Shown here in pieces: positions 1-64,000 of a DNA stretch of 64,000 nucleotides (position 1 is its first letter; each line of letters begins with the position of its first letter). A program made the position numbers and the translations under genes. Below the pieces are notes generated by a model. The model was not told where the DNA came from, made no database searches, and worked only from the letters and a program-made list of their open reading frames with translations. The DNA is from Betaproteobacteria bacterium (GTDB lineage Bacteria > Pseudomonadota > Gammaproteobacteria > Burkholderiales > SG8-39): contig CANJXQ010000006.1 of the NCBI GenBank assembly GCA_947478805.1, positions 1 to 64,000 of the forward strand, in the 5' to 3' direction.

Positions 1-107
1 ATCCCAAGCCGTTCATCTGGACGGCGCGTGCCTCGGACATCCTCGCGAAGGTCGTCAAAGCACGTGCACGACTCAATAAGTTGCAATCTGTTTGACGCAC
101 TACACTA
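1..107 (+). mobile_element. Right end of an IS630-family insertion sequence
   Basis: The first 95 bases encode the C-terminal tail of an IS630-type transposase. The next dozen bases end in CACTAG. IS630-type elements insert at TA, often within CTAG, so the outer end is probably at 103-107. The bases just inside the end, read inward, are TAGTGTAGTGCGTC. This terminus meets the stop codon of the minus-strand hydrolase gene, whose TAG uses the presumed target TA. The rest of the element lies outside the window, so its other end and exact inverted repeat cannot be checked. Confidence 0.6.
3..95 (+). CDS. IS630-family transposase, C-terminal fragment
   Basis: The open frame enters from the left edge and ends at TGA 93-95, leaving 30 residues that begin PKPFIWTARASDILAKVV. 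This matches the tail of IS630-family DDE transposases, in which a KPF-WT motif is followed by a short helix (A-DIL-KV) and a basic end. The catalytic DDE core is not in the window. It could belong to an intact element or a remnant; only the flanking sequence would tell. Confidence 0.65.
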   Translation, partial: PKPFIWTARASDILAKVVKARARLNKLQSV

Positions 108-848
108 GTTCAGCGAGCGCGCATACAGCCCAGTCAGTTCCTTCCAGTGCCGCTCGGCCGCATCCTTGTTGTAGATGGGGAAGTCGGTCTGCGTCCAGCC
201 GTGCAGGGCGCCTTCGTAGATCTCGCACTTGTGCGCAACCTTCGCATCGGTGAGGGACTTTTCCATCAGAACGGCCATCTCCGGCGGGTAGGAGTTGTCC
301 TGCACCGCGCCGGCGACATAGATGAAGCCCTTCATCTTCGGCGCCAGCAGGTGCGGGCTCATGGGCGAGGTGGGGTCGGCGATCTTGCCGCCATGGAAGC
401 TCGCTGCAGCGGCGACGCGGTCCGGGTAGAGGCCCGCGGCCGTGAGCGCCATGCCCCCGCCCATGCAGTAGCCTGTGGTGCCGATCTTCTTGCCGAGGAC
501 GTCCTTGCGCGTGTCAAGGTAGGCGATGAACGCCTCGGTGTCGCGCCCGGCCTTCTCGTTGTTGGTGGTGCTGAACAGGTGGCCGATCGCCTTCATCACG
601 TCGCCCGACGCGAAAACGTCCTTGGGCACCAGCGGATCATATTTTCCGTAGCGGTAGAACGTGTCGGGCATCAGCACCACATAACCGTATTTCGCCAGGC
701 GCTCGGCCATGTCGAGGATGGCGGGGCGGATGCCCAGGCCGTCCATGAAGAAGATCACAGCAGGGTAGGACTTGTTGTCGTCCGGCCGGAACACGGTGGC
801 GGGGCAGACGCCATCCTTGGTCTTGATTTCGATTTTCTCGCGGCTCAT
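105..848 (-). CDS. Dienelactone hydrolase family protein
   Basis: A 247-residue cytoplasmic alpha/beta hydrolase of the carboxymethylenebutenolidase type. The nucleophile elbow GYCMGGG carries the cysteine typical of the family, and the C-terminal ALHGW supplies the histidine of the Cys-Asp-His triad. Length is normal for the family. A good Shine-Dalgarno (GAGGAG) precedes the ATG. Dienelactone hydrolases open lactones in chlorocatechol breakdown, but many relatives have other ester substrates and no catechol genes lie nearby. The gene runs divergently from relA. Its stop codon touches the IS630 end, yet the protein looks full length. Confidence 0.85.
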   Translation of the reverse strand: MSREKIEIKTKDGVCPATVFRPDDNKSYPAVIFFMDGLGIRPAILDMAERLAKYGYVVLMPDTFYRYGKYDPLVPKDVFASGDVMKAIGHLFSTTNNEKAGRDTEAFIAYLDTRKDVLGKKIGTTGYCMGGGMALTAAGLYPDRVAAAASFHGGKIADPTSPMSPHLLAPKMKGFIYVAGAVQDNSYPPEMAVLMEKSLTDAKVAHKCEIYEGALHGWTQTDFPIYNKDAAERHWKELTGLYARSLN

Positions 849-1032
849 CGGGGGATTCTCCTCGTTGGGTGGGAAAGCGCTGGTTGAGGCAAGGCTGGGA
901 GCGAGCGGGCTTTTTCAGGCCCTTCCTGCCGCAGCGTGCGGGCGAAACCATACCAGAATCCGCGCTTTGCCGGCGTACGATCGTCGGCTGTGCTTCCAGC
1001 CGGTGACATAATGAAGCCGTTGGGTTGCCGCC

Positions 1033-1053
1033 GTTGCATGACAGTCATGCAAC
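1033..1053. promoter_or_regulatory. Perfect 10+1+10 palindrome upstream of relA
   Basis: The arm GTTGCATGAC is followed by one A and then its exact reverse complement GTCATGCAAC. The palindrome lies 37 bp before the relA start codon, in the 241-bp region shared with the divergent hydrolase gene. Its size and symmetry suit a dimeric regulator operator. It could also form a short hairpin in the relA leader. No cognate regulator is visible nearby. Confidence 0.5.
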
Positions 1054-1089
1054 AGCGCGGCGAAAGGGTTCACACAAGGCGCATATTGG

Positions 1090-3387
1090 ATGAAGGCGGT
1101 GACATCACTTGTGGCGGAGGGAGGAAAGGGGGGCGCTGACGAAGCGCACCTGCCGCTCCCGGCTGCGCTTGGGGCCGACCTCTCCGAGGCGGAGCGAGCG
1201 CTGGTCGAGCGCGCATACCACTTCGCGATGCAGGCCTATGCGGACAAGCTGCTGGGTACCGGCGAGCCGGCCATGGCGCACGCGCTGGGACTTGCCGGCA
1301 ACATCGCCGCACTCAAGCTGGATGCGGACACCATCGCCGCCGGGCTGCTGTTTGCCATTCCGACCTATGCCGAACACGGCCAGGACAAGTTGGAAGCGGG
1401 CTTCGGTCCGTCGGTTGCGGCGCTGGTCGGCGGCATCACGCGCCTGAATGCCCTGCGGGTGGTGACACGCAGCGTGGCGCTCGAAGCTGCGGCCGCCAAG
1501 GGGGGCAAGGGGAGCAAGAACACAGCCGGAGGCGAATCGCAGGTGGAGGTCCTGCGCAAGATGCTGCTCGCCATGGTGGAGGACATCCGCGTGGTGTTGC
1601 TGCGCCTGGCCAGTCGCACGCAGACCCTGCGCTACCTGACCCGCGCCAGCGACGCGGTTAGACAGCCGGTCGCGCGGGAGACGCTCGACGTTTATGCGCC
1701 GCTCGCCAACCGGCTGGGTGTTTGGCAGTTGAAGTGGGAACTGGAAGACCTCTCGTTCAGGTTCCTCGAGCCCGAGACCTACAAGCGCATCGCCTCGCAG
1801 CTCGATGAGCGGCGCGCCGAGCGCGAACAGATGATCCAGGAGGGCATGGGCGTCCTGCGGCGCGAGGTGGAGGCGGCCGGCATCCGCGCCGAGATCAGCG
1901 GGCGGCCGAAACACATCTACAGCATCTGGAACAAGATGCGCGCCAAGTCGCTCGACTTCTCGCAGATCTACGATGTGCGCGCGCTGCGGGTGCTGGTCGA
2001 GGACGTGAAGGACTGCTATGCGGTGCTCGGCATCGTGCATAACCTCTGGCAGCCGATCCCGAAGGAATTCGACGACTACATCACGCGGCCCAAGGGTAAT
2101 TTCTACCGCTCGCTGCACACGGCGGTGATCGGCCCGGACGGGCGCGCGCTGGAGGTGCAGATCCGCACCCATGAGATGCACCGCCATGCCGAGCTTGGGG
2201 TGGCGGCGCATTGGCGCTACAAGGAGGGCGGCGGCCCGTCGAAGAAGACCGCGGGCGGTGACCCCTTCGATGACAAGATCGCCTTCCTGCGCCAGGTGCT
2301 GGCCTGGCGCGACGAGGTCGTGGATTCGGCGGACTGGGTGGAGCAGTTCAAGCATGCCGCCCTCGACGAGACCGTGTACGTGCTCACGCCGCAGGGCCGC
2401 GTGATCGACCTGCCGGCCGGTTCCACGCCGGTGGATTTTGCCTACGCGCTGCACTCTGAGCTCGGGCATCGCTGCCGCGGCGCGCGCATCGACGGCCAGA
2501 TGGTGCCGCTCGATCGCGCCCTGAAGAACGGCGAGCGGGTGGAGATCGTCACCATCAAGTCGGGCGGACCCTCACGCGACTGGCTGAACCCCGCGCTGGG
2601 ATTCATCCGGAGCTCGCGCGCCCGCAACAAGGTGCGCCAGTATTTCAACACCCTGGCGCTGGAGCAGACCATTGCCGACGGGCGTGCCATCGTCGAGCGC
2701 GGCCTGCAGCGCGAGGGCAAGACGGGGCTCAAGCTGGAGGCGCTGGCCGATTCCCTCGGATTCGAATCCGCGGACGAGCTGTTTGCGGCAGTGGGGCGCG
2801 AGGAAGTGGGCACGCGAAAGCTGCAGGAGGGCATCCGCACGGTGGCAGGGGAAAAAGCGGATGAGGTGCCGGCAGAAGTCGATCGCGAGCCGGCGCGCGC
2901 CCGGCCCGGGCGCGCCGATCGCCACGGGACGGGCGTGCTGGTGGTGGGCGTGGATCGCCTGATGACGCAGCTCGCCAAGTGCTGCCGGCCGGTGTGCCCG
3001 GAGCGCATCACCGGCTACGTGACGCGTGGGCGGGGCGTGTCCATCCACCGCGCAGCCTGCCAGAGCCTGGCGCGCCTGATCGAGAAGGACCCGGAGCGCG
3101 CCATCAGCGCGGAGTGGGGCGCCTCTGCCCCGGCTGTCGGTGGTGGGCGTGAGGACGCCTATGCCGTGGACATCATCATCCAGACTGGCGAGCGTGCCGG
3201 CGTCCTGCGCGAAGTGTCGGAGGCGCTGGCGCGCGAGCGCATCAACCTGACCGGGGTAAGCACGCTTTCGCGAAAGGTTCCGGTGACGACGCAACTCTCT
3301 GTGGAAGTGAGGGACATGGCGCAGTTGGGGCGCACGCTGGCGCTGCTGGGGGAAGTTCCCGGCGTCTTGTCAGCGACGCGTCGCTGA
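1090..3387 (+). CDS. relA: GTP pyrophosphokinase RelA, (p)ppGpp synthetase
   Basis: A 765-residue Rel/Spo homologue. The order is a pseudo-HD domain (about 45-200), synthetase domain (about 260-375), TGS domain (about 425-490) and a C-terminal ACT domain (about 690-765). The hydrolase HD motif is lost: the usual L-H-D reads FAIPTY, so ppGpp hydrolysis is not expected. The synthetase keeps KHIYSIWNKM and the EFDDYI (ExDD) signature of monofunctional RelA. It should make ppGpp on stalled ribosomes. A separate SpoT must exist elsewhere. The start follows an AAGG about 11 nt upstream and a long palindrome. The gene is monocistronic and converges on the next gene. Confidence 0.95.
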   Translation: MKAVTSLVAEGGKGGADEAHLPLPAALGADLSEAERALVERAYHFAMQAYADKLLGTGEPAMAHALGLAGNIAALKLDADTIAAGLLFAIPTYAEHGQDKLEAGFGPSVAALVGGITRLNALRVVTRSVALEAAAAKGGKGSKNTAGGESQVEVLRKMLLAMVEDIRVVLLRLASRTQTLRYLTRASDAVRQPVARETLDVYAPLANRLGVWQLKWELEDLSFRFLEPETYKRIASQLDERRAEREQMIQEGMGVLRREVEAAGIRAEISGRPKHIYSIWNKMRAKSLDFSQIYDVRALRVLVEDVKDCYAVLGIVHNLWQPIPKEFDDYITRPKGNFYRSLHTAVIGPDGRALEVQIRTHEMHRHAELGVAAHWRYKEGGGPSKKTAGGDPFDDKIAFLRQVLAWRDEVVDSADWVEQFKHAALDETVYVLTPQGRVIDLPAGSTPVDFAYALHSELGHRCRGARIDGQMVPLDRALKNGERVEIVTIKSGGPSRDWLNPALGFIRSSRARNKVRQYFNTLALEQTIADGRAIVERGLQREGKTGLKLEALADSLGFESADELFAAVGREEVGTRKLQEGIRTVAGEKADEVPAEVDREPARARPGRADRHGTGVLVVGVDRLMTQLAKCCRPVCPERITGYVTRGRGVSIHRAACQSLARLIEKDPERAISAEWGASAPAVGGGREDAYAVDIIIQTGERAGVLREVSEALARERINLTGVSTLSRKVPVTTQLSVEVRDMAQLGRTLALLGEVPGVLSATRR

Positions 3388-3407
3388 ATCGCCGGCACGC
3401 CGGCAGT

Positions 3408-4238
3408 TCATTCGGATTTTCGGAAAGGCTTGTCGCGCCATTCGAGCGCCTGCTTCAGGCCCTGCTCGCGGACGATGCGCGAAAACTCGGCAGCCGCGGG
3501 TGTCTCGTGGTAGATCGCATCGAATTCGGCGCCTTCCGCGACGCCGGTGCGAAGACCCATGACCTCGAACCAGCGATTGACGACGTGTTTGTGAATAGTC
3601 AACGCGTCCATGGGGACATTGGCGATGCGCTGCGCGAACGCGTGAACGTAATCGTCAAGCGCTTCGGGAGGAAGGGAACGATTCACCATCCCGATTTTCT
3701 CGGCCTCTCGACCGTCGATCAAGTCGCCCGTGAACAGCAGCTCCTTGGCCTTGAGCATGCCGACGCGTATCGGCCACATGCCCAGCGTCTGAGGTATGCC
3801 GAGGGCGCGCCCGGCCGGATGGCCGAACTGGGCATCGTGAGCGCAGAAGATCAGGTCGCACATGCCAGCGAGATCGTTCCCGCCGGCGAGGCAATAGCCA
3901 TGCACCTGGGCAATGACGGGCTTGCGGTAATTCCACATGGCAAGCCACCGCTCGATGCTTTTGCGCAGGCGGTCGCGATCCTGGGCGATTGAGGGCGCCG
4001 CGCTCGTTCCCCGGTCGGCAATGGATCCATAGCCTTCGATGTCGTATCCGGTGCAGAAGGCGCGTCCGGCGCCCTTGATCACGATCACACGGACGACATC
4101 GTCCCGGTCGAGTCCTGACAGGGCGGATTCAAGGTCGCCGCGAAGGGCGTCATTGATGGCGTTGAGTTTTTCCGGGCGATTCAGCGTCAGTGTCGCGACC
4201 GGTCCGTCGATGGTGCAAAGAAGACTGTCGCGGTTCAT
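3408..4238 (-). CDS. Enoyl-CoA hydratase/isomerase family protein
   Basis: A 276-residue crotonase-fold protein. The N-terminus reads TLNRPEKLNAIN, the oxyanion-hole segment is AFCTGYDI, and the second hallmark loop is CLAGGNDLAGMCDL. True hydratases normally have a glutamate in this loop (GGCEL or GGGxE). Here the position is Asn-Asp, so the substrate or reaction may differ from simple enoyl-CoA hydration. It is cytoplasmic, acting on acyl-CoA thioesters by family. It is convergent with relA and divergent from the livK-type operon, with about 225 bp of shared upstream DNA. Confidence 0.85.
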   Translation of the reverse strand: MNRDSLLCTIDGPVATLTLNRPEKLNAINDALRGDLESALSGLDRDDVVRVIVIKGAGRAFCTGYDIEGYGSIADRGTSAAPSIAQDRDRLRKSIERWLAMWNYRKPVIAQVHGYCLAGGNDLAGMCDLIFCAHDAQFGHPAGRALGIPQTLGMWPIRVGMLKAKELLFTGDLIDGREAEKIGMVNRSLPPEALDDYVHAFAQRIANVPMDALTIHKHVVNRWFEVMGLRTGVAEGAEFDAIYHETPAAAEFSRIVREQGLKQALEWRDKPFRKSE

Positions 4239-4463
4239 TGCTTGGCCTGTGGGGGATGATGGGGCGTGGCTGTGGCCGCGCGACAGTCGGCCGGCAGGAA
4301 AAGGACCTGCGCAACCTGTGGGCGCATTCTATGCAGATGTGAATTTGGGCGTCAACGCGGAATGCCCGGGTGTAGCTTTCCGACGCCTGCAGGGGCCGGT
4401 TTCACTGAATGCCATGGCGGCTGTTAAGATGCGTGCCACGCAAACACCAAAGGAGGATTTTTC

Positions 4464-5636
4464 ATGCAACGCGTCGTACAACGCACCATCGGAGTTGTCC
4501 TGGCTGCTTTGGCACTGGGGATCTCGTCTACAGGAGTCCAGGCGCAAAACGTCATCAAGATTGGTGCCCCGTTTTCGCTGAGCGGACCGTTCGCGTCTTT
4601 TGGCCAAGCGGGTTCGGCCGGCGTCGAAATGGCGGTCGAGGAACTCAATCGCCGCGGCGGGATCACCATCGGCAACACGAAGTACACGGTGCAGATGATC
4701 TCGGAAGACACGCGCTCGCAGGTGGCCGATACCGTGTCCATCATGGAGCGACTGACGCGCGAACAGAAGGTCGCTGCCGTGTTCGGCCCCATTGTGGGTG
4801 TGCTGTCCACGCCTGGCCAGGAAGTCACGCAGGCGGCGAAAACCATACATTTCGGGCCTGCGGTGCAGTGGAACGCGCTGATGGGCCGTCCCGACAAGAA
4901 GTACCTGGTGCACACGCAGGTCGATGATGACCTTCGCTACGGCGCTTTCGTGCCGCTGTTGGTGCGTGAAACCAAGATCAAGTCGATTGCGCTGCTGGGC
5001 GTGAATGACGCCACCGCGCGCTCGATCATGCCGAAGGTTGCGGCGCTGATGCAAAAGGAAGGCGTCAAGGTGGTTGCCGAGGAGTATTTCGAGCGCACCA
5101 CGACCGATTTCTCGCCCTTCCTGACGCGCATCCGCAGCCAGAAGCCGGACATGCTGTTCTTCGGCTATGGCGACAACTTTGCGGTGTCGATCCTGCGCCA
5201 GGGCGTGGAGCTGAACGTTGCGCCGCACTACAGTGCCTTTGCCGGAACTTCGCTCACGGTGCCCATGCAGCAGGCGCTGGGCAAGCCGGTGGACTCCTTC
5301 ATCGGCATGGTGGCCAACGAGAACCTGTTGCAGCCGCTGCATGACGACGTGACCAAATGGATCGCTGCCTACAAGGCGAAATACAACAAGGACCCCGCCG
5401 GAACAACCGATTGGGCGTTTTCGATGTACGACTACGTGTTCATCTGGGCGCGCGCGGTGCAGCAGGCCGGCACGTTCACGGATTCCGACAAGGTCATCGA
5501 GAAGATCCGCAATACCAACTACAAGGGCGTGCTCAATATCAAGATCGACGGCCGCGGCCAGGCCGACCATGACTACGACGTGGGAATCATCCGCAACGGC
5601 AAGTTGACGTGGCAGCACGTCAACGTCATCAAGTAA
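4464..5636 (+). CDS. ABC transporter substrate-binding protein, LivK type
   Basis: A 390-residue periplasmic binding protein of the branched-chain amino acid family (type 1 periplasmic fold). A Sec signal peptide runs through VQAQ at about residue 28. The mature N-terminus NVIKIGAPFSLSGPFASFG is the standard first strand of this family. A strong AAAGGAGG Shine-Dalgarno precedes the ATG. It heads a five-gene importer operon. Relatives bind leucine, amides, urea or aromatic acids; the ligand cannot be read here. The 69-nt gap to the first permease holds two small hairpins that may limit read-through. Confidence 0.92.
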   Translation: MQRVVQRTIGVVLAALALGISSTGVQAQNVIKIGAPFSLSGPFASFGQAGSAGVEMAVEELNRRGGITIGNTKYTVQMISEDTRSQVADTVSIMERLTREQKVAAVFGPIVGVLSTPGQEVTQAAKTIHFGPAVQWNALMGRPDKKYLVHTQVDDDLRYGAFVPLLVRETKIKSIALLGVNDATARSIMPKVAALMQKEGVKVVAEEYFERTTTDFSPFLTRIRSQKPDMLFFGYGDNFAVSILRQGVELNVAPHYSAFAGTSLTVPMQQALGKPVDSFIGMVANENLLQPLHDDVTKWIAAYKAKYNKDPAGTTDWAFSMYDYVFIWARAVQQAGTFTDSDKVIEKIRNTNYKGVLNIKIDGRGQADHDYDVGIIRNGKLTWQHVNVIK

Positions 5637-5655
5637 AACTATTTCCTGCAATGAT

Positions 5656-5687
5656 GCCCGCGACCGGGCGCAGCCTGTATTCGGCTG
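5656..5687 (+). other. Two small hairpins between livK-type gene and livH
   Basis: GCCCG pairs with CGGGC (5656-5669), and CAGCC with GGCTG (5671-5687). They lie in the only sizeable gap of the operon and have no U-tract. Such processing or attenuation hairpins are common after binding-protein genes and allow more binding protein than permease. That role is inferred. Confidence 0.35.
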
Positions 5688-5705
5688 GCCTGGTTCCGGT
5701 ATTTC

Positions 5706-6575
5706 ATGACTGATCTCATTCAGCAACTCATTAATGGCCTGCTGATCGGCGGCTTGTATGCGTTGGTCGCGCTGGGCATCTCGCTCGTCTTCGGCCTGAC
5801 CGGCATGGTCAATTTTGCGCACGGCGAAGTCGTGATGCTGGGCGGTTATCTCACGTTCACGCTGACGCAGAGTTTCGGCATGCCGTTTCTCGGCTCGCTG
5901 GTGGGTTCGTTGCTCGCCGGTGGTCTGCTCGGTTTTGCCATGGACCGCACGACGTTCCGTTACACGCGCGGCACGCCCATGAATGGCCTGGTGATTTCGC
6001 TCGGGCTCATCATGATCTTCCAGAGCCTGGCCATGACCATCTGGGGCACCGAACCGCTGACCATGGACGTTCTTTTCCCGGGCGCATTCCAGCAGTGGGG
6101 ACTGTCGCTGTCCATCCAGAAGGCCATCACGCTGGTGGTGACGGCCGTGCTGATCGCCGGTTTCGGCCTGTTTCTTGTCAAGAGCCGCGCCGGGCGCGCG
6201 CTGCGGGCGCTGGCGCAGGAACCCGAGGCGGCGGTCTATGTCGGCATTCCGGTGGAGCGTTACATCGCCCTCAGCATGGTCATCGGGACGGCGCTCGCGG
6301 CGGCGGCCGGCGCCATGTTTGCCGCGCTGTTCTCCATCACGCCTTTCGTGGGTACGTCGCTCACGGCCAAGGGCTTCATCGTGGTTGCGCTGGGCGGCAT
6401 GGGCAGCGCAGCGGGCACCATCGCCGGTGGCCTGCTGCTGGGCGTCATGGAGGCGCTCGGGGCAGGCTATATCAGTGCGGCATTCACCGACGCCTACGGA
6501 CTGCTGCTGTTTCTGCTGGTGCTGAGTTTCAAGCCCGCCGGACTGTTCGGCGTGTCAGGACGGGTGAAGCTGTGA
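5706..6575 (+). CDS. livH: Branched-chain amino acid ABC transporter permease, LivH type
   Basis: A 289-residue inner-membrane permease with about eight hydrophobic segments. The N-terminus QQLINGLLIGGLYALVALG and the segment MVNFAHGEVVMLGGY are diagnostic of LivH. It should pair with the next protein (LivM) to form the channel of the importer. Its TGA overlaps the GTG start of livM, which implies translational coupling. Confidence 0.93.
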   Translation: MTDLIQQLINGLLIGGLYALVALGISLVFGLTGMVNFAHGEVVMLGGYLTFTLTQSFGMPFLGSLVGSLLAGGLLGFAMDRTTFRYTRGTPMNGLVISLGLIMIFQSLAMTIWGTEPLTMDVLFPGAFQQWGLSLSIQKAITLVVTAVLIAGFGLFLVKSRAGRALRALAQEPEAAVYVGIPVERYIALSMVIGTALAAAAGAMFAALFSITPFVGTSLTAKGFIVVALGGMGSAAGTIAGGLLLGVMEALGAGYISAAFTDAYGLLLFLLVLSFKPAGLFGVSGRVKL

Positions 6576-7552
6576 GCGCTCGGGTATCCAATCTTGCGAC
6601 TTGGGCAGTGGTACTGGCGCTGCTGTTTGCCGTGCCGTCCGTCGTCGGGTTCGATGGCGCCCTGATCAACATTGCGGTGGTCATCGCGATCAACGCCATC
6701 CTCGCATTTTCGCTGGGCATCTTGTTCGGCTACGCCGGCCAGATGTCGCTGGCGCATGCCGCGTTCTACGGTATCGGGGCCTATACGGCGGCGAACATCG
6801 CCCTCAAGTGGGGGGTGTCGTTCTGGTGGTGCCTGCCGATTGCGGCGCTGGCGGCGATGCTGGTGGCGGCCATTCTCAGCATCGTGGTGACGCGCATGGA
6901 AGGCATCGTGTTTTCGCTCGGCACCTATGCGGTGGGAGAGATGATCCGCCTCGTATTCGTCAACTGGTGGCAGGTGACGGGCGGGCCGCAGGGACTGTCG
7001 TTTCAGCGCCGGCCCGAGTCGATATTCGGGCTGGATTTCACCACGCGTGGATCGTTCTATTACGTCGTTGCGGCAATCCTCGTGCTGTCCTACCTCGGAA
7101 TTCGCAAACTCATGAAGAGCAAGCTCGGCTGGTGGTTCGTTGCCCTGCGGGAGAACCCGGTGCTCGCCCAGTCACTGGGCATCAATGTGCACCTGGCCAA
7201 GGCCATCGTGTTCATCCTGAGCGCCGGGCTGGCCGGCGTGGTGGGTGTGCTGTATCTCTACAATTTCCGGCATATCTCGCCTGAGGCTTTTTCGGTGTGG
7301 GAGAGCATCCTGCTCATCCTGATCGTGATGATCGGCGGGGTGGGAACCATGGCGGGCCCCATCATCGGCGCGGCCGTGTTCTTGGTGCTGCCCGAAGTGC
7401 TGCGTCTGCCGCCGACGGTGCAGCCGGTGCTGATCGGCGTCGTGCTCATTCTCGTGGTGGTGCTCTTGCCGCGCGGCGTGGTCGGCACGTTCGAGGATTG
7501 GTGGAAGGCGCGCCGCATCAAGGGGCAGGCAGTGCCGAAGGAAGCGGCATGA
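6572..7552 (+). CDS. livM: Branched-chain amino acid ABC transporter permease, LivM type
   Basis: The GTG at 6572 overlaps the livH stop (GTGA) and gives a 326-residue product starting MSARVSNLATWAVV. The frame is open further upstream, but that part is livH read out of frame. About ten membrane segments are present. LSLGILFGYAGQMSLAHAAF-type sequence (here FSLGILFGYAGQMSLAHAAF) is typical of LivM. The C-terminus carries the usual VGTFEDWW ending before a basic tail. It ends in an ATGA overlap with livG. Confidence 0.92.
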   Translation: MSARVSNLATWAVVLALLFAVPSVVGFDGALINIAVVIAINAILAFSLGILFGYAGQMSLAHAAFYGIGAYTAANIALKWGVSFWWCLPIAALAAMLVAAILSIVVTRMEGIVFSLGTYAVGEMIRLVFVNWWQVTGGPQGLSFQRRPESIFGLDFTTRGSFYYVVAAILVLSYLGIRKLMKSKLGWWFVALRENPVLAQSLGINVHLAKAIVFILSAGLAGVVGVLYLYNFRHISPEAFSVWESILLILIVMIGGVGTMAGPIIGAAVFLVLPEVLRLPPTVQPVLIGVVLILVVVLLPRGVVGTFEDWWKARRIKGQAVPKEAA

Positions 7553-8290
7553 ACGCTCTGCTGGACATCGCAGGTGTCAGAAAGACCTTCGGCGGGCTGC
7601 GTGCCGTGAGCGAGGTCAGCTTCACGGTCGGACAGGGAGAGCTGGTCGGCCTGATCGGCCCGAACGGTGCCGGCAAGACAACCCTGTTCAACCTCATTAC
7701 CGGCCACGACAAGCCGGACACGGGACGCATCACCTGGCGCGGCGAGCATATCGAGGGCTTCGCGCCGAACCTCATCGCGCGCCGCGGGCTGGTGCGCACC
7801 TTCCAGAACCCCATGGTCTTCGAAAACGTTTCCGTCGAGGACAACCTGATGATCGCGCGCAGCGCTCGCACCGATGATCCTCCGCCGGGCCTGGTCGAGC
7901 GCTTGATCGACACCTGCGGGCTGGCCGCCTACCTGGCGCAAAAGCCGGGCAACCTGCCGTACGGCGTGAAGCGGCGCCTGGGCATTGCGCTGGCGCTGAC
8001 CATCGAACCGAAACTGCTGTTGCTGGACGAGCCCGCGGCCGGCCTGAACCAGGGCGAGCGCCAGGAACTGGTGGCGCTGCTGCGCGCCCTTTGGACCGGG
8101 GGCTTGACCCTGGTGGTGGTTGAACACGACATGCGCCTGGTGATGGGGCTGTGCCAGCGCATCCTGGTCCTGGATGCCGGTCAGCTGATCGATGACGGCC
8201 CGCCGGCCCAGATCCAGGCCAATCCGGAGGTGGCGCGTGTCTATCTCGGAAAAGCGGCGCTGAAGGCGCAGCAGGAAGGCGAGGGTAGCG

Positions 8291-8304
<14 letters not shown>
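7549..8304 (+). CDS. livG: Branched-chain amino acid ABC transporter ATP-binding protein, LivG type
   Basis: Starts at ATG 7549, overlapping the livM stop, giving 251 residues. Walker A is GPNGAGKTT, Walker B is LLLLDEPAAGLN, and the H-loop is VVVEHDM. The signature motif is atypical: LPYGVKRRLGIA replaces the usual L-S-Y-G-x-Q-R-R, keeping the tyrosine-glycine core. It is a peripheral ATPase on the cytoplasmic face, partner of LivF. The C-terminus overlaps livF by 14 nt. Confidence 0.92.
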
Positions 8305-9001
<697 letters not shown>

Positions 9002-9168
9002 GCGCCAGCGCCGGGGCGGGATCCCGAGCATAATCCTGCGACCGGCGCCGTTGCCCGGTCGTTGTGCTCGGACTCGCGCATCGGTGCGGGGTTCAGGTGT
9101 CGAGGGCCGAGGGGAGCGATGATGTCCCCGGTTCGGCCGCAGGTCCATCCACTGGAAAGGAAAGTTCC

Positions 9169-9969
9169 ATGAATGCATCCGTAAAATCGATCGCAGCAGG
9201 TGATGTGCCTGCAGGCATGTCCGCCGCGGAGTGGCAGGTGCGCTGCGAGCTGGCCGCCTGCTACCAGCTCACCGACCTGTATGGCATGTCCGACATGGCG
9301 GCGACGCATATCTCGGCCCGGGTTCCCGGCCCCGAGGAGCACTTCCTGCTCAATCCCTTCGGTATGCTGTTCGACGAAATCACGGCCTCCTCCCTGATCA
9401 AGGTGGATGTCGAGGGCAACGTGGTTTCCGGCGGCAGCAGCAAGCAGATGAACTTCGCCGGATTCGTGATCCACAGCGCCATCCACATGGCCAAGCCGGA
9501 GCTCACCTGCGTCATGCACACCCATACGCGGGCCAACAACGGCGTGGCGATGCTCAAGGAAGGCTTGCTGCCCTTGTCGCAAAAGGCGCTGCTCATGTAC
9601 CACTACATCCGCTACCACGACTTCGAGGGGGCGGCGCTCAACCTGGGCGAGCGCGAGCGCATCGTCGCCGACATGGGCGACGATGGGCGCTGCATGATCC
9701 TGCGCAACCACGGGGCCCTTACCGTGGGCACGTCGGTCGGCGAGGCCTTCTGCTGGATGTACAAGCTGGAGATGGCCTGCCAGCACCAGCTCGACGGCCT
9801 GTCCGCGCAACGGGAACTGCAGTTGCTGTCGAAGGAAGTCATCGAGCTCACCAAGGAGCAGGGCCGCAAGCTGTTCATGCCGGGCGGTCCGGCCGAATGC
9901 GGCAAGCTGGAATGGCCGGGGTTGATCCGCAAGCTGGAGCGCGATCGCGGCACCTCCTACCGCACCTGA
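9169..9969 (+). CDS. Class II aldolase/adducin family protein
   Basis: Start chosen at ATG 9169, which follows GGAAAGGAAAG; the frame extends further upstream but without a ribosome site. The 266-residue product has the zinc-site histidines of the L-fuculose-phosphate aldolase fold: HTHTRANN near residue 117 and RNHGALTVG near 190. Family members cleave or epimerise sugar phosphates, or act on related hydroxy-acids. Bacterial members in catabolic clusters often have unknown substrates. It lies 49 nt before a binding-protein gene on the same strand, so a shared catabolic role is likely but unproven. Confidence 0.85.
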   Translation: MNASVKSIAAGDVPAGMSAAEWQVRCELAACYQLTDLYGMSDMAATHISARVPGPEEHFLLNPFGMLFDEITASSLIKVDVEGNVVSGGSSKQMNFAGFVIHSAIHMAKPELTCVMHTHTRANNGVAMLKEGLLPLSQKALLMYHYIRYHDFEGAALNLGERERIVADMGDDGRCMILRNHGALTVGTSVGEAFCWMYKLEMACQHQLDGLSAQRELQLLSKEVIELTKEQGRKLFMPGGPAECGKLEWPGLIRKLERDRGTSYRT

Positions 9970-10018
9970 CCCAGCGGCTCGGTCCACAGATTCGCGACAA
10001 ATTTCAGGGGAGAACCGA

Positions 10019-11107
10019 ATGCGTATTGCCATGAAAACCGGATTGGCGGCAGGACGAGCCGCAGTGAACGCAGCGCCCCGAACCCGCCTGAGCCGGCTGG
10101 TTGCTGCGAGCGCGATGTTGGCGGTATCGCTCTTGCATCCAGCCCATGCCCAGGTGCCGGGCAAGCCGCCTGCGGCGGGCACCAGCTGGAATGCGGTGCT
10201 GGATGCCGCGAAAAAAGAAGGCCAGGTAACGCTGTATTCAGCACTGACAAATCCGGAGATAGAACGCATAGCCACTGGATTCAGGAAGGCATATCCTGAC
10301 ATTCGACTGGAGTTCCTGCGAGGCCCTAGCGGCGAGCAGCTGACCAAGGTGGAGCAGGAACGCGCCTCCGGCGTGGATGGCGCCGATGTGCTCATTTCCA
10401 CGGAACTGGCCTGGTTCATCGATCGCGCCAAGGAAGGCCGGTTGCTCAGGCCCGTGGGCCCGGCGCTGGCGGCATGGCAGCCCAAGTACATCCATCAGGG
10501 CACGGCGATCACCATCGGCTACCAGCCGGTGGTCATTCCCTACAACAAGAACCTCGTTCCGGTGCCGCCCAAGAGTTACCTGGATCTCCTCAAGCCCGAG
10601 TTCAAGGGCAAGCTGGGGACCACCGAACTGGCGTCCACCTTCCTCATTGCCTGGTACGAATGGCTGGAGAAGAACAACGGCCCGGACTACCTGAAGAAGC
10701 TGCGCGCGCAGAACCCGCGGCTCTACGTCGGTGCGACGCCGACTGCGCAGGCGATCGCCTCGGGCGAGGTGGGTGTGGCGGCGTTCGGGAACACATCGGC
10801 CACCAAGGCGATGATGGACAAGGGGGCGCCGGTCGACTTCGTGGTGCCGAGCCCTGCGCTCGGCGTCGAATGGATGATGGCGGTGCTTGGCTGGAGCAAG
10901 CGGCCCAATGCCGCGCTGGTCCTTGCGGAATACGTGCTCTCGCGCGAGGGGCAGGGTGTCTGGCACAGCCGCGGCGAAACGGCCAGTCCCTTGCCCAACA
11001 TCCCGGGCTCCCTGGATGCCTCCAGCGTCTCGTCTTACGACCCGGCTGCCTACACCCCGGAGGTGGTCAAGAAGTATCGCGATTACTGGAGCGCGATTTT
11101 CAAGTAG
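10019..11107 (+). CDS. Extracellular solute-binding protein, iron(III)/polyamine type
   Basis: A 362-residue periplasmic binding protein of the type 2 fold (Fe3+/family 1 class). The N-terminus is an unusually long basic leader before a hydrophobic core that ends HPAHAQ (about residue 45), so a later start at ATG 10031 is possible. GQVTLYSALTNPEIERI is the typical first strand and helix. No matching permease or ATPase is adjacent, so it is an orphan unless its partners are elsewhere. Members bind iron, but also phosphonates, thiamine or aromatic compounds. The catabolic neighbourhood argues against iron. Confidence 0.85.
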   Translation: MRIAMKTGLAAGRAAVNAAPRTRLSRLVAASAMLAVSLLHPAHAQVPGKPPAAGTSWNAVLDAAKKEGQVTLYSALTNPEIERIATGFRKAYPDIRLEFLRGPSGEQLTKVEQERASGVDGADVLISTELAWFIDRAKEGRLLRPVGPALAAWQPKYIHQGTAITIGYQPVVIPYNKNLVPVPPKSYLDLLKPEFKGKLGTTELASTFLIAWYEWLEKNNGPDYLKKLRAQNPRLYVGATPTAQAIASGEVGVAAFGNTSATKAMMDKGAPVDFVVPSPALGVEWMMAVLGWSKRPNAALVLAEYVLSREGQGVWHSRGETASPLPNIPGSLDASSVSSYDPAAYTPEVVKKYRDYWSAIFK

Positions 11108-11323
11108 GAATCTCGCCGCTAGGCAACGCTGCGGGCACAGGCACGCGGATCGCAGGGCAGGCTCGGAATGTAGAATGCCGGGCGGGCAATTGTCCTGCGG
11201 GTAGTGGCACCGAAATTCGCCGTGCCAGATGGAGTCCCGGCGGCAGTAGGGTACGGAGTGCGCCGGGCGAGCATCGCCGTGTTCACGCTTTGAGACAGTA
11301 GCAAAGAGATTGGTCAGCAGGTC

Positions 11324-13054
11324 ATGAGCGGAAAAGTAGCGCTTGTCATTCGTAACGGCGTGATCCATGACGGTACAGGCGCGGAGCCTTTCGAGGCCGA
11401 CGTTGCCGTTGATGGCGGGCGAATTGTCGCGGTGGGAAGACGACTCGGCAATCGCGGCACCCAGGAGATTGATGCGCGGGACCGCATCGTCACGCCCGGA
11501 TTCGTGGACATTCACACCCACTATGACGGCCAGGTGACCTGGGACGAGCGCATCAAGCCTTCGTCCCTGCACGGGGTGACCACCTGCGTCATGGGCAATT
11601 GCGGCGTGGGGTTTGCACCCTGCCGGCCGGAGCACCGGGACCTGCTGGTGAGCCTGATGGAGGGCGTCGAGGATATTCCCGGCGCTGTGCTGCAGGAGGG
11701 TGTGCCCTGGGCGTGGCGATCCTATCCCGAATACCTGGAATTTCTGGCCGCGCGCCGCTTCGACATCGATGTCGCGAGCTTCGTGCCCCACGCGGCCCTG
11801 CGCGTGTTCGTCATGGGGGAGCGGGCCGCGAATCTTGAAGCAGCCACCGAAGCGGACGTTGGCGACATGGCAGCGCTGTTGCGGGAGGCGATGTCTGCGG
11901 GCGCGCTGGGATTCGGCACGTCGCGCATCCTGGTTCATCGATCGAGCGATGGCCGCAATATTCCCACCCTGGCGGCCCGCGAGAACGAACTGGTGGCGCT
12001 GGCCGCAGCGGTGGCGGATGGCCAGCGTGGTGTCATGCAGTACAACACCGATTTCTACGAAGCCGATGCGGTGCTCGCCGAACTGGGGCGAATACTTTCT
12101 GAGACCGGGTGCCAGGCCACGTTGTCCCTGAACCAGAACCACCGCGTTCCGCGGACGTGGGAGCAGGTTATGGACTGGGTTCGCGATGCCAATGATCGGG
12201 GCATGTCGATTACCGCCCAGGTGATGCCCAGGGCGGTCGGCGCGCTGCTCAGCCACGAACTGACGTTGACGCCCTTTTCGGAATCGAAAAGCTACCGTGC
12301 CCTTGAGCAATTGCCGTTCGCGGACAAGATCCGTCAACTCAGGCGACCGGAAGTCCGCGCCCGCATCCTGTCGGAGCAGCCCGAGGAAGATCGCAGCAAG
12401 CCCTTGGCCGGTCGTGCGCGCGCATTCGACAAGCTCTACCCGCTGTCCGTCCCCCTCGACTACGAGCCCTCGCCCCAGGACAGCATCGCCGCGCGCGCCG
12501 CGCGCGCCGGCGTGGCTCCCGAGGCACTGGCCTACGATCTCCTGCTCGAGGGCGATGGGCGCAACATGCTCTATCAGGCGATTGCAAACTATGCCGACGG
12601 TTCGCTCGATCCGTGCCTGAAAATGCTCACGCACCGTGACAGCGTCCTTGGCCTTGGCGACGGCGGCGCGCACATGGGCATGATCTGCGACGCCAGCTAT
12701 TCGACGTTCATGCTCACGCACTGGGCGCGCGATCGCACCCGCGGTGGAAAACTGCCGCTGGCGCAGGTGGTACGCGCGCTGTCTCATGACACGGCGCGCG
12801 TTGTCGGCCTGAACGACCGCGGCCGAATTGCAGCGGGCCTGCGCGCCGACATCAATGTCATCGACTTCGACCGGCTGCAGATCGACATGCCGGAGATCGT
12901 GCGCGACCTGCCGGGTAACGGGCGCAGGCTGATGCAGAAAGCGCATGGGTATGATGCGACGATCGTGTCCGGGGTCATTACCTACGTCAAGGGTGCGCAG
13001 ACAGGCGCATTGCCCGGTCGCCTGGTGCGCGGGCGTCAGCACGCCGGAGTGTGA
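11324..13054 (+). CDS. N-acyl-D-amino-acid deacylase family amidohydrolase
   Basis: A 576-residue cytoplasmic TIM-barrel hydrolase of the amidohydrolase 3 / D-aminoacylase group. The metal-binding HxH is in [13 protein letters not shown]. The cysteine metal ligand typical of D-aminoacylase is in [12 protein letters not shown]. The late aspartate segment is [11 protein letters not shown]. It should hydrolyse an amide or cyclic-amide bond; the name D-aminoacylase describes only the closest characterised relatives. The preceding 216-bp gap holds no recognisable element beyond a weak AGCAGG ribosome site. It stops just before the next gene. Confidence 0.85.
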
Positions 13055-13080
13055 GAAATTCTTCAATGGGAGATGGGAAC

Positions 13081-14148
13081 ATGAGTGATTTACGCGTGAT
13101 CGATGCCGATGCACATTTCGTCGAGCCGCCGGAAGTGTGGACGAAGTTCCTCGATCCGCAATTCCAATGGGCGGCGCCGAAGCGAATGGTCGACAACCAG
13201 GGGCGCATGCGAAGGGTGCTGGCCGGGCAGATGTTGCACCACACGCCGTACAAGCCCAAGAGCACGCCTATGGAAAAGCTTCAGGGATCGTGGGACCCCA
13301 AGGCGCGCCTGGCCGACATGGACCGCGTCGGCGTCGACGGCATGGTGATCTATCCGACGTGGGGGCTGTTCTTTTTCAGCCTCACTGACCCGGCGACCTG
13401 CGCCGCGCTGTGCCGTGCGTATAACGACTGGGCCAGCGAATTCGTCGCCACGGACCCAAAGCGACTGTTCGCCCCGGCCATCGTCCCTCAGATCGACGTG
13501 CAGATGAGCATTGCCGAGGCCAAGCGGGGGCTGCGGGAACTGGGCCTGAAGGGCGTTTTCATGCGCCCGAATCTGGTGGGCGGCAGGACCATCGATCATC
13601 CTTCGTATGAGCCGCTATGGGACCTGCTCGAGGAGTATGACGCGCCGCTGGTGCTGCACGAAGGAACGACCGAGGACCTCAACCAGGCGGGGATGGACCG
13701 GTACGACAATTTCATGTTCCGGCACATGATCTCGCACCCGTTCGAGCAACAGATGGCCCTGCTCAGCCTTATCTGCGGCGGCGTCCTCGAACGCCATCCG
13801 AAGATGAAGGTGACGATCGTGGAGTGCGGCGTGGCCTGGGTGCCTTACTGGCTGGCACGCATGGACGACCATGTCGAGCAGTGGGGCCATGCCAGCCTGA
13901 AGCTCGCGGCGAAGCCATCGGAATATTTCAAGCGACAGTGTTTTGTATCGGCGGAGGGGGCTGAACGACTGCTTCCCTTCACGGTGTCTGCGATCGGGGA
14001 TGACAATATCTGCTTTTCCAGCGATTATCCGCACCCCGATCACCCATTTGATGGAATCGTCGATGAACTGAAGTCGATGCCGGGATTGAGCGAGGCGTCC
14101 AAGCGGAAAATCCTCGGGGAAAACGCGGCGCGGTTATTCGGGATCTGA
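13081..14148 (+). CDS. Amidohydrolase family protein (PF04909 type)
   Basis: Start taken at ATG 13081 after GGGAGATGGG; a GTG at 13051 overlaps the previous stop and is less likely. The 355-residue product begins with the family signature VIDADAHFVEP. Later ligand segments are LVLHEGTTED, HMISHPFEQQ and SSDYPHPDHP. This group, related to ACMSD and gamma-resorcylate decarboxylase, performs metal-dependent decarboxylation or hydrolysis of aromatic and other acids. The first strand has a single His where ACMSD has HxH, which is usual in this subgroup. It is probably co-transcribed with its neighbours. Confidence 0.87.
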   Translation: MSDLRVIDADAHFVEPPEVWTKFLDPQFQWAAPKRMVDNQGRMRRVLAGQMLHHTPYKPKSTPMEKLQGSWDPKARLADMDRVGVDGMVIYPTWGLFFFSLTDPATCAALCRAYNDWASEFVATDPKRLFAPAIVPQIDVQMSIAEAKRGLRELGLKGVFMRPNLVGGRTIDHPSYEPLWDLLEEYDAPLVLHEGTTEDLNQAGMDRYDNFMFRHMISHPFEQQMALLSLICGGVLERHPKMKVTIVECGVAWVPYWLARMDDHVEQWGHASLKLAAKPSEYFKRQCFVSAEGAERLLPFTVSAIGDDNICFSSDYPHPDHPFDGIVDELKSMPGLSEASKRKILGENAARLFGI

Positions 14149-14194
14149 GATCAGGTCAAGTGAAAGGTATTCAATGAAAAAGGAGGCAGCAGGA

Positions 14195-15172
14195 ATGATC
14201 CATGCGAGCAACTTAATACGGATGGTGGGGCTGACCCTGGCGGGGATGGCCCTTGCCGCCGGAACGCATGCCCAGCCGTTCCCGAACAAGCCCATCATCA
14301 TCATCCAGCCGTACTCGGCCGGGGGCCTCCTGGACATGGGGTCACGGATCATGTCGGTTCATGCCGAAAAGCTGCTTGGCCAGCGGATCGTCGTGGAGAA
14401 TCGCACGGGAGGGGGAGGGAAGGTAGGGACGGAGGCGATGCTCAGGGCGCCAAGGGATGGATATACCCTTGCAGCGGTCAGCAGCAGTCTTGCGGTCTAT
14501 TCGCCCTTGCTGGATGCGACGTTCAAGTTCGAGCCGGTAAAGGACTACACGCCAATCACGTTGGCGTTCGATACCTATTACGTGCTGGCTGCCAGCCCGA
14601 CAGCTCCGTTCAACAGCCTCGCTGGCCTGATCGCCTATGCCAAGTCGAATCCGGGAAAGCTCAGCGTCGGCAATGCGGGGGACGGTACCGGAGGGCACCT
14701 GGCTTTCGAACTGTTCAAGCAGGCGGCAGGGTTCGATGCGACGGCCATCCCCTTCAAGGGCGAAGGGCCGCTGATCCCGTCCATCGTGGGTGGTCAGGTC
14801 CCGGTGGGCTACACCACCGGAACGGTGAGGCCCCTGGTGGAGGCGGGAAAGCTGGTGGCATTGGCCACCACTGGACCGACTCGCTGGAAGCTGTTCCCCA
14901 ACGCGCCGACTTTCAAGGAAGCCAATATCTCGCCGCTTGCTGTTTCAGCCTTGTTGGGCTTCATCGGGCCACCTGGAATGCCTAATGATGTAGTCGCCAG
15001 GATCAATGCGGCGATGGTGGCATCGCTGCAGGTTCCAGAGGTCCGCAAGACGCTTGAAGAGGCCGGCGCCGTGGTTCGTGGCGTGGGGCCGGAGGAGTTC
15101 GCGGCGCAGATCAGGAGCGATCTTGATGGTTGGGGCGCGGTCATTCGCAAGGCCAACATCAAGATCAATTGA
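14195..15172 (+). CDS. Bug-type tripartite tricarboxylate transporter receptor
   Basis: Start set at ATG 14195: AAGGAGG at 14180-14186 sits 8 nt upstream, whereas the earlier ATG 14174 lies before this site. The 325-residue product has a signal peptide ending GTHAQ and the Bug hallmark PFPNKPIIIIQPYSAGG. GNAGDGTGGHLAFELFKQ is the second conserved block. Bug proteins bind carboxylates in the periplasm and usually lack adjacent membrane partners, as here. The location behind two amidohydrolases suggests the ligand feeds their pathway. Confidence 0.92.
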   Translation: MIHASNLIRMVGLTLAGMALAAGTHAQPFPNKPIIIIQPYSAGGLLDMGSRIMSVHAEKLLGQRIVVENRTGGGGKVGTEAMLRAPRDGYTLAAVSSSLAVYSPLLDATFKFEPVKDYTPITLAFDTYYVLAASPTAPFNSLAGLIAYAKSNPGKLSVGNAGDGTGGHLAFELFKQAAGFDATAIPFKGEGPLIPSIVGGQVPVGYTTGTVRPLVEAGKLVALATTGPTRWKLFPNAPTFKEANISPLAVSALLGFIGPPGMPNDVVARINAAMVASLQVPEVRKTLEEAGAVVRGVGPEEFAAQIRSDLDGWGAVIRKANIKIN

Positions 15173-15276
15173 CGGGCCCTCTCCGGGGCGTTTTGTACCG
15201 GAATACTTGCGCCTGCCGGAGACAGGGATCGCGTGACCGCGTTCGAACTGCCGCCGCTGCGATGTTGTGCCTAAGA

Positions 15277-15358
15277 CCTCATTTCACGATTGGGGGGATG
15301 CTCCCCACAATCTCCTCCTGCTTTGGGGCCATCTCGCTATTTCTGCAATGGCCTCCGA
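15277..15358 (+). repeat. Double-hairpin intergenic repeat, copy A
   Basis: One of four related elements in the window. It holds a first hairpin (TGGGG/CCCCA, 15291-15307), a CTCCTCCTG linker and a second hairpin (GGCCAT/ATGGCC, 15327-15353). It aligns along its whole length with the reverse complement of the copy at 28702-28781, roughly three bases in four by eye. It stands upstream of the CYTH-CHAD gene in the sense direction and could be in its leader. Confidence 0.65.
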
Positions 15359-15436
15359 GGGCTTCACCGCAATAAAGCCGGTTCCGGATTGTCCAGGATC
15401 AAGGAAATGCCCCCCAGGCGAGGCGAGAATGACCAC

Positions 15437-17107
15437 ATGCATTTGGAAACCGAACTCAAACTCGTCTGCGAGCCTGCGGTACTGGGACGGATTGCCCGCC
15501 ATCCGGCAGTGCGAGCCGCCAAGCTTGGGCGGGCGCACTCCGAGCATCTGATCAGCCGCTACTTCGATACCCCTGACGGCAAGTTGCGCGCCGCCGGGCT
15601 TGCGCTGCGCGTGCGCAGCACGCCGCGCGGCTGGGTGCAGACCCTGAAGGGGGAGGGAACGGGCGCGGCAGGGATGTACGAGCGACCGGAGTGGGAGTGG
15701 CCGGTACCCTCGTCGAGCGTCGCGGGTGATTTGCTTGCCAGCACACCTGCGATCAAGGCGCTAGGCGGTAAAAAGAACCTCACCAAGGCGCTGGCCTCCC
15801 TGGCGCCGGCGTTCGAGACCGAATTCAAGCGGACCATCCATTTGCTGCGCTTTACCGATGGCTCGGAAGCAGAACTGTGCCTGGATCTGGGGGAAGTTCG
15901 CGCACAGGTTCGCTCGGATATGCGGGTAGAGCCGATCTGCGAGGCGGAAATCGAATTGCGCGGCGGTCGTGGTAACGACCGGGACGCCGGCGCCAGTTCG
16001 CAAGCGCTCTATGAACTGGGCCTGGCGCTGGCCGAGAGCCTGCCGGTGCGGCTGGGTTACCTGAGCAAGGCCGCGCGCGGCAGCGCCTTGCTGCTCAGGC
16101 CTGTCCGCAAACCGGCCAAGGCCCTTGCGGTGTGCCTGGACAAAACGATGAGTCGTGCGGATGCCTTCAGAACCATCGTCGGGGCCTGCATGACGCAGAT
16201 GCAGGCGAACGAGGCCGGACTGCTGGCAGGGCGCGACGATGAATACGTGCATCAGATGCGCGTGGCCATCCGCCGGCTGCGCTCTGCCTTCGCCATCTTT
16301 CGCCAGCGTTCGGATGCCAACCCCTTTTTGGTGCCGGCGGCCCAGATGCGCTCGCTGGCGCAGGTCCTTGGCGTGGCGCGTGACTGGGACGTGTTCTGTG
16401 CCGAGACGATCAGGGTTATCACGCGGGCGCTCCCCGAGTCGGCTGGCCTGGCCACGTTATCCCGCAAGGCAACCCGCCTTCGCCGGCTGGATGACCGCGC
16501 GGGGCGCGAGGCGGTGTTCTCGCCCCAATACACGCGAGGCATGTTGCAGCTGGGCCAATTGTTGCCGACGGCTGAAGCACACATTGTCGCCGCAGAGCAG
16601 CCGCTGCCGGCGTTTGCAGCGCTCATTCTGCAAAAGCGGCACCGGCGCCTGCGCAAGCTGGGCGAGCGGATGGCGGAATTCACCAGCGAGGAGTTGCACC
16701 GATTTCGCATCAACGCCAAGAAGCTTCGCTATGCGGCGGAGTTTTTCCATGCGCTATTTCCGGGGCGCCGCACGCAGACGTACATCCGGGCCTTGTCGAG
16801 GTTGCAGGACGCGCTGGGCGGCCTGAATGATGTTGCAAACGCTGAACTCATGGTTGGGGAGCTGTGCAAGCCCGTGCGCCCCGATGATGCAACCACGGGC
16901 ATATTGCGCGGGTGGTTGGTCGCCATGCGCCAGCAGCACCTGGACACCTTGCCGGATGCCTGGCAGAACTTCCGCGGACAGGAGCGCTTCTGGAGGCGGT
17001 GGCTGCCTGCGCCCGCGCTGGCGCCGGTACCCCAGACCGACCATGCGGTGGCATCGGCAGCGTTGTCGGCACCCCAAGTTGCGCTCGTCGAGAATGCGAC
17101 GGATTGA
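15437..17107 (+). CDS. CYTH and CHAD domain-containing protein
   Basis: Start at ATG 15437 places the CYTH signature ExExK (LETELKL) at residues 3-9, as expected. The product has 556 residues. The N-terminal CYTH (triphosphate tunnel) domain covers about 1-210. A CHAD domain covers about 275-500, with the paired basic motifs HQMRVAIRRLRSAF and LHRFRINAKKLRYAAEFF. CHAD domains bind polyphosphate through conserved His, Arg and Lys, and CYTH domains hydrolyse triphosphates in related proteins. It is followed 37 nt later by a double PPK2, so a role in polyphosphate metabolism or granule association is a strong inference. Confidence 0.92.
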   Translation: MHLETELKLVCEPAVLGRIARHPAVRAAKLGRAHSEHLISRYFDTPDGKLRAAGLALRVRSTPRGWVQTLKGEGTGAAGMYERPEWEWPVPSSSVAGDLLASTPAIKALGGKKNLTKALASLAPAFETEFKRTIHLLRFTDGSEAELCLDLGEVRAQVRSDMRVEPICEAEIELRGGRGNDRDAGASSQALYELGLALAESLPVRLGYLSKAARGSALLLRPVRKPAKALAVCLDKTMSRADAFRTIVGACMTQMQANEAGLLAGRDDEYVHQMRVAIRRLRSAFAIFRQRSDANPFLVPAAQMRSLAQVLGVARDWDVFCAETIRVITRALPESAGLATLSRKATRLRRLDDRAGREAVFSPQYTRGMLQLGQLLPTAEAHIVAAEQPLPAFAALILQKRHRRLRKLGERMAEFTSEELHRFRINAKKLRYAAEFFHALFPGRRTQTYIRALSRLQDALGGLNDVANAELMVGELCKPVRPDDATTGILRGWLVAMRQQHLDTLPDAWQNFRGQERFWRRWLPAPALAPVPQTDHAVASAALSAPQVALVENATD

Positions 17108-17144
17108 GGGCTCATTAATTCTGAATTGACCAGCTAGGGAGGGC

Positions 17145-18626
17145 ATGATGTTTGAATCCGCTGAAGTAGGACACAAGGTCGACAAGGCCAAATATGCACG
17201 CGAGGAACCGAAGCTGCGCGAGGCGCTGCTCAACGCCCAGTTCGACCTCTCCGAGCACGGCAAGTTTCCGGTGCTCATCCTCATCGGCGGTGTCGACGGG
17301 GCCGGCAAGGGCGAGACGGTGAACCTGTTGAACGAATGGATGGACCCGCGCCACATTCGCACCGTGGCTTTCGGTTCTCCCTCCGATGAGGAGGCGGAGC
17401 GGCCCGACATGTGGCGCTTCTGGCGCGCGCTGCCGCCCAAGGGCAACGTGGGCATCGTGTTCGGCTCCTGGTATACGTCGCCCATCGTTTACCGGGTGAT
17501 CGGCAAGACCGATGACGTCGCCCTGGAGCATGCCGTTGATCGCATCGTGCGCTTCGAGAACATGCTGTTCAACGAAGGCGTGCTGATCCTCAAGTTCTGG
17601 TTTCACCTGTCCAAGGAGCAGCAGAGGAAGCGGCTCAAGGAGCTGGAGAAGGATCCCGACACGCGCTGGCGCGTCACCAAGCTCGATTGGGAGCGATTCA
17701 AGATCTACGACCGCTTCAGGGCAATTTCGGAACACACCCTGCGTGAAACAAGCACCAGCAATGCGCCGTGGATCGTGGTTGAAGGGGCCGATGCGCGGTA
17801 TCGCAGCCTCACCGTGGGCAAGGTGCTGCTGGAGTCGATGAAGAAGCGCCTGGCCGAACGCTCCGCCCCGCGCGAGCCGGTAAAAGCGGCGCCGCTGGTG
17901 CCGGTGATGGACAATCTCAAGCTGGTGCGCGACCTTGACATGACGCAGAAGGTCGCCAAGCCGGAGTACGAGAAGAAGCTGGAAAAACTGCAGGGCAGCC
18001 TCAACCTGATCATCCGCGACAAGAAATTCAAGAAGCGCTCGCTGATCCTGGTCTTCGAGGGGTCGGATGCCGCTGGCAAGGGTGGGGCGATTCGCCGCAT
18101 CACCGGCGCGCTCGATGCGCGGCAGTATTCGGTGACTCCGGTTGCGGCACCCACCCAGGAAGAACGCGCCCAGCCCTACCTGTGGCGCTTTTGGCGGCAT
18201 GTGCCGCGCCTGGGCCGCGTCACCATATTCGACCGCTCCTGGTATGGACGCGTGCTGGTAGAGCGCGTCGAAGGTTTTTGTGCGGAGGCCGACTGGATGC
18301 GCGCCTACAGCGAGATCAATGACTTCGAGGAGCAGATGACCGAGCGCGGCGCCATCGTGTGCAAGTTCTGGCTGCAGATCAGCAACCAGATGCAGTTGCG
18401 GCGCTTCAAGGAGCGCGAGAAGACCAGCTTCAAGCGCTTCAAGATCACCGAAGAGGACTGGCGTAATCGCAAGAAGTGGGACTTGTACGAAGGGGCGGTG
18501 GCGGACATGGTGGACCGCACCAGCACTGAAATCGCGCCCTGGACGCTGGTCGAGGCCGAGGACAAGTACTTTGCTCGTCTAAAGGTGCTTCGTACGGTCG
18601 TGGCGCGGCTGGAGGGTTCACTTTAA
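17145..18626 (+). CDS. pap: Polyphosphate:AMP phosphotransferase, double PPK2 domain
   Basis: A 493-residue protein built of two tandem PPK2 kinase domains (about 10-240 and 260-490), the class II arrangement known for AMP-phosphorylating enzymes. The first P-loop is GGVDGAGKGE and the second is EGSDAAGKGG. The second domain has the lid segment FDRSWYGRVLVERVEGF; the first reads FGSWYTSP at that place, so catalysis probably rests on domain 2. It uses polyphosphate to turn AMP into ADP. The preceding CHAD protein and following SurE make a phosphate-polymer neighbourhood. A double-hairpin repeat lies just downstream. Confidence 0.92.
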   Translation: MMFESAEVGHKVDKAKYAREEPKLREALLNAQFDLSEHGKFPVLILIGGVDGAGKGETVNLLNEWMDPRHIRTVAFGSPSDEEAERPDMWRFWRALPPKGNVGIVFGSWYTSPIVYRVIGKTDDVALEHAVDRIVRFENMLFNEGVLILKFWFHLSKEQQRKRLKELEKDPDTRWRVTKLDWERFKIYDRFRAISEHTLRETSTSNAPWIVVEGADARYRSLTVGKVLLESMKKRLAERSAPREPVKAAPLVPVMDNLKLVRDLDMTQKVAKPEYEKKLEKLQGSLNLIIRDKKFKKRSLILVFEGSDAAGKGGAIRRITGALDARQYSVTPVAAPTQEERAQPYLWRFWRHVPRLGRVTIFDRSWYGRVLVERVEGFCAEADWMRAYSEINDFEEQMTERGAIVCKFWLQISNQMQLRRFKEREKTSFKRFKITEEDWRNRKKWDLYEGAVADMVDRTSTEIAPWTLVEAEDKYFARLKVLRTVVARLEGSL

Positions 18627-18640
18627 CGGTGCTTTACGAT

Positions 18641-18701
18641 CAGAGGGGAATACATCCCTTAGCTCCCCTATGCTGGCGGCTGCACAACTCATTTTGTAGC
18701 C
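18641..18701 (+). repeat. Double-hairpin intergenic repeat, copy C
   Basis: The first hairpin pairs AGGGGA with TCCCTT (18644-18660). The linker GCTCCCCTA follows. The second hairpin pairs GGCTGCACAA with TTTTGTAGCC (18678-18701) with one mismatch and one G-U. It is in plus orientation between the PPK2 gene and surE. It may act as a terminator-like or processing element for the polyphosphate operon. The rest of the 226-bp gap holds only the promoter-like site before surE. Confidence 0.6.
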
Positions 18702-18834
18702 GTTTCCAAGGGGCGACGTGTTGAGGCGCAGGCACTGCGGGCACTGGAAAGTGGTTCGTTGGGAGCTGGCGTGGGCCAGGCTGCAGGCCATGGCAGGATT
18801 CGGCGCGATTGTGCCGGCCGAGGGGGGCAATTGA

Positions 18835-18840
18835 TATAAT
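18835..18840 (+). promoter_or_regulatory. TATAAT -10-like box just before surE
   Basis: A perfect TATAAT lies 12 nt before the surE ATG, with no Shine-Dalgarno in between. If it is a -10 box, the transcript would begin within a few bases of the start codon and be nearly leaderless. No convincing -35 hexamer is seen at the usual distance, so chance is possible. Confidence 0.4.
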
Positions 18841-18852
18841 CTGCACCCACCC

Positions 18853-19596
18853 ATGCGCATTCTCATCAGCAACGACGACGGCTACTTTGCCCCAGGGATC
18901 GCCGCCCTCGCGCAAGCGCTTGCGGCGCTCGGCACGGTTACCGTGGTGGCTCCGGAGCGCGATCGCAGCGGGGCTTCCAATTCGCTGACGCTGGACCGGC
19001 CGCTCGCCGTGCGCACGGCAGCCAGCGGCTTTCGCTTCGTCAACGGCACGCCCACCGATTGCGTCCACCTGGCGGTGACGGGGCTGCTCGACCAGTTGCC
19101 CGATATCGTGGTCTCGGGCATCAATCACGGCGCCAACATGGGCGACGACACCATCTATTCCGGGACCGTGGCAGCGGCCACCGAGGGCTACCTGCTCGGC
19201 ATTCCGTCCATCGCCTTTTCGTTGGCGAGCCGCTCGGGGAACCATTTCGACACTGCGGCGCGCGTTGCCCATGACCTCGTGATGCGTTTTCGCGATAACC
19301 CGCAGAGCGTGCCCATCCTGCTCAATGTGAACATTCCCGATATCCCCTTTGCTGAACTGGCAGGCACCGAGGTCACGCGACTGGGCAAGCGCCACAAGGC
19401 CGAACCGGTGGTTCGCGCACTCAATCCGCGCAATGAAACCGTGTTCTGGGTCGGGCCTGCGGGTGAAGCGGCCGATGCCGGCGAGGGGACGGATTTTCAT
19501 GCCGTGGCATCCCATCATGTGTCGATCACACCGCTGCAGATGGACCTTACGCACCAGCAGCAGATGCCGCTGGTCAGGCAATGGTTGGCCAAATGA
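18853..19596 (+). CDS. surE: 5'/3'-nucleotidase SurE
   Basis: A 247-residue survival protein E. The N-terminus [16 protein letters not shown] carries the metal-binding Asp-Asp. [16 protein letters not shown] and [20 protein letters not shown] complete the active site. It dephosphorylates nucleoside monophosphates, and E. coli SurE also has exopolyphosphatase activity, which suits the polyphosphate genes just upstream. It begins the surE-pcm-nlpD block. The stop codon lies in the first of three tandem 14-bp repeats. Confidence 0.96.
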
Positions 19597-19624
19597 GGTT
19601 GGCCAAATGAGGTTGGCGCAATGA
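19583..19624 (+). repeat. Three tandem 14-bp repeats across the surE stop
   Basis: GGTTGGCCAAATGA occurs twice in exact tandem (19583-19596, 19597-19610), followed by GGTTGGCGCAATGA (19611-19624). The first copy encodes the last residues and stop of SurE. Every copy ends in ATGA. The array fills the gap to pcm and looks like a local duplication. Confidence 0.8.
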
Positions 19625-19634
19625 GAGCGTGTCA

Positions 19635-20312
19635 ATGACAGCGTCCCGCCTGCGCGGCATCGGCTTTACCTCGCAGCGTACCCGCGACCGCATGATCGAG
19701 CGGTTGCGCGCCCAGGGCGTCGAGGATGAAACGGTGCTGGCGGCCATGGCGGCGGTGCCGCGTCACCTGTTCGTGGATGAGGCGCTGGCCAGTCGCGCCT
19801 ATGAAGACACGGCGTTGCCCATCGGCTTCGAGCAGACCATATCGCAACCGGTGGTCGTGGCGCTCATGATTGCGGCCCTGCGCAAGGGACGCGAAGGAAA
19901 GCTCGGCAAGGTGCTCGAGATCGGGACGGGGTGCGGTTACCAGGCGGCGGTCCTGGCGCAGGTGGCGACCGAGGTGTACTCCATCGAACGGATCAGCGGC
20001 CTGCTTGAGCGCGCACGCGCCAACCTGAGGGAGATGCGCCTGCGCAATCTTCGCCTGGCCTATGGCGATGGCGCCAACGGCATTCCTGAGGCGGCGCCCT
20101 TTGACGCCATCATCCTCGCGGCGGCCTCGCCGGAAGTGCCCGCCGCGCTGAAAGCGCAGCTTGCCGTCGGTGGCCGCCTGATTGCGCCCATTGTGGTCAA
20201 GCCCGGCGGCAGCGAGCAGGCGCTGTTCCTGCTGGAGCGCACGGCGACAGGGTGGTCGGAGCAGTGGCTCGACCCGGTGCGCTTCGTGCCTTTGCGGGTC
20301 GGCAAGCAGTAA
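19635..20312 (+). CDS. pcm: Protein-L-isoaspartate O-methyltransferase
   Basis: ATG 19635 is preferred over GTG 19629, giving 225 residues. The SAM-binding motif is [16 protein letters not shown], the acidic loop YSIER follows, and the family segment [17 protein letters not shown] is present. It methylates isoaspartyl residues in aged proteins as a first repair step. Position between surE and nlpD is the classical order. The stop TAATG overlaps the nlpD start. Confidence 0.95.
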
Positions 20313-21328
20313 TGCGCTTGCGCGCTCTGGCCGGGATCGTGGCGTTGGCGATTGTGCTGGCCGGATGCGCGTCACGCGGTAGCGCACCGGTGATCGATCG
20401 TACGTCGCCCACGGGCAGGCCGTCCACGCCACCTGCTGGTGTGCCCGCTCCAATCCCTGCGGTGACGCCCGCCGCTTCGGGTGGACGCGGGCTCGATGCG
20501 CGCGCCGAGTTGTACACGGTGCGGCGCGGGGACACGCTCTACAGCATCGCCCTGGACAGCGGCCATAGTTATCGCGAGATTGCCGAGTGGAACAACCTGC
20601 CCAATCCCAATCTCATTCGTGAAGGCCAGGTGCTGCGACTGACCTCGCCGCAGGGCGTGGCACAGGCACGTGCCGTGGAGGGCAGGGGCACGGTGGAGTC
20701 CCGGCCGCTCGAGCGTGAATCCCAGGAGCGCGACTCAGGTGCTGCCGCGGCCCGGGACCCGATCAAGCGCGAACCCCGGGCAGTGAAGCTGCCCTACACC
20801 GATGAGAATCTCGCGTTGCTGTCGCGCGATCCGAAGCCGCCAGCAGCCGCGGTGCAGCCGGCGCCGCCACCCGCGAAGCCCGCTGCGGCAGAGCCCAAGC
20901 CCCCTGCAGCCGAACCCAAGCCGCCGGCGCCGCAAGAGGGCGCCGAAGACGACGAAAAAATCGACTGGGGTTGGCCCACGGCCGGGCGCCTGCTCGCCGG
21001 GTTCTCGGAAAATACCAACAAGGGCCTGGACATTGGCGGCAAGGCCGGGCAGCCCGTGAATGCGAGCGCCTCTGGGACGGTGCTCTATGTGGGCAGCGGC
21101 ATCCGCGGCTACGGCAAGCTCATCGTGATTCGCCATTCGCGCACCTATTCGACGGTGTATGCGCACAATAGCGAGATCCTGGTCAAGGAATCGCAGCGGG
21201 TGGTGAAGGGGCAAAAGATCGCCGAGATGGGCAACAGCGACACTGACCAGGTGAAGCTGCACTTCGAGATTCGCCGCCTCGGCAAGCCCACCGATCCTGC
21301 GAAATTCCTGCCGGAACGTGCACCATAG
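20312..21328 (+). CDS. nlpD: Lipoprotein NlpD: LysM and degenerate LytM (M23) domains
   Basis: Start at ATG 20312 overlaps the pcm stop. The 338-residue product has a lipoprotein signal with lipobox LAGC (Cys near 21). A LysM domain (YTVRRGDTLYSIALDSG) follows, then a Pro/Ala-rich linker and a C-terminal M23 domain. The M23 metal site is degenerate: the usual HxxxD reads NKGLD and the final HxH lacks its first His (KLHFE). This matches NlpD, which activates amidases such as AmiC rather than cutting peptidoglycan itself. In most relatives rpoS follows directly; here the next gene is convergent. Confidence 0.93.
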   Translation: MRLRALAGIVALAIVLAGCASRGSAPVIDRTSPTGRPSTPPAGVPAPIPAVTPAASGGRGLDARAELYTVRRGDTLYSIALDSGHSYREIAEWNNLPNPNLIREGQVLRLTSPQGVAQARAVEGRGTVESRPLERESQERDSGAAAARDPIKREPRAVKLPYTDENLALLSRDPKPPAAAVQPAPPPAKPAAAEPKPPAAEPKPPAPQEGAEDDEKIDWGWPTAGRLLAGFSENTNKGLDIGGKAGQPVNASASGTVLYVGSGIRGYGKLIVIRHSRTYSTVYAHNSEILVKESQRVVKGQKIAEMGNSDTDQVKLHFEIRRLGKPTDPAKFLPERAP

Positions 21329-21384
21329 CGGCTTGGTCCCCGGGTCTCGGGCACCCTGCGGGGGCGTTGAGGTGCCGGTGCGCG

Positions 21385-22341
21385 CTATTCACGCACCGCG
21401 CAGGGTTGATCAGTTGGAGATGGTGTCCGTGGGCTGGCGCCGCAGAGGGCGAGCATGTCCGGGTCGTCACTGATTTCCTTGGCAAACTCGATGTTCTTCG
21501 AGAGTTCTTCAAGGTAGAGGTTCTGGCCGCGAAAATGCGGTTCGGCATAGTGGTAGCCATGGCCCAAGTCCTGCTCCAGGCGCTTTGTTGCACCCACGTA
21601 GAACCCGGGGGTCTTGCGTACCAGGTCCTCGCCTGAGGAGTACACGACGATCCGCTTGCCTTCGGCATCCTGGCGATGCGCAATGCCTGCTTCGACGAAT
21701 TCGGGATACAGGCGATCCCGGCATTTCTCGAGATAACAACGGTCCGCCATCTGGGCGATGATGTCGGCCGATCCGAGCAGGTTGCCCAGCAGCCGGTAGA
21801 TCAGGCGCGGCACCTTGATGCTGTTGACAGGCTGTTCATATCCGGTGAAGTGGATCAAGGATGCTGCAATCTCGGCCTGATCAGGCATGCCGAGCTTCGG
21901 CAGGTAGTTGCGCAGGAACTCGGCACCGCGCGATACGTGAATCATCGTAAATGCTGCGCCGCTGGAAACAGGCTTGTCGTTCAATTGCCGCAAGTATCCG
22001 ATGTCGTGGAACAGGGCCGTGACAACGCCTAGCTTGAACATGCGATCGTCAATGCGCTCCGTGCCCACGCGTGTTCGCTCGTAGCCGTCGATCAGTCGCG
22101 CCATGGCCAGTGTCACGTCCAGCACATGCTGGATGTCATGATAGGCGGTGTCGCATGCGTGAAAACCCGTGAACTGACCGCAATACATCGCGGTCGCATC
22201 GTTGAAAGCCGTATTCAGGGAATCGGTTTTCGAGTCCGGGTAGAGTTCGAGGAATATGCGGTCGACTTCAGCTTTCACCGCTTCCGGGTCCGTGGTCTTG
22301 AGCGTCTGCGCGACGTCAAATTCGTTTTTGTGCTCGTTCAT
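21385..22341 (-). CDS. HD domain-containing phosphohydrolase
   Basis: A 318-residue protein with an HD metal site: YHDIQHVLDVTLAM (first His), ALFHDIGYLRQ (the HD pair) and a later histidine region. The fold resembles cyclic-nucleotide phosphodiesterase-like HD proteins. No output or sensor domain and no signal peptide are visible. The substrate is unknown. It converges on nlpD and occupies the place where rpoS would be expected. The ATG is preceded by GGGAG. Confidence 0.8.
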   Translation of the reverse strand: MNEHKNEFDVAQTLKTTDPEAVKAEVDRIFLELYPDSKTDSLNTAFNDATAMYCGQFTGFHACDTAYHDIQHVLDVTLAMARLIDGYERTRVGTERIDDRMFKLGVVTALFHDIGYLRQLNDKPVSSGAAFTMIHVSRGAEFLRNYLPKLGMPDQAEIAASLIHFTGYEQPVNSIKVPRLIYRLLGNLLGSADIIAQMADRCYLEKCRDRLYPEFVEAGIAHRQDAEGKRIVVYSSGEDLVRKTPGFYVGATKRLEQDLGHGYHYAEPHFRGQNLYLEELSKNIEFAKEISDDPDMLALCGASPRTPSPTDQPCAVRE

Positions 22342-22508
22342 CAGCAGCTCCCGGCGCTTTTCTCGGATGGTTTGTTGTTTGCCGTCAAGAATTCCCTACG
22401 AATTCTAGGCGCCCGCCGGGGTGGTTGCAACACAATGAGAGGGAGATTTATTCCCTTGTTTGCGGCCTTTATCAATTGCTTGGGGGATGCGACGGCCGGC
22501 TGCCGCGT

Positions 22509-23612
22509 TCAGGGGGATGGCTGCGACGGAACCGCGGCTGGGGCGGCTAAGGGCAGGGGTATGGATACCGGCGCCACAGGAAAAGCGTCCCTCAGGGCCG
22601 AGGCCAGTTCCAGCACCGCGATCGCATAAAAACTAGAGCGATTATAACGAGTTAGCGTATAGAAATTCTGCAGGCCTACCCAGAAAACGAGTGCCTGCCC
22701 GGCCGTTTCCAGATCGACCAGGGTGCTCAGGGTTTCGGCTGGCACGCTTGACCGGGCCTGCGGCGCGAGCTGGACTCCCATGGAAGGCAGATCGCCGATA
22801 CGCCAGGCCGGCTTGACACCGGTTTCGAGCAGCTTCTTCCAGCCATCGCCCTCCACGCTGGCTTGGAAGGCCACAGGTTGACCGGGCGACCAACCATGGT
22901 TCTTGAGGAAGTTGGCGACGCTGCCGATGGCATCGGCAGGGCTTGCCACCAAGTCGGCTCGCCCATCGCCGTCGTAATCGACGGCATAGCGCCGGTAGCT
23001 GCCCGGCATGAACTGCGGTATGCCGATGGCACCGGCGTATGAGCCGCGCAGGGACAGGACGTCGAGGTTGGATTCACGCGCGAACAGCAGGAAGTTCTCA
23101 AGCTCCGAACGAAAGAATTCGGCACGTCGCGGAAAATCGAACGCCAGCGTGACCAAGGCATCGATCACGCGATAGCGCCCCATGTTCCTGCCGTAGACCG
23201 TTTCCACGCCGATGATGGCGAGGATGATTTCCTCCGGCACGCCGAACTCCGCCGACGCGCGCTGCAGTGCGGCGACGTTGCGTTCGCGAAACCTGAGCCC
23301 GGCCTCGATGCGCTGGGGGGTCACGAACAGCGCGCGGTACGCCTGCCAAGAGCGGGCGGGCGCCTCGGCGGGAGGCGTCATGGCGCGCACGATTTCGGGT
23401 TGATAGACGGCCTTGCGAAATAGCGCTTCCAGCTCGCGCCCCACAAAGCCGTGCTGCGTGACCATCTGCTCGATGAACTGGCGAACCGCGGGCTGGTTCG
23501 CGTAACGCTGGACGGGTGCAGGCGGTCGATCGGGTCTGGCGAGGAGCGGGGGCGAATAGGCCTGCATGACGCCGAGTAGTGCGGCCAGGGCCAAGGTTTG
23601 CGATGTTTTCAA
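22509..23612 (-). CDS. mltB: Lytic murein transglycosylase B
   Basis: A 367-residue periplasmic lytic transglycosylase. A TTG start gives the signal peptide MKTSQTLALAALLGVMQAYS; no in-frame ATG upstream exists. The catalytic glutamate lies in IIGVETVYGRNMG, followed by GSYAGAIGIPQFMPGSYRRYAVDYDGDG, which is diagnostic of MltB. It cleaves the glycan strand to anhydromuropeptides. No lipobox is seen, so it may be soluble. About 170 bp beyond its stop toward the HD gene hold no clear gene. Confidence 0.92.
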   Translation of the reverse strand: MKTSQTLALAALLGVMQAYSPPLLARPDRPPAPVQRYANQPAVRQFIEQMVTQHGFVGRELEALFRKAVYQPEIVRAMTPPAEAPARSWQAYRALFVTPQRIEAGLRFRERNVAALQRASAEFGVPEEIILAIIGVETVYGRNMGRYRVIDALVTLAFDFPRRAEFFRSELENFLLFARESNLDVLSLRGSYAGAIGIPQFMPGSYRRYAVDYDGDGRADLVASPADAIGSVANFLKNHGWSPGQPVAFQASVEGDGWKKLLETGVKPAWRIGDLPSMGVQLAPQARSSVPAETLSTLVDLETAGQALVFWVGLQNFYTLTRYNRSSFYAIAVLELASALRDAFPVAPVSIPLPLAAPAAVPSQPSP

Positions 23613-23667
23613 CGCTCGTACCGATCATGCATGGCGCGGATTCTACCGCGCGCATTGGCGATCATTG

Positions 23668-25617
23668 TCAGATCTTGAATGCGCCGACTGCGCGGCGCAA
23701 TTGCGCGACACCGTCGGGGGAGGGCGTGCGACCGTAGCGCAGCGCGGCATACAGATTCGCGATCTCGTGCGCAGCACTCGCCTTGTCGGGAAGCGCGGGT
23801 GCAATGCGCGCGGCGAAATCGAGCGGTCCTTCGTCGGGGCGCCGGGCCATGCCCTTGCGCGCGAGCTTTTCGCAGAATGACAACCAGGCAGCCTGCACCG
23901 GGTCGTGGTTGCGGAATTTCCACAGCAGCCATGCCGCCATTAGTCCGAGGACGATCGCCACGCTCCAGAACATCAGCTGCGCCAGGTTCTGCCAGTTCGG
24001 CTGCGAGACACCGAGCTTGCTCAGCATGTCGCGCTGGCGGTCCGGGTTGTAGCCCAGCACCCACTGGTTCCATTTGTTGGCGAGCGCATCCCAGTTGTAG
24101 CGCATGCCGCGCAGCCACGCGAGTTCCTCGCGCATGATCAATGGAACGGTGTTCTGCGGCACGGACGAAGCCAGGCCGGATTCGATGCGGGAGGGAACCA
24201 CGGCCGCGGTTGGATCGACACGCACCCAGCCCCGACCCTGCAAATACACTTCCGACCAGGCGTGGGCATCGGACTGTCGCACGATGTGGTAGTCATCGAC
24301 CGGGTTCAGGTCTCCTCCCTGGTAGCCGGTCACCACGCGCGCGGGAACGCCCGCCGCGCGCATGAGAAACGTGAATGCTCCGGAAAAGTGCTCGCAAAAG
24401 CCCTTCTTGGTGTCGAAGAGGAACTCGTCGACGGTGTTCTGCTGCAACAGCGGCGGCTGCAGCGTGTACTCGAAGCCACCGGAACGGATGTACTCGATCG
24501 CCTGGCGCAGGATGGCCTCGTCGCTGCCGAGCGCCCGGCGCCATTCGCGCCCGAGGCCGCGTGCACGCGGATTCAGGTTGCCCGGCAGGCGCGTGGCGGA
24601 GGCCATTTCCTCCTCGCCGCTACCGTCGGAAGTGCGGTAATCCGTATAGGAGCGCAGGTCGTATCGGAGGCGCGTGCGCACCGGCTGTATGGAGAGCATC
24701 TGGTAGTCGCTGGTAAAGCGGGCATTGGGCGGCGAGCTCGCCGGCAGGTCGAGCCCGAACAGCCAGAAAAAATTGTGCGGCTCGAGCGTGACTTCGTAAT
24801 CGACGGGCTTGCCGAAGGCTTCGAAGCGCAGTGACGGCCGCAACCTGCCGCCGCCCGGCCGCCAGGTCCTGCCGTCGAAATCCCAGAACACCGGCCCGCG
24901 CCAATACATCGTGCCCCGGGGCGGCGCCTCGCCCTGGAACTTCACGCGGAAGGCAATGGCGTCCGATGTGGACAGGCGGCTGAGTGACCCGGGCGACATG
25001 CTGTCCGAGAGTCCCGTAACGCCGGAATACGCATCCTGCGGCACGCCCCACAACGGCCCTTGCACGCGGGGGAACAGGAGGAACAGCAGCAGCATTACCG
25101 GGCTTGCCTGCAGCAGCAGGCTGCCCGCGGTGCGAAGGTTGGCCGCCATGGGGCGCGATGGCGCGGATGCGCCCGACAGGCTCGCGGTCACCAGCAGGAC
25201 AGTGGCGAGCATGAGCGCCGCAGTCGGAATGGTCTGCGAATAGAAAAAGTTGGTGAGGGCGAGAAAGTACGAAAGGAACACCACCACGAAGACATCGCGC
25301 GGGGCGCGCATTTCCATCAGCTTCAGCGACAACAGCAACACCAGCAGCGTGACGCCCGCGTCGCGGCCGAAGATGGTGCGAAACGTGAGGTACACGCCGA
25401 CCATGCCACCGACCGTGAACACCAGCAGCAGCCAGCGCGGCGGCAGCGCGCGCTGGCGCCAGGCAATGAACAGGCGCCAGGAAAAGAACAGCGTCGCGGC
25501 GGCCGACACCCACCAGGACAGGCGCGCCGCGTGCGGCGCCGCCGACAGCGCGAGGCCGGCCAGCAGCAGCGCCATGTCGCTGAAGCGGTGGATCGGAAGG
25601 TCGATGGGTTTTTGCAT
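23668..25617 (-). CDS. TgpA-type membrane transglutaminase-like protein (DUF3488)
   Basis: ATG 25617 is preferred; it lies 20 nt after the DUF58 stop, while the upstream alternative overlaps that gene. The roughly 649-residue product has about six N-terminal membrane helices, a periplasmic transglutaminase-like domain and one C-terminal helix followed by a short cytoplasmic tail. Catalytic Cys, His and Asp lie in KKGFCEHFSGAF, SDAHAWSEVY and GWVRVDPTA. P. aeruginosa TgpA is an essential member. It forms an operon with DUF58 and MoxR, an arrangement widely seen and thought to support envelope protein assembly. Confidence 0.9.
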   Translation of the reverse strand: MQKPIDLPIHRFSDMALLLAGLALSAAPHAARLSWWVSAAATLFFSWRLFIAWRQRALPPRWLLLVFTVGGMVGVYLTFRTIFGRDAGVTLLVLLLSLKLMEMRAPRDVFVVVFLSYFLALTNFFYSQTIPTAALMLATVLLVTASLSGASAPSRPMAANLRTAGSLLLQASPVMLLLFLLFPRVQGPLWGVPQDAYSGVTGLSDSMSPGSLSRLSTSDAIAFRVKFQGEAPPRGTMYWRGPVFWDFDGRTWRPGGGRLRPSLRFEAFGKPVDYEVTLEPHNFFWLFGLDLPASSPPNARFTSDYQMLSIQPVRTRLRYDLRSYTDYRTSDGSGEEEMASATRLPGNLNPRARGLGREWRRALGSDEAILRQAIEYIRSGGFEYTLQPPLLQQNTVDEFLFDTKKGFCEHFSGAFTFLMRAAGVPARVVTGYQGGDLNPVDDYHIVRQSDAHAWSEVYLQGRGWVRVDPTAAVVPSRIESGLASSVPQNTVPLIMREELAWLRGMRYNWDALANKWNQWVLGYNPDRQRDMLSKLGVSQPNWQNLAQLMFWSVAIVLGLMAAWLLWKFRNHDPVQAAWLSFCEKLARKGMARRPDEGPLDFAARIAPALPDKASAAHEIANLYAALRYGRTPSPDGVAQLRRAVGAFKI

Positions 25618-25637
25618 GTCGCCGCCGTTGACTTTGC

Positions 25638-26618
25638 CTATGCGATCTCGAACAGGGCCAGTGTCCGCAGGCACGTTTCGCGATGCGCCTCGCCATCACC
25701 CAGGGGGATCTCCGAGCCCGGCAGACGCAAGCCATAGCGCGCGCCGCTCTGTGTCGCGAGCAACACCCAGCGGCTGAGCCGCGACAGCCGTGCTTCGGTG
25801 TCGAATCCCTGCGGCATGTCGTCGAAATCGAACCACAGCTCCGAGGCCGCGCGGCCGATGAACACCTTGGTCAGCGGCGTGTCGGTGCGGGCGACGGCCT
25901 TCCAGGCCACGTGCCGCGGCGAGTCGCTGGGCTGGTAGGCGCGCAGGCCGAAGAAGTCGTCGCTTCCCGCACCCACCGAAATCGCGTCCCCCGCTTCGGG
26001 GCGTGCCTGGGGCAATGGGAGGAGCGCGTCATCCGGTGTCGGATAGACGAGGGCACGCATGTCCGGTCGCACATAGCTCCAGGCGCGCGTGAGCCCTAGC
26101 GGGAAGCGCGTCTCCAGGGTCACGCGCTCGAGGGGCATCCAGCCGCGTTTTTGCGCACGCTGCGGTATGGCCACCACACCCACGCGTTGCGCGGGAATGT
26201 CGCAGCTCACCATCTCGCCCTTGCAGGTGAGCAGCAGGCTGAAGCGGTCATGCCTGTCCGGATTCTCGATGTGCACGTGAAACTGCGCCACTTCGCCCGC
26301 GAATACGGGATCCACACGGCCGGGGCTCACGGCGAGGCGGGCCAGGTTGCGAAATGTGTGCAGGATCGACACCACGCCCATGCCGGTCAAAAGAAAGGTG
26401 AGCACGTAGCCCAGGCTCAGGTTGTAGTTGATGGAGCCGATCAGCATCACCACCATCGATGAGCCGAATACCAGGCCTTGGCGGCTGGGCAGCACATACA
26501 CGCGGCGTTGCGTAAGCACGATGGTCCCGGGTTCGGGCGCGTGGCGCCGGTAGAACCACTGGGCGAAGTCGTAGATTCGCGAGTACTTGCGCAACGGTTG
26601 CAGGACGCGCTGCAGCAT
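25638..26618 (-). CDS. DUF58 domain-containing protein
   Basis: A 326-residue protein with two early membrane helices (SMVVMLIGSINYNLSLGYVL region) and the DUF58 motif YQPSDSPRHVAWKAVART. Such proteins, with a partly vWA-like domain, work beside MoxR ATPases. It lies between the moxR gene (80-nt gap) and the TgpA-like gene (20-nt gap). The precise function is not established. Confidence 0.9.
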   Translation of the reverse strand: MLQRVLQPLRKYSRIYDFAQWFYRRHAPEPGTIVLTQRRVYVLPSRQGLVFGSSMVVMLIGSINYNLSLGYVLTFLLTGMGVVSILHTFRNLARLAVSPGRVDPVFAGEVAQFHVHIENPDRHDRFSLLLTCKGEMVSCDIPAQRVGVVAIPQRAQKRGWMPLERVTLETRFPLGLTRAWSYVRPDMRALVYPTPDDALLPLPQARPEAGDAISVGAGSDDFFGLRAYQPSDSPRHVAWKAVARTDTPLTKVFIGRAASELWFDFDDMPQGFDTEARLSRLSRWVLLATQSGARYGLRLPGSEIPLGDGEAHRETCLRTLALFEIA

Positions 26619-26698
26619 GAAAGGGGGCCTGTGGGCTAGCGTGTTCTCGAGCGGGCGTACGGGTGCATTTTATTGCCGGGGGCTGGATCTCGGTCGGG

Positions 26699-27619
26699 TC
26701 ATGGGATGGCGACTGCGGCAATCAGCCCGGCAGCGGTGTCGCTGCTCGAGCGCCGCACGCCGTCGTGCACCGGGCGCAGGCGGTGGCCGGTTATTCCCGG
26801 CAGCACCGCCTGGATGTCTTCCGGCAGTACGCTGTCGCGGCCCTCAAGGAGCGCCCACGCGCGTGACGAGGCCAGCAGGCCGAGGGCCGCGCGCGGCGAG
26901 AGCCCGTTGGCGTAGTCGGGCGAGCGGCGCGATTGCTCGATGAGCGCCTGGATGTAATCGAGCAGCGCCGGGGCGGCGTGGACGTTGCGCACCATCGATT
27001 GCAGTTTCGTGAGTTGGTCGGGCGTGAGGGAGGGGGTGAGGCCGCCAATCATGTCGCGGCGTTCGACGCCCTGCAACAGCGCACGCTCGGCTTCACGATC
27101 CGGATAGCCGAGCTCGATGCGCATAAGAAATCGGTCCAGCTGGGATTCGGGCAGCGCGAAGGTGCCCACCTGGTGCGACGGGTTCTGCGTGGCGATGACG
27201 AAAAACGGCTCGGGCAGTGGGCGCGTCTCGCCTTCTGCCGTCACCTGGTGCTCTTCCATGGCTTCGAGCAGCGCCGACTGCGTCTTGGGTGTGGCGCGAT
27301 TGACTTCATCGGCAAGGATCAGCTGGGAAAAGATCGGGCCGGGGTGAAATTTGAAGGTGCCCGTATCGCGCTCATATACCGAGACGCCGATGATGTCCGC
27401 CGGGAGCATGTCGCTGGTGAACTGGATGCGATGGAAGTTCAGTCCCAGCAGGCGCGCCAGGACATGCGCGAGCGTGGTTTTGCCGACGCCAGGAAGATCT
27501 TCGATGAGCAAGTGGCCGCGCGCGAGCAGGCAAGCCAGCGCGAGCCGGATTTGGTGTTCCTTGCCGAGTACGACCTTGCCGGCCTGGGTGATGACATTTT
27601 GCAGTGATGAAAGAGCCAT
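26699..27619 (-). CDS. MoxR family AAA+ ATPase
   Basis: Starting at ATG 27619 (MALSSLQNVITQAGKVVLGKE) the protein has 306 residues; an earlier ATG at 27688 would add 23. Walker A is GVGKTTLAH, Walker B LILADEVNRA, sensor 1 VIATQNP, and the MoxR segment ETRPLPEPFFVIATQNP is clear. MoxR ATPases act as chaperones for metal insertion or complex assembly and partner with DUF58 and vWA proteins. It is first in the three-gene operon. Confidence 0.93.
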   Translation of the reverse strand: MALSSLQNVITQAGKVVLGKEHQIRLALACLLARGHLLIEDLPGVGKTTLAHVLARLLGLNFHRIQFTSDMLPADIIGVSVYERDTGTFKFHPGPIFSQLILADEVNRATPKTQSALLEAMEEHQVTAEGETRPLPEPFFVIATQNPSHQVGTFALPESQLDRFLMRIELGYPDREAERALLQGVERRDMIGGLTPSLTPDQLTKLQSMVRNVHAAPALLDYIQALIEQSRRSPDYANGLSPRAALGLLASSRAWALLEGRDSVLPEDIQAVLPGITGHRLRPVHDGVRRSSSDTAAGLIAAVAIP

Positions 27620-27767
27620 TGATGAGTGTGATCCGACCTGTTGGTGAGCCTTCTGGCTGGCCGCAAGTGTAGCGGATTCCCGTATCATGATCGGGCTCGT
27701 GGGCCGCTGAAAATATTTTCAGTTGAGGCGTCTTTCGTGGAATAAAACCGGTTCTTCGCTACCAGTC

Positions 27768-28691
27768 ATGACACTTGCATTCATCAGCCATGCCGATTGC
27801 CATGGGCACAACATGGGTGAGGGCCACCCCGAGTGCCCGGAGCGGCTCGCCGCGGTGGAGGACCAGCTCATCGCATCGGGCCTTTCGGTTCTTCTCGATC
27901 CGCGTGAGGCGCCGTTGGCGAGCGACGCTTCGATCGCCAGGGTGCATCCGCAGTCCTACATCGACAGCGTCCGCGCGGCGTCGCCCGCGCAAGGTGTGGT
28001 GCATCTGGATCCGGACACCGCCATGAGCCCTGGGACCTTGCAGGCGGCGCTGCGCGCGGCCGGTGCGGGTGTACTGGCGACCGACCTGGTGCTGCGCGGC
28101 GAGGCGGACGCGGCCTTCTGCGCCGTGCGCCCGCCAGGCCACCATGCCTGCCGGGAGCGCGCCATGGGTTTCTGTTTCTTCAACAATGTGGCGATCGCCG
28201 CGCGCCATGCGCTGGAGGTGCACGGACTCAAGCGCGTGGCGATCGTCGATTTCGACGTCCACCACGGCAATGGCACGGAAGACATCTTTTCCTACGATGA
28301 GCGCGTGCTCATGACCGGGACCTTCCAGCACCCGTATTACCCCTATAGTGGCACCGGCATGGTGGCCGACAACATGGCGAGCGTGCCCCTGCGCGCCGGC
28401 ACCGATGGCACCGGCTTTCGCGAAGCCTTCGAGCAGGTTTGCCTGCCGCGACTCGAGGCGTTCCGTCCCGAGATGATTTTCGTGTCTGCCGGATTCGATG
28501 CGCACCGGGAGGACGACATGGCCATGCTGCGCCTGACCGAAGCCGATTACGCGTGGGTCAGCACGGAGATCAAGCGCATCGCCGACACCCATGCGCAAGG
28601 CCGCATCGTTTCCATGCTGGAAGGCGGGTATGCCCTGTCGGCGCTGGGACGCAGCGTCGTCGCGCACCTGAAGGTGCTGGGCGGGTTCTAG
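27768..28691 (+). CDS. Histone deacetylase-like amidohydrolase family protein
   Basis: ATG 27768 gives 307 residues starting [14 protein letters not shown]; a TTG lies 45 nt upstream. Zinc and catalytic motifs are [33 protein letters not shown] and [14 protein letters not shown]. Bacterial members include acetoin-utilisation AcuC, acetylpolyamine amidohydrolases and protein deacylases. The substrate here is open. It is divergent from moxR and convergent with mnmH, with a double-hairpin repeat between. Confidence 0.9.
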
Positions 28692-28701
28692 ATCGGAGTC
28701 T

Positions 28702-28781
28702 TGGAGGCCATTTCAGAATTACCGAAATGGCCCCTGAAGTAGGGGAGTTTGAGGGGAGTATCCCCTCAATTGTGAGATGAG
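28702..28781 (-). repeat. Double-hairpin intergenic repeat, copy B
   Basis: This is the cleanest of the four copies, read on the minus strand. TTGAGGGGA pairs perfectly with TCCCCTCAA around a 3-nt loop (28749-28769). The CTCCCCTAC linker follows, then GGCCATTTC pairs perfectly with GAAATGGCC (28706-28732). It lies between convergent genes and could end transcription from both sides, but no U-tract is present. Confidence 0.75.
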
Positions 28782-28784
28782 CTC

Positions 28785-29861
28785 TTACGCGCCGGCGCCC
28801 GCCAGCATCGGTGCATTGGCAGCGCATAATTGCCTTGCACAATCGGCGACCGACTGCACGTCGAGCCGTATCGGGCGAATGACGGGAGCGCTGCCGAGCG
28901 AGGGATAGCTCTTGTGCATCGAGCGCTCGTAGAGCGGGTCGTAGTGATTCACCAGCAAGTCGAGCACGAGATGCTCCCAGGCTCTGGCGTCAATCTGCGC
29001 CATCCAGCGCTCGATCGTCTCTCGCGATTGCAGACGCGACAGTTGCGCCAGGCGTGCCTTCAGCCACGCCGGATCGGCAAGCATGTGCGGGTATTCCCGG
29101 ATGAGCAGCTCGACCCTTGCAGCGATCGGCGCATCAATGAGCGTGGCCTTGGATGCGCGGATGCGGATCAACAACTGCTCGGGTACCTGCAGCACGCCGA
29201 TCTTGCGGCTTTCCGCTTCCACCCAGATCGGGCGGGCTGAATCGAATCGCCGCAATGCGTTCCAGATCTGGCTGTCGAACCATTTCTGGGTGGGTTGCGG
29301 TTCGCCGGGTAGCCCGCCCAGCACCGATCCGCGATGGCAGGCCAGCGCTTCCAGGTCGAGAACCTGTGCGCCTTGGGCGGCGAGCGCGCGCAAAAGGCTG
29401 CTTTTGCCGCTGCCCGTCGGGCCGCAGATGACGCGAAACTCGAGCCGCGCGGGCAGGGCGTCGAGTTGCGCGAGGATGTCGCGACGGTAGCCCTGGTAGC
29501 CGCCGTCGAGGATCGCAACGCGCCATCCGATGTCGCGCATGACCTGCGCCATGGCGCCCGAGCGCTTTCCGCCTCGCCAGCAATACACGAGCGGCTGCCA
29601 GCTGCTGCCGCGCGAGAGAAAGGAATGCTCGATGTGATGGGCGATGTTGCGCGCGACGAGGGCCGCGCCGAGCTTGCGCGCCTCGAAGGGCGAAACCTGC
29701 TTGTAGAGCGTGCCGATGCGCGCGCGCTGCTCGTTGTCGAGGACGGGATGGTTGATCGCGCCGGGCACGCGATCCAGCGCGTACTCCGCGGGCGAGCGCA
29801 CGTCGATGATCTCGTCGAAATCATCGAGTTGCGCGACGGTCACCACGTTTTCATGCTTCAC
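28785..29861 (-). CDS. mnmH: tRNA 2-selenouridine synthase MnmH (SelU)
   Basis: A 358-residue protein. An N-terminal rhodanese domain has the catalytic cysteine in VYCWRGGKRSGAM. A P-loop domain follows with GPTGSGKSSLLRAL. This combination is specific to MnmH, which geranylates 2-thiouridine at the tRNA wobble position and, with selenophosphate, converts it to 2-selenouridine. The length is normal. No selD is in the window, so whether selenium is used cannot be told. Confidence 0.93.
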   Translation of the reverse strand: MKHENVVTVAQLDDFDEIIDVRSPAEYALDRVPGAINHPVLDNEQRARIGTLYKQVSPFEARKLGAALVARNIAHHIEHSFLSRGSSWQPLVYCWRGGKRSGAMAQVMRDIGWRVAILDGGYQGYRRDILAQLDALPARLEFRVICGPTGSGKSSLLRALAAQGAQVLDLEALACHRGSVLGGLPGEPQPTQKWFDSQIWNALRRFDSARPIWVEAESRKIGVLQVPEQLLIRIRASKATLIDAPIAARVELLIREYPHMLADPAWLKARLAQLSRLQSRETIERWMAQIDARAWEHLVLDLLVNHYDPLYERSMHKSYPSLGSAPVIRPIRLDVQSVADCARQLCAANAPMLAGAGA

Positions 29862-29968
29862 GGCCTGCGTTCCCCGAACCGGTTGATTGGCGACATTCTA
29901 CGGCGCGCCGCAACGGCGTTGGGGGACTGCTGTACTTGCCAGCGCCGGGCCAAGGCAACGATCGGTGA

Positions 29969-30550
29969 CTATCGGGTCGCTTTCCCGGGCATGAAGCTTT
30001 CGATCTGCGCCAGCACTTCAGGCGAAGTCCAGTCGGCCGAGCCTAGGAGGCTTGCGCGAATGCGCCCGTCGGCACCGACCAGAAAAGTCACTGGCAAGAG
30101 GCGTGCCTTCCAGGCTTTGGCGACCGTGCCGAAGCGGTCGTACAGGACGGTCAGGCTGTCGGCCTGCAACAAGGTGGATTCCATGAAGCGCGTGACCTTG
30201 GCATCCGACTCTTCCATGTTGACGGTCAGCACTGCCAACGGGCGGCCCTTGAAGCGTTCCTGCAGTTCTTCAAGCGAAGGCATTTCCTCGCGGCACGGCT
30301 CGCACCAGGTGGCCCAGAAATTCACCATCACGAGCTTGCCGCGGTAGCTTGCGAGGTCGTGCTCCCGGCCCTTGCCATCCTTGAGCACGAGGGGCGGTGT
30401 GGCGCCTCCCCTCCACTGCGAAAACTTTGCCGGTGCCGCCTTTGCAAAGGCAGCACCGGAGGGAAGCAGTAGCGCGAGCCCCGCCGCGCCGAGGCTGGCG
30501 AGCGCCCTGCGGCGCGCAATGACTGGCGCGTCGAGGGGGGTGGGCGGCAT
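29969..30550 (-). CDS. TlpA-like thiol-disulfide oxidoreductase
   Basis: A 193-residue protein starting MPPTPLDAPVIARRRALAS; the much longer open frame upstream is read through the previous gene. The twin arginines in RRRALASLGAAGLALLL suggest Tat or Sec export. The redox motif WCEPC sits in MVNFWATWCEPCREEMPSLEEL, typical of TlpA/ResA. It probably reduces periplasmic disulfides. It starts 2 nt after the transglutaminase-like gene, so the two exported proteins are co-expressed. Confidence 0.9.
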   Translation of the reverse strand: MPPTPLDAPVIARRRALASLGAAGLALLLPSGAAFAKAAPAKFSQWRGGATPPLVLKDGKGREHDLASYRGKLVMVNFWATWCEPCREEMPSLEELQERFKGRPLAVLTVNMEESDAKVTRFMESTLLQADSLTVLYDRFGTVAKAWKARLLPVTFLVGADGRIRASLLGSADWTSPEVLAQIESFMPGKATR

Positions 30551-30552
30551 GC

Positions 30553-31653
30553 TCAGGCCGCCTTGGCCGTGATGGTGTACTTGAAATTGTCCGGATCGTA
30601 TGGGTCCTTGCGTGCGGACGCCGTTTCGACCTGCGGATACATGAGGAAGCCGAGCGGGGCGCCCTTGCTGTTCGGCAGCTTGATGTCGTGGGTGTAGTTG
30701 TAGGGCAGCCAGTTCATTTCCCACGCGCCAAAGAGCTTCTCGCGCGCGAGCTTCACCTTGGCGTCGGTCACCTGGAGGTTGCCGGGCGGCTCCTCGAGGA
30801 TCACCTTGCGCACGTCGGCCGGATCGACCGGCACCCAGCCATGCGACGCGCTGTAGAACTCGGCGCGGCAATGCTGGGCGCGCGTGACGTTGCCCGAGGC
30901 GCTCATGCTGCGATAACCCCACTGCGAGGGATGGATCCGCAGGCCGTAGACATCGCGCGCCGGGATGCCGACGGAACGCGCCATGCCGACAAACAGGGCA
31001 TTGAGGTCTGCGCACTTGCCGCTGAGGTTGCCGGTTTGGAGCATCGCCTTGATGTCGCCCTGGCCGCAGCCGCGTGTCTTGGGGTCGCGAAAGGTGTTGT
31101 CGACGATCCATTCGTAGATGGCGCGTGCCTTGGCCACGTCTGTGTTCGCCTTGCCCACGGCTTTGAGCGCGGTGGACTTGACGATGCCGTCGGTCGGTAG
31201 CAGTTCCGTGGCCTTGAGGTATTCGGCAAGGTCCGCGGCGCTTTCCTTCTCGAAGCGCCTTGGCCTGGAGAGGTCGATGGCGCGATCGCGCGTCAGGATG
31301 CGGCTGTTCACCTCCACAGTGGGGCGCTCGATCCCCTGGTTCCACTCCGCATACAGCATGGCAGTGGAGCCGTAATGCGCATCATGGAGCAATTGCGTCT
31401 TGACGTTGCTCGTCCAGTCGTTGCTCATGGGGCGCGAATAATCGCTGAGCACCGAGGGCAACGGAATCCAGGCGCGTGCCGCGCCATCGGCTGCAGTCAG
31501 TTCGACCCGCGTGGTGACTTCGAACATCTTCCACTCGGTGCCGTTGGCCCAGGGCTCGGCGGCGGCGAATGCGGAACGGCCAAGGCCAAAGGTTCCGACG
31601 GTGGATAACGCCGGCAATGCGGCGGCCGTCTTCAGAAAGGATCTGCGTTTCAT
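30553..31653 (-). CDS. Tat-exported transglutaminase-like domain protein
   Basis: ATG 31653 places a textbook Tat signal at the N-terminus (MKRRSFLKTAAALPALS); the open frame starts 45 nt earlier. The mature part of the roughly 366-residue protein has a transglutaminase core: KCADLNALFVGMARSVGIPARD (Cys), QHCRAEFYSASHGWVPVDPAD (His, Asp). Such proteins act as cysteine proteases or binding modules in the periplasm. The paired TlpA-like protein could keep the active-site cysteine reduced. Confidence 0.88.
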   Translation of the reverse strand: MKRRSFLKTAAALPALSTVGTFGLGRSAFAAAEPWANGTEWKMFEVTTRVELTAADGAARAWIPLPSVLSDYSRPMSNDWTSNVKTQLLHDAHYGSTAMLYAEWNQGIERPTVEVNSRILTRDRAIDLSRPRRFEKESAADLAEYLKATELLPTDGIVKSTALKAVGKANTDVAKARAIYEWIVDNTFRDPKTRGCGQGDIKAMLQTGNLSGKCADLNALFVGMARSVGIPARDVYGLRIHPSQWGYRSMSASGNVTRAQHCRAEFYSASHGWVPVDPADVRKVILEEPPGNLQVTDAKVKLAREKLFGAWEMNWLPYNYTHDIKLPNSKGAPLGFLMYPQVETASARKDPYDPDNFKYTITAKAA

Positions 31654-31864
31654 GCTGTGCTCCCAATGTGTGGCAACCGCCTCTGCGGGGAATCGCAAGG
31701 GCTTACGGATGGCTCAGAACAGGCTTCACTGTGCCGCAAGGTGACTCAAAGCAGTACTCAGACTGCGGAGCGGAGTATACCGGAGGAGAGATCGAACGGA
31801 ATCGGCACGTGCGAGCGCGTCCGACCGTGGCGGATGAGCCGCGGATCCGCCTGCAGGCGTCGGG

Positions 31865-32419
31865 CTAGAACAGGTGAACCGAGTTGGGCGCGAAAAAGCC
31901 GATCAGGCAGAACGCAATTCCCACCACGCCCAACAGGCCGCTGGTCCAGGTGAGGGCGATCATGGTCGTAATAATGGACGCCGAGGCGAGCACGATGGCG
32001 ATCTGGACCGCGCCCGAGGCCAACTCATAATGATGGTAGGCAGCAAGCCGCAGGTCGCGCCTGGCCTCGGCTTTCTTGGCGCGATCGGCGAGTTCCTTGC
32101 GGCCCTCGCCGGTTTCCGGCTCCGACTGGTAGCGGTCCGCCGCTTCTTTCCATTTCTGGATGCGCGACTTGGCGAGTTCTCCCGCCTTGTTGCCCAGTTC
32201 CGCCTCCAGCGACTCGGCTACCGCCCGCACCGTGGTCTGGCGGATGGTCTTGGCCTGGAAGAACGCCCACAGGTTGTTGGCCTCGATGTTGGCATTCAGC
32301 GCTTCGGTCTGCGCACTCTTTCCCAGCGTCTCTGAAAAGGCAAGCACCAGCGCCAGCACCGAAATCAGCAGCGCCACGCCCTTGTTGGATGGGTCGACAT
32401 GACCATGACCACCTGACAT
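31865..32419 (-). CDS. DUF4337 domain-containing membrane protein
   Basis: A 184-residue protein with one helix near the N-terminus (GVALLISVLALVLAFSETLG), a charged, probably coiled-coil middle (about 40-130), and two helices at the C-terminus. ANNLWAFFQAKTIRQT is the family hallmark. It is an inner-membrane protein of unknown function. The ATG follows GGAAG. The 165 bp between it and the transglutaminase-like gene show no feature. Confidence 0.85.
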   Translation of the reverse strand: MSGGHGHVDPSNKGVALLISVLALVLAFSETLGKSAQTEALNANIEANNLWAFFQAKTIRQTTVRAVAESLEAELGNKAGELAKSRIQKWKEAADRYQSEPETGEGRKELADRAKKAEARRDLRLAAYHHYELASGAVQIAIVLASASIITTMIALTWTSGLLGVVGIAFCLIGFFAPNSVHLF

Positions 32420-32710
32420 AGGTTTCTTCCAGGAATTGAATTGGCATGATTTTACGCAATTCTTTCCGGCAATGCGCCCACGACGCCACGCGGCGTTCAG
32501 TCATCAGCTCCGTACGTTACCGCACAGAGTATGAATGCCAGTCCGCCTATTCTCCGAGGAGGCAGGGGTACACCTGCTGCCTGATGCAGGCACCGGCACA
32601 TAGCGGGGGCGTTCCGGTCATCACCTGATGGCGCACATGAGCAAGAACGGGCCGTACAAAATAATCAGGCGAAAGCCGCATGCAGCGTTAATTCCCAAAG
32701 GAGCACCTTG

Positions 32711-33451
32711 ATGGAAAAATTCGGCGCGGGTGTCTACGGGGATGTGCCCGAGCTGTTTCAGGATCGAAACTCGGTGCAATCCCAGGTGCACCAGCAGCAC
32801 GTTGCCAGCGACATCGCGTATATGGCGTTCGAGGGCGGCTACAAGCCCGCATTGCGCCGGCTGGATCGCGGTGCGTTCCTGTATCGCCCGAGCGATGCCT
32901 TCAAGTGCCTGTATTCGATCCGCTGCGGCTTCCTCAAGACCAGCTTTGGCGACGTCGAGGGGCATGACCAGGTCACCGGGTTCCACATGTCGCGGGAGAT
33001 TCTGGGCCTGGATGGGCTGGGTCATCAGCACCACAAGCACAGCGCAGTGGCCCTGGAAGACAGCGAAGTCTATGCGATTTCCTATGCGCAGCTCGAGAAG
33101 ATCGGTCGATCGGTTCCGCAGGTACAGCAGCGCATGCAGGAGATTCTTGTCTGCGAAATAGCGCGAACCCACGACATGATGCTGCTGCTCGGATCATTGC
33201 ACGCGCAGGAAAGGCTTGCCACCTTCCTCATCAATCTCTCCGAGCGCTTCATGCTGCGGGGCTACTCCGGATCGGAGTTCATCTTGCGCATGACGCGGCA
33301 GGAGATCGGCAGCTACATCGGCCTCAAGCTGGAAACAGTGAGCAGGATCTTCACCCGCTTCCACGACAAGGGGCTGATCGACGTGCGGCAAAAGTACATT
33401 TCCATCATCGACCTGCGCGGCCTAAAGCACATTCTCAAGCCGCTGCACTAG
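32711..33451 (+). CDS. Crp/Fnr family transcriptional regulator
   Basis: A 246-residue regulator from ATG 32711, with AAAGGAG 8 nt upstream. An N-terminal cyclic-nucleotide-binding-like beta barrel is followed by a winged helix with recognition region MTRQEIGSYIGLKLETVSRIFTRF, very close to Fnr. The N-terminal cysteine cluster of Fnr is missing (the only nearby cysteines are in FKCLYSIRCG), so an oxygen-labile 4Fe-4S cluster is unlikely. Betaproteobacterial relatives respond to other signals. Its TAG stop is formed where a MITE-like element begins. The upstream 290 bp contain a small GCCTG/CAGGC hairpin and nothing else clear. Confidence 0.88.
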   Translation: MEKFGAGVYGDVPELFQDRNSVQSQVHQQHVASDIAYMAFEGGYKPALRRLDRGAFLYRPSDAFKCLYSIRCGFLKTSFGDVEGHDQVTGFHMSREILGLDGLGHQHHKHSAVALEDSEVYAISYAQLEKIGRSVPQVQQRMQEILVCEIARTHDMMLLLGSLHAQERLATFLINLSERFMLRGYSGSEFILRMTRQEIGSYIGLKLETVSRIFTRFHDKGLIDVRQKYISIIDLRGLKHILKPLH

Positions 33452-33635
33452 TGTCCTGTTCCGCAAATTACTTGCATAAACATTGCCATTTCGCGCCCAT
33501 GCGTCGTTGTGCTCCTCGCCGGGTGCCCAACCCTGTCTCCTCGCACGCCTAGCCTGGTCGCGAAATGACAATGTTTCTTATCCTGCCGAACTGCGTCTTG
33601 AGACCGATGCTGCGAATTTACGGAACAGGACACTA
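33449..33635. mobile_element. MITE-like element with 19-bp terminal inverted repeats and TA flanks
   Basis: GTGTCCTGTTCCGCAAATT (33451-33469) is matched by its reverse complement at 33615-33633 with one mismatch. TA lies directly outside both ends (33449-33450 and 33634-33635). A second nested pair, AAACATTGCCATTTCGCG (33478-33495) and its complement (33559-33576), also differs at one base. No ORF of note lies inside. TA duplication and size fit a non-autonomous element mobilised by an IS630/Tc1-type transposase. Confidence 0.8.
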
Positions 33636-34293
33636 GCGCGACGAAGGCCCCGATCCGAACCGGATCTGCTCAAACTGTTACATCTCGACTACTTGACTTC
33701 GGCAGGTGATAGGCGTCAACTAAAATCGCTTTGGTGAGTCGGCTCGGGATGGATTCTCAAACCAACAACTGATGATGCGGTTATTGCAGTTTTCCGCTGT
33801 TGTGCGCGCCCCGTGTTGCGGGTGTGCCTGAGGCGGATCAGCAGTGACCACCCTCTAAGCGATGTTTGAGGATTATCCCGAACTGCCGAGCCGGGGCAGG
33901 GCATTACCCGGGTGATGTGTGATCTTGTGAATGGAGGCGAACCTATCGATGAACCTTCCCAAATCTCTACCCTAAAAGCCGGTAATTCAAGGCCGGAATA
34001 CGCCACGTGATGTGGCGAAACGAGGCCACGATCATGTGGCAATCCTGCAAAGCCCCGCGACCTTCGTGGGGCTTTGCGCTTCTGGGGACGGATGGGGCTG
34101 CACGCAGGCCAGCTGTCAGATCGCAGCGGCGCCCAAGCTGGGCATCCGGCCCTGCATAGAACACTGCTTCAGCACGACGGGCCGCCGCAACTATACTGCC
34201 AATTAAAATAACAATGCGTTATCCCGCGTGCATTAGTACCAGGAATACTGACAGCGAATAATGATGCGAAGGCGACCGCAGCGCATGTCCGCG
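33636..34293. other. Gene-free region of lower GC
   Basis: About 650 bp between the MITE-like element and the amidohydrolase. No frame on either strand looks like a recognisable protein; the best minus-strand frame (33716-34042) has no family features. By eye the GC is lower than in surrounding genes. A strong inverted repeat (34047-34077) and a CGCCAC/GTGGCG hairpin near 34002-34018 are the only structures seen. It could be decayed mobile DNA or hold an unrecognised RNA. Confidence 0.5.
34047..34077. terminator. 14-bp GC-rich hairpin, terminator-like
   Basis: GCAAAGCCCCGCGA pairs with TCGTGGGGCTTTGC around a 3-nt loop, with a single G-U pair. The shape is that of an intrinsic terminator, but a U-run is weak on both strands. 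It lies about 220 nt beyond the end of the minus-strand amidohydrolase. Confidence 0.5.
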
Positions 34294-35511
34294 TCAATTC
34301 GAAACGTTGTAGAACCGCAGCGAATTGGTCCGCAGGATCTTCTTCTTTTGCGCAGCGGTGAGGTCGGTGCGATTGGCGCAGGCGGCAACCGATCCGGGAT
34401 AAATCGAATCGAAGTGCGGGAAGTCCGACGAGAACACCAGCGTGTCCTCGAGCCCGCAGTCGATCAGGTGGCCGATCTGCTCGTAATCGGGCTCCACGCC
34501 GAGGAAACACTGCCGCTTGAAATAGAAGCTGGGTTTCTCGGGCGGCAGGTCGGGGTAGAAGCGGCCGAGCTTTTCATAGTGTTCGTCGAGGTGATGCAGC
34601 CAGAAGCCGGCCCAGCCCGCGCCGTTCTCGAGGAACCCGACGCGCAGCTTGGGGTAGCGGTGCATGATGCCGCCGGTGGTCATCAGCATCACGGCCATCA
34701 TGTGCTCGACCGGATGCTCGAAGGCGTGCAGCTGCAGGAAATTGTGCGTGCGTTCCTGGCCGAGGCGCGGCATGGCGGGGCTGCTCTGGCTGAAGCCCTC
34801 GTGGATGCCGATGGCCATGTCGAGATCCTGCGCCGCGGCCCAGAAGCGCTCGTAATTGGGATGGTCGATGTTGATGCCAAGGCAGGTGTTGGGTCGCACC
34901 ATCACGGCCTGGAAGCCTTTCTTCTTCACGCGCTCGAGTTCCTCCACCGCGAGGATCATGTCGTGCGGCGTGATGGTGGCCACGCCGCGCAGGCGATGCG
35001 GGTCGGTGGCGCAGAAGTCGTAGAGCCAGTCGTTATGCGCAGCGCACAAGGCATTGGCGAAGGCCGAACTGTGCAGCGTCCAGGGGATGCTCAGCATGGT
35101 GCTGGGGTACAGGTAGGCGACGTCGACGCCATCCGCATCCATGGCCGCAAGGCGGTCCACCGGGTTCATGCCGCCGCGCTTTTGCGCGTCATCGAGCGAG
35201 ATCTCGGAGAGGTCCTTCAGGCGCCAGGCGCTTGGCGAGCCCAGGGCGGGCGTGTTGCCGGTGGTCTTGTTGGTGGAGGGCAGGGGAATGTAGTAGCCGA
35301 TGCTGCGCCCCTCGGCATGCCACACGCCGTCGATCACCTGCGGCGCCCAGTCGGCCCATTTATTCGGCAGGTAGGGTTTCCACCAGTCGGTCTTGAGCAG
35401 CACCGTGTGCCCGTCGCCATCGATGGTTTCATAGTCGAGCGGCGGCGAGATGGCGGGTGCTTCGAGGGCAAACAGTTCCTGCTTGGTGAGTCCGACCTTG
35501 ATGTTCGACAT
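34294..35511 (-). CDS. Amidohydrolase family protein (PF04909 type)
   Basis: A 405-residue metal-dependent hydrolase or decarboxylase. The N-terminal strand reads YETIDGDGHTVLL; later ligand segments are IGIHEGFSQ, HAFEHPVEHMM and VFSSDFPHFD. It resembles the proteins at 13081 and 37898 but is clearly a different paralogue. An aromatic or vinylogous acid substrate is plausible for the group. It is downstream of, and probably co-transcribed with, the Bug receptor (47-nt gap). Confidence 0.87.
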   Translation of the reverse strand: MSNIKVGLTKQELFALEAPAISPPLDYETIDGDGHTVLLKTDWWKPYLPNKWADWAPQVIDGVWHAEGRSIGYYIPLPSTNKTTGNTPALGSPSAWRLKDLSEISLDDAQKRGGMNPVDRLAAMDADGVDVAYLYPSTMLSIPWTLHSSAFANALCAAHNDWLYDFCATDPHRLRGVATITPHDMILAVEELERVKKKGFQAVMVRPNTCLGINIDHPNYERFWAAAQDLDMAIGIHEGFSQSSPAMPRLGQERTHNFLQLHAFEHPVEHMMAVMLMTTGGIMHRYPKLRVGFLENGAGWAGFWLHHLDEHYEKLGRFYPDLPPEKPSFYFKRQCFLGVEPDYEQIGHLIDCGLEDTLVFSSDFPHFDSIYPGSVAACANRTDLTAAQKKKILRTNSLRFYNVSN

Positions 35512-35558
35512 CGTGCGTCTCCCGATGGGCCCCGAAGACCCGTTGAATTGTTGTTGAG

Positions 35559-36533
35559 TTACTGTGGCTTGATCCCGGCCTTCTGTGCCACGGTGACAAA
35601 ATGCGCCGCCTCGGCCTGGATCCGCCGTGCGGCACCCTCGGGCGTTGTCGCGACGATGTCCAGGCCCGACTTGGCCATCGCATCGCGCGCCTCCGGCGTC
35701 TGCATGGTGGTCATCACGGCCGCCGATATGCGATTGATGATAGTCGCCGGCGTGGCTGCCGGCGCCGCAATGCCCAACCAGAACGAGAAAATGAAATCGC
35801 TGTGCCCGATTTCCGTGAACGTCTGCACATTGGGAAACGCGGGCACGCGCTTGGTGCCTGTGACGGCCAGCGGTCGGCCACGCCCCGCCTGGTATTCCTG
35901 GGTGGCGGTGCCAATGTCATTGGTGCCGACCTGGATTTCGTTGCTGACCACCGCCACGCGCGTTTCAGCGCTGCCCTTGAATGGCGCGATAACCACGTCG
36001 ACGCCGAACTTCTGCTTCATGCCTTCGATAAACATGGTGACATTCGTCTGCACGCCCGGTGTGCCAAAGGCGAGCTTGCCCGGGTTGGCCTTGGCGTAGG
36101 CGATGAGTTCGTTGAAGTTGTTGTACGTGGCCTTCTGGTTTGTCCACATCACCAGTTGCCCATCGACCAGGATCGAGATGTGGTTAAGATCTTTCACGGG
36201 ATCCCAGCCCATCTTGTTGAAGATGGGGTACACCGCAATCCCGGGTGTGGTGATGACCAACGTGTAGCCGTCAGCCGGCGAGCGCGCTACCTGCTCGGTG
36301 CCGATGGCGCCGCCGGCGCCGGGTTTGTTCTCGACGACGGTACTCTGGCCGAGCAGTTTCGTGAACCCGCCGGCCAGCGTGCGGCCTAGCAGGTCAGTCA
36401 CCCCGCCCGGGGTCAGGGGAACGATGATGCGGATCGGCTTGTTCGGGAAGTCCTGTGCGGCAACACTCGCCGAGGCAAGGAGTATGAAGGCGGCCAGGGC
36501 GGTCATCGTGAGGCGGTGCAAGGTTTGGTGCAT
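35559..36533 (-). CDS. Bug-type tripartite tricarboxylate transporter receptor
   Basis: ATG 36533 gives 324 residues with a clean signal peptide (MHQTLHRLTMTALAAFILLA... through VAAQ). DFPNKPIRIIVPLTPGGVTD is the Bug signature and KPGAGGAIGTEQVARSPADG the second block. It is a periplasmic carboxylate-binding protein with no membrane partners nearby. It forms an operon with the following amidohydrolase and runs divergently from an LLM flavoprotein. Confidence 0.92.
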   Translation of the reverse strand: MHQTLHRLTMTALAAFILLASASVAAQDFPNKPIRIIVPLTPGGVTDLLGRTLAGGFTKLLGQSTVVENKPGAGGAIGTEQVARSPADGYTLVITTPGIAVYPIFNKMGWDPVKDLNHISILVDGQLVMWTNQKATYNNFNELIAYAKANPGKLAFGTPGVQTNVTMFIEGMKQKFGVDVVIAPFKGSAETRVAVVSNEIQVGTNDIGTATQEYQAGRGRPLAVTGTKRVPAFPNVQTFTEIGHSDFIFSFWLGIAAPAATPATIINRISAAVMTTMQTPEARDAMAKSGLDIVATTPEGAARRIQAEAAHFVTVAQKAGIKPQ

Positions 36534-36657
36534 GGTGATTCCTGTGGTTGGCGATGCGGAAATGTTACGCGAATCAATCGTCGCACGCAGGGCTGTCGCA
36601 ATGCGCGAGGACACGTGTGCGCCCATCACATACAATCGGTCGCGTCCGGGGAACGGA

Positions 36658-36680
36658 ATCAACGAGGAAATCAACGAGGA
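36658..36680 (+). repeat. Duplicated ribosome-binding segment before LLM gene
   Basis: ATCAACGAGGA occurs twice in near-direct tandem (36658-36668 and 36670-36680). Each copy contains GAGGA; only the second, extended to GAGGAGG, is correctly spaced from the ATG at 36690. It looks like a small slippage duplication of the Shine-Dalgarno region. Confidence 0.6.
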
Positions 36681-36689
36681 GGTAGGACC

Positions 36690-37811
36690 ATGGCAACAAG
36701 CACATCGTCAGGCAAGCCCAAGCGCGAGCTGTGGGATGGCACCGCGTTCAACTATGCGGACACCATTGCGGACTTGGTGCGCCGGCGCGAGGACGAGGGC
36801 TTCGACGGGCGCAACTTCGGCGATTCGCAAAACCGCTATTCCGATCCCTTCGTATGCATGGGCATTGCAGCGGCAGTGACCAAGACGCTCAAGTTCAGCA
36901 CCGGCGTCACCAACCCTGTCACGCGTCATCCGGCGGTGATGGCTTCATCCTTTGGCGCAGTGCAACTGGCCACCGGCGGGCGCGCCTACGTGGGCATAGC
37001 GCGCGGCGACTCGGCGCTGGCGCACATCGGCATGGCACCTGCGCCGGTGCCGGTGTTCGAGAAATACGTGGACGTGCTGCAGCGCTACCTCGCCGGCAAG
37101 GAAGTGTCGTTCGAGGACGTGAATGCCGCGATGGGCGGCCCGCGCAAGGACATCCGCCGCGCCGAAGAACTGCACATCGGCAAGGTGCCCGAGTTCAGCA
37201 AGATGCAATGGCTGCCGGGCAATATGCCGAAAGTGCCGGTGGACGTCTATGCCACCGGCCCGAAGATCATCTCGGTGGGCGCGCGCCTGGGCGATCAGGT
37301 GACATTTGCCGTGGGCGCGCAGCCCAGCCGCATCAAATGGGCGATGGACCTTGCGCGCGAGGAGCGCCGCAAGGCCGGCCTGGATCCCAATGCCATTTCC
37401 TTCGGTGCCATGGTGGGCCTGGGCCTGGATGACGACCTCGATCGCGCAAGACGTCGCATTGCAGGCGTGGTGGCGGTGTCGACGCGCTTTTCGGTCATGC
37501 ACCGCACGCCCATCGGCCCGGTGGACACCGAGGACGCGCCCATTTTCAAGAACCTGCACGACGGCTACGACATGACGCGCCACTCGGTGACGACAAGCAA
37601 CCAGGCGGGCCTCCTGCCCGACTGGTTCATGGACAAGCACGCCATCATCGGCCCGTCCTCGGTGGCGGCGGAGCGGCTGATCGAGCTTTTCGAACTCGGC
37701 ATCGAGCGCATCGTGCTGCTGTTCAATGCCAGCCATCATGGCGCGGATGACGAAATCAATGCCGTTTACAAGCGTTTCTCGAAGGAAGTGATCCCAAAGG
37801 TCAAGTCGTAG
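36690..37811 (+). CDS. LLM class flavin-dependent oxidoreductase
   Basis: ATG 36690 lies 9 nt after GAGGAGG, giving 373 residues. The TIM-barrel luciferase-like family is shown by NFGDSQNRYSDPFVCMGIAA, TKTLKFSTGVTNPVTRHPAV and VYATGPKIISVGARLGDQVT. Members use FMN or F420 for monooxygenase or dehydrogenase reactions. There is no flavin reductase nearby. It is divergent from the Bug gene and convergent with an amidohydrolase, ending in a strong shared terminator. Confidence 0.88.
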   Translation: MATSTSSGKPKRELWDGTAFNYADTIADLVRRREDEGFDGRNFGDSQNRYSDPFVCMGIAAAVTKTLKFSTGVTNPVTRHPAVMASSFGAVQLATGGRAYVGIARGDSALAHIGMAPAPVPVFEKYVDVLQRYLAGKEVSFEDVNAAMGGPRKDIRRAEELHIGKVPEFSKMQWLPGNMPKVPVDVYATGPKIISVGARLGDQVTFAVGAQPSRIKWAMDLAREERRKAGLDPNAISFGAMVGLGLDDDLDRARRRIAGVVAVSTRFSVMHRTPIGPVDTEDAPIFKNLHDGYDMTRHSVTTSNQAGLLPDWFMDKHAIIGPSSVAAERLIELFELGIERIVLLFNASHHGADDEINAVYKRFSKEVIPKVKS

Positions 37812-37838
37812 CGAACGACTTCTGGCAGTCCATACGAC

Positions 37839-37872
37839 AGCGGGGCTCGTCACCTGGGTGACGAGCCCCGCT
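37839..37872. terminator. Bidirectional terminator, 16-bp stem
   Basis: AGCGGGGCTCGTCACC pairs perfectly with GGTGACGAGCCCCGCT around a TG loop, followed on the plus strand by TTGTTT. It is centred in the 86-bp gap between convergent genes and should end transcription from both. Confidence 0.85.
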
Positions 37873-37897
37873 TGTTTCCAATCCGCGAAGTGGCGAA

Positions 37898-39109
37898 CTA
37901 CTTCTTCGCGCGTCGGATCTTCGGCACCTTGATGTCGAAGAACTCGACGGCGTTGTCCACGGCGAGCATCTTCATGCGCTTGGCCGAGAGATCCGTGCGG
38001 TCGCGCAATTCGTCGGCCAGGCCCGGCAGCGAGCAGTCGAAATGCGGGAAGTCGCTCGCCCACACCACGGCGTTGTCGCCGGCGGCATCCATGGCGTTGT
38101 TCACGAACAGGTCGTCGGCCTCGGCGGTGACGATGAAGCGGCCGTGGAAATGCTCGTTGATATCCTTGCCCAGTTTCACGTCGGGAATCAGGTGCTCCAT
38201 GCGCTCGGCGTGCTCGTGCACCTGGTGCAGCCAGAACGGCAACCAGCCGGTGCCCGCCTCCATGAAGCCCCAGCGCAGTTTCGGGAAACGCTGGAACACG
38301 CCGCTGGTGTAGAGCCCGACGATGGCCGCCATGGCCTCGAAGGAATGGCCCATGGCATGCGCCCCGAGCCAGGTCTTGTTGCGGTCGCGCCCAAGGGCCT
38401 TCAAGCCGCCGCCGCCGCTACCGTGGTGCGTGGTCATGGGGATGCCGAGGTCGGATGCTTTCTTCCACACCGGGTCGTTGGCCGGATCGTCGATGGTGCG
38501 GCCCATGGTGGGCGAGGGTGCCACCCAGGCTGCGCGCATGCCCAGCTTTTTCACGCAACGCTCCAGCTCCGCCACGGCGTACTTCGGATCGTGCAGCGGG
38601 ATGGTCGCAACCGGCAGCAGGCGCTCGGGGTCGGCCGAGCAGAAGCGCTCCACCAACCAGTCGTTGAGCGCGGAAGCGACGAACGACCCGACCTTCACGT
38701 CCTTGATGCCGGGGATCGAGGCCAGGCCCAGCGTCGGGTAGAGCACGCTCACGCTGATGCCTTCATCGTCCATGAATTTCAGGCGCGCCTGCGGGTTGCT
38801 CGCGCCCGGGTGCGCCTGCGCGAGCCGCCGGCCCTGCACGATGGGTTTTCTTGAGCCGCGAATGCGCGGGTTCAGGCCGTCGCCGAAGCCCATCTTGCCC
38901 ATCTGGTTGCCGGCCAGGTTGCCGGAATCACCGCTCGATCGCTGCGGGGCCACCCACAGGTCGCCGATGGTGAAGCGCTCGCGTCCGTCCTTCTCGATGG
39001 CAAGCTTTGGTACAGCACCGCGGTGCCGCAGCGGCATGTGCGCCGCCCATTCCGAGGGGATTTCCGCGTAGTGCCCGTCGGCGTCAACGACCATGCCCAG
39101 TCTTGCCAT
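37898..39109 (-). CDS. Amidohydrolase family protein (PF04909 type)
   Basis: ATG 39109 is chosen because AAGGAG sits 7 nt upstream and the product then starts with the family strand MARLGMVVDADGHYAEIP; the frame is open another 405 nt without homology. The 403-residue protein has later ligand segments TTHHGSGGGG, MGHSFEAMAA and VWASDFPHFD. It is the third member of this family in the window. Role as for the group: metal-dependent hydrolysis or decarboxylation of an unidentified acid. Confidence 0.87.
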   Translation of the reverse strand: MARLGMVVDADGHYAEIPSEWAAHMPLRHRGAVPKLAIEKDGRERFTIGDLWVAPQRSSGDSGNLAGNQMGKMGFGDGLNPRIRGSRKPIVQGRRLAQAHPGASNPQARLKFMDDEGISVSVLYPTLGLASIPGIKDVKVGSFVASALNDWLVERFCSADPERLLPVATIPLHDPKYAVAELERCVKKLGMRAAWVAPSPTMGRTIDDPANDPVWKKASDLGIPMTTHHGSGGGGLKALGRDRNKTWLGAHAMGHSFEAMAAIVGLYTSGVFQRFPKLRWGFMEAGTGWLPFWLHQVHEHAERMEHLIPDVKLGKDINEHFHGRFIVTAEADDLFVNNAMDAAGDNAVVWASDFPHFDCSLPGLADELRDRTDLSAKRMKMLAVDNAVEFFDIKVPKIRRAKK

Positions 39110-39341
39110 GTTGCTGCTCCTTGCGATGTGAAAAGGGTTGGGCGACGGGGTGATGCCCTGGGGCCCCAGCCAGCCCGCGCTGCCGCCGTTCGAATCGCGC
39201 CATTGTACGAAAAATGTGGCGCGGGAAGTTGGGGGCACGGTGCGTGCGTCGCGAGGGTTGCGCCGGCAAGCGACTGAAATTGCTGGGAATCCAGACCGTG
39301 ACGCGCACAGTTGCCTGTTCGGAGTTGATCTTTGTAAAATA

Positions 39342-39433
39342 TTTGTCATAGACAAAAACTTCGCGTGATGCAGCATGTCTATAATGACTGTATCGTTCAT
39401 TTGTTCAGAAAGATCACAATTGTCCAAGACAAT
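39342..39433 (+). promoter_or_regulatory. litR promoter with three GTC...GAC palindromes
   Basis: TTTGTC-ATA-GACAAA (39342-39356) and ATTGTC-CAA-GACAAT (39419-39433) are perfect 6-3-6 palindromes. Between them GTC-TATAAT-GAC (39377-39388) embeds a consensus -10 hexamer. No good -35 is spaced for it, as expected where a MerR-type or photoreceptor repressor/activator controls the promoter. The matching half-sites suggest one regulator, most simply LitR itself. If this -10 is used, translation would start at TTG 39420. Confidence 0.55.
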
Positions 39434-40373
39434 ACCGGCGCCAAAGCGAACCAAGCCCGTCCTGCTGACAGCCATTGGCCGTGTCGAGCGGGAGACGGGA
39501 CTGGCCAAGGACACGCTGCGGGTGTGGGAGCGCCGCTACGGGTTCCCCAAGCCGCTGCGCGATGGCAATGGCGAGCGCGTCTACCCGCCCGAGCAAGTGG
39601 AAAAGCTGCGCGTCATCCGACGCCTGATGGATGGCGGCATGCGACCGGGCAAGCTGGTCAACGCGACCCTGGCACAGTTGTCGGAGCGCTTTGGCGCGTC
39701 AAGGGTGGAGGACAGCAGCCGCTCCGGAGAACCATCGCCGATGACGGAGTACCTGCCACTCATCAAGGCGCGCGAAGCCGGTGTCCTGCAAAGGCAGCTC
39801 GCCCATGACTTGATGCGCCTCGGCCTGCAGCGGTTCGTCGTCGACGTGGTGGCGCCCCTGAACGTGGGCGTGGGCGAGGCCTGGACGCGCGGTGAACTGG
39901 AGATCTACGAAGAGCACCTGTATTCGGAGCAGGTGCAGCACGTGCTGCGGCAGGCGCTGGCCAGCGCGCCGCGCATGACACGCGACCCGCGCCTGTTGCT
40001 GACGACGTTGCCCGGGGAGCAGCACCAGATCGGCCTCTTGATGGCGCAGGCCTGCCTGGCGGTGGAGGGCGCGGAGTGCCTTTCGCTTGGCCCGCAGACG
40101 CCGGCGCGGGACATCGTGCTTGCGGCCAGGGCGCATCGCGTCGACGTCGTCGGGCTGTCATTCAGTTCGGCGATCCGGCTGCGCGAAGCCCGCGCGGCGG
40201 TGGTCGATCTGCGCAAACACCTCGACCGCTCCATCGGGATATGGGCGGGCGGCGGGTTGTGGGCGGGCATGAAAGAACCTGTGGCAGGCGTCACGATGAT
40301 CGCGTCGCTGGATGCCATTCCGGCGGTGCTGTCGCAATGGCGCGAGCAGCATTCCAAGGCGGTGTACGCATGA
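39375..40373 (+). CDS. litR: B12-dependent MerR-family photoreceptor regulator, LitR/CarH type
   Basis: Up to 332 residues. A MerR helix-turn-helix (LTAIGRVERETGLAKDTLRV, then WERRYGFP) is followed by a B12-binding helical bundle with the signature W-x9-EH (AWTRGELEIYEEH) and a Rossmann B12 domain with ExHxxG (GEQHQIG) carrying the lower-ligand histidine. These residues define adenosylcobalamin photoreceptors that bind DNA in the dark and release it in light. ATG 39375 is the longest start, but TTG 39420 after AGAAAGA is plausible. It stands first before the lipid gene cluster, which it probably controls. Confidence 0.88.
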   Translation: MSIMTVSFICSERSQLSKTIPAPKRTKPVLLTAIGRVERETGLAKDTLRVWERRYGFPKPLRDGNGERVYPPEQVEKLRVIRRLMDGGMRPGKLVNATLAQLSERFGASRVEDSSRSGEPSPMTEYLPLIKAREAGVLQRQLAHDLMRLGLQRFVVDVVAPLNVGVGEAWTRGELEIYEEHLYSEQVQHVLRQALASAPRMTRDPRLLLTTLPGEQHQIGLLMAQACLAVEGAECLSLGPQTPARDIVLAARAHRVDVVGLSFSSAIRLREARAAVVDLRKHLDRSIGIWAGGGLWAGMKEPVAGVTMIASLDAIPAVLSQWREQHSKAVYA

Positions 40374-40437
40374 AGCGGGCGCCCATGACAACCAGGACCG
40401 CCGGCAATCCGGCGCGAGATTACCGAGGAGATGCAAC

Positions 40438-41484
40438 ATGACGATCGCCACCCAACGTGCCATCGATCTTGCGGAGCATGGCCTGCTGCCGGATGTCGCC
40501 ATACGGCAGGGCATACGCCGGCTGTTGCGCGTTCGTCTCGCCCAGTTGCAGGCGTCGGATTGCGAGGCGGCTGTGTCACGCGCAACGCAGTTCGTGGCCG
40601 GGATGAATCGCTCGGACATTGCCCCGCTGCCGGACAAGGCCAACGAGCAGCACTACGAAGTACCAGCGGAGTTCTTCGCGCAGGTGCTCGGTCGCCATCG
40701 AAAATACAGCGCGTGCGTCTGGCCGCCTGGCGTGGAGGCCCTGGATAGCGCAGAAGATGAAGCCTTGCGCGCCACCTGCGAGCGTGCGGGCCTCGCCGAC
40801 GGCATGGATATTCTTGAGTTGGGCTGCGGTTGGGGCTCGTTGACGCTGTGGATGGGCTCGCACTACCCCGGCGCGCGCATTACCGCCGTCTCCAATTCCG
40901 CCTCGCAGCGCGCCCATATCGAGGCCGAAGCGGCGCGGCGCGGGCTGCGCAATGTGGCGGTGGTGACCGCTGACATGAACGCTTTTGCGCCGGCCGGCCA
41001 GTTCGACCGCGTGGTATCGGTGGAAATGTTCGAGCACATGCGCAACTGGCAGGTGCTGTTCGCCAGGGTGTCGCAGTGGCTGCGACCGGGCGGGCAGTTC
41101 TTCATGCACGTGTTCTGCCACCACGATGTGCCGTACCCGTTCGACGTGGAGGGGCCGGACGACTGGATGAGCCGCTATTTCTTCTCCGGCGGCATGATGC
41201 CCAGCGACGACCTGGCATTGCGCTTCCAGGACGACCTGAAGCTGTTGCGGCAATGGCGCTGGGACGGGACGCATTACGAGCGCACGGCGAATGCCTGGCT
41301 CGCCAACATGGACGCCCGGCGCGCAACCATCATGCCGATCCTGGCCAGCACCTACGGGCAGGCGCAGGCAGCCCGGTGGTGGACGCGCTGGCGCATCTTC
41401 TTCATGTCGTGCGCCGAATTGTTCGGCTACCAGGACGGCCAGGTGTGGTGGGTGAGCCACTACCTGTTCCAGCGCCGTCACTGA
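40438..41484 (+). CDS. SAM-dependent methyltransferase, cyclopropane-fatty-acid synthase-like
   Basis: ATG 40438 after GAGGAG gives 348 residues. The family segment NEQHYEVPAEFF parallels the AHYDLGNDFF of classical Cfa. The SAM motif is DILELGCGWGSLTLWM and VVSVEMFEHM follows. It lacks the longer N-terminal domain of true Cfa and is nearer to the branch with coclaurine N-methyltransferase-like proteins. It could methylate or cyclise an unsaturated acyl chain or another small molecule. It is the first gene after litR (64-nt gap) and a second paralogue ends the cluster. Confidence 0.85.
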   Translation: MTIATQRAIDLAEHGLLPDVAIRQGIRRLLRVRLAQLQASDCEAAVSRATQFVAGMNRSDIAPLPDKANEQHYEVPAEFFAQVLGRHRKYSACVWPPGVEALDSAEDEALRATCERAGLADGMDILELGCGWGSLTLWMGSHYPGARITAVSNSASQRAHIEAEAARRGLRNVAVVTADMNAFAPAGQFDRVVSVEMFEHMRNWQVLFARVSQWLRPGGQFFMHVFCHHDVPYPFDVEGPDDWMSRYFFSGGMMPSDDLALRFQDDLKLLRQWRWDGTHYERTANAWLANMDARRATIMPILASTYGQAQAARWWTRWRIFFMSCAELFGYQDGQVWWVSHYLFQRRH

Positions 41485-41485
41485 C

Positions 41486-42061
41486 ATGAACGCCGTATCG
41501 AGCATGGCGCAATCGCAATCCGGCCGCACGACGGCGCGCAATGCCGTCAATTTCCTGGCTTTCCAGCTGGGCTGGTTTGCCTGCGTCCTGGGGGCGGCAA
41601 ACGCCTATCCCTGGCTGGGCGTATGGGCCGCCATCGTGATCGTGGCCGGCAACGTGGCATGGTCGGCGCGACCCGCGGCCGAGGCAGGGTTCATTGCGCT
41701 GGCGCTGCTGGCAGGCGCCGCATGGGAGACGCTGCTGCTCGCATCGGGTGCGCTGCAGTATTCCGCCGGGTCGCTGTTGCCAGGCTTTCCGCCGCCATGG
41801 ATTCTTGCCTTGTGGGCATTGTTCGCCAGCACCCTCAATGTATCGCTCGGTTGGCTGCAGGGCCGCTGGCTGCTGGCGGCCGTGCTTGGCGGGCTGTCGG
41901 GCCCGGCATCCTATTGGGCTGGGGCACGGCTGGGGGCGCTGAACATCGTCGATCCACTGGTCTTCGTGTTGATGCTGGCCGCAGGCTGGGCCGTGCTCAC
42001 ACCGGTGCTCCTCGCGCTGGCCCGACGCCTGTGCGGTCAAACATCGCGGGGGGTGCAGTGA
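41486..42061 (+). CDS. DUF2878 family membrane protein
   Basis: A 191-residue protein with about five or six hydrophobic helices and the segment NFLAFQLGWFACVLGA near the start, matching DUF2878. It starts 1 nt after the methyltransferase stop and overlaps the next start (GTGA). The family is known almost only from light- or stress-induced lipid clusters with Cfa-like enzymes. Biochemical function is unknown. Confidence 0.8.
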   Translation: MNAVSSMAQSQSGRTTARNAVNFLAFQLGWFACVLGAANAYPWLGVWAAIVIVAGNVAWSARPAAEAGFIALALLAGAAWETLLLASGALQYSAGSLLPGFPPPWILALWALFASTLNVSLGWLQGRWLLAAVLGGLSGPASYWAGARLGALNIVDPLVFVLMLAAGWAVLTPVLLALARRLCGQTSRGVQ

Positions 42062-42903
42062 ACAGCCTGTCGTCCGTGCTGCCCGCGACTGGCATGCCGT
42101 TGCTGGCCGGCTTCGTGTTGATGCTGGCATTCGCGCTGGGCACCTGGGGGATCAGCGTGTTCAAGCGCGACGCCAGCATTGTCGATGCCGTCTGGTCGCT
42201 CATGCTGTTGCTGGGCGCGCTCACCTATGCGCTGGCCGCGCCCGCGGCAGGGGAGCGCGCGGGCTGGGTGCTTGGGTTGACGGCGGTGTGGGCGATCCGC
42301 TTGTCAGGGCACATCATCTGGCGCGGCTGGGGGGAACCGGAAGACCATCGCTACCAGGCGATTCGCGCGCGTAACCAGCCCGGCTTCGCCTGGAAGAGCG
42401 CGTACCTGGTATTCGCGCTGCAGGCCGTGTTGGCCTGGATCGTGTCGCTGCCGCTCTACGCTGCCGCATCGGGCCGGGCAGCTCTGGGCTGGCTGGATGT
42501 CGCCGGGCTGCTATTGGTGGCTGCGGGGATCCTGGTGGAATCGCTGGCCGACCTCCAGTTGGCGCAGTTTCGCGCCCGTCCGGGGAACAAGGGCCGCGTC
42601 ATGGACCGGGGCCTGTGGCGCTATTCGCGCCATCCCAATTACTTTGGCGAATTCTGCGTATGGTGGGGCTTCTACCTGGTCGCGCTATCCGCGGCAGGCG
42701 GATCCTTCGCTTCGATCATTTTCATTGTTTCACCGTTGTTGATGTCGGTCTTGCTGCTCAAGGTCTCCGGCGTCACCCTGCTGGAAAAGGACATCGCCGA
42801 GCGCCGGCCGGGCTATCGCGAGTACGTCGCGGCCACCAATGCCTTCTTCCCAGGACCGCGTCGACGCAGTTCCGGCAGCGAAACCACGCAGGGAAAGGGC
42901 TGA
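42058..42903 (+). CDS. DUF1295 family membrane protein, steroid 5-alpha-reductase-like
   Basis: GTG 42058 overlaps the previous stop; 281 residues with about seven membrane helices. The C-terminal motif GLWRYSRHPNYFGEFCVWWG is the signature of the steroid-reductase/isoprenylcysteine-methyltransferase-like fold, which binds NADPH or SAM at the membrane. In this cluster it may reduce or modify a lipid intermediate; the reaction is unknown. The last residues are basic and extend past the family core. Confidence 0.85.
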   Translation: MNSLSSVLPATGMPLLAGFVLMLAFALGTWGISVFKRDASIVDAVWSLMLLLGALTYALAAPAAGERAGWVLGLTAVWAIRLSGHIIWRGWGEPEDHRYQAIRARNQPGFAWKSAYLVFALQAVLAWIVSLPLYAAASGRAALGWLDVAGLLLVAAGILVESLADLQLAQFRARPGNKGRVMDRGLWRYSRHPNYFGEFCVWWGFYLVALSAAGGSFASIIFIVSPLLMSVLLLKVSGVTLLEKDIAERRPGYREYVAATNAFFPGPRRRSSGSETTQGKG

Positions 42904-42907
42904 CGCC

Positions 42908-43594
42908 ATGTGGCCCCGCTCAATTGCCTTCGTTGCCTTGGCGGCCATGGTTGCCGTGGCTGCCGGCCTGCAGCCCGCGGCTGTCGTCGCCGCGCAGCCA
43001 CAGGCCTGGAATTTTCGCGTGTTCCTCAATGATTCGCCCATCGGGCAGCACCGCTTCACCCTGCGGCGCGACGGTGACGAGGCCGAGCTTCGCAGCGAGG
43101 CGCGCTTCGAGGTGAAGCTGCTGTTCATCACTGCCTACCGCTACGCCCACACGGCGGTCGAGCGCTGGCGCGGGAACTGCCTGACCGGGATGACCGCCCG
43201 CACCGACGATGACGGCAGGAAGCTTGTGGTCGATGCCACCGCCGCGTCCGTCACTTCAACCCCGACGGCGCAGGAAGGCAGCCGTCTGGAAGTCTCCACC
43301 GGCACGGGACGCCAGCCGCTGGATGGCTGCGTGATGAGCTTCGCCTACTGGAATCCCGCGCTGCTCAAGCAGGAGCGGCTGCTGAACGCGCAGACCGGCG
43401 AGCACGAAGCGGTGAGGATCAGCGATGCAGGGGAAGAACGCATCGTGGTGCGTGGAGTCCCGGTGACGGCGCGACGCTACCGCATCGCCGGGAGCAAGAA
43501 CCCCATCGACATCTGGTACTCCGCATCGCGCGAGTGGCTGGCGCTGGAATCGACCCTAGAGGGCGGGCGCCGGCTGCGCTACCAGATCGAATGA
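42908..43594 (+). CDS. DUF6134-like exported protein
   Basis: ATG 42908 gives 228 residues with a signal peptide (MWPRSIAFVALAAMVAVAAG...). The mature part is beta-rich: WNFRVFLNDSPIGQHRFTL, then VDIW-like strand IDIWYSASREWLALESTLEG, resembling DUF6134/DUF3108 beta-barrel-like proteins of the periplasm. It may bind or carry a lipid product between membranes. It overlaps the lipocalin start. Confidence 0.7.
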   Translation: MWPRSIAFVALAAMVAVAAGLQPAAVVAAQPQAWNFRVFLNDSPIGQHRFTLRRDGDEAELRSEARFEVKLLFITAYRYAHTAVERWRGNCLTGMTARTDDDGRKLVVDATAASVTSTPTAQEGSRLEVSTGTGRQPLDGCVMSFAYWNPALLKQERLLNAQTGEHEAVRISDAGEERIVVRGVPVTARRYRIAGSKNPIDIWYSASREWLALESTLEGGRRLRYQIE

Positions 43595-44139
43595 CGCCAA
43601 TGAATCCGATGAAACTCGCAGCCGCGGTGGTTGCCGCCTGCACCGCGCTTCTGGCCGGGTGCCAGGCTGCGCCCGCGACACCGGTAGCGACCGTGTCCCG
43701 CGTCGACCTGTCGCGCTTCATGGGCGATTGGTACGTGATCGCGAGCATCCCGACCTTCATCGAGACGACGGCCTTCAATGCGGTGGAGTCGTACACGCTG
43801 GATGCCGACGGCAGCATCGCAACTACCTTCACCTTTCTCGACAACGGCTTCGACGGCAAGCAAAAGCGCTATCACCCGCGCGGCTTCGTGGTCGATCGGC
43901 AGAGCAACGCGGTGTGGGACATGCAGTTCATCTGGCCGATCAAGGCCGACTATCGCATCGCCTGGCTGGCCGAGGACTACTCGCAGACCGTGATCGCGCG
44001 CGAGAAGCGCGACTACGCCTGGATCATGGCGCGCACCCCGGTCATCGCCGAGCAGCAATACCGGGAACGGGTCGCGTTCCTGGCCGCGCAGGGCTATGAC
44101 GTCAGCAAGATCAGGAAGGTGCCGCAGCGATGGAACTGA
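43591..44139 (+). CDS. blc: Bacterial lipocalin, outer-membrane lipoprotein (Blc type)
   Basis: ATG 43591 overlaps the previous stop, giving 182 residues. A lipoprotein signal ends in LLAGC. The lipocalin signature is FMGDWYVIASIPTFIE, and the C-terminal segment DYAWIMARTPVI matches Blc. Blc binds fatty acids and lysophospholipids in the outer membrane. Here it probably carries or protects the modified lipid. It overlaps the desaturase start by 10 nt. Confidence 0.9.
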   Translation: MTPMNPMKLAAAVVAACTALLAGCQAAPATPVATVSRVDLSRFMGDWYVIASIPTFIETTAFNAVESYTLDADGSIATTFTFLDNGFDGKQKRYHPRGFVVDRQSNAVWDMQFIWPIKADYRIAWLAEDYSQTVIAREKRDYAWIMARTPVIAEQQYRERVAFLAAQGYDVSKIRKVPQRWN

Positions 44140-45122
44140 TCCCGCCCACCACGGTTGCTTCGACCTCGCGCACGGCCCGGCTCCTCGCCAGCGTTGCGCT
44201 GTGGTTCGATTCGGGGGCGGTGCCCGTTGTTCCGGGTGAGGCAGCAGGCGCCGGCAGGCGCATCGACTGGCTGCGCGTGCTGCCGTTCATCGGCATCCAT
44301 GCGGGCTGCGCCGGCGTACTGCTGGTCGGCTTCAGCTGGACGGCGCTGGGCGTGGCGGTGTTTCTGTATGCACTGCGGATGTTCGCCATCACCGGCTTTT
44401 ACCATCGCTACTTTTCGCATCGCGCGTTCCAGGCCTCGCGCGCCATGCAGTTCCTGTTCGCGCTCATCGGAGCCTCCAGCGCCCAGCGCGGCCCCCTGTG
44501 GTGGGCGTCGCACCACCGCCACCACCATGTGCATTCGGATACCCCGGGCGATCCGCATTCGGCGCGCCAGCACGGCTTCTGGTGGAGCCACCTGGGCTGG
44601 TTCCTCGCGCAAGGCAGCTTTGCAACGCGGCTCGAGCGCGTGCCGGACCTGGCGCGCTTTCCCGAGTTGCGCTTCCTGGATCGTTTCGACCTGCTGGCCC
44701 CGTTTGCTTTGGGTGCACTACTGTACGGCGCGGGCGAGGTGCTGGCGCGCCTGGCGCCGGGCCTGGAGACCAGCGGCGGGCAGCTGCTGGTGTGGGGCTT
44801 CTTCATCTCCACGGTGGTGCTCTACCACGCCACGTTCTTCATCAATTCCCTGTCGCACCGCTTTGGCACGCGCAGGTACGCCACGCGCGATGAGTCGCGC
44901 AACAATCTGTGGCTCTCCTTGCTGACCTTCGGCGAGGGCTGGCACAACAACCACCATCACTTTCCCGGCGCCGCACGCCAGGGCTTCTTCTGGTGGGAGA
45001 TCGACGTGACGCACCTGGGCCTACGCGCACTGGCCGCACTGGGGCTCATCCGCGACCTGAAACAGGTTCCCGCCCACATCCTCAACGCCCGCCTGGTCGC
45101 CGGGGGAGGGCGGCGCGCATGA
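44130..45122 (+). CDS. Acyl-CoA/fatty acid desaturase, membrane di-iron type
   Basis: A 330-residue membrane desaturase with all three histidine boxes: HRYFSHRAF, HHRHHHVHSD and HNNHHHFPG. Four to five hydrophobic helices flank them. The order matches delta-9 type acyl-CoA desaturases. It would place a double bond that the two Cfa-like enzymes could then act on. It overlaps both neighbours (10 nt and ATGA). Confidence 0.92.
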   Translation: MELIPPTTVASTSRTARLLASVALWFDSGAVPVVPGEAAGAGRRIDWLRVLPFIGIHAGCAGVLLVGFSWTALGVAVFLYALRMFAITGFYHRYFSHRAFQASRAMQFLFALIGASSAQRGPLWWASHHRHHHVHSDTPGDPHSARQHGFWWSHLGWFLAQGSFATRLERVPDLARFPELRFLDRFDLLAPFALGALLYGAGEVLARLAPGLETSGGQLLVWGFFISTVVLYHATFFINSLSHRFGTRRYATRDESRNNLWLSLLTFGEGWHNNHHHFPGAARQGFFWWEIDVTHLGLRALAALGLIRDLKQVPAHILNARLVAGGGRRA

Positions 45123-46414
45123 AGATCGCCATCGTCGGCACCGGCATTGCCGGCAACACCGTCGCGCACCGCCTGCACGGGCGGCACGACATCACCGTGT
45201 TCGAAGCCGCCGGGCACATCGGCGGGCACACGCACACACACAGCGTTCGCCTGGGCGACGAGCAGCACGAGATCGACACCGGCTTCATCGTATTCAACGA
45301 CCGCACCTACCCGAATTTCCTGGCCATGCTGGAACAACTCGGGGTGGAATCGCGCGCGAGCAGCATGAGCTTCAGCGTGAAGAACGAGATGACCGGGCTG
45401 GAGTACAACGGCACCACCCTCAACACGTTGTTTGCGCAGCGCCGCAACCTCATCCGCCCGTCGTTCCACCGCATGATCCGCGACATCCTGCGTTTCAACC
45501 GCGAGGCGCCGGCGCTGCTGTCGGGCGGTAACGAGATCGCGCTGGGGGATTACCTGCGGGCCGGCGGCTATTCAAGCCAGTTCATCGGCGACTACCTGAT
45601 TCCCATGGGGGCGGCGATCTGGTCAACCGATCCGCAGCGCATGCTGGATTTCCCGGCGAGATATTTTGTCCGCTTCCTGCACAACCACGGCATGCTGTCG
45701 GTGAACGACCGGCCGCAGTGGCGCACCATCACTGGGGGCTCGGCGCGTTATGTCGAGAAACTGGTCGCGCCGTTCCGCGACCGCATCCGGCTGGGCACGC
45801 CGGTCGAGTCGATCCGGCGCCTGCCCGACCGGGTGATGCTCAAGGCGCGAGGCAGGGAGGTCGAGCGCTTCGACCGGGTGTTCCTCGCCTGTCACTCCGA
45901 CCAGGCGCTGCGGATGCTGCAGGATGCCAGCCCGCTCGAGCGCGAGGTGCTCGGGGCGATCGCCTACCAGCGCAACGAGGCAGTGTTGCACACGGATGCG
46001 TCGTTGCTGCCGCGCAGGAAGCTGGCCTGGGCGGCGTGGAACTATCACGTGCTCCCCGACGGCGCGGGCGCGGGCAGCAATGCGCAGCCGCTGCCCGCCA
46101 CGCTGACCTACAACATGAACATCCTGCAGGGCCTGCAGTCGCGGCACACCTTCTGCGTGACGCTCAACCGCAGCCACGCCATCGACCCGCACAAGGTCAT
46201 CAAGCGGCTCGTCTACGAGCACCCGCTGTATACCCTGGCGGGGGTCGCGGCGCAGGAAAAGCAGCCGCTGGTGAACGGGCCGCTGGGAACCTACTTCTGC
46301 GGTGCCTACTGGCGCTTCGGATTCCACGAGGACGGCGTGGTGAGCGCCCTTGAAGCCTTGCGTCACTTTGAACGGGATGAACATGCACAGCGCCATCTAT
46401 CGCGGGTCGCTTGA
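45119..46414 (+). CDS. FAD-dependent amine oxidase family oxidoreductase
   Basis: ATG 45119 overlaps the desaturase stop; 431 residues. The dinucleotide motif is MKIAIVGTGIAGNTVAHRL, followed by IGGHTHTHSV and DTGFIVFNDRTYPNF. The C-terminal FAD motif is GTYFCGAYWRFGFHEDGVVSA. Proteins of this exact type sit beside DUF1365 and Cfa genes in many proteobacteria, including the singlet-oxygen sigma-E regulon of Rhodobacter. They are thought to oxidise an acyl chain. The reaction here is inferred. Confidence 0.9.
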   Translation: MKIAIVGTGIAGNTVAHRLHGRHDITVFEAAGHIGGHTHTHSVRLGDEQHEIDTGFIVFNDRTYPNFLAMLEQLGVESRASSMSFSVKNEMTGLEYNGTTLNTLFAQRRNLIRPSFHRMIRDILRFNREAPALLSGGNEIALGDYLRAGGYSSQFIGDYLIPMGAAIWSTDPQRMLDFPARYFVRFLHNHGMLSVNDRPQWRTITGGSARYVEKLVAPFRDRIRLGTPVESIRRLPDRVMLKARGREVERFDRVFLACHSDQALRMLQDASPLEREVLGAIAYQRNEAVLHTDASLLPRRKLAWAAWNYHVLPDGAGAGSNAQPLPATLTYNMNILQGLQSRHTFCVTLNRSHAIDPHKVIKRLVYEHPLYTLAGVAAQEKQPLVNGPLGTYFCGAYWRFGFHEDGVVSALEALRHFERDEHAQRHLSRVA

Positions 46415-47210
46415 CCACCGGCGGTTCCTGCCGCGCGCTCACGCGTTCCGCTATCCGCTGTTCCTCATGTACCTGGATCTCGCGGAACTGGACACGGTGT
46501 TCCGCGGCCGTTGGCTGTGGTCTGCATCGCGCATTGCACTGGCGCGCTTCGACCGGCGCGACCACCTTGGCGATCCGTCCACGCCGCTCGATGTCGCGGT
46601 GCGGGACCTCGTGCAGCAATGCACCGGGGAGCGACCGCGCGGGCCGATACGGCTGCTCACGCACCTGCGCTATTTCGGGCACTGCTTCAACCCGGTCAGC
46701 TTCTACTACTGCTTCGATGCCGGCGACACGCGCGTGGAGACCATCGTCGCCGAAGTGAACAACACGCCCTGGGGCGAGCGGCATTGCTACGTGCTCGCCG
46801 ATGCCGGCCAGGCGGTGGATGCGCCGGCGGCAGCCGAGCGGGGTGCGCACCGGCGCTACCGCACGAAGAAAGTCTTCCATGTGTCTCCCTTCATGCCCAT
46901 GGACCTGGATTACGACTGGGGATTCAGCGCGCCGGGCGAGCGCGTCGGCGTGCACATGGCGCTGAGCGAGCGCGCGGCTGGGGCCGGAGCGGAGCCGCGC
47001 AAGCTGTTCGACGCAACCCTCGCCTTGCGCCGCGCACCGATCGGCGGCGCGAGCCTTGCCGCGGTGTTGCTGCGCCACCCCTTCATGACGCTGCAGGTCA
47101 TTGCGGCCATCCACTGGCAGGCGCTGCGGCTCTGGCTCAAGCGCATCCCGTTTCACGCCCATCCGGGCAAAACCCAACCCGGCCATCCGCCGGCGGAGAA
47201 AACAGCATGA
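46377..47210 (+). CDS. DUF1365 domain-containing protein
   Basis: Two close ATGs (46377, 46383) are possible, both inside the end of the oxidase gene; 277 residues from the first. Family motifs are YRGSLDHRRFLPRAHAFRY, LRYFGHCFNPVSFYYCFD and KVFHVSPFMPMD. The function is unknown, but genes of this family accompany the FAD oxidase and Cfa so regularly that a step in the same pathway is likely. The stop overlaps the cfa start (ATGA). Confidence 0.88.
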   Translation: MNMHSAIYRGSLDHRRFLPRAHAFRYPLFLMYLDLAELDTVFRGRWLWSASRIALARFDRRDHLGDPSTPLDVAVRDLVQQCTGERPRGPIRLLTHLRYFGHCFNPVSFYYCFDAGDTRVETIVAEVNNTPWGERHCYVLADAGQAVDAPAAAERGAHRRYRTKKVFHVSPFMPMDLDYDWGFSAPGERVGVHMALSERAAGAGAEPRKLFDATLALRRAPIGGASLAAVLLRHPFMTLQVIAAIHWQALRLWLKRIPFHAHPGKTQPGHPPAEKTA

Positions 47211-48526
47211 AATTGATCACAGTCGGGCCACAGGCCTCACTTCGGGCAAGCAGCCAGGCATCGCGTCGGGAGCGGGCCTCATTGATCGATCGTGTCGCCG
47301 AGGCAGCGGTGCGCAGACGCCTCGCCGGACTCGCGCATGGCCAGCTGCACTTGGTGGATGGCGACAGGGTCGCGACCTATGGTGCGCGCACCGCAAGCTG
47401 CCCGCTCGAAGTCACGGTGCGGGTGCACGATTCGCGTTTCTACAGCGACATGGCCCTGGGCGGATCGGTGGGCGCCGGGGAAGCCTACATGCAGGACTGG
47501 TGGAGCGTGGACGACCTCACTGCGCTGGTTCGCATTCTGCTGCATAACCGCGCGGTGCTGGAGGGCCTGGAGTCGGGCTGGGCGCGGCTGGCCGCGCCGG
47601 CGCGCAAGGCGCTGCATTGGGCGGCGCGCAATTCCCGTAATGGCAGCCGCCGCAACATTGCCGCGCACTATGATCTCGGCAATGATTTCTTCGAGCTGTT
47701 TCTCGACCCCACCCTGATGTACTCCTGCGCGCTATTCGAGCAGCCGGAGATGAGCCTGGAGGATGCGTCGATTGCCAAGCTGGACAGCGTATGCCGCAAA
47801 CTCGGGCTGCGCCCTGGCGACCGCCTGCTGGAGATCGGCACCGGCTGGGGCGGCCTGGCGTTGCATGCCGCCAGGCATTACGGCTGCCATGTCACCACGA
47901 CGACGATCTCGCGCGAGCAGCACGCCAAGGCACGCGAGCGCATCGACGCCGCGGGCCTGTCCGAGCGGGTGACCCTGCTGCTCGAGGACTATCGCGACCT
48001 GGATGCGGCCCGCCTGGGCGGCCCGTTCGATAAACTGGTGTCCATCGAGATGATCGAGGCGGTCGGGCACCAGTACTTCGATGCTTTCTTCGGCAAGTGT
48101 TCGAGCCTGCTCAAGCCCGATGGCATGATGCTGCTGCAGTCGATCACCATCGCCGACCGCTTCTACGATGCGGCACTGAAGTCGGTGGATTTCATCCAGC
48201 GCTATATCTTTCCGGGCAGCTGCATCCCCTCCGTATCGGCGCTGTCGGCGTCCATTGCGCGCTCGAGCGACCTGGGCGTGTTTAACCTGGAGGACATCGG
48301 CCCGCACTATGCGCTGACGCTCAGGCGCTGGCGCGAGAACCTGTTCGCCAACCTGGACGGGGTACGCAGGCTCGGCTACCCGGAGTCCTTCATCCGCATG
48401 TGGGAGTTCTACCTGTGCTACTGCGAAGGCGGTTTCGAGGAGCGCGTGCTGGGCGACGTGCACATGCTGCTGGTGAAGCCGCAGGCGCGGCCGGCGGTGG
48501 GCCTGGGGGCGGGCCGTGCTACTTGA
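47207..48526 (+). CDS. cfa: Cyclopropane-fatty-acyl-phospholipid synthase
   Basis: ATG 47207 gives 439 residues. An N-terminal lipid-binding domain is followed by AHYDLGNDFFELFLDPTLMY, the SAM motif LLEIGTGWGGLALHAARHYG and VSIEMIEAVGHQYF; catalytic-site residues HFxC-like region FQRYIFPGSCIPS is standard. It transfers a methylene or methyl from SAM to the double bond of membrane acyl chains. It is the last gene of the litR cluster and its end overlaps the convergent tesA by 8 nt. Confidence 0.9.
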   Translation: MKLITVGPQASLRASSQASRRERASLIDRVAEAAVRRRLAGLAHGQLHLVDGDRVATYGARTASCPLEVTVRVHDSRFYSDMALGGSVGAGEAYMQDWWSVDDLTALVRILLHNRAVLEGLESGWARLAAPARKALHWAARNSRNGSRRNIAAHYDLGNDFFELFLDPTLMYSCALFEQPEMSLEDASIAKLDSVCRKLGLRPGDRLLEIGTGWGGLALHAARHYGCHVTTTTISREQHAKARERIDAAGLSERVTLLLEDYRDLDAARLGGPFDKLVSIEMIEAVGHQYFDAFFGKCSSLLKPDGMMLLQSITIADRFYDAALKSVDFIQRYIFPGSCIPSVSALSASIARSSDLGVFNLEDIGPHYALTLRRWRENLFANLDGVRRLGYPESFIRMWEFYLCYCEGGFEERVLGDVHMLLVKPQARPAVGLGAGRAT

Positions 48527-49178
48527 GCACCGGCGCGAGCACCTTCCACACGTTGTCGAGCAGCATGGGCTGCGCCTCGGCCAGCGGGTGCAACTGGTCG
48601 GGCTGGAACAGCGCCGGCTTGTCGGCCACCCCTTCCATCAGGAACCGCACCAGCGGCAGCTTGTATTGCTTCGCCAGCGCCGCATAGCTGCCCTGGAATG
48701 CGCTGGCATAGGCGTCGCCATAGTTGGGCGGCATGCGCATGCCCACCAGCACCACCTTGCTGCCGGCCTTCTGCGCCGCGCCGATGATGCGGGCGAGGTT
48801 GTCCTGCAACTGCTTCACCGGCAGCCCGCGCAGGCCGTCATTGGATCCAAGGGCAATGATGGTGACGCGTGGCTTGTGCTGGGCCAGTGTGGCGGCGATG
48901 CGCGAGGCGCCGCCGCTGGAGGTCTCGCCGCTGATGCTGGCATTGGCGACGTTATAATCGAGCCCGTTCTTGCGGATGCGTTCCTGCAGCAGGCTGACCC
49001 AGCCATCCTTCTGGCTGATGCCGTAGGCGGCGGAAAGGCTGTCCCCGTACACCAGCAGCGTCCTGGCGGCCGCGGCTGGCGCCGAGGCCGCAGTCAAAGT
49101 CAGGATCAGGGTCAGAGTCAGAGTCAAGGTCAGGGCCGGCGCCGAGGACCACCCGGCGCCAATGCCGGCCCGGCGCAT
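48519..49178 (-). CDS. tesA: Arylesterase/acyl-CoA thioesterase TesA, SGNH hydrolase
   Basis: ATG 49178 gives 219 residues; the longer open frame upstream runs into the divergent ABC gene. The signal peptide core is a run of Leu-Thr pairs coded by a hexamer repeat. Catalytic blocks are LLVYGDSLSAAYG (Ser), GSNDGLRG (Gly-Asn) and the DQLHP (Asp-His). It is a periplasmic lysophospholipase/esterase by family. The tesA-ybbA divergent pair is the same as in E. coli. Confidence 0.92.
   Translation of the reverse strand: MRRAGIGAGWSSAPALTLTLTLTLILTLTAASAPAAAARTLLVYGDSLSAAYGISQKDGWVSLLQERIRKNGLDYNVANASISGETSSGGASRIAATLAQHKPRVTIIALGSNDGLRGLPVKQLQDNLARIIGAAQKAGSKVVLVGMRMPPNYGDAYASAFQGSYAALAKQYKLPLVRFLMEGVADKPALFQPDQLHPLAEAQPMLLDNVWKVLAPVLK
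49093..49134. repeat. Seven hexamer repeats in the tesA signal peptide
   Basis: Seven GTCARR-type units (GTCAAA, GTCAGG, ATCAGG, GTCAGA, GTCAGA, GTCAAG, GTCAGG) lie head to tail. On the coding strand they give the Leu-Thr repeats of the TesA signal. Being six bases long, gain or loss of a unit would change core length without a frameshift. Confidence 0.8.
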
Positions 49179-49245
49179 TAAACGCCCCGGGCAACGCAAG
49201 ATGTAACCGAACCATGCCGAACATGCTGTCACAATAGAAGCCTTC

Positions 49246-49959
49246 ATGAATCCCATCATCGATGTCAATCGTTTGTGCAAGATCGTGCCGCTGGCGCGCC
49301 CGCCGGGCGAAGCCGTGGTCACGCCGGCACCCGAGTTGGTAATTCTGCAGGATATCGACATTGCCGTCATGGCGGGCGAGTCGTTGGCGATTGTCGGTGC
49401 CTCGGGCTCCGGCAAGTCCACGCTACTCGGGCTCCTGGCCGGACTCGATCTGCCGACAACCGGGTCGGTTCGTCTTGACGGCACAGACCTGGCGACGCTC
49501 GACGAAGACGGCAGGGCGGCCTTGCGGGCCCGCCTGCTCGGGTTCGTGTTCCAGTCCTTCCAGCTGCTGCCCGCGCTCACGGCGCAGGAGAACGTCATGC
49601 TGCCGCTGGAACTCGCGGGGGTGCCGGGCGCGGGGGAACTCGCGCGGGCCATGCTCAGTCGCGTGGGCCTGGGCGAACGCCTGGCCCACTATCCCAAATA
49701 CCTCTCCGGTGGCGAGCAGCAGCGCGTCGCGCTGGCGCGCGCTTTCGTGATGAAGCCCAAGCTCCTGATGGCCGACGAGCCCACCGGCAACCTCGATGCG
49801 GCTACCGGAGCAGCGGTCATTGACCTCCTGTTCGAGCTCAACGCGGAGCAGGGCACGACGCTCTTGCTGGTGACGCACGATGAAGCGCTGGCGGGCCGTT
49901 GCGGGCGCATCGTGCGCCTGGCGGCGGGGCGGATCGTCCCAGATCCGGTTGAGGCGTAG
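49246..49959 (+). CDS. ybbA: ABC transporter ATP-binding protein, YbbA/LolD family
   Basis: A 237-residue ATPase. Walker A is GASGSGKST, the Q-loop is FVFQSFQLLP, the signature is LSGGEQQRVALARAFV and Walker B is LLMADEPTGNLD, all typical of the MacB/LolD branch. It should work with the large FtsX-type permease at 50657. The two are separated by msrB, unlike the usual direct ybbA-ybbP order. The starts of this gene and tesA are 67 bp apart. Confidence 0.92.
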   Translation: MNPIIDVNRLCKIVPLARPPGEAVVTPAPELVILQDIDIAVMAGESLAIVGASGSGKSTLLGLLAGLDLPTTGSVRLDGTDLATLDEDGRAALRARLLGFVFQSFQLLPALTAQENVMLPLELAGVPGAGELARAMLSRVGLGERLAHYPKYLSGGEQQRVALARAFVMKPKLLMADEPTGNLDAATGAAVIDLLFELNAEQGTTLLLVTHDEALAGRCGRIVRLAAGRIVPDPVEA

Positions 49960-49965
49960 CTTGCG

Positions 49966-50045
49966 CTGGGCCATGCAATATAGATAATAATTCGATGGTT
50001 TATTTAGGATAGACGGATGGTTATTCTCGGAATTGATCATAATCA
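49966..50045 (+). promoter_or_regulatory. AT-rich patch before msrB, candidate promoter
   Basis: A sharp drop in GC over about 80 bp between ybbA and msrB, with -10-like GATAAT (49983-49988) and CATAAT (50038-50043) and two similar ATGGTTTATT/ATGGTTATT segments. It suggests that msrB has its own promoter. No -35 is convincing, so the exact start is not assigned. Confidence 0.4.
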
Positions 50046-50084
50046 GCAGCACCGCCGTGCAGTGAATTCCCGAGGGGAGATGCG

Positions 50085-50564
50085 ATGAAAGTCAAGGTCT
50101 ACAACGCAGGAGGCCAGCTGGTGGGGCCGGTGGAGGTCGCGGCGGTGGTCAAGAGCGACGCGGAGTGGCGAGCGCAGCTCACCGGTTCGCAGTTCGAGAT
50201 CGCGCGCGGCAAGGGCACCGAGCGGCCGTTCTGCGGCACCTTGCTCGACAACAAGCAGGACGGCGTGTACAGCTGCATCTGCTGCGGCCTGCCGTTGTTC
50301 TCGTCGTCGGGAAAATTCAATTCGGGCACCGGCTGGCCGAGCTTTTTCCAGCCGGTGGCGGCGGAAAACGTCATCACCCATGAAGACCGGGCCTACGGCA
50401 TGGTGCGGGTGGAAATCCTCTGCGCGCGCTGCGACTGCCACCTGGGCCATGTGTTCGAAGACGGTCCGCGGCCGACGGGGCTTCGCTACTGCGTGAATTC
50501 CGATTCGCTGGCGTTTACGGCAGCGGCCGAATTGGCAAAACTCGCCGATCCCGCGGCCGGCTGA
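50085..50564 (+). CDS. msrB: Peptide-methionine (R)-S-oxide reductase MsrB
   Basis: A 159-residue MsrB. Zinc-binding CxxC pairs are CICC and CARC; the catalytic cysteine is in LRYCVNSDSLAF, and a likely resolving cysteine is in GTERPFCGT. GKFNSGTGWPSFFQP is the family core. It reduces oxidised methionine in proteins. The first 25 residues are an extra segment before the usual start. A strong AGGGGAG precedes the ATG. Confidence 0.93.
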   Translation: MKVKVYNAGGQLVGPVEVAAVVKSDAEWRAQLTGSQFEIARGKGTERPFCGTLLDNKQDGVYSCICCGLPLFSSSGKFNSGTGWPSFFQPVAAENVITHEDRAYGMVRVEILCARCDCHLGHVFEDGPRPTGLRYCVNSDSLAFTAAAELAKLADPAAG

Positions 50565-50656
50565 TGGGGTCGCGCGGCCTGCTACGCAGGCTCGGCCGCG
50601 CTGCAATGACGAAATAACGGTATCGACTGGATAACGTCTGATGACCAAGGAATGCA

Positions 50657-53173
50657 ATGTCTGAACTGAAGCTCGCACTGCGGCTCCTGTTGCGCGACTG
50701 GCGCGCCGGGGAGTTGCGCGTGCTGGCGCTAGCGCTCGTGGTAGCGGTGGCCAGCGTCACCAGCGTGGGCTTCTTCGCCGATCGCGTGCGGCAGGCGCTC
50801 ACGCGCGACGCCCACCAGTTGCTCGGCGCCGACCTGGTGTTGATCGCCGACCACCCGTGGAAGCCGGACATCGCCGATGAAATCCGCAAGCGCGGCCTCG
50901 CCTTCGCGGAAACCGCCGCGTTCATCAGCATGGCGCGCTATGGCGAGGCATCCACGCTTACCGGCGTCAAGGCGGTGTCGAACGGCTACCCGCTGCGCGG
51001 CAAGCTGCGCGTGTCCGCCGGACTGAACCTCCCCGACAACGACACCGACGTGGTGCCGCTGCCCGGCGTGGCGTGGATCGACGCGCGGCTGGCGATGGCG
51101 TTGTCTCTCCGCCTGGGCGACGCCGTGGAAGTCGGCAAGCTGAAGCTCACGGTGGGTGCGATTCTCACGCTGGAACCGGACCGCAGCGCATCCTTCTTCA
51201 ATTTCGCGCCGCGACTGATCATGCACGTGGACGACCTGCCCGAGTCGGGCCTGGTCACCACCGGCAGCCGCGTGACCTATTCGCTACTGGCGGCCGGCGA
51301 ACCGGAGGCCGTCTCGGCGCTGGAGAAAGCCCTCAAGCCGCGGCTTGGTCGCGGCGAGTCGCTGCAAAGCCTGGAGAACGCGCGCCCCGAGATCCGCAAC
51401 ACGCTTGACCGCTCGCAGCAGTTCGTCGGCCTGACGGCCCTGCTGGCCGTGATCCTGGCGGCGGTGGCGGTGTCGCTGGCCACGCGGCGCTACAGCGCGC
51501 GCCACCAGGACGCCTATGCCGTGATGCGCTGCTTCGGCGCCTCGTCGGGGCGGCTGCTGCGGCTGGCAGCACTGGAATTCATCGCGTTGGGTGTGGCGGC
51601 GAGCGCCGTCGGCTGCCTGATCGGCTTTGGTGCGCAGTTCGTCATTGCCGGGTTCGTTACCGAGCTGATTGGCGCGCGCCTGCCGGTTCCTTCGCCGCTG
51701 CCGGCCGTCCAAGGATTCCTGACCGGACTTGCGCTGTTGCTGGGATTCGCGCTGCCGCCGCTTTTGCAACTGCGCAACGTGCCGGCGCTGCGCGTCCTGC
51801 GCAGCGACATCGGCCTGCCCGAGCAGGGAGCGGTCCTCGCCTGGGGCATCGGCGTGGCGGTGATTTCCTGCCTCTTGGTGTGGCAGTCGGGCGACCTCAA
51901 GCTCGGCCTCACCGTGCTGGGCGGGTTCGCCGCAGCCTTCCTGCTCTTCGGGCTGCTCGCGCACTTTGCATTGCGCCTGCTCGACCGTGGCATCAAGAGC
52001 ACAGCTCGCGCCAAAGGGGGCGGGAGCGCCGCACCCAGCCGAACCATGTGGCGCTACGGCCTGGCCAACCTGAAACGCCATGCGCGGACCAACACCGTGC
52101 AGATCATGGCGCTGGCGCTCGGGCTCACGGCCGTGCTGCTGCTGACCTTCACGCGCGGTGACCTGCTCGCCACCTGGCAAGCCACCGTGCCGCCGGATGC
52201 GCCCAACCGCTTCATCGTCAACATCCAGCCTGAGCAAAAGCAGCCATTGCTGGATCTCTTCAAGGCCAATGGCCTGACCCCGCCGCCCGTGCACCCGATG
52301 ATTCGCGGGCGCCTGATGTCGCTCAACGGCAGCCCGGTCAAGGCGGACGACTTCGCGGAGCGCGACCGGCGCATGGCCGAGCGCGAGTTCAACCTGTCCT
52401 ACATGGCCATGCTGCCCGATGCCAACGAAGTGGTCTCGGGCCGCTGGTTCGCGCCGAATGACGCCGCCGCATTTTCGGTGGAAGAGGGAATCGCCAGGCG
52501 CCTCGGCTGGAAGCTGGGCGACACGCTCACCTGGCAGGTGGCGGGGCGCGATTACAGTGCCCCCATCACCAGCATGCGCAAGCTCAACTGGGATTCCATG
52601 CGCGTCAACTTCTTCGTCATCGCGTCCCCTGGCCTGATGGATGCCGCGCCCACCAGTTTCATCACGAGTTTTCACCTGCCCGAGGCGAGCGCTGCCTTCG
52701 CCAACAGCGTCTCGCAGCGCTTCACCAACCTGACGGTGATCGACATGAGCGCCATCCTGAAGCAGGCGCAGTCGGTCATCGGGCAGGTGGTGCGCGCGGT
52801 GCAGTTCGTGTTCCTGTTCGCGCTCGGCGCGGGCGTGCTGGTGCTGTACTCGGCGCTGCTCTCCACGCAGGATGAGCGCCAGAAGGAGGCGGCGCTGATG
52901 CGCTCGCTGGGCGCCTCGCGCGCGCAGATCCTGTCCTCGCAGCGCGCCGAGTTCGCGGTGCTGGGGGCGCTCGCCGGGCTGCTCGCGGCGCTGGGTGCCA
53001 CCGGCATCGGCTGGGCCATTGCCAGCCAGGTGTTCCAGTTCCCCTACCATGTGAACCATTGGGTGTGGCTGGCCGGGCCGCTGGCAGGCCTCGCCTGCAT
53101 GGCGCTGAACACCTGGGCGGGCGCGCGCTCGGCGCTGAACCATCCGCCGCTGCTGGCGCTAAGGGAGAGTTAA
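50657..53173 (+). CDS. ybbP: FtsX-like ABC transporter permease, YbbP type
   Basis: An 838-residue inner-membrane protein with ten or so helices in the arrangement of two FtsX domains: one helix near residue 20, three to four around 260-440, one near 490, and three at the C-terminus. Two large periplasmic domains lie between. VVRAVQFVFLFALGAGVLVL and EAALMRSLGASRAQI are typical. With YbbA it probably forms a mechanotransmission-type ABC complex acting on lipids or envelope proteins; the partner is separated only by msrB. Confidence 0.92.
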   Translation: MSELKLALRLLLRDWRAGELRVLALALVVAVASVTSVGFFADRVRQALTRDAHQLLGADLVLIADHPWKPDIADEIRKRGLAFAETAAFISMARYGEASTLTGVKAVSNGYPLRGKLRVSAGLNLPDNDTDVVPLPGVAWIDARLAMALSLRLGDAVEVGKLKLTVGAILTLEPDRSASFFNFAPRLIMHVDDLPESGLVTTGSRVTYSLLAAGEPEAVSALEKALKPRLGRGESLQSLENARPEIRNTLDRSQQFVGLTALLAVILAAVAVSLATRRYSARHQDAYAVMRCFGASSGRLLRLAALEFIALGVAASAVGCLIGFGAQFVIAGFVTELIGARLPVPSPLPAVQGFLTGLALLLGFALPPLLQLRNVPALRVLRSDIGLPEQGAVLAWGIGVAVISCLLVWQSGDLKLGLTVLGGFAAAFLLFGLLAHFALRLLDRGIKSTARAKGGGSAAPSRTMWRYGLANLKRHARTNTVQIMALALGLTAVLLLTFTRGDLLATWQATVPPDAPNRFIVNIQPEQKQPLLDLFKANGLTPPPVHPMIRGRLMSLNGSPVKADDFAERDRRMAEREFNLSYMAMLPDANEVVSGRWFAPNDAAAFSVEEGIARRLGWKLGDTLTWQVAGRDYSAPITSMRKLNWDSMRVNFFVIASPGLMDAAPTSFITSFHLPEASAAFANSVSQRFTNLTVIDMSAILKQAQSVIGQVVRAVQFVFLFALGAGVLVLYSALLSTQDERQKEAALMRSLGASRAQILSSQRAEFAVLGALAGLLAALGATGIGWAIASQVFQFPYHVNHWVWLAGPLAGLACMALNTWAGARSALNHPPLLALRES

Positions 53174-53230
53174 GCGGGAGAATTGAGTGTGCGGCAGGGC
53201 CAGCGCGCGCCGATGGTGAAAGGGTAGATC

Positions 53231-53644
53231 GTGACGACGAACGAAGAAAAACCGGAGCCAACACCTTACGATTTGCTGGGTGGCGAAACCAAACTGAAAG
53301 CCCTGGTGGAGCGCTTCTATGCGCTGATGGACAGCGAGTCTGCCTATGCGCAGATCCGGCACCTGCACCCGCCGACGCTGGAGCATTCATCCGAAAAACT
53401 GTTCATGTTCCTGTCCGGCTGGCTGGGCGGACCGCCCTTGTACTTCCATGCGCACGGCCATCCGATGCTGAGGGCCAGGCACCTGCCGTTCCCGATCGGT
53501 GAAACGGAGCGCGACCAGTGGCTTGCCTGCATGCAACGCGCCATGACCGAATGTGGTGTCGATCCAGCGTTGCAGGGGGCGTTGCATGAGGCTTTCGAGC
53601 GCACTGCAGACCACATGCGCAACCGGCAGGGCGAAGCGCATTGA
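53231..53644 (+). CDS. Group II truncated haemoglobin (TrHbO type)
   Basis: A 137-residue globin starting PYDLLGGETKLKALVERFYALM. The proximal histidine region is HPMLRARHLPFPIG and the downstream tryptophan is in RDQWLACMQRAM, both hallmarks of group II. It binds oxygen or nitric oxide in the cytoplasm. It sits between the ybbP gene and an unrelated bicupin and is probably transcribed alone. Confidence 0.9.
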   Translation: MTTNEEKPEPTPYDLLGGETKLKALVERFYALMDSESAYAQIRHLHPPTLEHSSEKLFMFLSGWLGGPPLYFHAHGHPMLRARHLPFPIGETERDQWLACMQRAMTECGVDPALQGALHEAFERTADHMRNRQGEAH

Positions 53645-53760
53645 GGAAAATGTCTTCATTTCGCCGTGAGTTTTTGCCGTGAGTCAGCGTCGGCCTGCAG
53701 CGAACGGCAAATCCCGATAGCATTTATGCACTGCCCATCAGTCCAGACACGGAGTGAGTC

Positions 53761-54879
53761 ATGAAATCCATGCGATTCAACAACGACACGGCGCTTGGCC
53801 GGCTGCTCCTCAGCGCCTTCCAGCCGGAGTTCCTGCCGCCGCATGAGCGTAAGTTCCAGGCCTTTCAGTTTCGCGAGCCCAAGCTCGGGCCGGGCAAGAT
53901 GCGCGCCGTGGTGCGCCTCGCCACCACCGATATCTTCGGCGTCAACATCCAGGTGCTCAACGTCGGCGAATCCGAAGCGCTGCACCTGCATGCCGCCATG
54001 GACGGGCTGTGGATGGTGTTCAAGGGCGCGGCTTCGTTCGTCGGGGAGGACGGCGTCGAGCATCCGCTGGGACCGCTGGATGGCATCATGGTGCCGCGCG
54101 GCGTGGCCTATGCCTTCAAGCAGGTGGGCGACGAGCCGCTGGTGATGCTGCAGGCCGAGGTGGTGGTGAAGTCGGCCAAGAAGAACACGTTCAAGACCTT
54201 CCAGCCCCCGGGCTCGGCACCGCGCCTGGAACTCGACACCACCATGGACCTCTACGATGCGCTCCTCGACGATGCCGAGCTGCAGGCCACGGCCGGCAAG
54301 CGCGCCCATCTGCCCACCTGGCAGTACAAGGATCGCAGTGGCGTGCCCGAGCCCCGGCGCGTGGCGTTCGACGCCTCCAACCCGCTGGGCAAGCTCTTGT
54401 TGAGCGGCATCCAGCCGGAGTTGATGCCGAAACACGAGCGCAAGTTCCAGGTATTCAGTTTCAAGGAGCCGGCGGTTGCGGCCAGCACCAACAGCGCCCT
54501 GGTGCGCCTTGCCACCACCGACATCGTCGGCGCGCTGATCCAGGTGCTGCCCGACGGGGGCGAGGTCGGCATGCACCTGCATGCGGCCATGGACGGGTTC
54601 TGGTTGGTGTTGAAGGGTGGCGTGTCGATCGTGGGTGATGACGGCGTCGAGCACGAGTTCGGCCCGCTGGAGGGCATGATGATCCCGCGCGGCGTGCCTT
54701 ACGCCTTCAGGAAGATCGGACCGGAGAACCTCGTGCTGTTGCAGATCGAGGCGCTGGTGTCCACCGCCAAGCGCAACACCTTCAAGTGGATCGACAACCC
54801 GTCGGCTCCTCCACCCGAGGCCGAGGACATCCGCAAGACCGACGTGCCGATGGAGCTGTTCGACGCGCGGGTGGCGTAG
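53761..54879 (+). CDS. Cupin domain protein with internal duplication (bicupin)
   Basis: 372 residues made of two similar halves (about 1-150 and 200-350). Each has HERKFQ, VRLATTDI, HLHAAMDG and an IPRG or VPRG-V-YAF block. The metal-binding cupin motif is LHLHAAMDGLW in the first half and MHLHAAMDGFW in the second; the usual glutamate is replaced by Asp. The function is unknown; ring-cleaving dioxygenases and isomerases share this fold. A strong terminator follows. Confidence 0.8.
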   Translation: MKSMRFNNDTALGRLLLSAFQPEFLPPHERKFQAFQFREPKLGPGKMRAVVRLATTDIFGVNIQVLNVGESEALHLHAAMDGLWMVFKGAASFVGEDGVEHPLGPLDGIMVPRGVAYAFKQVGDEPLVMLQAEVVVKSAKKNTFKTFQPPGSAPRLELDTTMDLYDALLDDAELQATAGKRAHLPTWQYKDRSGVPEPRRVAFDASNPLGKLLLSGIQPELMPKHERKFQVFSFKEPAVAASTNSALVRLATTDIVGALIQVLPDGGEVGMHLHAAMDGFWLVLKGGVSIVGDDGVEHEFGPLEGMMIPRGVPYAFRKIGPENLVLLQIEALVSTAKRNTFKWIDNPSAPPPEAEDIRKTDVPMELFDARVA

Positions 54880-54928
54880 GCACGCGAACGTTACGCCGGA
54901 AGGGCGCCACCCATATCGCGCGTTTGTC

Positions 54929-54972
54929 AGTATTCCGATGCTATAGGAAAGGGCATCGGATACTTTATTCTT
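54929..54972 (+). terminator. Intrinsic terminator after the bicupin gene
   Basis: AGTAT plus CCGATGC pairs with GCATCGG plus ATACT, with one bulged T, around an 11-nt loop. TTTATTCTT overlaps the stem's end, so this is a good rho-independent terminator for plus-strand transcription. Confidence 0.8.
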
Positions 54973-55016
54973 AAATTGTCAGGATAATGGGTGCCGAAGG
55001 CCGGTCTCGTCGCAAC

Positions 55017-55307
55017 TCAGACGCCTTCGACGATGCGGATCTCCCGCTCCACCCCATCGCCCAGCGCGGCCAGCGCGGCCTGGTAGGCGGGGCTGTCGTG
55101 CGTGGCCATTGCCTGCGCGACACTGTCGAACTCGATGATGACGGTGCGCTCCTTGACGCCCTTCTCGTAAACCTTCGCCGCTTCGCCGCGGGCGAGGAAT
55201 TTTCCCCCGCCACCGGTAATGGCTGGGCCGGCCAGTTTTGCATAGGCGGCAAACTTGTCGGCGTTCTTGACCTTGAGGTAGGCGCTGATCCAGTAGGCTT
55301 TGGGCAT
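55017..55307 (-). CDS. DUF1330 domain-containing protein
   Basis: A 96-residue protein starting MPKAYWISAYLKVKNADKFAAY, matching the small DUF1330 family, a dimeric ferredoxin-like fold. The middle GGGGKFLARGEA and the end VEREIRIVEGV are standard. Function is unknown; some relatives bind small metabolites. GGAGAT precedes the ATG. A double-hairpin repeat lies just upstream. Confidence 0.88.
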   Translation of the reverse strand: MPKAYWISAYLKVKNADKFAAYAKLAGPAITGGGGKFLARGEAAKVYEKGVKERTVIIEFDSVAQAMATHDSPAYQAALAALGDGVEREIRIVEGV

Positions 55308-55325
55308 GCGATCTCCTTTGAGTCC

Positions 55326-55397
55326 ATTTCAAAATGAGGGGATACATCCCCTCATGCTCCCCTACATTGGACGGTTGCAAAATGAATTTTGCAACCG
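55326..55397 (+). repeat. Double-hairpin intergenic repeat, copy D
   Basis: TGAGGGGA pairs perfectly with TCCCCTCA (55335-55354); GCTCCCCTAC is the linker; CGGTTGCAAAA pairs perfectly with TTTTGCAACCG (55372-55397). The second stem differs wholly in sequence from copies A and B but keeps its position and size. It is in antisense orientation to the DUF1330 gene 19 nt away. The rest of the 154-bp gap is featureless. Confidence 0.72.
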
Positions 55398-55461
55398 GTT
55401 CTTTGTCATTGAAGGGTGGCCGCAATATTAAGCGAGAGCCCCCGTCATATGAAGCGACATT

Positions 55462-56190
55462 TCAGGCATTTTCCGCTGGAAATGCACCCGCGGGAATCTC
55501 GATCCAGATGGCGCGGGCCATAGCGACGAGCTTGCCCGATGCGTCGTACAGGGCAGACCCGGCCATGCGCTTTCTGCCTTCGATGTGAATCGGCCAGCCG
55601 ATGACGACGCATTTTTCGCCGGGTTGCACGCGGCCGAGAATTTGTGCAGAGAGCTGGCCAAGCACGACGGCTTTGCCTTCATCTACCGGCAGCACCGCGA
55701 ACGCCGTAGGGCAGTCGAGCGCGGCCCAGATGAATTCGTCGCCGATGGCGCCGTCCGTGGCGAGGGACTCATCCACGACCCATGGGGCGGCGACGATTCT
55801 CTGGCCTTTAACCGGGCCGGCGAAGATGCGCAGCCCATCGCCTTTTTGTCTCTTGGGGCCGCAGACGAAGCAGCGCGGGAAACTGTGCGTGGTGAAGCCC
55901 AGGTAGGACTGCGATGCGATGACGGCATCGGCGAAACTCGGTGGCGCGGGCGGAGCAAGGTCGAGTGTCGCGCTGCGGCCTTCGCCCACCAGCGTGTCGC
56001 CCGATCGCAAACTGACCACGCCCTCGGATGCCTCGATTCGCAGTTCGGTGTCCAGGGGTGGCGGGACCATCAGGCGAACCGTGGCGGGCCCTGCGACGTG
56101 GCGGGCGATCCGTCCGCAGACATAGCCGCCGTTACCGGACCGGGAGGGACCGCAGAAGCGCGGGGAAATGGTCAGTGATTCCTTGAGCAT
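55462..56190 (-). CDS. Thioesterase-like (hot-dog fold) protein
   Basis: About 242 residues from ATG 56190; a start 15 nt upstream is possible. The pattern FCGPSRSGNGGYVCGRIARHVAG and a later FVCGPKRQKGDGLRIFAG, with DFIWAALDCPTAFAV-like segment DEFIWAALDCPTAFAV, resembles double hot-dog acyl-CoA thioesterase-like proteins. No classical catalytic motif can be assigned. The paired CGP segments are distinctive. The substrate is unknown. Confidence 0.6.
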   Translation of the reverse strand: MLKESLTISPRFCGPSRSGNGGYVCGRIARHVAGPATVRLMVPPPLDTELRIEASEGVVSLRSGDTLVGEGRSATLDLAPPAPPSFADAVIASQSYLGFTTHSFPRCFVCGPKRQKGDGLRIFAGPVKGQRIVAAPWVVDESLATDGAIGDEFIWAALDCPTAFAVLPVDEGKAVVLGQLSAQILGRVQPGEKCVVIGWPIHIEGRKRMAGSALYDASGKLVAMARAIWIEIPAGAFPAENA

Positions 56191-56285
56191 GGGGCCACCT
56201 GCCAAAGAGGTTGTGGGAGGATGTGCATTATGAATGGGCTAGGGCCCTGATGTCCCCGGACCGGAGAACCGGTCGGACAGTTTGT

Positions 56286-56588
56286 TCATGCGAAGCAGCG
56301 CACCTGCACATCGATCAGGTTGGTCTTCAGGGAAAACTGTGACATGCCCTGGAAGCGCTGGCCCCGGTCGAACTGGCCGCGCAGCACCGATTCGATGGCG
56401 TAGAGCGTGGCGAGGAACTGCTGGTCGTCGGGATTGACGCCATGCTTCGTGATGGTGATGATGTGCCGGCCCGCGCCCGTCGTCTGCGCGCTGATCTTGG
56501 CGCCGTGAGCATAGGCGATCTGGCGGATCTGGTCGAGTTCGCGCTGCCCTTTGGGTGGGCCGGCGGTGGGCTTCTTGTCGGCAGTCAT
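56286..56588 (-). CDS. Hypothetical small protein
   Basis: A 100-residue basic protein with a disordered start (KKPTAGPPKGQRE), then a helix and two strands (QIAYAHGAKISAQ, GRHIITITKHGV). No known domain is recognised. The ATG is 18 nt downstream of the MFS gene stop, so it probably follows it in the same transcript. The codon pattern looks native. A short GACCGG/CCGGTC hairpin lies beyond its stop (56259-56274). Confidence 0.6.
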   Translation of the reverse strand: MTADKKPTAGPPKGQRELDQIRQIAYAHGAKISAQTTGAGRHIITITKHGVNPDDQQFLATLYAIESVLRGQFDRGQRFQGMSQFSLKTNLIDVQVRCFA

Positions 56589-56606
56589 TGGGTCACGTCC
56601 TTGCGA

Positions 56607-57836
56607 TCATGATGACATCGATCGGCGCTCGCGTGCGAGCCTTTGCCGCAGCCGCATCATGCGCCATCCCACCACGATGCCGAGCAGGGCGAAAAGGGCG
56701 TAGGTGACCGAGTATTCGCGGGTGAGGAGGACCAGTCCGGCGAAGATCAGCGGGCCCACCATGCCGCCAAGCAGCATGATGATCTGCAGGCTGGAGGTGG
56801 CGGAGGCCACATGCTCTTTCGACGTGTAGGCAGCCATCGCGCCGAAACAGGTGCCGACCCAGCCGCTGGAGGTCACGCCGTAGGTGGCGGCCACCGTGCA
56901 GATCGCCCACACCGGCCAGTCACCTTCCATCAGTGCCATGCAGACGCCAGTCGCGACGGCGACGAATCCCAGCACCGAGAGCACGATGAAAGGGTCGCGC
57001 AGGCGATCCGCGAGCCAGCCGAGGAATACCCGCGCAAGCAGCGAAGCCACCTGCGACGCGGTCAGTGCCAAGCCCGCGATCACCAGGCTGAAACCCAATT
57101 CCAGGTTGAGGTAGCTGACCATGAACCCGACCAGCGACTGGAACAGCATGCTCAGTGCAAAGGCGGTGATCATGATTTCCCGCAGCACGCGGTTGCGCAG
57201 TGCCAGCAGCAGCGGCTGGATCAGCGCGCGCGGGCGCACGGAGATGGCGTGATCGGCCTGTCGGTCGTTGTCGAGCGGGCGGCGCAGCGGCTGGATGATC
57301 GCGGCCAGCACGAGGCCGAAGAGGCTGAGGACCAGCAGCGTGCCTTGCCAGCCAATGCCGAGAATCAGGCGGGGAATTACGATGCCGGCGGCGCCCACGC
57401 CGATGGCGCCGCCCGCCTGGGCGAGCGAGGCGAGGAGGCCGAGGCGGTTCATGGGTGCGGCACGCGCCAGGAGGTGCATGATGGCCGAGACATGCGGGCC
57501 GACCACCGCGCCCATCACGATGGCCGAGGCCGCGATCATCCAAGCGGAGCCGCTCGCAGCGATGACGAGGCTTGCGGCCATGCCCAGCCCGACGCCCTGC
57601 AGCAGGCGCGCGCCGCCAAAGCGACGGATGACGCCAGAGGCCGTGAGTGTCGCCAACATCGCGGCCAGGCCGAAGATCCAGTAGAACAATCCGAGGGCCT
57701 GCGGGCTGACGCCGAGTGCGGGCGCGACGACCGGCGCGAAAACGCCCGGCGAGTTGGCCGTCATCGAGATGTAGATCTGGCTGCAGAACCCGATCGCAAC
57801 GATGGGGCCGAGCCGGGGGCCTTGCACTGGTGGCAT
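56607..57836 (-). CDS. Major facilitator superfamily transporter
   Basis: A 409-residue inner-membrane transporter with 12 predicted helices. The start IVAIGFCSQIYISMTANSPG and the loop between helices 2 and 3 (GVIRRFGGARLLQG) are standard, and the second half repeats the pattern (GWLADRLRDPF). It resembles small organic anion or oxalate/formate-type MFS proteins. The substrate is unknown. It is divergent from rmuC. Confidence 0.88.
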   Translation of the reverse strand: MPPVQGPRLGPIVAIGFCSQIYISMTANSPGVFAPVVAPALGVSPQALGLFYWIFGLAAMLATLTASGVIRRFGGARLLQGVGLGMAASLVIAASGSAWMIAASAIVMGAVVGPHVSAIMHLLARAAPMNRLGLLASLAQAGGAIGVGAAGIVIPRLILGIGWQGTLLVLSLFGLVLAAIIQPLRRPLDNDRQADHAISVRPRALIQPLLLALRNRVLREIMITAFALSMLFQSLVGFMVSYLNLELGFSLVIAGLALTASQVASLLARVFLGWLADRLRDPFIVLSVLGFVAVATGVCMALMEGDWPVWAICTVAATYGVTSSGWVGTCFGAMAAYTSKEHVASATSSLQIIMLLGGMVGPLIFAGLVLLTREYSVTYALFALLGIVVGWRMMRLRQRLARERRSMSS

Positions 57837-57998
57837 GGGACTGGGATGCTCTATGGGGGCGCAGTGTGACGACGTTTCGGGGTGTCCAGGCTGCCGGTGG
57901 ATTGTACGTGGTTCCTCTCGACCTACCGGCGCGCGGTTGATGGCTTTTTGGTATTGCGGAAATCGCGGTTTGCGTCGCGGCGGGAATAGAATAGGCGC

Positions 57999-59318
57999 AT
58001 GTCCGATATGCTCATTGTTCTACTGCTCGCAGGCATCGCCGCACTGGGCGCCATGGTGGTGTGGATGGCGCTACGCATGCGCAGGCTCGAATCGGGCCTC
58101 GAGGCGCTGCCGGTCGGGCTGGAGGAAAAGCACCGGGCCATCCTCACCGACCTGCATGCGGGGCTCGCGCAGCAGTCCGATCGCGTGACCGGAAACCTCG
58201 CCGACTCCTCCGATCGCCTGCGAAAGGCCGTGGGCGACGACTTGCAGCTAACGCGCGATGCGCTGAATGCGCTGCAGCTGCGGCTCCTCGAATCCCTTGG
58301 GCAGAGTCGCGAGCAGCTCTCCGATTCCCTGGGCCAGAGCCGCGAGCAGATGGTGAAGACCCTGGGCGACACTACGCAGGCGCTCAACGCCAAGATCGAC
58401 GAGCGCCTGGACCAGATCACCGGCAAGGTGAACGAGCGGCTGGACGAGGGCTTCAAGAAGACCAACGAAACCTTCGTCAGCGTGATCCAGCGCCTGGCCA
58501 CCATCGACGAGGCGCAAAAGAAGATCGAGGGGCTGACCGGCAGCGTGGTGAGCCTGCAGGAGTTGCTCGGCGACAAGCGCTCGCGCGGAGCCTTCGGCGA
58601 AGTGCAACTGGAGGCGCTGGTGCGCAACATCATGCCGCCGCAGGCCTTCGAGATGCAGTACACGCTGTCCACCGGCGTGCGCGCCGATTGCGTGCTGAAG
58701 CTCCCGGATCCCACCGGCCTGGTGGCAGTGGACTCCAAGTTCCCGCTGGAGAACTACCGCGCCATGCTCGACCCCGAGGCCAACGAGGCCGACCGCGCCA
58801 TCGCGCAAAAGCAGTTCCGCGCCGATGTGCGAAAGCACGTGGACGACATCGCCAAGAAGTACATCATCGAAGGCGAGACATCGGATGGCGCGGTCATGTT
58901 CGTGCCGGCGGAAGCGGTGTTCGCCGAGATCCACGCTTACCATGCCGAGGTGGTGGACTATGCCAATGCGCGTCGCGTGTGGATCGTATCGCCAACCACT
59001 CTGATGGCCGTGCTCAACACCGCGCGTGCGGTGCTGAAGGACGTCGAGACGCGCAAGCAGATCCATGTCATCAAGGAGGCGCTGACGCGCCTGGGCGTCG
59101 ATTTCCGGCGTTTCGATGAGCGCATGAAGAAGCTTGCCGACCACATTCGACAGGCGCACGAGGATGCGGAGAGCGTGCAGGTGTCGAGCAAGAAGATTTC
59201 CCAGCAGTTCCAGCGGATCGAGTCGGCCGAGATCGAAGATCGCACGCCCGGCAGTTCTGGTGGTGCCGACAACGTGGTCAAGCTTGGCGTGGAGCGCGAG
59301 GCGGACCGCAAGTCCTGA
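57999..59318 (+). CDS. rmuC: DNA recombination protein RmuC
   Basis: A 439-residue protein. An N-terminal membrane anchor (MLIVLLLAGIAALGAMVVWM) is followed by a long coiled coil (about 40-180) and the RmuC nuclease-like domain (about 190-390) with RGAFGEVQLE and VAVDSKFPLENY. It is thought to limit inversions at short inverted repeats. The window's many palindromes make its presence fitting, but rmuC is nearly universal. Confidence 0.93.
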   Translation: MSDMLIVLLLAGIAALGAMVVWMALRMRRLESGLEALPVGLEEKHRAILTDLHAGLAQQSDRVTGNLADSSDRLRKAVGDDLQLTRDALNALQLRLLESLGQSREQLSDSLGQSREQMVKTLGDTTQALNAKIDERLDQITGKVNERLDEGFKKTNETFVSVIQRLATIDEAQKKIEGLTGSVVSLQELLGDKRSRGAFGEVQLEALVRNIMPPQAFEMQYTLSTGVRADCVLKLPDPTGLVAVDSKFPLENYRAMLDPEANEADRAIAQKQFRADVRKHVDDIAKKYIIEGETSDGAVMFVPAEAVFAEIHAYHAEVVDYANARRVWIVSPTTLMAVLNTARAVLKDVETRKQIHVIKEALTRLGVDFRRFDERMKKLADHIRQAHEDAESVQVSSKKISQQFQRIESAEIEDRTPGSSGGADNVVKLGVEREADRKS

Positions 59319-59327
59319 ACAGCCGGG

Positions 59328-59600
59328 TCACACCTTGAGGCGGGGCGATCCTTCGTCGACCATGCTGCGCCCCAGGTCGGTGGCGAAGCGCGTCGCGCCC
59401 TTCGCCGTTTCGAACACCGGGTGCAATCCGGGGAAGGACTGGCTGCGCTGGAGCTGGTTTTCGCAGGCAAGGCGGGTCAGCGTCAAGCGCGGTTGCCATT
59501 TGCGGCCGGCAATTTCGCTGGATGTCGGCAAATGGAACGCACTCGCTTCGATGAGGTACAGCCCTCGGGCTTCCCGATGCACGGCCATTCCTGCTCCCAT
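59328..59600 (-). CDS. Hypothetical protein
   Basis: A 90-residue frame from ATG 59600 (MGAGMAVHREARGLYLIEA). It contains GLYLIEASAFHLPTSSEIAG and an alternating pattern that looks protein-like, and it converges tightly on rmuC (9-nt gap). A longer start at 59729 exists. No domain is recognised, and no clear ribosome site is seen, so it may be spurious. Confidence 0.45.
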   Translation of the reverse strand: MGAGMAVHREARGLYLIEASAFHLPTSSEIAGRKWQPRLTLTRLACENQLQRSQSFPGLHPVFETAKGATRFATDLGRSMVDEGSPRLKV

Positions 59601-59744
59601 GATTGATGTCCCGAACGGTAGCACGAACGCCCGCGCTGCGCCGCAAGGCCGGCAATTGTCGTCCGGCGTTTCGACATGGGAGGGGCGGAATGGCCGGGGA
59701 TTCGCATCCCCGCGTGTTACATTGGTCATTTAAGGGGTCGGCGC

Positions 59745-59981
59745 ATGGACACCACGAAGAAGAAGGTGTGGCGTGAACAGGAGCAGCGCTTGCTCGAGCG
59801 CTGGAATGCGGCCTCATTGAAATATCGCGATGCCCAGGCGGCGCTGGTGCAGTCGAAACCCACGGGCGGGCCTACCACCGAGCAGATCAGCGCCTCGGAT
59901 ACGGCGCGAGTCGAACTCGACCACATGCGCAAGCAGGTGGCACGCTTGAAAGCCGAGTTCAGCTCCGGCAAGCGCTACTGA
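59745..59981 (+). CDS. Hypothetical small coiled-coil protein
   Basis: A 78-residue charged protein from ATG 59745 (MDTTKKKVWREQEQRLLERW), largely helical, ending KQVARLKAEFSSGKRY. The start lies after GGGGTCGG. No domain is recognised. The heptad-like spacing of Leu and Ala suggests a short coiled coil. Confidence 0.6.
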   Translation: MDTTKKKVWREQEQRLLERWNAASLKYRDAQAALVQSKPTGGPTTEQISASDTARVELDHMRKQVARLKAEFSSGKRY

Positions 59982-60009
59982 TCAGGCGGTCTGGCGACAT
60001 CACCGTTGC

Positions 60010-60891
60010 CTACGTGCGCGGCTTGGGAATCTCCAGCAGCTTTGCAATGTCGTCGATGAACTTGAGCTTCTTGTCCAGAGGGTCGGTCCACTTCACGACC
60101 TGCCCGCCGCCGACGGTGATGTTGGTGAACCCGGCCTCCGCATACTCGGCGACCAGGTGCGGCGTTGCCGAGGGCATGCGCATGTAATAACTGAACGGCT
60201 TGTTGTCCGTCCCATATTCCTTGCGCAGCGCCTCGATGAGCGCGCGTTTCTCGATGCACTCCGCAAGCGAGAGGTCGGGTGTACCCGCCCATGCGTCGCC
60301 CACGCGCGCGGCTCGCTTGAAGATCGGCGGCGTGGAACCCCCCACCAGCAGCGGCAGGGGCACGTACTGGTTGGCGATGGTCAGGCGATTGAAGTCGTAG
60401 AACCTGCCATGGTGCTCGAACTCGCCGCCGGCGAGCGCCTTCTTCAGGACGTCGATGCCTTCGTCCAGGCGCGCCCCGCGCTCATTGAACGGGATGCCGA
60501 AAGCCTCGTACTCTTCTTTTGCCCAGCCCACGCCGACACCCAGTCGCAGGCGATTGCCGGACAAGGCCTGGGCGCTGGTGATTGCGCGCGCTGCAAGCAG
60601 CGGGTGCCGCAACGGCAGCAGGTAGATCGCCGTGGTGATGTTGATGCGCTTGGTGGACACCGCGATGGCCCCCGCCACGACCATGGAGTCCGGGCATTCC
60701 TCGCCGGTGCTCAGCGGCTTGTGCGGGGTGTAGGGGTAGACGGATGCCAGGTTGCCAGGGCGGAAGAAATGTTCGCCCAGCCAGATGCTGTCAAAGCCCA
60801 GTTTCTCGGCAAGGATTGCCTGCTCGACGATCTCGGTGGGGTGGTGCGTGAAGGAAATCTGTAATCCGTACTTGACCTTGTTGTCACTCAT
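60010..60891 (-). CDS. LLM class flavin-dependent oxidoreductase
   Basis: A 293-residue luciferase-like TIM barrel. AEKLGFDSIWLGEHFF, GVGVGWAKEEYEAFG and PLLVGGSTPPIFKRAARVGDAW are typical of the F420/FMN-dependent group. It starts KYGLQISFTHHPTEIVEQ. It is unrelated at close range to the LLM protein at 36690. It may act on a xenobiotic or lipid-derived substrate together with the plus-strand SnoaL-like and dioxygenase-like genes that follow. Confidence 0.87.
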   Translation of the reverse strand: MSDNKVKYGLQISFTHHPTEIVEQAILAEKLGFDSIWLGEHFFRPGNLASVYPYTPHKPLSTGEECPDSMVVAGAIAVSTKRINITTAIYLLPLRHPLLAARAITSAQALSGNRLRLGVGVGWAKEEYEAFGIPFNERGARLDEGIDVLKKALAGGEFEHHGRFYDFNRLTIANQYVPLPLLVGGSTPPIFKRAARVGDAWAGTPDLSLAECIEKRALIEALRKEYGTDNKPFSYYMRMPSATPHLVAEYAEAGFTNITVGGGQVVKWTDPLDKKLKFIDDIAKLLEIPKPRT

Positions 60892-61074
60892 GAGCCTGCT
60901 CCGGGGTTGGCGTGAACGCCGTGAATGTGTATGGGTTCGCGGATTCTACGCAGTTAGCGGCCGATGGGAAATGCCGCGCCGCCACGCTTCCTTGACTTCG
61001 CCAGGGGTCATACCTAGACTCCGCCGACGTTTACGGGAGGGGGCTTGCCCCGCCGATTCTGCCGAGGGAATGAC

Positions 61075-61497
61075 ATGCCATTGACTGCACTGGACCGGAT
61101 CGAACTGCATGAACTCATGGCGCAGTATGCCAACGCCGTCGATGTGGACGGGCGAGAGGAGGATCTCCAGGAGATATTTACCGCGAATGCGCTTCTCGAC
61201 AGTCCCATGTCAGGTAAATTCGCCGGCGCCGAGGGCCTTCGGCAGTTCGGCAAGGTGGTGGCGGGGCTGCGTGCGGGACGCATCGGGCGCCACCTCATCA
61301 CCAATGTGCGGGTGTCCGGGGACGGCAACCGGGCACAAATCAAGGCGTATTACGTCCATATTTCGACGCCGGCGCGCGAAAAGGGCGGCGAGCGCAATAC
61401 CGAAGTCACCAATGGCGGCTGCTATGACTGCACGGCAGTGAAAATCGACGGTCGCTGGTGGCTGGAGCGGCGCACGGTGAGCGTGGATTCCAAGTGA
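61075..61497 (+). CDS. SnoaL-like / NTF2-fold domain protein
   Basis: A 140-residue protein from ATG 61075 (MPLTALDRIELHELMAQYAN), with the cone-shaped NTF2-like fold shown by AQYANAVDVDGREEDLQEIF and a late GGCYDCTAVKIDGRWWLERR. Such proteins are isomerases, dehydratases or ligand-binding partners in small-molecule metabolism. The reaction here cannot be given. The 146 bp to the ABC gene have no clear feature. Confidence 0.82.
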   Translation: MPLTALDRIELHELMAQYANAVDVDGREEDLQEIFTANALLDSPMSGKFAGAEGLRQFGKVVAGLRAGRIGRHLITNVRVSGDGNRAQIKAYYVHISTPAREKGGERNTEVTNGGCYDCTAVKIDGRWWLERRTVSVDSK

Positions 61498-61643
61498 GTT
61501 AGCGGCAGGGCACTCGGCAGCAACAGGGCATTCGGCTAGAATCCAGCCACTTCAGCAGTGGGTCACGTGACGTTTGTGCATCCTACAAGGCTGCCGTGTC
61601 CAGTGCAGTGCCATGAAACGACGCAGTCGGGAGGGTGTCCAGT

Positions 61644-62486
61644 GTGCAAACGGAAGCTAGCAAAAGCGGTGATGGTCGTTCGCGGCGGGGTGGCCTGATG
61701 GCTTCCGCAGGCGTGCCGCAACTCGAATACAAGTCCATCCGGCACCAGTTTGTCGATGGGGAGCGCGACTTCGTCGCCGTGGATGGGATCGAACTGACGG
61801 TTCGCCAGGGAGAGTTCCTTTGCATCATCGGCCCCAGCGGCTGTGGCAAGAGCACTTTGCTGAACCTTGCCGCCGGCCTCATACATCCCACCGAAGGCAC
61901 CGTGCTGTACCGGGGCGCGCAAGTGCGTGGCCTCAATACCGATGTCGGCTATGTGACCCAGCGTGACACCTTGCTGCCCTGGCGCACGGCCGCGCGCAAT
62001 GTGTCGCTGCCGCTGGAAGTGCAGGGCGTTCCCGAAGCGGAGCGCAAGGAGCGCGTGGAGAGGGTGCTTGAACTGGTGGGCCTGCACAAGCGCGGCAATC
62101 GCTACCCCTCGCAGCTGTCGGGCGGCATGTTGAAGCGCACCGCGCTGGCGCAGATCCTGGTTTATGAACCGACCACGTTGTTGATGGACGAGCCATTCGG
62201 GGCGCTGGATGCCCAACTGCGAATGTCCCTGCAGCGCGAGCTCCTGGAAATCTGGGGGCGCAAGTCGCAGACGGTGCTGTTCGTGACGCACGACCTGGAG
62301 GAGGCGATCCTGATGGGTGATCGTGTGGTGGTGTTCGGCGCTAATCCCGGGCGCATCATCCACGTCGAGGAGGTTGCGTTGGAGCGTCCGCGCGATCTCG
62401 TGGCCTTGCGCGCCGATCCACGCTTCACCTCAACCTGGGAGCGGCTGTGGTCGCTGCTCGCCCCGCAGATTACGGAGAAGGAATGA
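61644..62486 (+). CDS. ABC transporter ATP-binding protein, nitrate/sulfonate/taurine type
   Basis: GTG 61644 has GGGAGG 9 nt upstream; GTG 61635 is too close to it and ATG 61698 has only a weak site. The roughly 280-residue ATPase has Walker A GPSGCGKSTLL, Walker B LLMDEPFGALD, and the family loop YVTQRDTLLPWRTAARNV. The signature LSGGMLKRTALAQ differs slightly from the usual LSGGMRQR. It overlaps the permease start (ATGA). No binding protein is in the window. Confidence 0.9.
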   Translation: MQTEASKSGDGRSRRGGLMASAGVPQLEYKSIRHQFVDGERDFVAVDGIELTVRQGEFLCIIGPSGCGKSTLLNLAAGLIHPTEGTVLYRGAQVRGLNTDVGYVTQRDTLLPWRTAARNVSLPLEVQGVPEAERKERVERVLELVGLHKRGNRYPSQLSGGMLKRTALAQILVYEPTTLLMDEPFGALDAQLRMSLQRELLEIWGRKSQTVLFVTHDLEEAILMGDRVVVFGANPGRIIHVEEVALERPRDLVALRADPRFTSTWERLWSLLAPQITEKE

Positions 62487-63337
62487 ATACAGTCGCAGCC
62501 AAGCCGGGAGCAGCCACCGTGGCGCCGTCCGTGTCCGCGCTGGCACGCCAGGCGCGCCGCCGCCGCCGCATAGCCATCCTCATGATCCAGATCGCGCTGG
62601 CCATCGGGGCGCTGGTGTTCTGGGAATGGGCCGCGGGTCCGCGCAATACGCCAGGAATCCTGATCGACGAGTTCTATATCAGCCGGCCGACGCTGGTGTG
62701 GGATGCGCTGCGCCGCTGGACCACCGAAGGCGTGCTGTGGATCAGCATCTACTACACGTTCGAGACCACCGTGCTCGGCTTCATCATAGGCACGGCGATG
62801 GGCCTGGTCATCGGTTTCATCCTGGGTGTAAACCCGTTCCTTGCGTCGATCTTCCAGCCCTTCATCAACGCCCTGTATTCGATCCCGCGGCTCGCCTTGG
62901 TGCCGCTGTTCATGCTGTGGTTCGGCATTGGCATCGGCTCGAAGCTGGCGTTGGTGGTGAGCGTGGTGTTCTTCCTGGTGTTCTTCGCCACCTTCACCGG
63001 CGTCAAGGACGTGGACCAGGAGTTGTTGAACAAGTTGCGCCTGATGCGCGCCAACTGGTGGAGCGTGCACCTGAAAGTGACACTGCCGGCCGCCACGACC
63101 TTCATCATCTCGGGCCTGAGCATTTCACTGCCCTATGCGCTGGTGGCTCAGGTGACTGCGGAGATGCTCTCGTCGAACCGCGGCATGGGCTACCTGCTGA
63201 TCCGCTCGTCCTCGCAGTTCTACACACCCGGCGTCTTCGCCGCCATCACGGTGCTGATGGTGATGGGCGTGGCGTTGACATGGTCCATACAGCTGCTGGA
63301 AAACTGGCTGCTGCGCTGGAAGCCCAAGGCACATTGA
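62483..63337 (+). CDS. ABC transporter permease, nitrate/sulfonate/taurine type
   Basis: ATG 62483 overlaps the ATPase stop; 284 residues with six helices. The cytoplasmic coupling motif is around LRLMRANWWSVHLKVTLPAA, and the C-terminal MGYLLIRSSSQF matches SsuC/TauC-like permeases. The ligand is unknown. The matching binding protein may lie beyond the right edge. Confidence 0.9.
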   Translation: MNTVAAKPGAATVAPSVSALARQARRRRRIAILMIQIALAIGALVFWEWAAGPRNTPGILIDEFYISRPTLVWDALRRWTTEGVLWISIYYTFETTVLGFIIGTAMGLVIGFILGVNPFLASIFQPFINALYSIPRLALVPLFMLWFGIGIGSKLALVVSVVFFLVFFATFTGVKDVDQELLNKLRLMRANWWSVHLKVTLPAATTFIISGLSISLPYALVAQVTAEMLSSNRGMGYLLIRSSSQFYTPGVFAAITVLMVMGVALTWSIQLLENWLLRWKPKAH

Positions 63338-63420
63338 TCGGGCCGGAATTCCCGTCAATGGTATCAGGATTTACGATTTATAGTCAGTGGCAGTGGCGTT
63401 AGGGTAACGAAACTGTCAGT

Positions 63421-63439
63421 ATTACTGTAACCAGTAAAT
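63421..63439. promoter_or_regulatory. Imperfect palindrome upstream of the PhyH gene
   Basis: ATTACTG faces CAGTAAAT, with one extra base in the right arm, 13 bp before the ATG. The surrounding 110 bp are AT-richer than the genes. It may be an operator or simply a leader hairpin. Confidence 0.35.
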
Positions 63440-63451
63440 ATGGAGTCGAAG

Positions 63452-64000
63452 ATGAGTGCAAATCCGGCGGTTGTGAATGCCAGGGCGGGTGCGTCACGCA
63501 AGATCCTGTCCGAGGATGAGGTGGCGGCCTACCATCGCGACGGCTTCCTGGTGCCGCGCTACCGGTTGTCCGCGCCGGAGCTTGCGGACTTGAAGTCCAT
63601 CTGCGGCAAGCTGCTCGATGACCACCCGGATATCCACGGCGTGCCGATCACCAACCCGCATATGCCGTACTACGCCATCCAGAAGCTCAAGACCGATCCC
63701 GCGCCGTGGCTGGCGTGGGCGACGAAACCCGAACTGCTGGACATGACCGAGCAGCTGATCGGGCCGGACATCGTGATGTTCCAGACCGCGATCTTCCACA
63801 AGAAGGCGATCACCGGCGGCCGGGCGCCGTATCACCGCGATGGCAAGTACTACCCGATCCGGCCGCTGGCGGCGACCAATGTCTGGATTGCGGTGACGCC
63901 CAGCACCATCGAGAACGGCTGCGTGCGCTGCATACCGGGGTCGCACAAGACCAAGGACCCGGGCAAGCACCACTGGACCGATGGCACGGGGGACGAGTTG
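63452..64000 (+). CDS. Phytanoyl-CoA dioxygenase family protein (N-terminal part)
   Basis: The frame runs from ATG 63452 to the window edge, 183 codons, with no stop. The motif APYHRDGKYY supplies the His-x-Asp iron ligands of the 2-oxoglutarate-dependent oxygenase fold. LSEDEVAAYHRDGFLV near the start and VRCIPGSHK later are typical of PhyH. The second iron histidine should lie beyond the edge. It may hydroxylate a substrate imported by the ABC transporter just upstream. Confidence 0.85.
   Translation, partial: MSANPAVVNARAGASRKILSEDEVAAYHRDGFLVPRYRLSAPELADLKSICGKLLDDHPDIHGVPITNPHMPYYAIQKLKTDPAPWLAWATKPELLDMTEQLIGPDIVMFQTAIFHKKAITGGRAPYHRDGKYYPIRPLAATNVWIAVTPSTIENGCVRCIPGSHKTKDPGKHHWTDGTGDEL

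Follow-up and report, generated by a model that had tools for sequence, protein, structure and literature searches.

The ten genes at 39375-48526 of the window (the whole 64,000-nucleotide stretch of DNA analyzed here, from a betaproteobacterium of soil or water type) probably form a light-controlled furan fatty acid operon, which would combine repression by LitR, chemistry of the UfaM/UfaD/UfaO/FufM type and protective furan chains. Furan fatty acids are membrane lipids with reactivity towards singlet oxygen; methyl-furan fatty acids are made by UfaD, UfaO and UfaM in Rhodobacter and Rhodopseudomonas, and work on R. sphaeroides and R. palustris has established the chemistry of UfaM, UfaD, UfaO and FufM (PMC7380195). 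Because homologues of UfaD, UfaO and UfaM are encoded together with a FufM-type methylase, the predicted products of the operon are mono- and dimethyl-furan acyl chains, an improvement on the initial annotation, in which the product was given as unknown. Its proposal of an acyl-chain desaturating, methylating or oxidizing pathway under a B12-photoreceptor-type repressor, related to the singlet-oxygen set of Rhodobacter, finds support in the sequence. Since a predicted B12 light sensor stands ahead of the furan enzymes, the cell may make the protective lipid on the arrival of light.

The layout of a LitR/CarH-type regulator followed by nine tightly packed genes was confirmed, with all ten genes on the + strand, and every family name proposed earlier was upheld by Pfam, in the order MerR_1 + B12-binding_2 + B12-binding, CMAS, DUF2878, DUF1295, DUF6134, Lipocalin_2, FA_desaturase, Amino_oxidase, DUF1365 and CMAS. 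The description "nine overlapping genes" is nearly exact, because with the assumed starts six of the eight junctions overlap by 4-38 bases and the other two are 1-base gaps; litR is separated from the first gene by 64 bases. The ten-gene unit was found again in a genome of the same genus (G005), where the individual genes are 79-95% identical to those of the window, and other Pseudomonadota also carry the nine-gene set in full or almost in full, so the cluster is more than a chance assembly. As nothing in the window reached Rfam gathering scores, no B12 riboswitch was found there at that threshold, nor was any tRNA found in the window.

Features of the LitR-headed cluster, with positions in the window
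Feature	Position	Strand	Basis
Operator site 1 (predicted), TTGTCATAGACAA	39343..39355	.	Sequence; TTGTC-N3-GACAA pattern conserved
TATAAT, candidate -10 element between both operator sites	39380..39385	+	Read by eye
Operator site 2 (predicted), TTGTCCAAGACAA, overlaps presumed litR TTG start	39420..39432	.	Sequence; TTGTC-N3-GACAA pattern conserved
litR, MerR-type regulator with B12-binding domains	39420..40373	+	Start TTG 39420 presumed, ATG 39375 possible; Pfam, CarH structures, light signature
FufM-type SAM methylase (coclaurine N-methyltransferase-like)	40438..41484	+	Solved relatives; identity to Rhodopseudomonas candidate
DUF2878 membrane protein	41486..42061	+	Pfam E 2.7e-40
DUF1295 membrane protein, steroid-reductase-like family	42058..42903	+	Pfam E 2.2e-68
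DUF6134 protein, N-terminal hydrophobic segment (signal-peptide-like)	42905..43594	+	Pfam; hydropathy
Lipocalin, lipobox-like LAGC, Blc-related	43591..44139	+	Pfam; NCBIfam Blc below its cut-off; motif
Membrane fatty acid desaturase, three histidine boxes	44130..45122	+	Pfam; boxes
ufaD-like FAD oxidoreductase	45119..46414	+	43% identity to Rhodopseudomonas UfaD locus
ufaO-like DUF1365 protein	46377..47210	+	Pfam E 1.9e-85; 35% identity to Rhodopseudomonas UfaO locus
ufaM-like SAM methylase	47207..48526	+	38% identity to Rhodopseudomonas UfaM locus; shared His-to-Gln change

All four enzymes of the Rhodobacter sphaeroides/Rhodopseudomonas palustris pathway (PMC7380195) have homologues in the window, and the last three genes stand in the order ufaD-ufaO-ufaM, as in Rhodopseudomonas. 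Their identity to the tested kind is modest (35-43%), which speaks against the furan reading. In a tree of UfaM and Cfa proteins the window UfaM grouped with the proven UfaM (support 96/89), on long branches and as a sister clade rather than inside it. The window UfaM-like protein carries glutamine at the position of the Cfa histidine; the same change is present in all 29 covered UfaM rows and in the Rhodopseudomonas UfaM, and the genome's own Cfa is without it. The histidine replaced in UfaM is presumably a ligand in Cfa. Within the tree, which its long branches make uncertain, the window protein belongs to a clade of 11, whereas the Rhodopseudomonas UfaM is in a different clade with 21 rows, and a desaturase gene accompanies 14 of the 15 window-type UfaM loci vs 1 of the 32 other loci (Fisher p 6e-10, uncorrected for kinship). 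Both observations favor an alternative with the same control and another product: the desaturase-linked UfaD/UfaO/UfaM clade may use a different olefin, for example that of the operon's desaturase, and make a furan or methyl-branched chain unlike 9M5/9D5 in ring position or length. This alternative is rather unlikely, as the set of reactions does not differ in other respects and the tree is uncertain.

LitR contains a MerR HTH domain and two B12-binding domains, each scoring above its cut-off (MerR_1 50.6 bits, B12-binding 41.6, B12-binding_2 25.1), and its best solved relatives are the CarH structures 3whp/5c8d (E 1.7e-29). The B12 site described as intact was borne out, with both W-x9-EH (WTRGELEIYEEH) and ExHxxG (EQHQIG) present. 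All four light-response elements defined in PMC11796333, GxxW, EH, GxxH and GxxxP, occur as GEAW, EH, GEQH and GPQTP; the strict four-element pattern is missing in 18 of 37 related regulators. Since LitR stays below the NCBIfam CarH equivalog cut-off (129.6 vs 400 bits), it is called a B12-type LitR/CarH-family regulator rather than a CarH equivalog. A PduO-type adenosyltransferase is encoded in the genome. From its sequence features, LitR is predicted to be a B12 light sensor controlling the cluster. That it senses adenosylcobalamin or another signal instead, the operon being a general oxidative or envelope stress set, is improbable in view of the four light-response elements and of the photolyase, cryptochrome and FolE2 genes among the LitR neighbours in relatives. 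The remark that photolyase is lacking is true of the cluster itself; one photolyase is encoded elsewhere in the genome, on a different contig (G000:C2:20841), and near it no operator was found at up to 2 mismatches in the 13 kb scanned.

Two copies of TTGTC-N3-GACAA lie upstream of the window litR, and the motif was detected upstream of 24 of 32 related regulators; paired copies with at most 1 mismatch were present in 19 of the 32 upstream regions and in none of the 32 reversed controls. It was reported that the related repressor PmlR2 has two binding sites, one at -35 and the other past the transcript start (PMC9758184). The candidate -10 element was not reported by the promoter scan, whose single hit was 39311-39340, against a chance expectation of 1.1. 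The genome holds 8 sites in total, including both at litR. A wider regulon was not adopted, because the six further single sites compare with 3 in the reversed control; the one on C12 falls within a coding frame. In G023, 4 sites were counted vs 4 in the control, two of the four being its LitR pair. The class II LitR motif TGTACA is absent from the 330 bases that precede litR in the window.

The first gene, previously named Cfa-like, does belong to the CMAS Pfam family, but it is of the coclaurine N-methyltransferase/FufM type and not an ordinary Cfa: its best solved relative is 6gkv (E 3.6e-70, vs 1.1e-30 for Cfa chain 6bqc). It shares 53% identity with the FufM candidate of Rhodopseudomonas, which was picked by genus, gene content and map position/distance and not by accession, and 26-27% with UfaM and Cfa; the Cfa histidine is present. 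By homology, it resembles the second furan methylase and is predicted to methylate furans. In 119 of 139 loci a FufM-type gene has a DUF1295 gene as its neighbour, which ties the two families together. Strains lacking RPA0923, which bear on the role of DUF1295, are listed in PMC7380195, and the main text searched gave no outcome for them. The reading that both CMAS-family genes are cyclopropane synthases and that the operon merely cyclopropanates phospholipids agrees with their CMAS Pfam matches and with the published view of the sibling Stenotrophomonas operon, but it was set aside as very improbable, given that contig C262 carries another CMAS gene with a better score, and given the FufM type of the first gene, the glutamine in the last gene, the scores of both genes (148.8 and 272.2 bits) under the NCBIfam Cfa cut-off of 400 bits, and UfaD and UfaO, which have no known place in cyclopropane synthesis.

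The following model is proposed. In the dark, LitR with adenosylcobalamin would occupy both TTGTC-N3-GACAA sites at the litR promoter, blocking litR and the nine genes; in the light, the cobalt-carbon bond would be broken, LitR would leave the DNA and the operon would be transcribed. Monounsaturated acyl chains in phospholipids, supplied by the desaturase and the housekeeping pathway, would receive a methyl group from UfaM and a second, conjugated double bond from UfaD; UfaO would then complete the furan ring by inserting oxygen from O2, before a second methyl is added by the FufM-type enzyme. By reacting with singlet oxygen, the resulting mono- and dimethyl-furan chains would protect the membrane. 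The lipocalin and the DUF1295, DUF2878 and DUF6134 proteins would be accessories, perhaps in electron supply, trafficking or repair; no solved relative of DUF1295 was found by sequence, and a single-sequence model of DUF6134 had a mean pLDDT of 40.6. Export of the product to the outer membrane, suggested by the lipocalin lipoprotein, is a guess. More tentatively, and less likely than not, the cassette may be a self-contained factory for a new dimethyl-furan lipid subclass, in which its own desaturase's olefin feeds specialized UfaD, UfaO and UfaM and the product reaches the outer envelope by means of the lipocalin and DUF6134. On this view, bacteria would have exchanged its control between the singlet-oxygen damage sensor sigma-E/ChrR and two B12 photosensors that are only distantly related, so that production of the lipid precedes damage.

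Elsewhere, the same cassette stands behind a second, distant B12-type LitR or beside sigma-E/ChrR. When relatives were examined for a break-up into unrelated operons, the cassette proved to be largely kept as a unit, with changes in gene order and regulator; in Rhodopseudomonas the FufM-type gene lies far from ufaD-ufaO-ufaM, whereas in the window all four are in one gene run with the desaturase. The R. sphaeroides set answers singlet oxygen through sigma-E/ChrR (PMC7380195), and the window set stands behind LitR; neither rpoE nor chrR was matched in the 16 kb of the window around the cluster. The ChrR-type cupin family has 9 matches in the genome, and the two loci inspected (L307 and L313) are without a sigma factor. 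A nine-gene operon of matching annotation is already known in Stenotrophomonas maltophilia, smlt2375-2367, under sigma-Ec/ChrR and read as cyclopropane lipid modification (PMC11832516), in the available part of which the word "furan" does not occur. It encodes a periplasmic protein, desaturase, FAD oxidoreductase, cytosolic protein, Cfa, two membrane proteins, Cfa and lipocalin, an order that differs from the window and equals that of loci L257 and L263 except for the periplasmic gene; this likeness is by annotation, with DUF names inferred, and the periplasmic gene beside the L257 cassette has no Pfam match. New are the B12-photoreceptor version of the cassette, the furan reading, which offers a likely product for an operon hitherto read as cyclopropane genes, and the desaturase-linked UfaM clade, with a product that may not be the known one. 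Two questions become testable: does damage switch on a single cassette for membrane protection in some bacteria while light does so in others, and which product comes from the desaturase-linked clade?

Thermus and other CarH/class I LitR proteins share with the window regulator the domains, light-response elements and presumed tetramer repressor logic, but their operator is different and their described targets are mainly carotenoid genes (PMC11796333); if the furan reading is true, B12 photoreceptors would gain a lipid-based light defence. In Pseudomonas, a class II LitR/CarH-family repressor likewise has paired sites near a cluster with ufaM, an FAD oxidoreductase, a short-chain dehydrogenase and phrB, but it has no B12 site, is controlled by a LOV protein and uses TGTACA-N12-TGTACA (PMC9758184). 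Although Chlamydomonas is a eukaryote with another regulator and no furan product is claimed in the available part of PMC4067076, its SAK1-dependent singlet oxygen genes include CFA1, CFA2, a DUF1365 gene and a DUF1295 gene, which are co-induced.

The cluster is encoded on the plus strand of the window as a LitR/CarH-type regulator gene followed, after a gap of 64 bases, by nine genes, the last of which ends at 48526. Each of the gene families named in the initial annotation was matched by Pfam, and its description of nine overlapping genes holds for six of the eight junctions, the other two being 1-base gaps (with assumed starts). The observation is thereby confirmed in a genome assembly of 4.42 Mb (263 contigs, 89.8% complete). 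The genome probably belongs to Burkholderiales: genome G419, assigned to the same order, has five proteins that are 76-98% identical to those of a Burkholderia anthina plasmid. Its interpretation as a light-induced acyl-chain modification pathway is partly supported, and the light response of LitR, the chemistry of the operon and the parts played by its four accessory proteins are predictions. A GDSL lipase/TesA-like gene, which looks like an ordinary neighbor, abuts the end of ufaM from the opposite side, and a methionine sulfoxide reductase B gene (SelR, E 1.1e-48) lies downstream, flanked by genes for an ABC ATPase and a large permease.

The conversion of cis-vaccenoyl chains to the methyl-furan fatty acid 9M5-FuFA was shown to be carried out by UfaM, UfaD and UfaO, with a FAD domain in UfaD and DUF1365 in UfaO, while a second methyl group is added by FufM (RPA0924) (Lemke et al., PMC7380195). 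In Halomonas, ufaD, ufaO and ufaM are described as consecutive, and its ufaM, when placed in E. coli, gave the methylated intermediate as expected (PMC12089945). The last three genes of the cluster have the order ufaD-ufaO-ufaM, which is also that of locus L252 in G649, a complete genome of Rhodopseudomonas, and their products are 43% (UfaD), 35% (UfaO) and 38% (UfaM) identical to its counterparts. In an alignment, the window UfaM carries Gln at a His of Cfa chain 6bqc, a bicarbonate ligand. Gln was found in all 29 UfaM rows covering the site (of 31) and in Rhodopseudomonas UfaM; His is present in 14/14 FufM-type rows, in the FufM candidate and in the Cfa of this genome. In a 48-row tree, the window UfaM belongs to a clade with 11 members, whose sister clade has 21 and contains Rhodopseudomonas UfaM; the genome's Cfa falls outside (support 96/89, on long branches that drew a program warning). 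Kinship of the window protein to UfaM is supported, and formation of the same product is not.

The first methylase shares 53% identity with a Rhodopseudomonas protein, against 26-27% with UfaM and Cfa; its closest solved relative, over the full length, is coclaurine N-methyltransferase, and FufM itself was reported to share 38% identity with the Arabidopsis methyltransferase LIME1 (PMC10940516). We infer from genus, CMAS gene content and map distance that the Rhodopseudomonas protein is FufM. The genus is indicated by 92-93% matches to R. palustris and R. pentothenatexigens. Above 100 bits, genomes G649 and G591 have two CMAS matches each, and G678 has three, the third being in two pieces with an internal stop; three such genes are reported for R. 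palustris (RPA0924, RPA2569 and RPA3082; PMC7380195). The candidate lies 1.84 Mb (G649), 1.72 Mb (G678) and 1.76 Mb (G591) from ufaM, in keeping with 1645 locus tags, and the position ratio is 0.360 in G649 and 0.371 in G678 versus a tag ratio of 0.360, the G591 record beginning elsewhere. FufM-type genes were found in 33/398 genomes of the phylum and in 81/248 of the Rhodopseudomonas family.

The window LitR has all four elements (GxxW, EH, GxxH and GxxxP) that spectroscopic and structural work has linked to light response (PMC11796333), and it scores below the CarH equivalog cut-off. LitR homologs (E 1e-20 or better) occur in 35/101 relatives. W-x9-EH and ExHxxG are present in 35 of 37 related regulators and the strict four-element pattern in 19, including all 11 tested regulators that head an operon with a FufM-type gene. 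The genome encodes a PduO-type cobalamin adenosyltransferase, and no CobA-type match was found in it.

Exact TTGTCNNNGACAA occurs in 24/32 upstream regions of the window LitR clade (reversed control 0/32), at two mismatches in 28/32 (control 3/32), and in 19/32 as two sites with at most one mismatch, 55-85 bases apart, counts whose independence is overstated because the regions share ancestry. Genome-wide, eight sites were found versus three for the control, two of the eight being the litR pair. PmlR2 was described as having a site at -35 and a second site that lies between the start of the transcript and the start codon (PMC9758184); the window layout is similar, although the bases differ. 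The promoter scan made no call at the TATAAT, and its sole match is no more than expected by chance (1.1). No exact match (0/5) was found upstream of the distant LitR type, where L085-L088 show, by eye, TGTATAA-like repeats in place of TTGTC-N3-GACAA, so that the two types probably read different operators. In genome G017, paired sites adjoin a lipocalin gene, behind which come genes for GTP cyclohydrolase I and for a protein with a BLUF blue-light domain; this set is probably a second target of LitR there. At two contig ends of this genome, the ORF behind paired sites resembles, by eye, a LitR N-terminus fused with the last part of a protein of the DUF6134 type, possibly a remnant or an assembly effect.

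Coordinates of regulatory sites and side features in the window and in related loci
Feature	Sequence	Position	Location
Operator site	TTGTCATAGACAA	39343	window, upstream of litR
Operator site	TTGTCCAAGACAA	39420	window, upstream of or at litR start
TATAAT	TATAAT	39380	window, between the two operator sites
Sole promoter-scan match		39311-39340	window
GDSL lipase/TesA-like gene		48519-49652	window, minus strand
Methionine sulfoxide reductase B gene		50085-50564	window
FolE2-type gene		10732-11568	L054
FolE2-type gene		8112 onward	L055
Plasmid-borne cassette		6237-13050	L270
Lipocalin region		2446-4736	L291 (G017:C99)
Paired operator sites		4660, 4724	L291
LitR/DUF6134-like ORF		4711-5025	L291
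LitR/DUF6134-like ORF		4198-4599	L292 (G017)

The cassette with a FufM-type gene occurs with several regulators. It stands behind the window LitR clade (window, L053, L054, L055, L071, L080) and behind the distant LitR, which is 28-30% identical and has the light signature (L085-L089), or a relative of it (L256). Elsewhere it lies beside sigma-E/ChrR (L254, L255, L257, L261, L262, L267, L268 and, on a Rhizobium plasmid, L272) or beside a different sigma/anti-sigma pair (L259, L271, L273). No regulator of these kinds was recognized in L084, which is cut by a contig end, L263, L269 and L270, or beside FufM-type genes without UfaD/O/M (L091, L092, L153, L253, L258, L260, L264-L266). A published sibling, the nine-gene sigma-E/ChrR operon smlt2375-2367 of Stenotrophomonas maltophilia, was matched to the cassette on annotation and gene order; it was reported to be 165- to 697-fold up without ChrR, and its deletion almost reverted the chrR mutant's tolerance of menadione and its susceptibility to ceftazidime (PMC11832516). 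The findings on this operon count against a simple singlet-oxygen explanation for all bearers of the cassette. Among the matches listed from the open-access literature searched, no title or abstract start linked furan fatty acid genes to a B12-binding LitR/CarH or treated the whole cassette as a furan operon, and the phrase 'furan fatty acid' did not occur in the twelve papers listed out of 508 matches of one search.

A DUF1295 gene stands no more than 1.2 kb from the FufM-type gene and on its strand in 119 of 139 partly non-independent loci, in which Bradyrhizobium and relatives are abundant; 11 of the remaining 20 are about 4 kb or less and nine have longer flanks. The desaturase accompanies window-type UfaM in 14/15 loci versus 1/32 others, in a non-random sample of 47 loci with complete UfaD/O/M retrieved via LitR, DUF2878 or FufM-type matches; the two loci that break this pattern are L256 and L270, the latter on an Acinetobacter plasmid (UfaM 49% identical). 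All 15 window-type UfaM loci contain DUF1295 as well as the FufM-type gene, which in part reflects the retrieval route. DUF2878 is present in 14/101 relatives. A short LitR form, with UfaD/O/M and without the FufM-type gene, was seen in 20 complete loci, and FolE2 is present in 14 of these. This GTP cyclohydrolase gene lies near LitR in 21 loci, is absent from the window cluster, and might, as a guess, supply pterin for photolyases. In L271 and L259 (Burkholderia-type), a chalcone-isomerase-like gene, DUF2256 and GTP cyclohydrolase I come after the cassette, and two sigma factor genes adjoin. L270 lies on a plasmid of Acinetobacter piscicola that was typed as mobilizable; its genes are those for lipocalin, desaturase, UfaD/O/M, DUF1295 and the FufM-type enzyme, with a cryptochrome/photolyase gene nearby, and the cassette can thus sit on mobile DNA.
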